In this document: positions 1-24,531 of the stretch, one piece after another
Layout of the letters: every line of letters starts with the position of its first letter
Position numbering within the stretch: position 1 is the first letter of the stretch
DNA from: a virus
Virus record (IMG/VR): IMGVR_UViG_3300032282_003034
Span: 1-24,531 of that record
Strand: one strand, 5' to 3'
Length of the DNA stretch: 24,531 nt
Translations under genes and position numbers: made by a program
Notes under the pieces: model-generated
What the model was told of the DNA's origin: nothing
The model's input: only the letters and a program-made list of their open reading frames with translations
Databases searched by the model: none

Positions 1-150
1 CCACTACGTAACTGTTCTATTATTGTATACAAGTCCATAGATTATGATATGATAGATAAATGTAGAAGTGTATTAACTTACCCTCTACAATATATTCAAA
101 TTGTCAATATGATAAGTCAATCTGACAAAGAGATCAGGCTAAGCCGTTGA
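1..150 (+). CDS. 3' end of an unidentified gene (partial)
   Basis: Frame 1 is open from the first base to a TGA at 148-150 and encodes a 49-residue C-terminal fragment ending in KEIRLSR. The start lies outside the window. I do not recognise the fragment. It sits directly upstream of a promoter-separated run of small genes on the same strand, so a phage gene on this strand is reasonable, but a 150-base open frame can occur by chance in AT-rich DNA. No convincing terminator follows; 151-194 is AT-rich with no clear stem. Confidence 0.45.
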   Translation, partial: PLRNCSIIVYKSIDYDMIDKCRSVLTYPLQYIQIVNMISQSDKEIRLSR

Positions 151-194
151 TATCCCATCTTTTAAAAAATTTTATCGGAATCTGAAAAAACCTA

Positions 195-223
195 TTGACA
201 TATTTTTCAGGATAGGTTATAAG
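195..223 (+). promoter_or_regulatory. sigma70-type promoter
   Basis: A -35 box TTGACA (195-200), a 17-base spacer and a -10 box TATAAG (218-223) predict a transcript start near 230. This is the first of at least five similar promoters in the first 3 kb, several sharing GGTTATA at the -10. It should be read by host RNA polymerase early in infection. Confidence 0.75.
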
Positions 224-247
224 AGACTTATGATGAATGAGGTTGGC

Positions 248-481
248 ATGACCGAGAAGATGAACGTGACCATAAGCAATGGTCGACGACCATTGCTGGC
301 TTCAGATGGGCGCTACCACTCCAGTCGGGGCAAGTACCGGAAAGGCGATTTGAGGAAGACCAACCTAGAGGAAGTCGGTACTACATCATTTGGTACTGAT
401 GGATACTATGACGGCTCACCCGGGCGTAAGCGCCGTAAGTCCTGGAAGCGCATAGACAAGTGGTCCTCCCTTGAGGGGTAA
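248..481 (+). CDS. small basic hypothetical protein
   Basis: This encodes 77 residues, rich in Arg, Lys, Gly and Ser, with a basic cluster GRKRRKSWKR near the C-terminus that could contact nucleic acid (inference only). The open frame reaches back to 230, but the predicted transcript begins at about 230. The ATG at 248 has a GAGG ribosome site (238-241) six bases upstream, so I use 248. I recognise no family. The coding stretch contains a near-perfect palindrome at 276-296 and a wider inverted repeat (333-339 with 376-382), so a structured non-coding RNA is an alternative. It is the first gene after its own promoter. Confidence 0.5.
   Translation: MTEKMNVTISNGRRPLLASDGRYHSSRGKYRKGDLRKTNLEEVGTTSFGTDGYYDGSPGRKRRKSWKRIDKWSSLEG
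276..296 (+). repeat. strong inverted repeat (hairpin)
   Basis: GCAATGGTC (276-284) is exactly complementary to GACCATTGC (288-296) with a 3-base centre. At the DNA level the arms are 10 bases around one base. It lies within the first 70 bases of the transcript from the promoter at 195, so it may be an RNA hairpin or a protein-binding palindrome. Confidence 0.7.
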
Positions 482-491
482 AATTCCCTTG

Positions 492-520
492 TTGACTTTA
501 ATCTCTGGTTAGGTTATAAC
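492..520 (+). promoter_or_regulatory. sigma70-type promoter, duplicated copy A
   Basis: TTGACT (492-497), 17-base spacer, TATAAC (515-520). Bases 492-519 are identical to 712-739, spacer included. It drives the 55-residue gene at 548. Confidence 0.8.
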
Positions 521-547
521 TTAACTATGATGAATGAGGAAAACACT

Positions 548-715
548 ATGTATCTTGTAAGTTTTACTAACTTTGGTTATACCAAAGACTTTGCTACCAA
601 GGAACAGGCCCAGACTTATATGGAAAGGGCATGCCTTGAGTCTGTTCTCATGACTGTGAAGGGTGAAATCCTTGGTGGATTCTCTCCCATCTCTGGACTC
701 CAAAAAAACGTTTGA
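548..715 (+). CDS. small hypothetical protein, 55 aa
   Basis: It begins MYLVSFTNFGYTKDFATKEQ. The frame is open from an ATG at 527, but that lies at the predicted transcript start. The ATG at 548 has AGGA (537-540) seven bases upstream, and the same ATGATGAATGAGG leader occurs before the gene at 248, so 548 is preferred. The sequence looks like a small soluble alpha/beta protein with the pattern YLVSFTNFGYTKDFATKEQA; I know no function. Its TGA (713-715) lies inside the -35 box of the next promoter (712-717), so the units are tightly packed. Confidence 0.6.
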   Translation: MYLVSFTNFGYTKDFATKEQAQTYMERACLESVLMTVKGEILGGFSPISGLQKNV

Positions 716-740
716 CTTTAATCTCTGGTTAGGTTATAAA
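712..740 (+). promoter_or_regulatory. sigma70-type promoter, duplicated copy B
   Basis: TTGACT (712-717), 17-base spacer, TATAAA (735-740). The first 28 bases are identical to copy A at 492-519. It drives the gene at 775 through a leader of about 28 bases. Confidence 0.8.
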
Positions 741-774
741 GAGACTATCAATACTACTATAAGAGGATCAGAAC

Positions 775-1032
775 ATGAGCCGTGGTTATCCTTCCATGAG
801 TTACTGCGCCTTTGAAAACACGTCTCTCCATATGGATCAAGTGGCTAATATGCTTGATGAAGCACTATATGAGAGTGAACCTCTAGACTTTAGTGACTAT
901 GAAAAGCGTGCATATGAACGTATGTATGAACAATGCCGTAAATTGATGAGTCTATTGGAAGATCATCAGGCACTGGTCGAAGATATGGCTAATATCGACG
1001 CATGGTCTGAGGAGGATAATCAGGCTGACTAA
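775..1032 (+). CDS. small acidic hypothetical protein, 85 aa
   Basis: The start ATG has AAGAGGA (761-767) seven bases upstream. The protein is acidic and probably mostly helical, with heptad-like stretches from about residue 20 to 75 (MDQVANMLDEALYE, RMYEQCRKLMSLLEDHQALV). No signal peptide or membrane segment is present. I do not recognise a family. It has its own promoter at 712-740 and is followed immediately by another promoter, so it is probably a single-gene early unit. Small acidic helical proteins of this kind in phage early regions often bind host proteins, but nothing here shows that directly. Confidence 0.65.
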   Translation: MSRGYPSMSYCAFENTSLHMDQVANMLDEALYESEPLDFSDYEKRAYERMYEQCRKLMSLLEDHQALVEDMANIDAWSEEDNQAD

Positions 1033-1039
1033 TTAATGG

Positions 1040-1067
1040 TTGACTTTACTATTCTATAAGTTATAAT
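1040..1067 (+). promoter_or_regulatory. sigma70-type promoter of the binding-protein unit
   Basis: TTGACT (1040-1045), 16-base spacer, perfect TATAAT (1062-1067). Predicted start near 1074, about 22 bases before the ATG at 1096. It opens a two-gene unit closed by terminators at 2504-2597. Confidence 0.75.
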
Positions 1068-1095
1068 GTGACTGTTGAAACAAAAGGAATATATT

Positions 1096-2100
1096 ATGAA
1101 GAACCTACTAATGGCGACCGTTTTTGCTCTGACTGCAACTTCAGCAATGGCACAAACTTCAGGCCCAAAGTCAATTAATACAGGTGGAGTTGCTGGTGCT
1201 TATCATAGCACTTTTTGCCCACCAATTCCATCTGTCCTGACTAATGCTTACTTCCAGGGTTATAGCTGCACTCCTTCTGCGGGTACTGTAGAAAATATTG
1301 CACGAGTTCTAAAGACTCCTACAAATATCAGCTTTGTTCAGTTCGATGTATTTGCTCGTGAAGCGGCAAGCCGACCTGAAGAGTTTAAGCGTATCAATGT
1401 GATTCGTACTGATATTGCATGTGAAGGTCTCTGGATGGTGACTAAGAATCCAGACCTAGACTTTGGTCGAGTTCTTGCAATGAGTCGCCGTATTAAGTTC
1501 GTACTACCACCACAGGCTTCTGGATCAACTGCTAGTTTCAACTTTCTTCGATCTGTCGATCCAGATGGACTTGGGCGGGCGCCCGATTCTAACATCACTT
1601 ATGTTAAGGATGCAACTGCGGTTCTAGAAACAGTAGCTAACTCTAATGATGGTGAAGTTGGTTTCTTTGTTCAGTTTGCCGATCCTCGTAATGCTAATAT
1701 CAAGCTAATGGTTGAGAAGAATCTTCGTGTCATTCCAGTGATCTCTCGTGAAATTCTTCGAGCTCGAGTTGGTGAGAATACCGTGTACCAAGCTCAGTCA
1801 TTTAAGCTAACCGAGGGCGGTGTATTTGGTATTGGTGGCTCTGCTCGAGCTGTTACAACTTCCTGCACTCCTGTTGCTCTGATTACAGGTAGTTCTGATG
1901 CATTTGAAGATCGGAATGCTAAGGATGATGCAATTGAACTGGTTCAGCGTGTAAGTGCTGTTCCTCGGGCAAATCTACTTCCAAAGGATAATGCAATTGC
2001 TGCTATTCTGAATGGTGCAACTCGCCTAAGTCAGTCTGCTCTTGAACAAGCTGTAGCTGGTGTAGAAGCCGCTAAGAAGGCTGTGGAGAATGCTCGATGA
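1096..2100 (+). CDS. secreted TAXI/TRAP-type solute-binding-like protein
   Basis: 334 residues. A TTG 21 bases upstream extends the frame, but ATG 1096 has AGGA (1085-1088) seven bases before it and begins a typical signal peptide (MKNLLMATVFALTATSAMAQ, cleavage after AMA or AQ), so the product should be periplasmic. The mature N-terminus carries INTGGVAGAYH, then PSAGTVENIARVL, then FVQFDVFA. These match, in order and spacing, the GTGG..G.Y, S.GS.EN and Q.DV pattern of TAXI-family substrate-binding proteins of TRAP transporters (recalled). Four cysteines (in STFCPP, YSCTPS, DIACEG, TTSCTP) suggest disulfides. The C-terminal 70 residues are helical and Ala-rich. No TRAP permease gene is seen; a small membrane protein gene overlaps its end by ATGA. 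The ligand is unknown. It looks like an acquired host gene, kept intact. Confidence 0.65.
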   Translation: MKNLLMATVFALTATSAMAQTSGPKSINTGGVAGAYHSTFCPPIPSVLTNAYFQGYSCTPSAGTVENIARVLKTPTNISFVQFDVFAREAASRPEEFKRINVIRTDIACEGLWMVTKNPDLDFGRVLAMSRRIKFVLPPQASGSTASFNFLRSVDPDGLGRAPDSNITYVKDATAVLETVANSNDGEVGFFVQFADPRNANIKLMVEKNLRVIPVISREILRARVGENTVYQAQSFKLTEGGVFGIGGSARAVTTSCTPVALITGSSDAFEDRNAKDDAIELVQRVSAVPRANLLPKDNAIAAILNGATRLSQSALEQAVAGVEAAKKAVENAR

Positions 2101-2504
2101 TCAAGAACATCTCCTTCTGGGGATGGTATGCTATTATCACAGTGGGATTATTTGTTATCTATAACCCTACTGGCTATAGCATCTGGCATCTTTGGTCGGT
2201 GTATTCAGCCATTGGTTTTATGCCATGGAATCTACTATTGACAGCTTTTATTCTAGGTCCAATGTCATTGATTCTATATGGAACATATAAAGCAACTAGT
2301 TGGATTGGGCTTGCTTTAATCCTAGTTGTGATTGCTATTACACTCTGGTGTGTTGCAGTTGTAATGCCAGGAATGCTTGTTAATATGGCTGTTCTTGCTT
2401 GGATTACTCAGCCTATTCTAGGTGTTATTCTTACACTGGGTTGGCAATGGCCACGACTTTGGCGTCAAGCAACTGGTACTGTAACCGCAGAAGGAGTCGA
2501 GTAA
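2097..2504 (+). CDS. four-helix inner-membrane protein, DUF6524-like
   Basis: 135 residues; the ATG overlaps the TGA of the upstream gene (ATGA), implying translational coupling. Four hydrophobic segments lie at about residues 8-24, 42-62, 67-90 and 93-118. The motif YNPTGYSIWHLW at residues 22-33 and an acidic C-terminus after WPRLWRQATGTV match a family of ~130-residue membrane proteins of alpha- and other proteobacteria that I recall as DUF6524 (not searched). Its function is unknown. Being coupled to a secreted binding protein, it may anchor or work with it, but it is too small to be a TRAP permease. It is followed at once by a terminator. Confidence 0.65.
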   Translation: MIKNISFWGWYAIITVGLFVIYNPTGYSIWHLWSVYSAIGFMPWNLLLTAFILGPMSLILYGTYKATSWIGLALILVVIAITLWCVAVVMPGMLVNMAVLAWITQPILGVILTLGWQWPRLWRQATGTVTAEGVE

Positions 2505-2536
2505 AGTTTTGTAAGGTAAAGTTACAAAACTTTTTT
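2504..2536 (+). terminator. intrinsic terminator 1 of tandem pair
   Basis: An 11-base perfect stem (2504-2514 with 2522-2532), 7-base loop, then a T run to 2536. The stem starts in the stop codon of the membrane protein gene. Confidence 0.85.
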
Positions 2537-2547
2537 GATAATGATAT

Positions 2548-2597
2548 CAATGGGTTAGTCCTTCGGCAGTCAGTCGTGGGGCTAACCCATTGTTTTT
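2548..2597 (+). terminator. intrinsic terminator 2 of tandem pair
   Basis: An 11-base perfect stem (CAATGGGTTAG 2548-2558 with CTAACCCATTG 2582-2592), 23-base loop, then TTTTT (2593-2597). Two strong terminators in a row seal off the binding-protein unit. Confidence 0.75.
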
Positions 2598-2614
2598 ATA
2601 TGGTTTTTTACCTA

Positions 2615-2643
2615 TTGACATATTTTCCAAAATGGGTTATGGT
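2615..2643 (+). promoter_or_regulatory. sigma70-type promoter
   Basis: TTGACA (2615-2620), 17-base spacer, TATGGT (2638-2643). A stretch resembling the promoter at 195 (CCTATTGACATATTTT followed by a GGTTAT) suggests duplication of the element. Predicted start near 2650, before the small gene at 2667. Confidence 0.65.
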
Positions 2644-2666
2644 ATACCTATAATGAGGGACACACT

Positions 2667-2843
2667 ATGAACGCTGCAACCGTGCTAGATCGTATGTATG
2701 ACTTTGCTCGTACCACCAAGGATGATAAGCTCTCGAATGCCGTGATGCGTGTGGCTGAGCGCTTTGCCTACTCTAAAGCTCTCTTCGAGGAACCCTTGAC
2801 CGTTTCTGAGATCCGTATCGTTAAGAAGTTTATGGATCTCTAA
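2667..2843 (+). CDS. small hypothetical protein, 58 aa
   Basis: ATG 2667 follows AGGGA (2656-2660) by six bases and its own promoter at 2615-2643. The product starts MNAATVLDRMYDFARTTKDD and ends IVKKFMDL. It is helical and soluble; no family recognised. The leader ATGAGG-N-ATG resembles those of the genes at 248 and 548. Codon choice (CGT, CTC, GTG) matches the neighbouring early genes, supporting a real gene despite its size. Confidence 0.6.
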   Translation: MNAATVLDRMYDFARTTKDDKLSNAVMRVAERFAYSKALFEEPLTVSEIRIVKKFMDL

Positions 2844-2856
2844 GAGCTAAAACCGC

Positions 2857-2892
2857 TTTGAAAAAAAGTGGTGGGGTTTGAAAAAAAGTGGT
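2857..2892 (+). repeat. direct repeat upstream of the DUF932 promoter
   Basis: TTTGAAAAAAAGTGGT occurs at 2857-2872 and again at 2877-2892, 20 bases apart (about two helical turns), abutting the -35 box at 2892. The A-tracts in phase could act as an UP-element-like or bent-DNA enhancer, or as an operator. Confidence 0.6.
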
Positions 2893-2920
2893 TGACGTAA
2901 TTTTCAACTTGGTTTAATAT
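2892..2920 (+). promoter_or_regulatory. sigma70-type promoter of the DUF932 gene
   Basis: TTGACG (2892-2897), 17-base spacer, TAATAT (2915-2920). Predicted start near 2927. The transcript would begin just before a hairpin at 2932-2948. Confidence 0.65.
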
Positions 2921-2931
2921 CCGATTATGAC

Positions 2932-2948
2932 ATGGGGATGGTCCCCAT
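2932..2948 (+). promoter_or_regulatory. 5' leader hairpin
   Basis: ATGGGGA (2932-2938) pairs perfectly with TCCCCAT (2942-2948) around TGG. It lies at the extreme 5' end of the predicted DUF932 mRNA, 7 bases before the ribosome site. This is what a transcript-stabilising 5' stem looks like; it could also affect translation. Confidence 0.6.
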
Positions 2949-2967
2949 CAAAACAGAGGGTAAAAAA

Positions 2968-3927
2968 GTGGCTCATAACATTGAGTTTGTCAACGGTAAA
3001 GCTCAGATGGCGTATGCAGGAACCGATACACCTTGGCATGGCCTCGGTGTGCAGGTACCAGATGACCTGACTCCTCAGCAGATGCTTGAGGCTTCAGGTC
3101 TCAATTGGGAAGTCGAGAAGGTCAAGGCCTATGCTAAAGTCAACGGTACAAATGTTGATGTCGGGCATTCGGCTCTGGTTCGGACTATGGATCATAAGAT
3201 TCTAGATATCGTGTCTAACGATTGGAATCCGGTTCAGAACTCTGAAGCGTTTGAGTTCTTCAACGACTTCATTGCCGAGGGTGACATGGAAATGTCGACC
3301 GCTGGTTCTCTGGCAGGTGGTCAGATTGTCTGGGCTCTTGCTAAGATCAAGGACGGCTTTGAACTCTTTGGCGGTGATGTGGTCGAACCTTATCTGCACT
3401 TCACCAACTACCATAAATATGGCTACTCTACTGATGTTCGGTTTACTCCGATTCGTGTAGTCTGCAATAACACTCTGACTTTGTCTCTTAATACAAAGGT
3501 GGAGCTGTTTGTTAAGATTAGTCATCGCCGTGAATTCAATGGTGACTCTGTCAAGCTTGCTCTGGGCGTTGCTCAGGAAAAGCTAGCTAAGTACAAGGAT
3601 ATGGCTAAGTTCCTTGGCACTAAGCGCTATACCAATGAGTCTCTGGTAGAATATTTCAAGCGTGTCTTCCCGGTGTCTGGTGGACCAGATGCTAAGAAGG
3701 AACTGTCTAAGTCTGCTAAGACTGCTATGTCAGTTCTTGACACTCAGCCTGGTGCCAATTTTGCTTCCGGCACTTTCTGGCAGGCCTTTAATGCTACAAC
3801 TTACTTCACTGATCATCTGGCTGGTCGCTCTCAAGATACTCGTCTCCAGTCGGCTTGGTATGGCAATAATAAGGTGCTAAAGACTCGAGCACTTGAAATT
3901 GCGGTTGACATGGCCGAAGCTGCCTGA
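2968..3927 (+). CDS. DUF932 family phage/plasmid protein
   Basis: 319 residues. An in-frame ATG at 2932 would sit five bases from the transcript start and inside a hairpin; GTG 2968 has AGAGGG (2955-2960) seven bases upstream and gives the family's usual start (AHNIEFVNGKAQMAYAG), so I use GTG. The N-terminal TPWHGLGVQVP and the central YSTDVRFTPIRVVCNNTL are hallmarks of DUF932 proteins of phages and plasmids (recalled as TIGR03299-type). Biochemical function is not established. No signal peptide. The two genes downstream (3962 and 4399) form a conserved-looking neighbourhood. Confidence 0.85.
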   Translation: MAHNIEFVNGKAQMAYAGTDTPWHGLGVQVPDDLTPQQMLEASGLNWEVEKVKAYAKVNGTNVDVGHSALVRTMDHKILDIVSNDWNPVQNSEAFEFFNDFIAEGDMEMSTAGSLAGGQIVWALAKIKDGFELFGGDVVEPYLHFTNYHKYGYSTDVRFTPIRVVCNNTLTLSLNTKVELFVKISHRREFNGDSVKLALGVAQEKLAKYKDMAKFLGTKRYTNESLVEYFKRVFPVSGGPDAKKELSKSAKTAMSVLDTQPGANFASGTFWQAFNATTYFTDHLAGRSQDTRLQSAWYGNNKVLKTRALEIAVDMAEAA

Positions 3928-3961
3928 TATAATCCACTTATCAAAACAAGGAAACTGTAAA

Positions 3962-4315
3962 ATGAAGACTTTCACAAAGATGGCTGCCCAGGGTGACTTC
4001 CTTATCATGCGTGTGGATGCTATCCCCGCTAATGTTGAGGTGCTTCCTGCTAATAACAAGAACCACATTGTGGTTGCTCACTCGGAGACTGGTCATGACC
4101 ATGTGATGGTTGCTGACCGTGTTACCGCTTATAAGCCTGCAGGCGTTAAGGATGTTGATCTCTACGAGATGTTCCTCTCAGTTGAGGCTCCTACGGAAAT
4201 CAACCATCTTCGTAGTCATGATACTCATGAGACTCTGCTGGTTCCTCCTGGTAACTATCGTGTTCGTCGCCAGCGTGAATATGTGGCTGAGGGTTTCCGT
4301 CGAGCTCAAGACTAA
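3962..4315 (+). CDS. conserved 'AQGD' protein of unknown function, 117 aa
   Basis: The frame is open from 3893 but that overlaps DUF932; ATG 3962 has AAGGA (3948-3952) and gives the family-like start MKTFTKMAAQGDFLIMRVDA. Further features are VVAHSETGHDHVM (about residues 39-51), an HDTHETLLVPPGNYRVRRQREY stretch that starts near residue 86, and a short C-terminal tail. This order (AQGD.L..RVD, AHGE.TGH.H, VRQREY) matches a family of ~110-130-residue bacterial and phage proteins I recall without a known function. The clustered His residues could bind a metal. It probably shares the DUF932 transcript (34-base gap). Confidence 0.65.
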   Translation: MKTFTKMAAQGDFLIMRVDAIPANVEVLPANNKNHIVVAHSETGHDHVMVADRVTAYKPAGVKDVDLYEMFLSVEAPTEINHLRSHDTHETLLVPPGNYRVRRQREYVAEGFRRAQD

Positions 4316-4332
4316 CCCTAAAGTTTAGGGTT
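4314..4332 (+). other. short hairpin at gene end/promoter start
   Basis: AACCCTAA (4314-4321) pairs with TTAGGGTT (4325-4332) around a 3-base loop. There is no T run, and the right arm overlaps the next -35 box, so it may attenuate read-through or bind a regulator rather than act as a strong terminator. Confidence 0.5.
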
Positions 4333-4359
4333 GACTTAAATCCATAGGTATGGTATACT
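4331..4359 (+). promoter_or_regulatory. sigma70-type promoter with overlapping inverted repeat
   Basis: TTGACT (4331-4336), 17-base spacer, TATACT (4354-4359). An inverted repeat GTATGGT (4348-4354) / ACCATAC (4361-4367) brackets the -10 box and could be an operator. Confidence 0.7.
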
Positions 4360-4398
4360 AACCATACTAACCAATCATAGGGATACGGAACTTATATC

Positions 4399-5250
4399 AT
4401 GAAGAAGATCACTAGCCTGACTCCTGACCAGGAAGCCCAGATGTCTGTGTATCGTGACAAGTGGATCAAGATAGGTCTTAAGACCGATCTGATCGACACC
4501 GACCGTGCTCGAGCCGCAGTAGAGCTACTGTATTCTTGTGGTGGTCTTAAGTCACCCGATAAGATTGTGTTTGCTCGAGGTCCTCGTCACGCCAAGGAAC
4601 TGCTTGGTCCTGATCACGCAGTAACTGATAGCTGTGTTTATGGTAACCATGAGGCAGCATGGCTTTCTTTCTACGACTATATGCAGAATGTATGTGGTAT
4701 TGATTTTGAGGGTAAGCTTGATGGTCTAATGGCAGTTGCAACTGAATGCGGTTGGGTGTCTTGTTATGACACTATGGCTGTGATTCAGGATCGCCCACTT
4801 CATATCAAGATGGATGAGGATAACCGACTCCATTGCGAGAATGGTCCTGCCATTCTATATGCTGATGGCTTTGCAGTGTATGCTTGGCATGGTGTTCGTA
4901 TTCCTCGTGAATGGATTGAAAATAAGGCTAACCTGTCTGCCAAGACCGCTCTTACCTGGGAGAATGTAGAGCAGCGTCGAGCTGCTTGTGAAATCCTTGG
5001 CTGGGTTAATATCATCCGAGAGCTAGATGCCAAGACTGTGGACACCGATGAGGATCCCATGATTGGTACTCTTCTTGAGGTTGATATTCCCGATATCGGT
5101 CGGGAGAAGTTTCTTCGTGTACAGTGTGGCACTGGTCGTGAATTTGCTCTACCAGTACCACCCGATATGAAGACTGCACTTCAGGCTAATGCCTGGACAT
5201 TTGGAATGGATGATCCTAATGAGCTTCTTAACCTTGAAATTCGTACTTAA
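4399..5250 (+). CDS. DUF6745-like protein, 283 aa
   Basis: Starts MKKITSLTPDQEAQMSVYRD; a GGA (4387-4389) lies nine bases upstream. The central part has RLHCENGPAILYADGFAVYAWHGVRIP (about residues 142-169), then WIENK and a stretch in which IT/LTWENVE..RRA..E.. precedes LRVQCGTGREFALPVPPDMKTALQANAWTFGM near the C-terminus. This order (H.E.GPA..Y.DG...Y.WHGVRVP, W...., LRVPP...TA..A.AWTFG) is that of a bacterial family I recall as DUF6745, which often lies next to the 'AQGD' gene. Function unknown. It has its own promoter and probably continues into the genes at 5268 and 5541. Confidence 0.6.
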   Translation: MKKITSLTPDQEAQMSVYRDKWIKIGLKTDLIDTDRARAAVELLYSCGGLKSPDKIVFARGPRHAKELLGPDHAVTDSCVYGNHEAAWLSFYDYMQNVCGIDFEGKLDGLMAVATECGWVSCYDTMAVIQDRPLHIKMDEDNRLHCENGPAILYADGFAVYAWHGVRIPREWIENKANLSAKTALTWENVEQRRAACEILGWVNIIRELDAKTVDTDEDPMIGTLLEVDIPDIGREKFLRVQCGTGREFALPVPPDMKTALQANAWTFGMDDPNELLNLEIRT

Positions 5251-5267
5251 CAGAAAGGCATTATATA

Positions 5268-5528
5268 ATGACACCTGCTTCTAAAATTGATGTGACACTA
5301 GCATTTACTCGCCGTGGTGGAGAGCGTAATGAAACTTATTCCTATGACTTTACTCTAGGTGAGGAAGAGACCTATCATATTGTCCTAGAGAAAGTAGAAC
5401 AGATGCTAGTCGCACTAGGGTATGTTCCTGATGGTCATCTCGACTTTGTGTCTAGCACTGACAATAGCCCGTCCTACCTAACAGAGACACCTTCTAACGT
5501 GACTACCATGTTTACCATCAATCCTTGA
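5268..5528 (+). CDS. hypothetical protein, 86 aa
   Basis: AAAGG (5253-5257) precedes ATG 5268 by ten bases and 17 bases separate it from the previous stop. The sequence reads like a small mixed alpha/beta protein (IDVTLAFTRRGGERNETYSYDF, then a helix around HIVLEKVEQMLVALGYV). No membrane segment. I do not recognise it. It is followed 12 bases later by the 389-residue gene and probably belongs to the same transcript. Confidence 0.6.
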   Translation: MTPASKIDVTLAFTRRGGERNETYSYDFTLGEEETYHIVLEKVEQMLVALGYVPDGHLDFVSSTDNSPSYLTETPSNVTTMFTINP

Positions 5529-5540
5529 TAGGAATATACA

Positions 5541-6710
5541 ATGGCTAAGTCGGCTGCAACACCTAAGTCTCTTAAGGTTACCAAGAAACTTAAGCCTAAA
5601 CTTACTAGGTCCGAGCAGTATCTTATCAACCTCAAGTACATGGGTGAAGAGCCGACTTTCAAGCCAGATGTTCTGGTAAACGATCAGGCCTACAGTTCGG
5701 CTCTGACTTGGTATAACTACATGTGCACTAAGTCAGATGCTCGATCTTATATTGAGTCATTTCTAAAAGCATCTGGTCGACTTGACGAACTACAGCGTAT
5801 TAAAACTCTACCAGATAATAAACTGGTAGATCATCCTTGCTGGATTGCCAGGATGCTTTCTCGTGGTGTTAAACTGACTCAACGGTCTATTGACCATATG
5901 AATCTTAAGATCAAAGAGATGATTCTTCTTACAGATAAGAAAGAAGATGATCAAGAGATTAAGACCACACATATTGTTAAAGACGAAAAGGTAATCTCTA
6001 TCCAAGATCGAGTTCGTGAGAAAGCATCCAATTTCATTGGTATGTTTGATGAACAGATTGACCGTGATGGTTGGACTATTGATACCTATGAATGGCTAAC
6101 TAGGCATGAAGTATCGCCTATGATTGCTTCTAGGTTCAATGAGCACTTTAAACCAATCTCTGACGAGGCTAATGAACTGCTGAGGAAGGATTGCGCACCT
6201 TCACTGAAAGAAGGTTATAGCCATCTGACTAAGGATCAAATTAAGCAACGAGCCACATTCTATGCTTCAATCATTTCTGATGTAGAGCGTTATGTAGGTA
6301 ATACCAAGAAGCAGAAGGCTCAACGTAAGCCAAAACCAATTTCTACTGATAAGAAACTTAAGAACTTCAAGTACATGAAAGAATGTAAGGATCTAAAACT
6401 ATCATCTGTTGTACCAGAAAAGATTCTTGGTTCTCAGGAATTGTTGGCATACAATACACGGTATAATACCTTTACAGTGTTTCAGGCGCTTGATCGAGGC
6501 GGACTAGATGTAGCTGGAACCACTATCAAAAACTACAATGAGTCAACTACCGCCACATACAGGATTGGTTCTAAAAAGTCAGAAACATTCCTAGGCATGG
6601 TACTGAACGGTGGTAAGAGAGTTTTGGCTAAAGCACTGAATGACTATAAGAAACTAGATGCTGTTCAAGACCGTATCAATGAAAATACCATCCTTCTACG
6701 GATCAACTAA
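5541..6710 (+). CDS. conserved T4-like phage protein of unknown function, 389 aa
   Basis: AGGAA-type site (5530-5534) precedes ATG 5541. The N-terminus is very basic (KSLKVTKKLKPKLTRS); residues ~30-110 carry the YLINLKYMGEEPTF and SALTWYNYMC stretches, residues ~270-300 are again Lys-rich, and the C-terminal third has KLSSVVPEKILGSQELLAYN, VAGTTIKNYNESTT and a final helical part ending ENTILLRIN. I recall proteins with this C-terminal pattern (SxxPxKIxGaqElw.YNT, GTTI.NF.E..S, NENTILLK) as common, uncharacterised proteins of marine T4-like phages. The basic ends suggest nucleic-acid binding (inference). Confidence 0.65.
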   Translation: MAKSAATPKSLKVTKKLKPKLTRSEQYLINLKYMGEEPTFKPDVLVNDQAYSSALTWYNYMCTKSDARSYIESFLKASGRLDELQRIKTLPDNKLVDHPCWIARMLSRGVKLTQRSIDHMNLKIKEMILLTDKKEDDQEIKTTHIVKDEKVISIQDRVREKASNFIGMFDEQIDRDGWTIDTYEWLTRHEVSPMIASRFNEHFKPISDEANELLRKDCAPSLKEGYSHLTKDQIKQRATFYASIISDVERYVGNTKKQKAQRKPKPISTDKKLKNFKYMKECKDLKLSSVVPEKILGSQELLAYNTRYNTFTVFQALDRGGLDVAGTTIKNYNESTTATYRIGSKKSETFLGMVLNGGKRVLAKALNDYKKLDAVQDRINENTILLRIN

Positions 6711-6721
6711 GGAGTATAACG

Positions 6722-6928
6722 ATGCGTGATACTACACAAAAAGTACTCAAGCAACCACTAGATGCACCTATCGGCAAGAAGATGATGGTTACCACACCAT
6801 GGGGTTCTAAGGAAGAGGCTAACGTATTTGAGGTTGTGGATGTTCTACACGGTCCATTCTTACAGGCCACAATCTATAACTCTCCTAACAACTTCAAAGT
6901 TCGGTGTAGCACATTCCGAGTTCGATAA
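6722..6928 (+). CDS. small hypothetical protein, 68 aa
   Basis: A strong AAGGAG site (6709-6714) overlaps the stop of the previous gene and precedes ATG 6722 by seven bases. The protein looks like a small beta-barrel (KKMMVTTPWGSKEEANVFEVVDVLHGPFLQATIYNS), possibly SH3-like; this is only an impression. No family recognised. It is the last protein gene before the tRNA promoter. Confidence 0.6.
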   Translation: MRDTTQKVLKQPLDAPIGKKMMVTTPWGSKEEANVFEVVDVLHGPFLQATIYNSPNNFKVRCSTFRVR

Positions 6929-6935
6929 ATATCTG

Positions 6936-6964
6936 TTGATAGTATGATTAAATAGGTATATACT
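6936..6964 (+). promoter_or_regulatory. sigma70-type promoter of the tRNA-like gene
   Basis: TTGATA (6936-6941), 17-base spacer, TATACT (6959-6964). Predicted start near 6971, five bases before the tRNA acceptor stem. It may also serve the protein operon from 7128, since no terminator is seen between. Confidence 0.65.
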
Positions 6965-6975
6965 ATACATATAAT

Positions 6976-7057
6976 GACCCTGTATCAGTCCCGCCTTCTA
7001 AGCGGTCGTTAAAGCTGTAATTGGAGTATGGGAGTTCGAACCTCTCCAGGGTCGCCA
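6976..7057 (+). tRNA. tRNA-Arg(UCU)-like RNA without a D arm
   Basis: A perfect 7-base acceptor stem GACCCTG (6976-6982) pairs with CAGGGTC (7047-7053), followed by discriminator G7054 and encoded CCA (7055-7057). The T arm is GGGAG (7030-7034), loop TTCGAAC, CTCTC (7042-7046). The anticodon arm is CCGC (6991-6994), loop CTTCTAA with anticodon TCT (6997-6999), GCGG (7002-7005), decoding AGA (and AGG by wobble). Only eight bases separate acceptor and anticodon stems, so there is no D arm, while about 24 bases of unpaired-looking sequence lie between anticodon and T arms. A standard tRNA-Arg(UCU) appears to have lost its D arm and gained an insert. Its own promoter lies just upstream. It may be functional, processed differently, or a decayed relic. 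Confidence 0.55.
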
Positions 7058-7073
7058 ATTTTTTTAAATATAG

Positions 7074-7111
7074 GCTCTAGGTCAGTGGTTCGAATCCACT
7101 AGAGTGCGCCA
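7074..7111 (+). pseudogene. orphan 3' half of a tRNA
   Basis: T arm AGTGG (7084-7088), loop TTCGAAT, CCACT (7096-7100), then a 3' acceptor strand AGAGTGC (7101-7107), discriminator G and encoded CCA (7109-7111). Upstream GCTCT and AGGTC resemble the 3' anticodon-stem strand and the variable loop. The matching 5' acceptor (GCACTCT) and the D and anticodon arms are absent from the 60 bases upstream. It is a truncated tRNA or a T-arm minihelix. Confidence 0.6.
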
Positions 7112-7127
7112 ATTAAGGAAATCAAAA

Positions 7128-7790
7128 GTGAAGGTAACAATCGGACCATATATTAATTGGTTTGGGCCATATCAAATTGCCAAGCTAGTATTCTTCTGGA
7201 AAAAAGAAGATCAGGATCAAGATACTGATGACGATATTGTTCATCGTTTTTGTGATTTCCTATCAGGACCAAAAGATAAACCTTCTCTACTTCTAAAAGT
7301 TTGTCAATGGGTTTATAGTAAACGTGATCGTAAAATAAAAGTACATATTAACAATCATGATGTATGGAATGCTGATCACACATTATCTCTTATTATTCAT
7401 CCTGTTTTAGTCAAACTCAAAGAGACTAAAATTGGTTCTCCATTTGTTGATGATGAGGATGTGCCAGAACATCTAAGGTCCACTAATGCACAACCAAAGG
7501 TGCATGAATATGATACCGATGAGATCCATGATGCTCGTTGGGATTATGTTCTGGATGAAATGATTTGGGCATTTGAACAGCATAAAATGAATGATGATTG
7601 GATTGATCAATATTCAACTGGTGAAGTTGATCTAAACCTTGAAAAAGAAGAAGGTACTACATTTTCTAAACTGGTTAAAGGTCCTAATCATACATACACT
7701 CGTATGGAAGATAAAATTGCCGCCCATCGTGCACGTATGGAAAATGGGCGTCGTCTATTTGCAAAGTATTATGAAAGTCTATGGCATTAA
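7128..7790 (+). CDS. conserved T4-like phage protein ('GPYINWFGPYQIA' family)
   Basis: The frame is open from a GTG at 7104 inside the tRNA fragment, but GTG 7128 has AAGGA (7115-7119) eight bases upstream and gives VKVTIGPYINWFGPYQIAKL, the start I recall for this family in marine T4-like phages. 220 residues. Other conserved stretches are FVDDEDVPEHLRST near residue 115 and RWDYVLDEMIWAFEQ near residue 140; the C-terminus contains RMENGRRLFAKYYESLW. No catalytic motif or membrane segment is seen and its function is unknown. It heads a tightly packed set leading to gp33, gp59 and gp32, which suggests a role in replication or late gene expression (inference). Confidence 0.75.
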   Translation: MKVTIGPYINWFGPYQIAKLVFFWKKEDQDQDTDDDIVHRFCDFLSGPKDKPSLLLKVCQWVYSKRDRKIKVHINNHDVWNADHTLSLIIHPVLVKLKETKIGSPFVDDEDVPEHLRSTNAQPKVHEYDTDEIHDARWDYVLDEMIWAFEQHKMNDDWIDQYSTGEVDLNLEKEEGTTFSKLVKGPNHTYTRMEDKIAAHRARMENGRRLFAKYYESLWH

Positions 7791-7791
7791 T

Positions 7792-7986
7792 ATGAAAAGA
7801 GATATTACTCTTGGTGCTTTTTGGTTTACCATTAGTCTATATTTTATTCTACCTTTAGCAGTTATTCTGTCACAACCATTGACTGGCATGCTTCAATTTT
7901 TTGCATGTGTTTTATTGTTTTTTATTGCTAAATTTTGTATTGATAAAACCAAAGCATGCTGGTTTCCAAATAGAGTCAAACAATGA
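7792..7986 (+). CDS. small two-helix membrane protein, 64 aa
   Basis: ATG 7792 directly follows the TAA of the previous gene. Hydrophobic segments span about residues 6-27 and 31-50 (FWFTISLYFILPLAVIL; MLQFFACVLLFFIAKF), with a basic start and tail. No family recognised. It overlaps the next gene by four bases. A holin-like role is possible for any small two-helix protein, but a better holin candidate is at 16408-16863, so I leave the function open. Confidence 0.6.
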   Translation: MKRDITLGAFWFTISLYFILPLAVILSQPLTGMLQFFACVLLFFIAKFCIDKTKACWFPNRVKQ

Positions 7987-8156
7987 CAGTAGAAGAATAT
8001 GAACTTGGTATACTAAGATCTGCATTTAGAGTCAATATGTTAAGATATACAGATGTTCCACCGGTTGAAATTAATAAATTACTTGATGATATTCATGAAG
8101 AAGCTGTGAGGAGATACAAAAATGATTCTAGACAAGACAGTAACATTTGCAACTGA
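7983..8156 (+). CDS. small hypothetical protein, 57 aa
   Basis: The ATG overlaps the previous TGA (ATGA) and the end overlaps the start of gp33 by 35 bases. The product starts MTVEEYELGILRSAFRVNML and ends QDSNICN; it is helical and charged. The overlap at both ends and the ribosome site of gp33 inside its coding region indicate translational coupling. I do not recognise a family. Confidence 0.5.
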   Translation: MTVEEYELGILRSAFRVNMLRYTDVPPVEINKLLDDIHEEAVRRYKNDSRQDSNICN

Positions 8157-8346
8157 TATTGAAAATCTAATTACTGAAAAGCAGATGGAATGCATTGATG
8201 CTGTAGTCCATTGGTGTGAATCAAACGATATTGAAGTGGATCTAGCTGCTAATCTAATTAAATCTAATGCAGTTCTACTATCCAAGATTCAATCCGAGGC
8301 AGAGAATCTCAACATCCTAAAGCGCACCGCCAAGCTACCTATCTAA
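8122..8346 (+). CDS. 33: gp33-like late transcription co-activator
   Basis: 74 residues; AGGAG (8108-8112) precedes the ATG. Residues ~12-67 (IENLITEKQMECIDAVVHWC, then ESNDIEVDLAANLIKS and SKIQSEAENLN) align with the core of T4 gp33, which has a matching EKMV..GMSYLEAT..F.EEN and IIEKIQSEA pattern. T4 gp33 bridges the sliding clamp and host RNA polymerase to activate late promoters. The T4 N-terminal extension and C-terminal LDFLL-type clamp tail are not evident; this protein ends KRTAKLPI. Position directly before gp59 and gp32 matches the T4 order. It would act at the TATAAATA promoters at 8928 and 19514-19539; the gp55 sigma factor is not in this window. Confidence 0.7.
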   Translation: MILDKTVTFATDIENLITEKQMECIDAVVHWCESNDIEVDLAANLIKSNAVLLSKIQSEAENLNILKRTAKLPI

Positions 8347-8921
8347 TGTCACCATATGAATGTTATGTTGACTATCTAGCTCTCAAACGACATTTTACAA
8401 CTGAGAGTTACGACTATTTTAAATATAACGGTAAAGTCTCTGCTAAACAAGACTCATTTCAAAAACGAAAAGATAAATTCTTTTTTGAAAAAATATCACG
8501 ACACCGTGATCCACATGAATTTATAATCTCTAATTTAATTAAGAATCCAAGAGCATGGGTTAGAGATATTGCTTATTCTGATGTGGCTGAATCCAATTAT
8601 CAAGATTGGATCAAGAAAAAACAATCATTAAGTTATATCATCAGTAATGAACTTTCACATTTGCATGATGATTTTGACTCAAATTTTAAAGTGCTTGATG
8701 GGCAAATTCCACATATCATTGCTTTATATCTGGGTAATAAAATCTCACTAGAGACAGTTCTAATTTGTGTTGATATTTTAGGTTGTTTACCATATTGGAA
8801 TAAAGTTCTTAAAGACAATATCATATGGACTGATATGGGTATGCTCATTAGAAAAGCATTACCATTCATAAAATATGATAAGTCTAAGATCAAGAAAATC
8901 TTTATTGACAAGTTCTCTTGA
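8346..8921 (+). CDS. 59: gp59 DNA helicase loader
   Basis: 191 residues (T4 gp59: 217). The start overlaps the gp33 stop (TAATG). The N-terminal region YDYFKYNGKVSAKQDSFQKRKDKFFFEKIS is the family signature (T4: DVIKYNWCMR...AYQKRRDKYFFQKLS), and HEFIISNLIKNPRAWVRDI also aligns. T4 gp59 loads the gp41 helicase onto gp32-coated forked DNA and gates the polymerase. Basic and mostly helical, as expected. The next gene is its partner gp32. The end is followed by the late promoter for gp32. Confidence 0.9.
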   Translation: MSPYECYVDYLALKRHFTTESYDYFKYNGKVSAKQDSFQKRKDKFFFEKISRHRDPHEFIISNLIKNPRAWVRDIAYSDVAESNYQDWIKKKQSLSYIISNELSHLHDDFDSNFKVLDGQIPHIIALYLGNKISLETVLICVDILGCLPYWNKVLKDNIIWTDMGMLIRKALPFIKYDKSKIKKIFIDKFS

Positions 8922-8927
8922 TTGATA

Positions 8928-8935
8928 TATAAATA
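8928..8935 (+). promoter_or_regulatory. T4-type late promoter for gp32
   Basis: A perfect TATAAATA, just after the gp59 stop. Predicted start near 8941, inside or at the base of a hairpin. T4 late promoters need only this -10 box, read by the phage sigma factor gp55 with gp33 and the clamp. Confidence 0.75.
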
Positions 8936-8938
8936 TAA

Positions 8939-9006
8939 GTGAGGAAACAACCTCACATACAAATATACAAACATATTATATATACAAATATACAAGGATT
9001 ATTAAA
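8939..9006 (+). promoter_or_regulatory. gp32 mRNA leader: hairpin plus unstructured A/U-rich operator
   Basis: GTGAGG (8939-8944) pairs with CCTCAC (8951-8956) around AAACAA. From 8957 to the ribosome site AAGGA (8994-8998) the leader is almost only A, T and C, with ATACAAATATACAA repeated (8957-8970 approximately and 8981-8994 approximately). T4 gp32 represses its own translation by nucleating at a 5' structure and coating an unstructured A/U-rich leader; the layout here fits that model. Inference from layout only. Confidence 0.55.
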
Positions 9007-9924
9007 ATGGATTTTTCCGCACTAAAAAAGAATTCTGGTAAGTCTTCTCTAGAAAAACTTACACAAGAGCTATCCAAGCTCAATAATACAGAATCTAAGG
9101 GTGATGCCCGTATGTGGTATCCTCAGACAGATAAGGCTGGTAATGGTTATGCTGTTATTCGGTTCCTTCCCCCACCACCAAATGAAGATGTACCATTTGT
9201 TCGAGTCTTTGAACATGGTTTCAAGGGACCTACAGGTCTATGGTATATTGAGAATTCACTTACAACAATCGGTCAAACTGATCCAGTTGGTGAACTTAAT
9301 TCCAAACTATGGAATTCTACTACCGATGATGAATCTCCTGCTCGCAAACAAGCTCGTGCTCAGAAGCGTAAGCTAACATTTATCTCTAATATCTATGTTA
9401 TTCAGGATCAAAATAATCCTGAGAACAACGGTAAGGTATTCCTATTCAAGTTTGGTAAGAAGATCTTTGATAAGCTAAATGAGGCTATGAATCCTCAATT
9501 TGCTGATGAAGATGCTCTAAACCCATTTGACTTCTGGGCTGGTGCTAACTTCAAGCTTAAGATTCGTAATGTTGAAGGTTATCGTAACTACGATAAATCT
9601 GAATTTGCAACTTCTGGTCCTCTATTTGATGATGATTCAGAACTAGAGTCTGTTTGGAAACAACAACATTCACTCAAGGCTTTCCTTGATTCTTCTAACT
9701 TTAAGAGTTATGAAGAACTATCTAAGCGACTAGCTGCTGTTCTTGGTCTTGATAAGAGTCCTGCTTCTTCTCGTGTTCAAGCTGCTGCACGTCAGAATGA
9801 TCCTACAGAGGATCAACTACCTTGGGCAGAACCAAAAGCTACAAAGACTGCTGAAACTAAATCTACAACATCGGATGACGATGATGAGGATATTGAGTTT
9901 TTTAAGAAACTAGCAAAAGACTAA
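9007..9924 (+). CDS. 32: gp32 single-stranded DNA-binding protein
   Basis: 305 residues (T4: 301). The N-terminal ~20 residues are the basic cooperativity domain; the core has NGYAVIRFLPPP (residues ~39-50), FEHGFKGPTGLWYIE (~68-82), a basic QARAQKRKLTF (~116-126), NNGKVFLFKFGKKIFDKLN (~138-156) and FDFWAGANFKLKIRNVEGYRNYD, all aligning with T4 gp32. The C-terminus is an acidic tail (DDDDEDIEFFKK) for recruiting partner proteins. It coats replication-fork DNA and works with gp59. The T4 zinc site (His-Cys-Cys-Cys) is gone: the His is kept but the protein has no cysteine at all. Start supported by AAGGA eight bases upstream. A bidirectional terminator follows. Confidence 0.95.
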   Translation: MDFSALKKNSGKSSLEKLTQELSKLNNTESKGDARMWYPQTDKAGNGYAVIRFLPPPPNEDVPFVRVFEHGFKGPTGLWYIENSLTTIGQTDPVGELNSKLWNSTTDDESPARKQARAQKRKLTFISNIYVIQDQNNPENNGKVFLFKFGKKIFDKLNEAMNPQFADEDALNPFDFWAGANFKLKIRNVEGYRNYDKSEFATSGPLFDDDSELESVWKQQHSLKAFLDSSNFKSYEELSKRLAAVLGLDKSPASSRVQAAARQNDPTEDQLPWAEPKATKTAETKSTTSDDDDEDIEFFKKLAKD

Positions 9925-9930
9925 TAAACT

Positions 9931-9960
9931 AAAAAGGGAACCATTTGGTTCCCTTTTTTT
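9931..9960. terminator. bidirectional intrinsic terminator
   Basis: AAAAAGGGAACC (9931-9942) pairs perfectly with GGTTCCCTTTTT (9947-9958) around ATTT. Rightward it ends in seven Ts (9954-9960); leftward its A run (9931-9935) becomes Us. It separates gp32 from the convergent late operon, whose last stop codon overlaps it. Confidence 0.9.
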
Positions 9961-12900
9961 ATGCTGCCATATCAAATAGTAATGCATATCGTTGAGCAGC
10001 ATCTGGTGGTTCAACATTACCTGGATTACCCATACTAATAGGATAAGAAGTATCTCCAACACCAGGAGATGAAGTCCCAGAGCTTGGTACATCAGGTGTT
10101 GGTGCAGATGGTGTCATAGGAGTTCGTTTAGCCACTTCATTATCAACTGATGCTGTTGCTACAGTAGGTCCAGAGCTTGGTGCTGATGGTGTCATTGATG
10201 CTGGTTGATCTCCACCACCAGGAGTCATTTCACCACCACCTGATGTAGTACTTGCAACCGGTGTTGCTGTTTCACCACCACCATCTGTTGATTCACCGCC
10301 TGATGCAGTTGCTGTCATTGGTGTTGCAGATACTTGAGATGCTTGTTGTGCACCATCGGTACTTGTATCGGGCGGTGCAGATCGGCCACCTATTCTTTCT
10401 ACGTGAACAGGATCATTAGGAAATGGTCTATGTAGACCATATTTCCTTAATAATCCCATTGAATCCATTTCCTCTAAAGCATTTCTAGTAACATCTAGTG
10501 CCCTTGCAGAAGAAGATGATCCCCCATGTGATGATTTTGTTCTACCACCGGGTACATTAAATGTTTGACCTTTATAATTTATAGTTGTATCTTTGTCTGG
10601 CTTTGCTGGCATATAAATGCCAGGTTCTTTAAATATTCTTCCTCTAACCCAAAGTTCGGCTTGTTTTTCATCACTACGAAAACCTGAATTAATTTTTACA
10701 GGTTTACCATATTCTTTAGCCGCAGCATAAAAACCACCTAATAAATCTTTATCTACTTTTGAAATATCTACACCAGAATCAATTGTTACATTTTCTGGTT
10801 TTTCAGATGTACCACCTTGAGATTGTGATTGATCTTGCCCCTGTTGTGTAGAAGTATCAGAGCCAGAACCAAATGAAGGCATTGTTGGTGGTCTCATACC
10901 ACCACTAACGTTAGCAAATGAAACTGGTGATGCTAATCCGCCAGAAGAACTCATACTACCACCAGCTAGATTTGGTGTTACTGCCGCACCTTGACCAGAT
11001 ACATTCATAATTGTATTCATAAAATCTGATAATTCTTCCTTGATAGCATCCAAGAAAGGTGCTTCCATCTTATCAGATTTAAAAACAATATCTCTAGCAG
11101 TAATGGTTAAACTGTCTGATGTATCCCCAGAAGATCGTCTTCTTGTTCTTTTAGGTCTAGCCATTGGTCTGGAAGTTGGTTCTGACCCTGCTTCTTGCCA
11201 ACCAGTATCGGTAGATTCTGCTTCTTGCCAACCAGTATCTGTTGTATCATCCATATAAGTTTGTGATACAGGACTTAATAAATCTTTATCTACTGGTTCA
11301 GCATCACTTACAGGTGTTTCCGACTGTTGTGGTGTTACAACTGGATTAGAGTTTGCAACCGAAGGAGAACTTAATAATTCTTCATCTATTATTTGATTTC
11401 TTAATTCTGCTTTTTCCGCAGGTAATAATTTACGACTTAATGCTTCTTCTTCTTCTTTTAGCTTTTGTTGATAGATTTCATCAACTTTTTTAGTAAATTC
11501 AGGAGAAAATTGATCAACTCTAGGTTTATTAGATTTTCTTTCAAATGCACCCGATATAGATTTACTTACTAATTCATCTCTTTTTTGCACTTCTGCATCT
11601 GGTGTTGCAGGAGCAACTGCTTGTTTTGGTGGAATATATATAGATTCTTTACTAGCTCTTCTTTCTGCATTAGCTATAGCTTCAGATTGTGCAGAACCAC
11701 CAGAACCTGGATTTAATAAAGCTAATTCTTCAGTTTTATATTTTTGTAGTAATTGTCCGTATAGTTGTTCTTTATTATCAGTTATAATATTAGCACTAGC
11801 AGGTGTTGCTTGTGGTGTTGCTGATACTGATGTTGTATTTACCTGAGGCACTGGAGTTACATTAGCACTAGCAGGTATTTGTGGTGTTGGTACAATATTA
11901 GCACTAGCAGGTGTTGCTTGTGGTGTTGCTGATACTGATGTTGTATTTACCTGAGGCACTGGAGTTACATTAGTACTAGCAGGTATTTGTGGTGTTGGTA
12001 CAATATTAGCACTAGCAGGTGTTGCTTGTGGTGTTTCTGTAATTGAAGGTATTGGTGTAATACCAGCATTCTTTCCAGTTGTATCAACAATTGCAAAATC
12101 TTTAGGGGGTTCTTTTTCTAATTCTTTTTCTAAATCGCTATATTGTTTATTAAATTCTTTTAATTTAGTTTCATCAGTTTGATTTCTTTTACTAAAAACT
12201 TCTTCTGCTTGTTTTTGAATATCATTTGTAGAAACACCACGAGCATTGTTTAAAATACGACGAACATTAGAATATTCATCTCTTGCAGATGAATATTCTT
12301 CAATTATATTTTTTTGTAAAATTTTTCTTTTTTGATCTATTGTTTCATAATATTTTAAATCTGATTCTAATTTAGCAAGTATACCCAATGTTTGTGTATC
12401 AGCTGGTCTTCTTTTTTCAAAAGAAATTTGTTTTTCTGTTGTAATTTTTTTAGATGCAATTTTATCTGAAAGTTTATCATTTTCATCAAGTTTTATTAAT
12501 AAATCATTATATTCAGATAATGTCTTTTTAATCTTTTCCTCAATAGTATTTGAATCAGATGGCGTTATTATTTGGCTTGCTGTTTGCTGTGATGCTGGTT
12601 GTGATATTATTGATGATACTGATGGTCTTGCAGGTGATGGAGTAGATACAGATGCTGTTTGATTTTGTTGTAAAAATTGAATAACATTCATAGCGGTGCT
12701 AGAAGCACTTACAAAACTACTATAATCTTGTTGAGGTATTACATTTGAAGATACTGGTGTAATATTATTAGCAGGTGTAACAGGTACCTGAGGCACTGGT
12801 GTTACATTAGCACTAGCAGGTATTGCATCTGGTGTTGCAGGTACATTAGCACTAGCAGGTATTGCATCTGGTGTTGCTGATACTGATGTTGTATTTACCT

Positions 12901-15118
12901 GAGGCACTGGTGTTACATTAGCACTAGCAGGTATTGCATCTGGTGTTGAAGTGATACTAGCAGGTGTTGCTTGTGGTGTTGCTGGTGCTTGAGGTGGTGT
13001 GACAGGATTGGCTAATAACTTTTCAAGATCATTCATAGAATCTTGTTGTTCTGACCCACGTCGTTCTGATACTGCTACTGGTGCTGCTGCTGGTGCTGGT
13101 GCTGGTGTTGAAGTGATACTAGCAGGTGTTGCTTGTGGTGTTGCTGATACTGATGTTGTATTTACCTGAGGCACTGGAGTTACATTAGCACTAGCAGGTG
13201 TTGCATCTGGAGTTACATTAGCACTAGCAGGTGTTACAGGTACATTAGCACTAGCAGGTATTGCATCTGGTGTTACAGGTACATTAGCACTAGCAGGTGT
13301 TACAGGTACATTAGCACTAGCAGGTATTGCATCTGGTGTTGCAGGCACATTAGCACTAGCAGGTATTGCATCTGGTGTTGCAGGTACAATATTAGCACTA
13401 GCAGGTGTTACATGTACATTAGCACTAGCAGGTATTGCATCTGGTGTTACAGGTACATTAGCACTAGCAGGTGTTACATGTACATTAGCACTAGCAGGTA
13501 CTTGTGGTGTTGGTACAATATTAGCACTAGCAGGTGTTACAGGTACATTAGCACTAGCAGGTGTTACATGTACATTAGCACTAGCAGGTGTTGCTTGTGG
13601 TACTGGAGTTACATTAGCACTAGCAGGTGTTGCTTGTGGTACTGGAGTTACATTAGCACTAGCAGGTGTTGCATCTGGAGTTACATTAGCACTAGCAGGT
13701 GTTGCAGGTACTTGACTTGCATCTGGTGTTGAAGTTTGTCCTCTTCTTTCACGTGCTTTTTTAAATGCTTCTTCATTTTCTCTTATTAAATCATTTAATA
13801 TATTTTTAGCGCCACGTGCTTGTGTTCTATTTGTTAAATCAATTTGATCTTTATCAGAAATAATTTCAAGAATTTCTATAATTTTTGGATCTAATGATTG
13901 TCTAAAATTATTATCTTTTAGTAATTTTTGTATATCTTCCTGATCTTTTACAGTCATATCTCTTGGATTTGGCGGTCTTGGAGGACTTTCACCCATAAGT
14001 GCCGCAGCTATTGTTGCACCCATCCATGAACCTACTTCACTACCAGCAAATGCACCAGCAACACCGCCTATAATACCGAAAACAAGTGCGCCAACGCCTG
14101 CAATTGGTGCCCCAAGTGCAGCGCCTACAGTACCTAATGCTGCTGCTCCTGCTGCTGATCCAAAGAAAGATCCAAAAGCAGCACCATATCTTTGTTTATA
14201 TGTATTTGAATCTATTTCATTTATAGAATATTCATATTCAATTTGATCAAGTTCTGATATTAATTGCAAACCTTCAATTGCAGTAAATACAACACCCAAT
14301 CCAGCAGCTGCAAATCTAGATGATGTTAAACCACGACTTCTTGCAGGTCTATTAGTTGCTCTAGGTGTCTCTGGTGTTGCTGCAGGTCTAGGTGTTTGTC
14401 TTACTTCTGGAACACTGCCTCTTCTTTGTGGTCTATTATTACTGCGTCTTCTTTCTAAATCAATATCTGGAGAATTATCAGTATTATCTTCTTGTTGTGC
14501 TTGATTTTCCAAATGATCATTAATATTTTTTAATAATTCATTATGTCTTTTTATATTTTGTTCTATATCTGATAATAAACTTGCTGATTTCTCAAGAGCT
14601 TTGCTTGTTTCCTCATTTATTGTTTTTAATTGAGAAAATTTCAAACCGCTTTGTTGGGTAGATATATAATTGTCTATTTTTTTTATTGAATCAATTACAA
14701 ATTTTGGTATGTCTTTTTCTAAAATGGAACTTGCTGAAATAGATGAAGCAGATATGGGTTTTGATTTTTGTTCTGATATTTCTTGTGGTTCTTGTTTAGT
14801 TATACTTGAAATTTGAATAGGTGATGCTGTAACGCTAGCATCATTCTGTGTAATATTATTTTTTATAGAACCAAGAAGTTTACTTGTTTCAGATTGGCTA
14901 TTCAAAATATTAGTCATATTAATATTATTATTTTGAATCGATCTGTATTCAGTTGATTTTATATTAGCATATTCTGATAAAAATCTTTTTTCTTTTTGAT
15001 CTCTACCACTCATAGTATCAAGAAGTTTATTCAAAATTGGTGCAGCAAAAGATAAATCTGATCTTGCTGCATTTTTTGTTGATGCTTTATCTTCTTTTTT
15101 TACTATCGGAAGAACCAT
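9959..15118 (-). CDS. 1719-aa mosaic protein: glycine zipper, TPASANV repeats, M15-type peptidase
   Basis: Start ATG at 15118-15116, 3 bases after the muramidase stop. Order: (1) residues 1-215 charged, coiled-coil-like; (2) ~266-374 hydrophobic Gly/Ala-rich with GxxxG zippers (GAAFGSFFGSAAGAAALG, GAFAGSEVGSWMG), able to enter a membrane; (3) ~471-651 TPASANV repeats, with further blocks at ~719-779 and ~1029-1109; (4) ~856-1006 coiled coil; (5) a tandem TDTGWQEA pair near 1295; (6) ~1443-1579 an M15/VanY-type zinc peptidase: INSGFRS, SSHGG with His1531, ALDV with Asp1542, and DPVHVE with His1572; (7) a Gly/Ser/Thr/Pro-rich tail ending RYALLFDMAA. It is the last gene of the late operon, after holin and muramidase. 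A virion-borne wall-penetrating or tail-needle-like protein is likely; a tape-measure or lysis role is possible. The H-to-D spacing is 11, longer than the usual 7, so activity is uncertain. Confidence 0.8.
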   Translation of the reverse strand: MVLPIVKKEDKASTKNAARSDLSFAAPILNKLLDTMSGRDQKEKRFLSEYANIKSTEYRSIQNNNINMTNILNSQSETSKLLGSIKNNITQNDASVTASPIQISSITKQEPQEISEQKSKPISASSISASSILEKDIPKFVIDSIKKIDNYISTQQSGLKFSQLKTINEETSKALEKSASLLSDIEQNIKRHNELLKNINDHLENQAQQEDNTDNSPDIDLERRRSNNRPQRRGSVPEVRQTPRPAATPETPRATNRPARSRGLTSSRFAAAGLGVVFTAIEGLQLISELDQIEYEYSINEIDSNTYKQRYGAAFGSFFGSAAGAAALGTVGAALGAPIAGVGALVFGIIGGVAGAFAGSEVGSWMGATIAAALMGESPPRPPNPRDMTVKDQEDIQKLLKDNNFRQSLDPKIIEILEIISDKDQIDLTNRTQARGAKNILNDLIRENEEAFKKARERRGQTSTPDASQVPATPASANVTPDATPASANVTPVPQATPASANVTPVPQATPASANVHVTPASANVPVTPASANIVPTPQVPASANVHVTPASANVPVTPDAIPASANVHVTPASANIVPATPDAIPASANVPATPDAIPASANVPVTPASANVPVTPDAIPASANVPVTPASANVTPDATPASANVTPVPQVNTTSVSATPQATPASITSTPAPAPAAAPVAVSERRGSEQQDSMNDLEKLLANPVTPPQAPATPQATPASITSTPDAIPASANVTPVPQVNTTSVSATPDAIPASANVPATPDAIPASANVTPVPQVPVTPANNITPVSSNVIPQQDYSSFVSASSTAMNVIQFLQQNQTASVSTPSPARPSVSSIISQPASQQTASQIITPSDSNTIEEKIKKTLSEYNDLLIKLDENDKLSDKIASKKITTEKQISFEKRRPADTQTLGILAKLESDLKYYETIDQKRKILQKNIIEEYSSARDEYSNVRRILNNARGVSTNDIQKQAEEVFSKRNQTDETKLKEFNKQYSDLEKELEKEPPKDFAIVDTTGKNAGITPIPSITETPQATPASANIVPTPQIPASTNVTPVPQVNTTSVSATPQATPASANIVPTPQIPASANVTPVPQVNTTSVSATPQATPASANIITDNKEQLYGQLLQKYKTEELALLNPGSGGSAQSEAIANAERRASKESIYIPPKQAVAPATPDAEVQKRDELVSKSISGAFERKSNKPRVDQFSPEFTKKVDEIYQQKLKEEEEALSRKLLPAEKAELRNQIIDEELLSSPSVANSNPVVTPQQSETPVSDAEPVDKDLLSPVSQTYMDDTTDTGWQEAESTDTGWQEAGSEPTSRPMARPKRTRRRSSGDTSDSLTITARDIVFKSDKMEAPFLDAIKEELSDFMNTIMNVSGQGAAVTPNLAGGSMSSSGGLASPVSFANVSGGMRPPTMPSFGSGSDTSTQQGQDQSQSQGGTSEKPENVTIDSGVDISKVDKDLLGGFYAAAKEYGKPVKINSGFRSDEKQAELWVRGRIFKEPGIYMPAKPDKDTTINYKGQTFNVPGGRTKSSHGGSSSSARALDVTRNALEEMDSMGLLRKYGLHRPFPNDPVHVERIGGRSAPPDTSTDGAQQASQVSATPMTATASGGESTDGGGETATPVASTTSGGGEMTPGGGDQPASMTPSAPSSGPTVATASVDNEVAKRTPMTPSAPTPDVPSSGTSSPGVGDTSYPISMGNPGNVEPPDAAQRYALLFDMAA
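13165..13710 (-). repeat. tandem-like TPASANV coding repeats (main block)
   Basis: About 16 copies of an 18-base unit (ACATTAGCACTAGCAGGT on the plus strand), spaced by 3 to 24 bases, encode P-A-S-A-N-V/I. Spacer peptides are shuffled from few types (PVTP, PDAI, TPVPQ, HVTP, IVPTPQ). Smaller blocks lie at about 12780-12960 and 11785-12030. The whole gene has roughly two dozen ASAN copies. Near-identity of DNA copies suggests recent expansion by unequal recombination or slippage. Confidence 0.9.
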
Positions 15119-15121
15119 TGT

Positions 15122-16408
15122 TTATGCCTGTAAATTTTGAAGTCTGATATTAATAGGTACTTCACCAACTTGTGGTGCTGAAGATGGAGCAGTTGGCTGT
15201 TGTATTGGTCCTGGTGTTGGTCCTGCCAATGAACTAATTTGTTGTCCAACACCACGCATTTGTGCTTGATCTGCTGCTTCAGTTGTTGCACCAGCTTGTG
15301 ATAGTTGTGGACCTGTGCCAGGAGTACCAGGAACTTGTTGTGCTTGTTGAGATGTATCTCCACCGCCACCACGAATCATTCCTACAATTGTAGGACCACG
15401 ATTACCTACTTGTTTAAACCATGCACTATTTTGCATTTCATTCGCAAATGTTTGCACGTCACCTTTAGCTAAAGCAGCAGATGCGGCAGGAAATTTTCTA
15501 TACCAAGCAGGACCCATATTAAAAGTTAAATCAATAACCGCAGCTTGACCACTAGAATTTAATTTTTCAAAACCTGGTATACGCTGTGCCGCTGCTTTAT
15601 GTTCTGCAAAGTCTTTAGCAAATAATTGATCTATTTCTTGTGGCGAGAATTTTTTATTCCATTCTGGTGGTAATGTTGGTCCTATCATATGACCAACACC
15701 TACAGTCCATAACCCAACAGAATCTTTATATGGTGTATATCTAACATCTTCGTGTTTCTTAATCATCGCCATAACAGATGCATCGTCACCAGACGGCATT
15801 TGTACTTCACCACCACCCAAACCCGTATTTTGTTGAGGATTCATTTGACCACCAGAAGTCATTCCTGATGCTGCTACTGGTGTAGCGCTTGGCATTTGTG
15901 GTGCTGTTGATCTGACAATATATCCACCGCCGGGTTGACTAATGCCGCCGGTTGCCTGACCTGAAAAATTATCTTGTTGTCCGCCGCTGGCTGTTCTTCC
16001 TGATCCACCTGAAGATAATGTTTGAACTGCTGATTGTAAAGCACCAAAACCAGAAGGCATTGCTGGCATTTGAGGCGCTGATGTTGCAGCAGATGCGGCA
16101 TTTGAATCTGATGATTGAATAGCTGGACTTGAAATATTACTAGTTAAACCACCAGCAGATTGTATATTAGATCTTTTAATATTTCCAAGTAAATCAGATA
16201 ATGTAAAATCTAGTTCATCTACATCAAAAACTAAATTTTGACTTATTAATTCTATTTCTGAAAATACTTTCTTTGATAGAAAAGCAGTCATCATATTTGA
16301 TTCTGCAATTCTTTCTGCATCTTTATCAACAATTGAATTGGCGACTTGAGAAGCCATATACTCCGCTAGACTTAACTTATCAATGTCGCCAACTTGTCCT
16401 TCTAACAT
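15122..16408 (-). CDS. GH24 muramidase with long low-complexity flanks
   Basis: 428 residues. Residues 1-85 are charged and helical; 85-205 are Gly/Ser/Pro/Gln-rich; 211-347 form a T4-lysozyme-type (GH24) domain with catalytic triad Glu220, Asp229, Thr235 in KHEDVRYTPYKDSVGLWTVG, spacing 9 and 6 as in T4 lysozyme, and later INMGP-type LTFNMGP. The C-terminus is Pro/Gln-rich and ends PINIRLQNLQA. The domain cuts the peptidoglycan glycan chain. No signal peptide. The gene overlaps the holin-like gene by one base and precedes the giant M15 protein. It could be the endolysin or, given the extra N-terminal region and setting among baseplate genes, a structural lysin for entry; T4 carries its tail lysozyme in gp5, which here has none. 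Confidence 0.85.
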   Translation of the reverse strand: MLEGQVGDIDKLSLAEYMASQVANSIVDKDAERIAESNMMTAFLSKKVFSEIELISQNLVFDVDELDFTLSDLLGNIKRSNIQSAGGLTSNISSPAIQSSDSNAASAATSAPQMPAMPSGFGALQSAVQTLSSGGSGRTASGGQQDNFSGQATGGISQPGGGYIVRSTAPQMPSATPVAASGMTSGGQMNPQQNTGLGGGEVQMPSGDDASVMAMIKKHEDVRYTPYKDSVGLWTVGVGHMIGPTLPPEWNKKFSPQEIDQLFAKDFAEHKAAAQRIPGFEKLNSSGQAAVIDLTFNMGPAWYRKFPAASAALAKGDVQTFANEMQNSAWFKQVGNRGPTIVGMIRGGGGDTSQQAQQVPGTPGTGPQLSQAGATTEAADQAQMRGVGQQISSLAGPTPGPIQQPTAPSSAPQVGEVPINIRLQNLQA

Positions 16409-16863
16409 TATCTAGAACTCATACCTTGTATTTTTTCTTGCCCACGAGACCAAGCGGCAACACCAAGAATAGCACCAAATGCCATATGGATAAGACCACC
16501 ATTACTTAATGTTAAACTAACCCAAGCAGTATAAGTCATATTAAAACCAAATGCTTTACCTAATACTGGTAAAAACATTGTAATTAATGGAAATATAATG
16601 AAATCAAAAGCACAGATAACCATATAGAGCCAACCCATAGCTGGTCTCCAATAGGTTCTCACCCATGATTCTTCTTGTTTCTTTATATTATACTCTGCAT
16701 TTAATTTATCTATTTCAGCAGAAGTAACAGTTTTTTGTTGACTATTACTTGAAGTATTGGTATAATTAGATTGAGGAAGAGAGGATGATATATTAGTCCT
16801 CTGATCATTGGTATCTGGTAATGGGTCTGGTCCATTATCATCGTCTGTAGGTCTAGCTGGCAT
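16408..16863 (-). CDS. holin-like membrane protein, 151 aa
   Basis: A hydrophilic Asn/Ser-rich N-terminus (1-55) is followed by WVRTYWRPAMGWLYMVICAF and three hydrophobic stretches at about residues 70-95, 98-112 (amphipathic) and 122-140, then a basic tail (SRGQEKIQG). The RPxxGWxY start and three-helix layout resemble the GTA-type 3-TM holins (PF11351-like) that I recall for alphaproteobacterial phages and gene-transfer agents. Holins form pores that release the endolysin. The adjacent, one-base-overlapping muramidase gene supports a lysis module. The gp51 frame overlaps its start by 11 bases. A different three-helix membrane protein cannot be excluded. Confidence 0.7.
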   Translation of the reverse strand: MPARPTDDDNGPDPLPDTNDQRTNISSSLPQSNYTNTSSNSQQKTVTSAEIDKLNAEYNIKKQEESWVRTYWRPAMGWLYMVICAFDFIIFPLITMFLPVLGKAFGFNMTYTAWVSLTLSNGGLIHMAFGAILGVAAWSRGQEKIQGMSSR

Positions 16864-17038
16864 GTCTGTTCCGTTGCTCCTCTAACTCTTTAAGGAATTG
16901 CAGCAACATTTCAACAAACATATCACGCTCGAATGGTATTAAATTTTCAATATCTGCAACTGAGTATTTATGATGCTGAATCATTGCAAACATAGAGATA
17001 TAATAATTCTCTAATGTGTTGTGATTCAGCCCAATGTA
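16853..17038 (-). CDS. 51: gp51-like baseplate hub assembly segment, reached by -1 frameshift
   Basis: From codon TAC (17038-17036) to TAG (16855-16853) this frame reads 61 residues, YIGLNHNTLENYYISMF..., with QHHKYSVADIENLIPFERDM, matching the small gp51-type ORF I recall in marine T4-like phages (HxYSixDlExmiPFERDxY). No good start exists: the first ATG (16993) cuts into the NTLENYY stretch and there is no ribosome site upstream. The frame is joined to gp26 at a T7 run (17044-17038). It ends 11 bases inside the holin gene. gp51 helps assemble the baseplate hub in T4. An independent 46-residue product from ATG 16993 is the alternative. Confidence 0.65.
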   Translation of the reverse strand, partial: YIGLNHNTLENYYISMFAMIQHHKYSVADIENLIPFERDMFVEMLLQFLKELEEQRNRHAS

Positions 17039-17730
17039 AAAAAATCGGTTAGGCTTGTCAGTTCAATGACTCTATCCTTTCCATTGGAATTTTTATATTC
17101 AAGTTTATAATAAAGTTTAGGTACATTAGTCATAAACTTTTGAATTTCATTGAATACAGCAATACCACAATCATCAAGGAATTTTTCTAGATCTTCCTTA
17201 CTGTAATCAGTTGCTTGATATACATTATCTGAATCATAGATCTTATCAATACAACGAAGTACTAGTTCATAGTAAGCATCATCTCCTGCACGAAAATATG
17301 TACGATCATCAAAGATTGATGCTGATGGATATCTCATTACAATACCCATATCATCACTAATTTTTATAATTGATTCTACATTCTCTGGGAATTTTACTTC
17401 TATACTTGATAGATCAATTACAAAATCATAAACTTTTTGATCATCATTATCTCTATATGAGACTTTTACGGTATTATCAACTGAAATAGATCTTAACTTT
17501 AGAAAAAGATATTCAAGATCAAATAGAGTCAATTTATCTACATCAAAATTATCAATAGCACAGTTATTGACAACTTGCTTTATGGCTCTGAGGATGTCAG
17601 CACGATCCTCAGAGCTTTTTGCCATGAGTAGTATTTTTTCTTCTTTTACCAAGAATGGTCTAAATTTTGTTACAATCTTGATAGATGGTACTGTAAATTC
17701 AAAGATCGGATGTTGTATTTTAGGTAGCAT
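17026..17730 (-). CDS. 26: gp26-like baseplate hub assembly protein
   Basis: 234 residues (T4 gp26: 208). The pattern PSIKIVTKFRPFLVKEEKILLMA in the first 40 residues, then the NCAIDNFDVDKLTLFDLEYLFLKLRSIS stretch, is the signature of the T4 gp26/gp51-type baseplate family (PF12322-like). It acts in the cytoplasm during hub assembly. AGGA-type site upstream of ATG 17730. Its last codons GAT TTT TTT hold a slippery run; a -1 shift there would add the gp51-like 61 residues, giving a protein of about 292 residues. The normal C-terminus is TDFFTLG. Confidence 0.85.
   Translation of the reverse strand: MLPKIQHPIFEFTVPSIKIVTKFRPFLVKEEKILLMAKSSEDRADILRAIKQVVNNCAIDNFDVDKLTLFDLEYLFLKLRSISVDNTVKVSYRDNDDQKVYDFVIDLSSIEVKFPENVESIIKISDDMGIVMRYPSASIFDDRTYFRAGDDAYYELVLRCIDKIYDSDNVYQATDYSKEDLEKFLDDCGIAVFNEIQKFMTNVPKLYYKLEYKNSNGKDRVIELTSLTDFFTLG
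17037..17044 (-). promoter_or_regulatory. putative -1 ribosomal frameshift site
   Basis: On the minus strand the gp26 frame reads GAT TTT TTT ACA. The heptamer T TTT TTT (17044-17038) lets both Phe tRNAs slip back one base, after which translation continues TAC ATT GGG CTG into the gp51 frame. Zero-frame translation stops three codons later (TGA 17028-17026). No clear downstream pseudoknot or upstream Shine-Dalgarno stimulator is seen. Confidence 0.6.
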
Positions 17731-17798
17731 AATCTAAAATTCCTAATAATTTTCAGTTTTAAATGATTTATTATTTTAAACGTTATAAGATATGAATA

Positions 17799-18458
17799 TT
17801 ATTCATTCTGAACAGTACCCACCTGTGGTGGTGTTACAGTGCCCGCCTGTGGTGGTGTTACAGTAATAGCATTCTGTAAGTTTGCTTTTTGTAAGTTTAA
17901 ACTATACCATTCTGTAAATGCAAATTCAACTTGAACTCTTGTTGCATCATTATTTTCGCTCCATCCAAGAGGGATAGGGCTTAATGATATAGGAAATACC
18001 TCGTGTATATGATAAACATTTGATATTTTATCCTCATTATCACTATAATGGTTAATTATCATTTCTGCTATATAAGTATTTTTATATCTAGTTAAATAAG
18101 TTGGGGCTTCAGAAAAAGATCTTACATTATGAAAATTTACTATTAAGTTTATCCATTTTGTCATTAAATCTCTTATTGAACTGTCATTTCTTTCAATAAA
18201 AGTTATTGAAATTGCATCTTCATAATAAGCTCGGTTTGCAAATTTTTCTTTTACACCTATACCATAACGATTTATTGGTTGTGTTTCAATTGAAACACCT
18301 GGAACTATTACAGATTGAGCTCTAAACATAAGTTCTTGAAATAAATTATTGTTGTCTTTAAGTATGTCCGGGTATACTATCTGAACATCAAATTTATTGT
18401 TTTTAAGAATACCAGTTTTATTTATTATACTTGAAAAGTTTGATATATTAAAAGGCAT
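17799..18458 (-). CDS. gp19-like tail-tube family protein
   Basis: 219 residues. The region from LMFRAQSVIVPGVSIETQPINRYG to ISITFIERNDSSIRDLMTKWINLI and the HIHEVFPISLSPIPLGWSENNDATRVQVEFAFTEWYS pattern near the C-terminus resemble the T4 gp19 tail-tube fold (recalled PF06841-type pattern). T4 gp19 makes the tube; tube-like folds also occur in gp48 and gp54. Located between gp4/18458 and gp26, away from a sheath gene, so it may be a paralogue used at the baseplate rather than the major tube protein. It ends in VTPPQAGTVTPPQVGTVQNE, a short tandem Thr/Pro tail. The start overlaps the upstream stop (TAATG). Confidence 0.6.
   Translation of the reverse strand: MPFNISNFSSIINKTGILKNNKFDVQIVYPDILKDNNNLFQELMFRAQSVIVPGVSIETQPINRYGIGVKEKFANRAYYEDAISITFIERNDSSIRDLMTKWINLIVNFHNVRSFSEAPTYLTRYKNTYIAEMIINHYSDNEDKISNVYHIHEVFPISLSPIPLGWSENNDATRVQVEFAFTEWYSLNLQKANLQNAITVTPPQAGTVTPPQVGTVQNE
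17815..17860 (-). repeat. two-copy tandem repeat in the gp19-like C-terminus
   Basis: CCTGTGGTGGTGTTACAGT-type unit occurs twice with a 24-base period on the plus strand, encoding TVTPPQ(A/V)G twice. The Thr-Pro-Pro-Gln peptide also appears in the giant mosaic protein of the same operon. Confidence 0.6.
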
Positions 18459-19060
18459 TAGTCAACCATCTCCCTGCTATTCTTCCAGACTAGTTCTTTT
18501 GATTTATTTTTAAATCTCTCAGTTGGAAGCATGAGAGCGGCATCCCAATAAACTGGTTCTATTTTTAGAAATGAAGAACCAACATGACTAAATAAGTATC
18601 TTTTTATACATGGTTTGAAGTATCTAAATTTACTATATCCGTTTAATAAATCATATGACACTTTCAATTGAGTAGTAGCATCATATCGTTTATTATTTAC
18701 AGTTTGATACAACTTATCCATCAAAACTGCTCTTAAATATGGTGGTAGATAATGAAGATTTAGACCAAGAAAGCCATCATTTTTCATTCCAATGGGAATT
18801 ACTAGAGGAAAGATATCATAGAATGGTAGTTTATCTTTTAGTTTTGGATCATAAAAAAACATAAACATAGATCCAATAGACTTTTCATCTATTGAAGTAA
18901 CTGAATTTTTCTTGTCTCGCATCATTAAATTTGAATTGACACTAGAAACTTCTTGTGCAGCATTACGAAACCAAGTTCTTGCATCACGTTGACGGATTGT
19001 TGTATCAACCCCTTCTAGTTTACCACGTTGTGCTAGTCTTTGAAAGATATATGACGTCAT
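18458..19060 (-). CDS. conserved T4-like phage structural-block protein, 200 aa
   Basis: The start overlaps the gp4 stop by four bases (ATGA). Central motifs are SIGSMFMFFYDPKLKDKLPFYD, FPLVIPI, GFLGLNLHYLPPYLRAVLMDKLY and LLNGYSKFRYFKPCIKRYL, followed by DAALMLPTERF. I recall this set from uncharacterised proteins near gp4 in marine T4-like phages. The function is unknown; nothing looks catalytic and there is no membrane segment. The late operon and tight coupling with gp4 suggest a role in head completion or baseplate assembly (inference). Confidence 0.7.
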   Translation of the reverse strand: MTSYIFQRLAQRGKLEGVDTTIRQRDARTWFRNAAQEVSSVNSNLMMRDKKNSVTSIDEKSIGSMFMFFYDPKLKDKLPFYDIFPLVIPIGMKNDGFLGLNLHYLPPYLRAVLMDKLYQTVNNKRYDATTQLKVSYDLLNGYSKFRYFKPCIKRYLFSHVGSSFLKIEPVYWDAALMLPTERFKNKSKELVWKNSREMVD

Positions 19061-19503
19061 GCTTTTTTACCAAAGATTTCATCTTCTGTCATAATCATAA
19101 ATTTCCATCCACGATCTGCACAGTATTCTTCTGCTGCTTTCCATTTAGCCTGATTAACACCATAAGTAAACACTTCGTTGATATATCTCTTTGTTATCTT
19201 TTTTTGTTTTTTTGGTTCTTGAGTCTGTGCTTTTGGTTTTACTTCTATCATTACAGTCTCAATTTTACCGTTTCTATTCTTTATATTTATTAAAAAATCT
19301 ACAAAGTAACGGTGCATTCTACCATCAACAGGCGATCTATATGGAATTACTTTTTCCTCGGAAGACCACCAAATAACATCAGGGTGTAAATCAAAATAGG
19401 ACATACAACGTAACTCCCATCCTGATCTGTAAATTATTTGTGTTGGATCGCCTTTATACTTATGTGGATTCTGTGGTTTGAAAATCCCTTGTTTATAAGC
19501 CAT
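19057..19503 (-). CDS. 4: gp4 head-completion nuclease-like protein
   Basis: 148 residues (T4 gp4: 150). YKGDPTQIIYRSGWELRCMSYFDLHPDVIWW and EKVIPYRSPVDGRMHRYFVDF align well with T4 gp4 (YRGDPKKITYRSNWE..., VIPYFCNAEGKKRRYFMDI), and IEVKPKAQTQEP and MNEIYTWSVNTDKWKAA-type INEVFTYGVNQAKWKAA follow. Putative TnsA/PD-(D/E)xK site: Glu30, Asp69, Glu87, Lys89. gp4 acts after DNA packaging and is needed for head-tail joining. First gene of the leftward late operon, 22 or so bases from its late promoter. The ribosome site is weak. Confidence 0.9.
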   Translation of the reverse strand: MAYKQGIFKPQNPHKYKGDPTQIIYRSGWELRCMSYFDLHPDVIWWSSEEKVIPYRSPVDGRMHRYFVDFLINIKNRNGKIETVMIEVKPKAQTQEPKKQKKITKRYINEVFTYGVNQAKWKAAEEYCADRGWKFMIMTEDEIFGKKA

Positions 19504-19513
19504 TTATCACTCA

Positions 19514-19521
19514 TATAAATA
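19514..19521 (+). promoter_or_regulatory. T4-type late promoter, rightward
   Basis: Perfect TATAAATA. Predicted start near 19527-19528, giving a leader of about 23 bases before the gp48/54 gene, which has a TAGGGA site (19538-19543). It drives the 19551-24531 baseplate operon. Confidence 0.75.
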
Positions 19522-19531
19522 TAATAAAATT

Positions 19532-19539
19532 TATTTATA
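19532..19539 (-). promoter_or_regulatory. T4-type late promoter, leftward
   Basis: TATTTATA on the plus strand reads TATAAATA on the minus strand. Predicted start near 19525, about 22 bases before gp4. The two divergent late promoters lie 10 bases apart and their start regions overlap each other. Confidence 0.7.
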
Positions 19540-19550
19540 GGGATTTAAAT

Positions 19551-20486
19551 ATGCCGGCTGGAAGATTTCCTAATATTGCAGCACAGTTACGTGGCGCTAT
19601 TGCAAGAAACCCAGGAGCAGCTCGTTTCCTTCTTAGAGTAGTCGGTAGCGCTGGTGTTCTTGCAATTGCCGCTAATTATGAATCATCAAGATTATCAGAA
19701 GAATTTCAAGAACCACTTCAATTCCCTCTTGATCTAACAGTAGGTGAAGGCGGTAAATATTTTATGTCTTTAAGATTTGTTAAATATGTAAAAAGATCTA
19801 TAGATGAACAAAAATTTGTTGTTGACCAAGGGAATATACTTTTACCAATACCTGATAATTTAAATGAAACTACAAGTTTAAATTATGCTAATGAATCATT
19901 AGGGCCTTTATTAGGTTCAGCTGTTGAAGCATCACAAACAAATGATTACCCTGGAACAGCACTTAGTAAACTTGTATTTGGTGCTTCAACTGCTGCAGCT
20001 CAAGCTGTAGCACAAGCAGCAGGTGGTAAACCTTTAATTAATGCTGCCAGTGCTATATCTGGTGTAGCAGTTAATCCTTTTTTTACATCTGTTTTTAAAA
20101 ATCCAGAATTTAGATCACATACATTTACCTGGAAATTATATCCAAAAAATGAAGCTGAATCTGAAGTAATAAAGCGTATAACTGATTCAATCAAATATCA
20201 TATATTACCAGCAATAACTAATACATCAGGTGTTTTATTTGAATATCCAGAAATGCTTCTTGTTAAATTACATCCAAATGATGAATACACATACAAATTT
20301 AAACCTTGTGTGGTTAAGTCATTTACAGCAAATTATGCACCAAGCGGTGCACCATCATTTTATTCTGGTCCTAAAGCCGCACCAACAGCAGTTCAGATTT
20401 CAATGCAATTACAAGAAATTGAATATCTTACAAAATATGATTATCAAGCAGGAAAAAATATTCCTGTTCCTTTTGAACAACCATAA
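19551..20486 (+). CDS. 48: gp48/gp54-like baseplate tail-tube cap/initiator
   Basis: 311 residues. The C-terminal half has FRSHTFTWKLYPKNEAESE, IKYHILPAITN, FEYPEMLLVKLHPNDEYTYKFKPCVVKSFTANYAPSG and APTAVQISMQLQEIEYLTKYDY, the pattern I recall for baseplate tube-cap proteins (gp48) of cyanophage-type T4-like viruses. gp48 and gp54 form successive layers between baseplate hub and tail tube; they are alike and I cannot firmly separate them, so the symbol is tentative. The N-terminal ~60 residues are basic and Ala-rich, with an LLRVVGSAGVLAIAAN hydrophobic stretch. First gene of the rightward late operon. gp53 follows 12 bases after. Confidence 0.75.
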   Translation: MPAGRFPNIAAQLRGAIARNPGAARFLLRVVGSAGVLAIAANYESSRLSEEFQEPLQFPLDLTVGEGGKYFMSLRFVKYVKRSIDEQKFVVDQGNILLPIPDNLNETTSLNYANESLGPLLGSAVEASQTNDYPGTALSKLVFGASTAAAQAVAQAAGGKPLINAASAISGVAVNPFFTSVFKNPEFRSHTFTWKLYPKNEAESEVIKRITDSIKYHILPAITNTSGVLFEYPEMLLVKLHPNDEYTYKFKPCVVKSFTANYAPSGAPSFYSGPKAAPTAVQISMQLQEIEYLTKYDYQAGKNIPVPFEQP

Positions 20487-20498
20487 TAGTATTTAAAA

Positions 20499-21377
20499 AT
20501 GCCAGAAAAATATTTTGAAAAATTTAAATTAATACAGTATTCAAATACCGTTGCTATTGATATCACGCAACGTGTTAAAGTTTTAAGTAATGCTTACAAT
20601 AATCCAAATCTATACTATCTTGATAATATCAGACCATATGAACGTGCAGATAATTTAGCATTCAATTATTATGACGATCAATACATGTCTTGGATCTTAT
20701 ATCTTACTAATGGTATTATTGACCCTTACTATGATTGGAATTTGGATCAAGATACTTTTAAAAATTTTATAGTAAAAAAATACGGCACACTTGAAAATGC
20801 CGTATCTAAAATTAAATATTATAGAAATAATTGGTATAATAATCAACAACAGATATCAGTTTCTTCTTATAACAATTTAAATGAGAATCTTAAACAGTAT
20901 TATGAACCAGTCTACTTAGATGAATTAAAAAGTTCTACGGTATATTCATACAAAAGAAGACGTATAGATTGGAAACATAACACAAATGCTGTATCCAAAT
21001 ACAATATTGCAAATGGATCACTGTTTACAACCGATGAAATTGTTAATGTAGTATTTGATACTAATAATCTCGGTCAAGGCCAAATAAAATTTTCCAATGC
21101 ATCAGTTGTAATATTACAACATTTAAGTGGCGTAACTACTTCAGGTACTATTACTGCTAATAGTTATTTGTATGGTACTGAAAGCAAAACAAACACAGCT
21201 TTTACAACAGCAACTTCTATAGCAAATAATATAAGTGCAATTGAATCTAGCTATTGGAGCCCGGTTACTTATTATGAACATGAAAATGAAATAAATGTTA
21301 ATAATATGTCAATAAAAATTTTAGAAAAATCTTATAGTACTAGAATATCTAAAGAATTAAAAAGGTTATTAAAATAA
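20499..21377 (+). CDS. 53: gp53-like baseplate wedge protein
   Basis: 292 residues (T4 gp53: 196). The first 120 residues hold NPNLYYLDNIRPYERADNLAF and YYDDQYMSWILYLTNGIIDPYYDWNLD, matching the gp53 pattern of D.IRP..LS...Y....YYW..Y..N.I.DP (recalled). T4 gp53 joins wedges into the baseplate. Residues ~150-240 (SLFTTDEIVNVVFDTNNLGQ to SYLYGTESKTNT) look like a beta-rich insertion that marine phages carry and T4 lacks. Very AT-rich and Asn/Tyr-rich. No clear ribosome site, so translation may be coupled to the upstream gene. Confidence 0.85.
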   Translation: MPEKYFEKFKLIQYSNTVAIDITQRVKVLSNAYNNPNLYYLDNIRPYERADNLAFNYYDDQYMSWILYLTNGIIDPYYDWNLDQDTFKNFIVKKYGTLENAVSKIKYYRNNWYNNQQQISVSSYNNLNENLKQYYEPVYLDELKSSTVYSYKRRRIDWKHNTNAVSKYNIANGSLFTTDEIVNVVFDTNNLGQGQIKFSNASVVILQHLSGVTTSGTITANSYLYGTESKTNTAFTTATSIANNISAIESSYWSPVTYYEHENEINVNNMSIKILEKSYSTRISKELKRLLK

Positions 21378-21378
21378 T

Positions 21379-22611
21379 ATGTCGCTTAACTATCAATCTG
21401 GTGATTTTACAATTGAAACAATGGCGATTGTTTCAGAAAGAGCAATATTAGATATTTCTAATATTTTTATAAGTGCTTCAATATATGAAAGCATTTTTAC
21501 ACCAGGAACAGTGTGTGATATTGAAGTATTTGACACACAAGATTACTTAGGTAAAATACAATTATTGGGCGATGAGGTGGTGTTATTTACAATAAGTATA
21601 CCTGGTACTGTTGTTGGTAATTTTCGTTTTGCTTTATATGAACTTGGTGAACTTGAAATGACTGGAGCACAGAAAGGTAAGAAGTATAAACTTAAATGTG
21701 TTTCTGAAGAAGCAATGTATGCCAAAACAAATTATGTGCAAAAAAGCTATAATCAGCAGCTTTGTTCTGACATGATTGAAGATATACATACAGAATATTT
21801 AAAAAGTCAAAAGCCTATTACTGTTGAAAAAACTAAAACACCACAAAACATAGTTGTTCCACACATGAACCCATTTAGAGCAATTGAGATGGTTAGAAAA
21901 AGATCAGTCTCTGCTGAAAATGATTCATCACTTTATGTTTTTTTTGAAAATAGAGAGAATGAGCAACAAACTTATAATTTTGTTACAATAGAAAATTTAT
22001 TTAAAAAAGATCCAATTAAAAGTTTTAAACAATCAGCATTGAATATTGATTTTACAGCCAGAGAAGATGATAATATTCTTTCTTATAAAATTCCTACACA
22101 GTTTAAATCAATCGAAAATATTCAATATGGTGGACCAAGAAGAGTTACAACTTTTAATTTCACCACATGGAATTTTGAATCAAAAGATATTGAAGCACCA
22201 GTAGGTGAATTAGGTGGTGATATTTCAAATATCACTGAAGGGTTCAAAAATAAATATTATAATAATACAAAAATACCGCCACAAACAATGATACCTATAG
22301 ATATTTCGCAAAGACCGGTCACCAATATACCTGAACACACTGCTAATATGCAAGTTTATTTGGCTGCATTAATGCAAAATGCAATGAAAATTAGAGTACC
22401 AGGCGATACATTATTATCTGCCGGTCAAATAATTGAATGTACTATTCCAAACAAAAAGGGTTTAACAGGAACACAAGGCGAAGATCCATTAATGACAGGT
22501 AATTTTTTAATTTCAAGGATACATCATAAAATTGGTGAATTTGGTGAGAGACCAAGATATACATGTGTAATTGAATGTATTAAAGGCGCATATGGCGAAC
22601 AAGGGGATTAA
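21379..22611 (+). CDS. gp27-like baseplate hub protein
   Basis: 410 residues. The N-terminus YQSGDFTIETMAIVSERAILDISNIFISASIYESIFTPGTVCDIEVFDTQDYL and later KLKCVSEEAMYAK, IVVPHMNPFRAIEMVRKRS and FLISRIHHKIGEFGERPRYTCVIECIKG fit the phage hub family (gp27/VgrG-D type), which forms the trimeric ring that holds gp5. The hub role also follows from position directly before the gp5-type gene. I am confident of the family layout but not of a T4 orthologue, so no symbol is given. It starts one base after the gp53 stop (TAAT-ATG). Confidence 0.7.
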   Translation: MSLNYQSGDFTIETMAIVSERAILDISNIFISASIYESIFTPGTVCDIEVFDTQDYLGKIQLLGDEVVLFTISIPGTVVGNFRFALYELGELEMTGAQKGKKYKLKCVSEEAMYAKTNYVQKSYNQQLCSDMIEDIHTEYLKSQKPITVEKTKTPQNIVVPHMNPFRAIEMVRKRSVSAENDSSLYVFFENRENEQQTYNFVTIENLFKKDPIKSFKQSALNIDFTAREDDNILSYKIPTQFKSIENIQYGGPRRVTTFNFTTWNFESKDIEAPVGELGGDISNITEGFKNKYYNNTKIPPQTMIPIDISQRPVTNIPEHTANMQVYLAALMQNAMKIRVPGDTLLSAGQIIECTIPNKKGLTGTQGEDPLMTGNFLISRIHHKIGEFGERPRYTCVIECIKGAYGEQGD

Positions 22612-22617
22612 TTAAAT

Positions 22618-24183
22618 ATGAGTGAAAGCAGATCATTAGGTCAACCAGTTGGTTGGTGGGTTGGAATTGTTACTAATGTAATGGACCCACATCGTTCTGG
22701 TAGAGTTCAAGTTCGTGTTTTTGGTCGGCATGATGATAAAATTAATATCCCTGATCAACATCTACCATGGGCTCAGGTCATGCAGTCTGCTACATCTGCG
22801 GCACTTGGTAGAATAGGTACTGCGCCGGTTGGTCTTGTAGTAGGATCACGTGTGGTTGGTATGTGGGCCGATCATGATTATCAATATCCAATTATTCAAG
22901 GCACGATTGGTAAAGCAGGCGATGCAAAATCTGGAAGTACTTCAGGTGGTGCACCAGAAATTGATATTACTGTAGGCAGTATTCCTGCAGCATCTCAACA
23001 ATCAGTTTCTAATCCTTATAGTGTATTAAATCCTAACAGAATTTCTATAGATCAAATTGATGGCGGACAAGAACAGGGTCTAGTTGATAGTGTTAAAGTT
23101 GATGATGGCATTGTAATGACTAAACAAGTAGAAGAAGGTATGTATTATGCTGATGTACCTACTATTGCTTCTGCTGAAAAAGGCACAGAAGAAGATGTTT
23201 TACAAATTTTTAGAAAAGTAGATCCACAAGGTAAAATTTCTGTTCTTCCTTGCTTACCGTTTAATGCATTACAGATTAATATTCAATTAGACTTAACAAG
23301 TCTAATTAGTGGCATTGTTGGTATAGTTGCTAATGCCATCAGAAATGCAATTCTAGAATTAGCAAGAAAACTTGGTATTCAAAAAATATTAGCAGCATTG
23401 AATGAAGCTGCTTATGCTATTAATAGTGTTAGAAAACTAATAGATGCATTAGCAAGAACACAAATTTGTGGTATTAGTGTATTAAATAATGGTACTGCTG
23501 CATCAGCTGATTTAGCTCTAGCACAAGCTGTGAGTAGTATCAATGGCATCACAGGTTATACTAGAGGCGCATTGAATTATGTTAAATCATCTTCATTAGA
23601 TCGTGATATTACAGGTATATTAAATATTCCATTAGCTAGAGTACCTGTAGTTTCATTCTCACCTCTTGGTGGTGTTCAAGTAGAACCTCCTATTGGTTAT
23701 ATACAAGAATATTATTCTTACAATAATGATCCATATCCTGGTTACATACGTTGGGTTGATCCAATGAATATTGGTAACCCTATCTATACTCTTAGAAATG
23801 GTCAACCTAATTTTGGTTCTGCACAACAACATACTCAATATGCAACACAACAAGCATTAGTAACTTCACTTGGTTCTGAATTTGTAAAAGGTTCTATTTC
23901 TGGACCTGGTTTGGTTAGTGCAATTCAAGGATCAATGAATTTTGCAAAAGCATTTGGCGCTGCCAAAGCAATGGGAAATGGTTATAGTATTGGTTCACTT
24001 ATTAGTATGGCTGCTAGTTTGATTCCTTTATTAGTACAAGGCGTATCATCTGTATTAAATCCTAAAGTATCTGTATCTATAGTTGGCGATAAGGGTGCTT
24101 TTAATTCATTAGGTAGAGATTTTATGCAGAAACAAGCTATGATGTCTAGAAGATCACAGCTTCTATTTGTTGGAGTGACTTAA
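22618..24183 (+). CDS. 5: gp5-type baseplate hub protein, OB-fold, no lysozyme
   Basis: 521 residues. Residues 1-105 (PVGWWVGIVTNVMDPHRSGRVQVRVFGRHDDKINIPDQHLPWAQVM and GLVVGSRVVGMWADHDYQYPIIQGTIG) are the gp5/VgrG OB-fold. The rest (~105-521) has no lysozyme motif; it includes an amphipathic stretch around residues 225-275 (QINIQLDLTSLISGIVGIVAN) and a Gly-rich C-terminus. T4 gp5 has OB-fold, lysozyme and beta-helical needle in one chain; here lysozyme and needle are elsewhere. Ribosome site GGGGA lies about ten bases upstream. The spike gene starts at the next base after the stop. Confidence 0.85.
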   Translation: MSESRSLGQPVGWWVGIVTNVMDPHRSGRVQVRVFGRHDDKINIPDQHLPWAQVMQSATSAALGRIGTAPVGLVVGSRVVGMWADHDYQYPIIQGTIGKAGDAKSGSTSGGAPEIDITVGSIPAASQQSVSNPYSVLNPNRISIDQIDGGQEQGLVDSVKVDDGIVMTKQVEEGMYYADVPTIASAEKGTEEDVLQIFRKVDPQGKISVLPCLPFNALQINIQLDLTSLISGIVGIVANAIRNAILELARKLGIQKILAALNEAAYAINSVRKLIDALARTQICGISVLNNGTAASADLALAQAVSSINGITGYTRGALNYVKSSSLDRDITGILNIPLARVPVVSFSPLGGVQVEPPIGYIQEYYSYNNDPYPGYIRWVDPMNIGNPIYTLRNGQPNFGSAQQHTQYATQQALVTSLGSEFVKGSISGPGLVSAIQGSMNFAKAFGAAKAMGNGYSIGSLISMAASLIPLLVQGVSSVLNPKVSVSIVGDKGAFNSLGRDFMQKQAMMSRRSQLLFVGVT

Positions 24184-24184
24184 T

Positions 24185-24531
24185 ATGTCGGATGATCCAG
24201 AAAATAGAAGACACCCTGAATCAAAATTTGATACTGATTATCCTTATAATCAAGCTACAATGACAAGGGGTGGTCATGAATTTCATATTAATGATGCACC
24301 AGGTAAAGAAAGTTTAAAAGTTGGACATACTAAAGGTACATATGTTGAACTAGAAAGTGATGGTGGATGGAAACAGACTGTTCAAGGAAAAACAAGTCTA
24401 TATCATAAAGATGGTGTAACTCTTACATCGGATGGGCAAGTTGATTTTAAAATTGCTGGTAATTATTCACTAAATGTAAATAATTCAGTTTATGAAGCAA
24501 TGGCTGGTTATAAAGTACTTGGCATCAAAGG
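24185..24531 (+). CDS. baseplate spike/needle protein (partial)
   Basis: Starts MSDDPENRRHPESKFDTDYP one base after the gp5 stop and runs off the window after 115 codons. The part seen has ATMTRGGHEFHINDAPGKES, then VGHTKGTYVELESDGGWKQTVQGKTSLYHKDGVTLTSDGQVDFKI, a repeating short-strand pattern of a beta-helical needle with GHE.H.ND.PG.E at the start, as in gp5C/VgrG-like spikes. It should form the membrane-piercing tip below the hub. In T4 this is the C-terminal domain of gp5; a separate gene is the difference. Confidence 0.7.
   Translation, partial: MSDDPENRRHPESKFDTDYPYNQATMTRGGHEFHINDAPGKESLKVGHTKGTYVELESDGGWKQTVQGKTSLYHKDGVTLTSDGQVDFKIAGNYSLNVNNSVYEAMAGYKVLGIK

Follow-up and report, generated by a model that had tools for sequence, protein, structure and literature searches.

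Why does a T4-like bacteriophage encode a predicted exported solute-binding protein next to a small membrane protein, with no transporter gene beside them? The question is raised by a short unit in a 24.5-kb virus record (IMG/VR IMGVR_UViG_3300032282_003034; 24,531 nt), a genome fragment that was analysed at its full length and is here called the window. In this unit a gene for a TAXI-like binding protein (gene 1) is followed by a gene for a DUF6524 protein (gene 2). Our tentative reading, to which we assign a probability of roughly 40%, is that the pair forms a phage auxiliary nutrient-uptake unit, in which the binding protein captures a solute and the DUF6524 protein provides docking or coupling. 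While pstS is already known in phages, phage proteins for the capture of amino acids or organic acids have only been annotated, and we found no study of them as far as we searched.

Organization and genomic setting of the unit

The promoter, the two coupled genes and the two strong terminators described in an initial annotation were all borne out at 1040-2602, from the sequence and from folding compared with shuffled sequence (Table 1). The gene 1 stop and the gene 2 start overlap by 4 nt (ATGA). A TTG start of gene 1 at 1075, present in the ORF listing, is not needed. The unit had been called self-contained, and it does have its own promoter; the promoter is no special mark of it, as neighbouring genes in the 1-4.5 kb region have the same type. 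Four forward promoter sites matching at least 10 of 12 consensus positions were observed in the first 5 kb (0.37 expected), and because such strong sites precede the neighbouring genes too, it is usual for genes in this region to have promoters of their own. Among viral relatives, a promoter site lies at nearly the same distance upstream of the gene start in L001-L003, and similar sites occur in L004 and L006. The neighbouring genes at 2932-3927 and 4399-5250 encode DUF932 and DUF6745 proteins, respectively.

Table 1. Positions in the window of the features of the unit
Feature	Position	Strand	Basis or remark
Promoter	1040..1067	+	sigma70-type, TTGACT-16-TATAAT, 11/12 consensus match
Gene 1, 334-aa putative secreted TAXI-like solute-binding protein	1096..2100	+	ATG start; phrog_6856 match; fold comparison
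Predicted Sec-type signal peptide	1096..1152	+	probable cleavage after Ala19 (SAMA/QT)
Tyr36, aligned with VcGluP Tyr45 (ligand site)	1201..1203	+	alignment; PMC11574862
Gln82, aligned with VcGluP Gln93 (ligand site)	1339..1341	+	alignment; PMC11574862
Glu110, aligned with VcGluP Glu125 (ligand site)	1423..1425	+	alignment; PMC11574862
Gene 2, 135-aa DUF6524 four-helix membrane protein	2097..2504	+	PF20134 match; predicted helices
Intrinsic terminator 1	2503..2536	+	2503-2533: -10.4 kcal/mol, z -3.8 vs shuffled sequence, then T run
Intrinsic terminator 2	2548..2598	+	2548-2592: -32.6 kcal/mol, z -8.0 vs shuffled sequence, then T run

The T4-like assignment of the phage was confirmed: the genome is of T4 type because PHROGs of T4-type phage proteins (ssDNA-binding protein, helicase loader, DNA end protector, head closure and baseplate) match other genes of the window, although a strictly lytic lifestyle cannot be read from a fragment. 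The GC content is 43% in the early-type region (1-7000) and 34% in the rest (8000-24531). On the reverse strand, a 1719-aa ORF (9959-15118) contains long TPASANV-type repeats, which correspond to tandem repeats in the DNA at 11.8-13.7 kb.

Predicted export signal, fold and ligand site of the gene 1 protein

The signal region of gene 1, MKNLLMATVFALTATSAMAQ, has typical n, h and c regions, and alanines 17 and 19 of its A-x-A motif are invariant in relatives. The signal peptide is therefore intact as a sequence pattern, as had been stated, and it is from this pattern that export itself is predicted. Four cysteines, also pointed out earlier, are present at positions 41, 58, 109 and 257 and are likewise invariant in relatives.

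Membership of the TAXI family, for which an HMM search had been suggested, was recovered by predicted fold but not by sequence profiles. A Pfam search gave no match in the gene 1 protein, PF16868 included, and the NCBIfam TAXI model TIGR02122 reached 12.7 bits against a cut-off of 84.35, which places the protein below the curated sequence cut-offs of both TAXI models. No TAXI match was returned from a PDB sequence search with a seven-member profile, and the homologue in L014 has a weak NMT1_3 match (E 0.005). The fold was modelled with AlphaFold2 from eight sequences (pLDDT 79; the best of five models, clearly ahead of the other four). With VIA-align, six TAXI solute-binding proteins ranked first, with Z scores of 18.3-20.6 across some 255 residues compared with 13.4 for the next fold, and Foldseek placed TAXI binding proteins on top as well. 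Structural similarity to TAXI proteins, on which the assignment had been staked beforehand, was thus found, and the model predicts a two-lobe TAXI fold.

In addition to the ligand-site residues in Table 1, Gly143 and Thr64 are aligned with Gly156 and Ser75 of VcGluP. Across the aligned proteins (6 rows from T4-type viruses, 4 cellular and 3 from jumbo phages), the residues at the positions of VcGluP Tyr45, Gln93, Glu125 and Gly156 do not vary, and the Ser75 position holds either Thr or Ser. Tyr45 and Gln93 matter most in VcGluP, where Y45A and Q93A cause 213-fold and 990-fold losses of affinity (PMC11574862). The far-lobe glutamate contacts of VcGluP are replaced in the gene 1 protein (Y200 to Gln, M201 to Phe, H123 to Ala and D157 to Ser). 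We infer from the aligned residues that an amino-acid-type pocket has probably been kept with altered selectivity; because the glutamate-site core is retained while the other lobe has changed, the actual ligand may be something other than glutamate.

The DUF6524 membrane protein

The partner had been described as DUF6524-like, and PF20134 matched it at E=1e-11 with 45.1 bits against a cut-off of 27; its relatives in phages score 35-65 bits. About four membrane helices are predicted; no acidic residue lies inside them, and basic residues are confined to positions close to helix ends or to the C-terminal end. Applied to the positive charges at residues 3, 65, 120 and 123, the positive-inside rule suggests a cytoplasmic location for both ends of the protein. 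Nearly all of the 36 DUF6524 members compared, from phages and from cells, have the motif Y22-N-P-x-G-x-S-x4-W33 (gene 2 numbering) in their first outer loop. Gene 2 was considered as the small TRAP subunit DctQ (PF04290) and rejected, the HHalign probability against 24 DctQ sequences being 0.8%. The DUF6524 model had no match in a fold search, a result of little weight given the poor quality of the model (pLDDT 69), and no mention of DUF6524 was found in the literature searched. A pattern scan of genome contigs found no relative of DUF6524; this is attributed to the pattern method, since the PF20134 profile later matched many genomes.

Conservation of the pair in viruses and distribution in bacteria

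The binding protein and DUF6524 are encoded by adjacent genes in the same order and on the same strand in all nine viral relatives found, which together with the window represent about six sequence lineages. The pair genes overlap in L001-L005 and are separated by short gaps in L006 and L014, and beyond the closest relatives the genes around the pair differ. Both genes are under purifying selection, with rough dN/dS values, dS being near saturation, of about 0.04-0.06 for gene 1 (against L001 and L002) and 0.09-0.15 for gene 2. The remark that no transporter accompanies the pair held for the vicinity and for the related viral contigs; the DctM permease (PF06808) had no match in the window, in the nine viral contigs, which are fragments, or in three complete phage genomes.

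In L012 (5957-6208) and L013 (from 4835), which have identical units, the pair genes are separated by a small secreted-looking ORF that shares 4 nt with the start of DUF6524; it is possibly a third component. The L005 unit is located inside a 12-tRNA array (L005:351-4155), and the jumbo-phage TAXI genes of L016, L017 and L018 are also located by tRNA arrays.

The nearest cellular binding proteins are 53-58% identical to the gene 1 protein and occur in six Acetobacteraceae or Roseomonas-type genomes, where neither a permease nor DUF6524 was found beside them. DUF6524 is present elsewhere in the genome in three of these six, and five that were searched have 8-24 DctM permeases. Few of the sampled genomes carry a member of the binding-protein clade (4/150 in the family, 1/385 in the class), and DUF6524 above the cut-off is commoner (9/150 and 21/385, respectively). 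No binding-protein neighbour recurred in 27 cellular DUF6524 loci. The pairing was observed in phages alone, because the cellular binding proteins are orphans with DUF6524 unlinked. A tree built from the phage and cellular binding proteins gave no clear direction for the transfer between them. In Acetobacteraceae-type loci (L069, L070, L073-L078), DUF6524 belongs to a conserved cluster that includes a bestrophin-like channel gene (PF14023), and several of these clusters also contain a carbonic-anhydrase-like gene.

Possible functions of the pair

The uptake reading builds on features computed here, namely gene coupling, the export-signal pattern, the fold, the ligand-core residues and the conservation of the pair, and from it we infer a ligand, contact between both proteins, use of a host permease and a benefit to the phage. 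The early-type promoter would drive expression of the accessory unit; gene 1 would supply a periplasmic TAXI-type Venus-flytrap protein capturing a small amino acid or organic acid; and gene 2 would supply a small four-helix inner-membrane protein, which most probably offers the ligand-loaded binding protein a docking site at the membrane or links it with a host permease. Candidate permeases may be TRAP, GltS or another, and uptake would rise during infection, by analogy with PstS in cyanophages. This reading is favoured by the TAXI fold, the conserved ligand core, purifying selection, the 9/9 pairing with differing neighbours, the TAXI-GltS and cyanophage pstS precedents and the DctM permeases in five bacterial genomes. 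It is weakened by the nearest cellular homologues, which are themselves orphans beside no permease, by the lack of a DctQ relation of DUF6524 in HHalign and by the replaced far-lobe contacts.

An abundant exported protein might instead withhold a metabolite, or compete with the host's own binding protein for access to its permease or receptor, DUF6524 serving as an anchor. Such sequestration or sensing agrees with the absence of a permease from every phage record tested and with the complete jumbo-phage relatives that have the binding protein and lack DUF6524; however, it requires a host system dependent on a cognate binding protein, and DUF6524 is kept beside the binding protein in the T4-type branch although a simple decoy needs none, which leaves this role doubtful. 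The make-up of the pair also recalls imm, sp and rI, the phage exclusion and lysis-control genes of T4, and an early-type promoter, a small membrane protein, a periplasmic partner and the lack of a transporter gene would all suit a unit that blocks DNA entry of other phages or adjusts lysis or the envelope. The binding fold would then be a mere scaffold, yet the ligand core does not vary among phage and cellular relatives and the protein evolves slowly, which is unlike an idle pocket or an arms race, and we judge this role unlikely. Because the ligand residues are conserved and purifying selection is strong, ligand binding is favoured over exclusion.

DUF6524 might itself be a transporting subunit or channel, the pair then being a complete minimal importer. 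The constant adjacency of the genes is in line with this, and a role in solute movement is conceivable from the frequent clustering of cellular DUF6524 with bestrophin-like channel and carbonic-anhydrase-like genes; but 135 aa and four helices are small for a secondary transporter, the charge distribution of the helices offers no acidic residue, and cellular members are unlinked to a binding protein, all of which make the proposal very improbable. It is also quite unlikely, in our estimate, that the TAXI-like protein and DUF6524 constitute a new binding-protein-dependent uptake system with DUF6524 as the membrane part, assembled in phages; if true, two gene families unlinked in bacteria would have been joined in phages. 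The conserved DUF6524 neighbour is a direct, testable lead to the role of such phage binding proteins, and to that of DUF6524 in Alphaproteobacteria.

Comparison with known systems

The gene 1 protein shares with the TAXI proteins of TRAP transporters (VcGluP/VC0430, PDB 8s4j; TtGluBP, 1us4; 4ddd) the predicted fold over residues 20-306, the export-signal pattern and the aligned Tyr/Gln/Glu/Gly core residues. It differs from them in its sequence scores below the cut-offs, its replaced far-lobe contacts, its four cysteines and the absence of a TRAP membrane gene nearby. Orphan TAXI proteins exist in cells, and one is coupled with GltS rather than with a TRAP permease (PMC12344293). In this Bordetella system (BP0403) the TAXI gene likewise overlaps the gene of a non-TRAP membrane protein, which is a Na/glutamate symporter there and a 135-aa DUF6524 protein here.

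T4-like cyanophages carry pstS (PMC2984593), and raised uptake during infection has been proposed for PstS. That protein is also a host-like periplasmic binding protein in a T4-type phage, although of another family and with another ligand. We know of no membrane partner gene for cyanophage PstS. Cellular DUF6524 proteins (PF20134) have the NPxGxSx4W motif, the four helices and the length of the gene 2 protein, whereas those found here are unlinked to a binding protein.

The view that a TAXI-like protein is very unusual for a phage was not supported: annotations of such proteins exist for jumbo phages of Erwinia and Klebsiella, Pseudaeromonas phage KLEP7 and Vibrio phage RYC, and TAXI-like receptors have been reported in Ralstonia phages RP12/RP31 (PMC5468394), with a fold match to an RP12 protein. 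The receptors of Klebsiella FBKp24, Erwinia Asesino and Pseudaeromonas KLEP7 are likewise phage-borne, putatively secreted relatives of NMT1_3/TAXI with the same core residues, and no DctM gene accompanies them in the three complete genomes tested. They differ in being about 25% identical to the gene 1 protein and shorter, in passing the PF16868 cut-off, which the gene 1 protein does not, and in the absence of DUF6524 from the three genomes searched. The TAXI-like receptor half of the unit is therefore not new to phages; its pairing with DUF6524 is.

Follow-up and report, generated by a model that had tools for sequence, protein, structure and literature searches.

A predicted tRNA-Arg(UCU) with exchanged core segments in a T4-like phage, and its relatives in other bacterial viruses

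A stretch of 24,531 nucleotides of viral DNA (IMG/VR record IMGVR_UViG_3300032282_003034, called the window here) comes from a T4-like myovirus (with gp32, Gp5 and baseplate proteins) and encodes, at 6976-7057 on the + strand, an 82-nt element that resembles a tRNA in some of its parts only. The question is what kind of RNA this is. The sequence-only reading took it for a tRNA-Arg(UCU) without a D arm. The canonical order of acceptor stem, D arm, anticodon arm, variable loop and T arm is not found in it. ARAGORN called no tRNA gene in the window, and the element scores 27.8 bits against the Rfam tRNA family RF00005, for which the gathering score is 29; from these two results we conclude that a standard cloverleaf is absent. 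ARAGORN does call some of its relatives, for example L038. Rfam families other than tRNA gave no match at the element and two chance matches elsewhere in the window.

Several parts of the element are those of an ordinary tRNA. The 5' strand of the acceptor stem (positions 1-7, GACCCTG, 6976-6982) pairs at 7 of 7 positions with CAGGGTC at 7047-7053, and this 3' strand is followed by G73 (7054) and an encoded CCA (7055-7057), the whole 3' part covering 7047-7057. The T arm at 7030-7046 reads GGGAG TTCGAAC CTCTC. The anticodon arm occupies 6990-7006, with a stem (6990-6994 with 7002-7006) of 4 bp and one C.U mismatch, and a loop CTTCTAA (6995-7001) with the anticodon UCU at 6997-6999. The perfect acceptor stem, the good T arm, the Arg(UCU) loop and the encoded CCA that had been noticed earlier can thus all be read directly in the sequence. 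The element has the 7-bp acceptor stem, the T arm, the 7-nt anticodon loop with U33 and the CCA end of a functional tRNA.

The unusual parts lie in the two intervals around the anticodon arm, 7 bases from the acceptor stem to the anticodon stem and 23 bases from the anticodon stem to the T arm. The first interval consists of a UAU connector (U8, A9 and a U; 6983-6985), which is present in 129 of 130 parsed members of the family described below, the bases CAG at 6986-6988, and U6989. The partner of CAG is CTG at 7015-7017, beyond the anticodon arm. This helix, H2, is the relocated D-stem, and U6989 is its fourth position, which is non-canonical in the window's element. Within the second interval, a bulge of the CGTTAA type (7007-7014) stands in place of positions 44-47; its form is CRTYAANN in subtype A, to which the element belongs, and WGAAA in subtype B. 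After the 3' strand of H2 follows the relocated D-loop with U48 (7018-7029), in the order U (7018), A14 (7019), A15, U16, U17, G18 (7023), G19 (7024), A20 (7025), G, U, A21 (7028) and U48 (7029). What had been counted as about 24 extra bases therefore contains a full D-loop (7019-7028), including G18, G19 and A20. In canonical numbering the simplest description, judged from the sequence, is the order 1-9, 22-47, 10-21, 48-76, that is, an exchange of blocks 10-21 and 22-47. The acceptor stem and the T and anticodon arms show nothing unusual. The two strands of the D-stem stand on either side of the anticodon arm, and the D-loop, with the motif A14 R15 Y Y G18 G19 N20 .. A21, follows on the 3' side of that arm and runs directly up to Y48. 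The identity as Arg(UCU), the non-standard cloverleaf and a probable function proposed earlier are retained, while the D arm is present in a rewired form. A D-armless tRNA of the mitochondrial type is ruled out: the relocated D-stem covaries and the D-loop motif is complete, both sitting elsewhere in the same molecule.

The evidence for this architecture comes from comparison with other phages. The sequence, architecture, covariation, isotype-linked nucleotides and spread of the element are all shown directly. MAFFT aligned 31 distinct type A members without gaps, and this alignment has four covarying helices, namely the acceptor stem, the T stem, the anticodon stem and H2. Paired cells make up 94.8% of the total compared with 63.6% in shuffles, two-sided changes occur at 19 of 21 pairs, and the covariation score is 0.80 compared with 0.20, collapsing once the partners are shifted by 1-3 columns. 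In this alignment, A1, which was not fitted to the model (alignment A3 was), compensatory changes are found at all 7 acceptor pairs and 100% of the T-stem cells are paired. When 99 sequences from the two subtypes are taken together, pairing is kept in 295 of 297 cells at the three core positions of H2; the first and second pairs each occur as all four Watson-Crick types and the third as three. A scan of mutual information that was open to any pair of columns ranked an H2 pair first; the top of the list is nearly only helix pairs, with N35-N20 among them, followed by the fourth H2 pair and R15-Y48. Among the 130 parsed members, for which parsing demanded an exact H2, A14 is found in 130 and A21 in 129, and the Levitt pair R15-Y48 is A-U in 111, G-C in 11 and another combination in 8 (Fisher 3e-12). 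Between H2 and the T stem, 12-13 nt follow the pattern U-A-R-Y-Y-G-G-N-..-A-Y, so that Y48 abuts T-stem position 49. The window's element has both features that define the family, H2 across the anticodon arm and the UA(R)..GGN..AY linker, and it scores 95.5 bits against model R1, which was built from the 31 distinct members with the window's element among them.

On the other hand, single-sequence folding alone does not favour the swapped fold. The minimum free energy (MFE) structure differs from it, and the proposed structure lies a median of 3.6 kcal/mol above the MFE in ViennaRNA, in which tertiary contacts and modifications are outside the model. H2 has a median base-pair probability of 0.016 in the same nearest-neighbour model, again with tertiary contacts and modifications left aside. 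The folding z of the window's sequence is -1.2 (ViennaRNA). RNAalifold, unaided, predicted the acceptor, T and anticodon helices from the 31 type A members and did not predict H2. In three dimensions, the helices and the D-loop would be placed as in a normal L-shaped tRNA, with three backbone connections of the core rewired. An L shape with the usual elbow contacts is plausible from the helix lengths, since H2 and the anticodon stem together form a hairpin about as long as a D-stem plus an anticodon stem.

Could the element be a decayed tRNA pseudogene? It was missed by the standard tRNA finders and a fragmentary tRNA remnant adjoins it, as decay would have it. However, the two syntenic phage contigs L025 and L045 carry the element with 82 of 82 nt identical, although the flanking DNA is only about 75-77% identical, and compensatory changes are found across phages of several bacterial phyla. 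Covariation refutes decay; there is neither relaxed constraint nor broken helices, and we give this explanation next to no probability. An intact ordinary tRNA at this place in related phages would have marked a relic; L025 and L045 have the identical 82-nt swapped element instead.

The remnant is the second element, at 7084-7111 on the + strand, with a T arm, an acceptor 3' strand and CCA. It had been described as a T-arm/acceptor fragment with no 5' half, which is correct, there being no adjacent 5' partner. In L025 and L045 the same slot after the swapped tRNA holds a complete tRNA gene (Ile-UAU by ARAGORN), for which reason the sequence of 7084-7111 is most likely the 3' remnant of another tRNA gene; the fragment belongs to a different tRNA than this Ile(UAU). 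The Ile(UAU) tRNA itself has 94 nt (4163-4256 on the - strand of L025 and 2516-2609 on the + strand of L045), a D arm, and a variable region of about 24 nt that is unusually long for Ile.

By sequence, the element is part of a large and almost unannotated phage RNA family, of which at least 130 distinct members were parsed, from phages whose hosts are proteobacteria, actinobacteria and Bacteroides. It is far beyond chance, because the identical 82-nt layout, the supposedly extra bases included, recurs in more than 100 phage sequences with compensatory changes. Among GenBank phages (blastn), the 62-nt core including these bases matches the E. coli phages at 87% identity and those of Salmonella and Vibrio at 83-85%; the matches of 83-87% are E. 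coli phages Bas93, Bas94, FH3, 1-6af and 1-6bf, Salmonella phage SSBI34 and Vibrio phage 1.170.O. Matches of about 75-83% were obtained in Justusliebigvirus (phi92), Mydovirus, the Klebsiella Roth phages and others. Most of the GenBank copies have no annotation, or carry the labels tRNA-OTHER or tRNA-Undet. In IMG/VR, a pattern scan that left the anticodon unconstrained returned 38 contigs, of which 33 are genuine; the five others (L027, L037, L039, L049 and L050) match in a coding repeat, not an RNA. The genuine members of this first scan all have an NCU anticodon, though the pattern left it free; members with ACG (Rhodococcus phage Trina) and UAU came from relaxed scans. The second subtype, type B, in which the bulge is WGAAA instead of CGTTAANN, is abundant among the matches listed. 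Carriers of the family include Streptomyces, Rhodococcus and Microbacterium phages and crAss-like phages of Bacteroides. Two kinds of match were left out of the count: those in Mycobacterium phages, which are confined to the T arm and acceptor part of genes already annotated as tRNA-Arg, and L263, read as Glu, whose 36.5 bits fall inside the range of canonical tRNAs. Additional subtypes probably exist outside model R2, to judge from the sequences found. Two more divergent relatives, L268 (G007:C1:54930-55040) and L257 (G014:C1:9430-9530), differ by a shorter bulge; their anticodons, ACG and CCG respectively, are apparently those of Arg.

Type A was not found in 84,980 bacterial and archaeal species genomes of GTDB in two pattern scans. 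Neither 5,426 E. coli genomes nor a plasmid collection contained a match to the window's element, and a host or plasmid origin is rejected on this ground; type B gave a single record in the plasmid collection, matching just the 3' third of the query.

Some other observations were made at these loci. In Streptomyces phage Yaboi (L107 805-883; NC_048730.1 86686-86764) a swapped tRNA with the loop CTTCTAA (UCU) is annotated as tRNA-Val(aac), probably as a result of the annotation forcing a cloverleaf. HNH endonuclease genes directly adjoin the swapped tRNA in several unrelated phages (L002, L005, L008, L108 and L109). In Vibrio phage 1.170.O (L006), just downstream of a member with anticodon CCU, there is another tRNA-like sequence at about 2585-2660, with GGAGAAG..CTTCTCC, a T loop TGCAAGT and an odd anticodon region, which ARAGORN does not call.

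If the RNA acts as an adaptor, its isotype should be reflected outside the anticodon. For the isotype tally we used parsed members with at least 54 bits under model R2, counting CAU as Ile. Only Arg or Ile-type anticodons are found: UCU 47, ACG 35, CCU 3, UCG 3 and CCG 1 for Arg, and GAU 21, UAU 16 and CAU 4 for Ile, the CAU anticodon being possibly lysidine-modified. Of the Arg members with the GG motif, 83 of 84 have A at N20, compared with 0 of 41 Ile members (Fisher 2.5e-32), and the link holds within type A alone (7e-10) and type B alone (5e-22). N73 is A in 41/41 Ile members and A or G in 78/89 Arg members. U33 and A37 are conserved in the 7-nt anticodon loop of the family, and CCA is encoded in 64 of 130 parsed members, about half being without it. 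A tree made without the anticodon, N20 and N73 columns has 8 isotype changes, from short sequences; on supported branches there are 3 independent isotype contrasts and N20 changed in 3/3, too few for a significant sign test. In E. coli, A20 is described as the main determinant for ArgRS, together with C35, U/C36 and A/G73; charging with Ile calls for the anticodon, A37 and A73, where the discriminator counts as a strong determinant and D20 as discrete (PMC9976931). The window's element has all of the Arg charging nucleotides, namely A20, C35, U36 and G73. The isotype-linked N20 and N73 together with the covarying helices argue, at the level of sequence, for charged and decoding tRNAs, and the N20 link would not be expected of a structural mimic that needs no charging. 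We consider it very probable that 6976-7057 is a functional phage tRNA-Arg(UCU) of segment-swapped architecture.

An alternative is a conserved tRNA mimic or decoy, which would not decode but would engage a tRNA-targeting nuclease, a defence protein or an aminoacyl-tRNA synthetase of the host. The missing type A copies in the GTDB genomes scanned by pattern point in this direction, as do the same-isotype canonical tRNAs that some carriers also have (L030). In addition, phage tRNAs have been reported to counter tRNA-cleaving defences (PMC10264068 and PMC11555353). Nevertheless, the conserved charging determinants, discriminator, CCA-type end, U33, A37 and Levitt pair are what an adaptor needs, N20 shifts with isotype as an adaptor requires, and a decoy for a single nuclease has no need for five Arg and three Ile-type anticodons. 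We regard a pure decoy as unlikely, and charging and decoy roles could coexist in the same RNA.

The surroundings of the gene also bear on its role. A sigma-70-like promoter site, TTGATA-17-TATACT, is found by consensus scan at 6936-6964 on the + strand (10/12), and a start there would lie about 5 nt before the RNA; the match is where a separate promoter had been proposed, but chance alone would produce about one site of this quality in this stretch. Visual inspection of L025 and phi92 shows TTGACA and TATAAT/TATAGT-like hexamers ahead of the element. AGA makes up 1 of 102 Arg codons in open reading frames (ORFs) before 7100 compared with 130 of 213 after it, in keeping with the earlier argument that a UCU tRNA would suit the codon usage downstream of the gene. 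A sharp change is likewise seen for ATA, with 4/103 Ile codons before 7100 and 141/384 after. Further downstream in the window, an inverted repeat with a T run lies between convergent genes at 9923-9960; over these 38 nt it is 97% identical to Providencia phage PSTRCR_127, in which the rest of the window is unmatched. An ORF of 1719 aa at 9959-15118 (- strand) contains many TPASANV-type repeats and adjoins an ORF with a phage-lysozyme domain (15122-16408).

We also considered a tRNA-like structure outside translation, acting as a processing signal, a primer or a 3'-end element of the neighbouring mRNA. Where the element of Bas93/FH3 and SSBI34 lies between genes, its acceptor stem continues outward to a length of about 16-18 bp, and in L002, L003 and L005 this is a perfect or near-perfect helix of 16-18 bp where the element is intergenic; the extension is a possible processing signal. 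Yet the window, L025 and phi92 have no outward extension, and in phi92 the element lies within an ordinary tRNA array, and such a role is very improbable.

When compared with known systems, the predicted tRNA-Arg(UCU) shares most with canonical tRNA-Arg and tRNA-Ile (RF00005): the acceptor stem, the T arm, the 7-nt anticodon loop with U33 and A37, the D-loop motif A14 R15 YY G18 G19 N20 A21 with Y48, the discriminator, CCA, and the isotype-specific N20 and N73. It differs in that its D-stem encloses the anticodon arm and its D-loop is 3' of that arm. The tRNA-like domain of tmRNA also has an acceptor and T arm with an unusual D region; the phage RNA, however, has no tag reading frame, a true anticodon arm and isotype-matched identity nucleotides within 82 nt. 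In permuted and split tRNA genes of algae and archaea, the 3' half comes before the 5' half and processing restores the cloverleaf. The segment order departs from that of a usual gene there as well, whereas here the acceptor strands are at both ends and the internal blocks stay exchanged; a permuted gene is rejected, since 6976-6982 and 7047-7053 flank the gene. The D-armless metazoan mitochondrial tRNA-Ser and mini HisT also have very few bases from the acceptor to the anticodon stem, but lack the D-loop/T-loop contact, while the phage RNA of 82 nt has a relocated D-stem and D-loop. The engineered E. coli mini HisT was modelled as Y-shaped, and all known bacterial tRNAs are stated to be canonical in fold (PMC11551756). 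A review of non-canonical natural tRNAs leaves phages unmentioned (PMC7609411). No description of the swapped fold was found in full-text searches limited to open PMC papers, and on sequence grounds bacterial viruses seem to carry a tRNA architecture absent from the open papers searched.

Processing, charging, decoding, the L shape and a possible advantage are what we infer from these results. The mature RNA probably arises by trimming and ends in CCA, as a tRNA does, the host ArgRS would charge it through A20, C35, U36 and G73, and the charged RNA would read AGA (possibly AGG), which is common in the downstream, mainly structural genes of this phage. The advantage may be an escape from host enzymes that attack or modify normal tRNAs. 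Possibly phages retain the swapped core as an escape from host enzymes that recognise the normal tRNA core, an idea that is attractive because phage tRNAs are known to counter tRNA-cutting defences. More broadly, it is likely that phages carry a natural class of tRNAs with a rearranged core (10-21 and 22-47 exchanged) that are charged and decode, a non-cloverleaf class outside organelles that is limited to Arg and Ile. If this is true, many tRNAs of phages have escaped the standard gene finders, and studies of which tRNAs phages carry and how these match codon usage will have to be revised. A stable tRNA with kept identity elements and an altered core topology would also offer a natural way of testing which features of a tRNA are recognised by synthetases, EF-Tu, modification enzymes and tRNA-cutting defences, and carriers that are tractable in the laboratory (E. 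coli phages phi92, Bas93 and Bas94) make the rewiring of the tRNA fold directly testable. If the RNAs are charged and decode, the order of the segments of a tRNA is not fixed in nature.

Follow-up and report, generated by a model that had tools for sequence, protein, structure and literature searches.

A 1719-residue mosaic protein as a probable tape-measure/tail-lysin protein of a T4-like phage

What might a protein of 1719 residues, assembled from very different parts and encoded at the end of a late operon, do for a T4-like phage? The window (the whole stretch of DNA analysed here, 24,531 nucleotides long) holds such a gene, and a preliminary description had named in its product coiled coils, a glycine zipper, TPASANV repeats and a C-terminal M15 peptidase, suggesting a virion-borne device for penetrating the cell envelope. 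The reading frame is real, since the minus strand is open across 1719 codons at 9959-15118 on translation, and it carries the repeats, the glycine zipper and the M15-type domain; a plus-strand reading of the same interval was rejected because of its many stops. Except for residues ~668-1081, the sequence agrees at 99.95% with the independent contigs L001 and L002. Both contigs end within the repeats, which is why this interval is uncovered by them, and the repeat number in it rests on a single assembly. An assembly chimera is unlikely, with both ends and the middle module of the giant backed by L001, L002, L004 and L007.

The genes and signals around the giant that matter for its interpretation are as follows.

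9959-15118, minus strand: giant gene, 1719 aa, second of a pair (open reading frame; homologues at the same position in other phages)
15122-16408, minus strand: partner protein, 428 aa, with a phage_lysozyme domain (domain search, E=8e-14)
16408-16863, minus strand: TM protein, 151 aa, GTA_holin_3TM family (domain search, E=3e-6)
16853-16993, minus strand: gp51-like hub-assembly chaperone, 46 aa (unlisted short ORF, found by translation)
17026-17730, minus strand: gp26/T4_baseplate-family hub chaperone (PF12322 E=7e-55, phrog_150)
19514-19539, divergent: T4-type late promoter box pair (TATAAATA) between two tail operons
22618-24183, plus strand: gp5 OB-domain protein (domain search)

The minus-strand operon runs in the order gp4, gp2, a tail-tube-like protein, gp26, gp51, the GTA-holin-family TM protein, the phage_lysozyme protein and the giant, which is its last gene, as previously described; the plus-strand operon comprises gp48, gp53, a tail protein and gp5. 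The giant is under a T4-type late promoter common to tail genes. Homologues of the 151-aa TM protein are found in the equivalent position in L032, L035, L036 and L039, and this protein may be hub-related rather than a holin. In other T4-likes the small TM proteins encoded between gp51 and the large genes that follow are unrelated to it, and an EF-hand-like motif is present in some of them (phiM7, Melnitz, L078, L055). No lysozyme domain was detected in the gp5 OB ORF or in the second gp5-type ORF that follows it; gp5 is apparently split into these two, the second starting at 24185 and cut by the contig end (window positions 22618-24529 for both). The tail-tube paralogue (phrog_45) lies at 17799-18458, between gp2 and gp26, an arrangement also seen in phiM7. 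At 1075-2100 there is a protein with an apparent signal peptide that resembles periplasmic solute-binding proteins (phrog_6856, no Pfam match) and is possibly a host-derived metabolic gene.

Within the giant, the following parts can be delimited.

14474-14731, minus strand: predicted helical/heptad region, residues 130-215 (heptad test)
13730-14332, minus strand: conserved zipper module, residues 263-463 (comparison with relatives)
13979-14218, minus strand: glycine-zipper hydrophobic segment, residues 301-380 (9 GxxxG; phrog_1047)
12779-13705, minus strand: main TPASANV-type repeat block, residues 472-780 (motif count and DNA repeats)
12119-12559, minus strand: unique stretch, residues 854-1000 (32% identity with the L007 giant)
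11783-12031, minus strand: second repeat block, residues 1030-1112 (108-bp unit, 98% alike)
11369-11776, minus strand: conserved charged module, residues 1115-1250 (in every full relative)
10388-10786, minus strand: M15-type peptidase domain, residues 1445-1577 (H1531, D1542, D1569xxH1572xE1574)
9962-10024, minus strand: conserved C-terminal peptide VEPxDAAxRYxxLFxMAA, residues 1699-1719 (relatives)

The coiled coils survive in part: a crude heptad test supported residues ~130-215 (4/300 shuffles) and gave no coiled-coil support for the other stretches of the giant. The glycine zipper was borne out as a dense hydrophobic segment at residues 301-380, where nine of the ten GxxxG motifs of the protein fall; the 19-residue windows with a Kyte-Doolittle value above 1.6 nearly all start at 327-344, with one at 269. 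This segment matches the PHROG tail-associated lysin family phrog_1047 (E=1.4e-8), and the relative L003 matches the tape-measure family phrog_794 (E=7.5e-8), mostly over the zipper. In the T6SS effector Tde1, membrane passage depends on a glycine zipper, and the region holding it is related to the zipper region of phage tape-measure protein (TMP) C-termini (PMC10240207).

The repeat blocks were readily confirmed, since a motif count found PASAN 23 times and PASANV 18 times, against at most one PASAN per sequence in 1000 composition-preserving shuffles of the giant. At the DNA level they form arrays with periods of 36, 39, 63, 66, 90 and 108 bp, some of them 98-100% alike. The relatives L003 (1290 aa) and L005 (1299 aa) share 72-76% identity with the giant over the segments that are best conserved, and there are two PASAN copies in L003 and L005 and none in L006 and L007. 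The repeats are thus nearly absent from close relatives and not needed for basic function, and we rejected the idea that they are essential parts. They are best interpreted as a spacer of recent amplification, and to judge from these sequences the growth of the giant by proline-rich repeat amplification would be lineage-specific. Other loci differ in other modules: L029/L030 have PPVAPEVQAR repeats of their own and an M23 domain instead of M15, and in place of the 428-aa partner L007 has a 1303-aa SLT protein and L029 a 1313-aa protein. In L007 and L029 it is the first of the two paired proteins, instead of the second, that contains the zipper module, indicating that modules move between adjacent genes.

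The C-terminal peptidase requires a more qualified statement. By itself the giant is sub-threshold in Pfam (Peptidase_M15_3 E=0.025, VanY E=0.04), reaching 15.1 bits vs the curated M15 threshold of 23.2, and single-sequence phmmer against the PDB returned no M15 match for its domain, nor for that of L034. However, the M15 domain of L034 is 50% identical to that of the giant and has the canonical SxHxxGxAxD, and a 12-sequence profile, which includes other M15-like domains from the same gene position and is linked to M15 mainly through L034, matches the solved M15 enzymes YodJ (E=1e-4) and phage L-Ala-D-Glu peptidase 2vo9 (E=5e-4). The giant keeps H1531 and D1542 of the SxHxxGxAxD zinc motif, with a four-residue insertion in the HxxGxAxD loop that is also conserved in L003, L006 and L007. 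The second metal/catalytic motif, (D/E)xxHx(E), is present as D1569PVH1572VE1574 (DYPHFE in 2vo9). With this support from the profile and L034, we call the domain M15-type rather than a confirmed M15 family member, and peptidase activity is likely but, given the conserved loop insertion, unproven.

The place after gp26-gp51 (hereafter the slot) is occupied by one or two large proteins in S-PM2, P-HM2, S-SSM5, P-RSM4, S-H25, S-H34, S-CRM01 and S-CREM2, where these cyanophage proteins are annotated as endolysin, peptidase, chitinase or hypothetical, and by one large zipper protein each in phiM7 (Sinorhizobium), Melnitz and pf16; S-CRM01, the Caulobacter phage Cr30 and L032 likewise have a single slot protein. 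Counterparts of the giant, whose homologues the preliminary description had proposed to seek, were thus found in many T4-likes. Of the metagenomic gp26 loci, 74 extend far enough downstream; 57 of these have a gp51-like motif and 65 a protein of at least 330 aa within the next four ORFs. Large proteins that carry a zipper and exchangeable wall hydrolases fill the slot in T4-likes of cyanobacteria, Sinorhizobium, Caulobacter and Methylophilales. The enzymes seen at the slot are M15, M23, SLT, lysozyme, GH19 and the tail lysozyme PF18013. The S-PM2 protein p209 (L008 9880-13383) has, besides a phage tail lysozyme domain, an ADP-ribosyltransferase match near its N-terminus (PF01129 E=1.3e-5). The slot proteins of L032, L035 and L039 and the giant (1335-1365) share in their C-terminal halves a short strand-like motif (such as LTFNADSIIFNAK or LTITARDIVFKSDK), which precedes the enzyme part in slot proteins having one.

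In T4 the operon downstream of gp51 includes gp29, the tape measure, and the slot protein of Cr30 is annotated as a tail tape measure protein. The giant was previously described as not a standard T4 gene, which is right for the sequence: phmmer detected no similarity to T4 gp29, the giant does not match phrog_1283 (the one family that gp29 matches), the giant itself matched no tape-measure family in PHROG, and tblastn against isolate phages returned only low-complexity repeat matches and weak M15 matches. It is not right for the gene position, which is the usual tape-measure/tail-lysin site. The giant lies in the tail/hub operon directly after the chaperones gp26 and gp51, an order common to many phages, and, as expected of a tape measure, it is long and has a hydrophobic segment and a conserved C-terminal peptide. 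This peptide is retained even in L032, a 998-aa single slot protein, and we propose by analogy that it is a hub-docking helix, since in the myophage A-1(L) a stretch of ~20 residues at the C-terminus of the TMP docks to the central spike (PMC10966104). The metagenomic slot protein of L034 matches the tape-measure family phrog_9570 (E=4.7e-36).

Direct information on the virion comes from S-CREM2, where mass spectrometry of CsCl-purified virions detected both slot proteins, gp208 (73 unique peptides) and gp209 (71 unique peptides); the authors filed both under lysis (endolysins) and suggested encapsidation (PMC10665884). Judging from these relatives, the giant is expected in the virion as well. 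Tails measure 418 nm in S-CREM2, 129 nm in S-H34 and 140-170 nm in S-CRM01 (PMC10665884), and the slot proteins have 1565+1456, 936+735 and 864 aa, respectively. For these three cyanophages the trend fits a ruler without strict proportion; simple proportionality was rejected, as neither a single length nor the sum scales strictly with the tail. Both S-CREM2 slot proteins (L020 6484-11181 and 11185-15555) have independent low-complexity expansions, of the NNSTTSNTSS and FQQSMGSVAPAGG types. The very long hypothetical virion proteins gp124 and gp130 of S-CREM2 are low in helix-forming residues, and gp124 (2668 aa), which is encoded among baseplate genes, was rejected as the real tape measure.

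Taken together, the giant is probably a tail-lumen tape-measure/tail-lysin virion protein, one of a pair at the post-gp26-gp51 position. Pointing to this are the slot position, the virion detection in S-CREM2, the gp5 lacking a detectable lysozyme domain, the L034 protein that joins a phrog_9570 match to a domain so like the giant's, the resemblance of the C-terminal peptide to the spike-docked TMP end of A-1(L), the late promoter, the hydrolase swaps at the slot, and the dissimilarity of S-CREM2 gp124 and gp130 to tape measures. Weighing against it are the missing gp29 similarity, PASAN repeats that should not form a helical ruler, the loose scaling of slot length with tail length, the M15 loop insertion, the adjoining holin-family gene, the labels given by the S-CREM2 authors, and the window being a partial genome, so that another tape-measure gene could lie elsewhere.

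Three other readings use the same evidence differently. It is unlikely, though the best of the three, that the giant is a virion enzyme sitting on the baseplate hub while another protein measures the tail: the slot is dominated by hydrolases, it often holds two proteins of which just one need be the ruler, and the wall-cutting domains of A-1(L) are located in the hub (PMC10966104), but the sole slot protein of S-CRM01, Cr30 or L032 would then need both roles, L034 has its tape-measure match, and no other tape-measure candidate was seen within the window, a partial genome. Somewhat less likely still is an end-of-cycle lysis cassette of holin, lysozyme and M15 endopeptidase, to which the adjacency of the GTA_holin_3TM protein to the phage_lysozyme protein and the M15 domain, and the endolysin label in S-CREM2 (PMC10665884), would lend themselves. 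A 1719-aa giant departs from endolysins, which are normally small. The canonical case is a small soluble lysin with a holin partner that is absent from the virion; a holin-like neighbour is present here, but the size, zipper and repeats of the giant and the finding of both S-CREM2 slot proteins in purified virions do not agree with it. Further, slot proteins lie downstream of hub chaperones and, as no lysozyme domain was detected in gp5, they are what the window offers as entry enzymes. It is very improbable that the giant is an ejection protein carried inside the capsid along with the DNA, in the manner of podovirus internal virion proteins: the partner's lysozyme does match phrog_2083 (internal virion lysozyme motif), and encapsidation was suggested for S-CREM2 (PMC10665884), but the gene sits in a baseplate-hub operon, L034 matches a tape-measure family, and the C-terminal peptide is conserved as in tube-docked TMPs.

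If the giant is a tape-measure/tail-lysin protein, gp26 and gp51 would bring it, together with the partner that carries the lysozyme, to the baseplate hub, where the giant's conserved C-terminal peptide would dock while the remainder extends up the tube. Upon sheath contraction the giant would be expelled first; its M15 domain would cut the peptide part of peptidoglycan and the partner's lysozyme the glycan part, the glycine-zipper segment would enter the inner membrane and help DNA through, and the proline-rich repeats would be a variable-length spacer, perhaps affecting tail length or reach. The suggested virion-borne penetration device draws its support from the slot position, the S-CREM2 virions and the gp5 result, whereas ejection, membrane insertion, enzyme activity and a length role of the repeats are what we infer. 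It is a tentative and rather doubtful extension that in this phage group the tape measure consists of two proteins, its length and enzymes evolving by repeat amplification and by moves of modules (zipper, M15, M23, SLT, lysozyme) between adjacent genes, with repeat number tuning penetration reach or the length of the tail.

In a 2020 survey of pelagimyophages the authors reported that the tape measure protein had escaped identification (PMC7029224). One tape-measure position, after gp26-gp51, is now indicated by the order of genes, the conserved C-terminus and virion proteomics from the literature; these data also suggest that the tail lysozyme of these phages was transferred from gp5 to tape-measure proteins. 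The old ruler question could be put to natural variants, since some close relatives have the repeats and others lack them.

Among known systems, S-CREM2 gp208/gp209 (OR473000, PMC10665884), which were found in virions, are like the giant and its partner a tandem pair of wall hydrolases directly after gp26-gp51, and at ~1500 aa share an N-terminal helical part, a hydrophobic Gly-rich segment and long low-complexity repeats; they differ in having other repeats and GH19 plus lysozyme, with no M15 by Pfam and no close sequence similarity. The Cr30 tail tape measure protein (AGS81138.1) also follows gp26-gp51 and a small TM protein, and its Gly-zipper matches phrog_1047, but it has 562 aa, no enzyme domain found and no such repeats. 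The cyanophage P-HM2 peptidase PHM2_022 (T4-GC 573) combines, in the equivalent position, a zipper-like segment with a VanY/M15 domain, but in 610 aa and without repeat blocks. T4 gp29 is likewise a late tail gene product encoded downstream of gp51, with a Pro-rich linker and one hydrophobic segment, yet it has 590 aa, no enzyme and no detectable sequence similarity. Finally, tape measure proteins with muralytic domains and tail-associated lysins fuse a wall hydrolase into a long tail-lumen protein as the giant appears to do, but here this is found in a T4-like phage and split over two proteins with swapped modules. The tape-measure/tail-lysin kind is already known; what is new is a mosaic form divided over a pair of proteins, with repeat expansions particular to the lineage.
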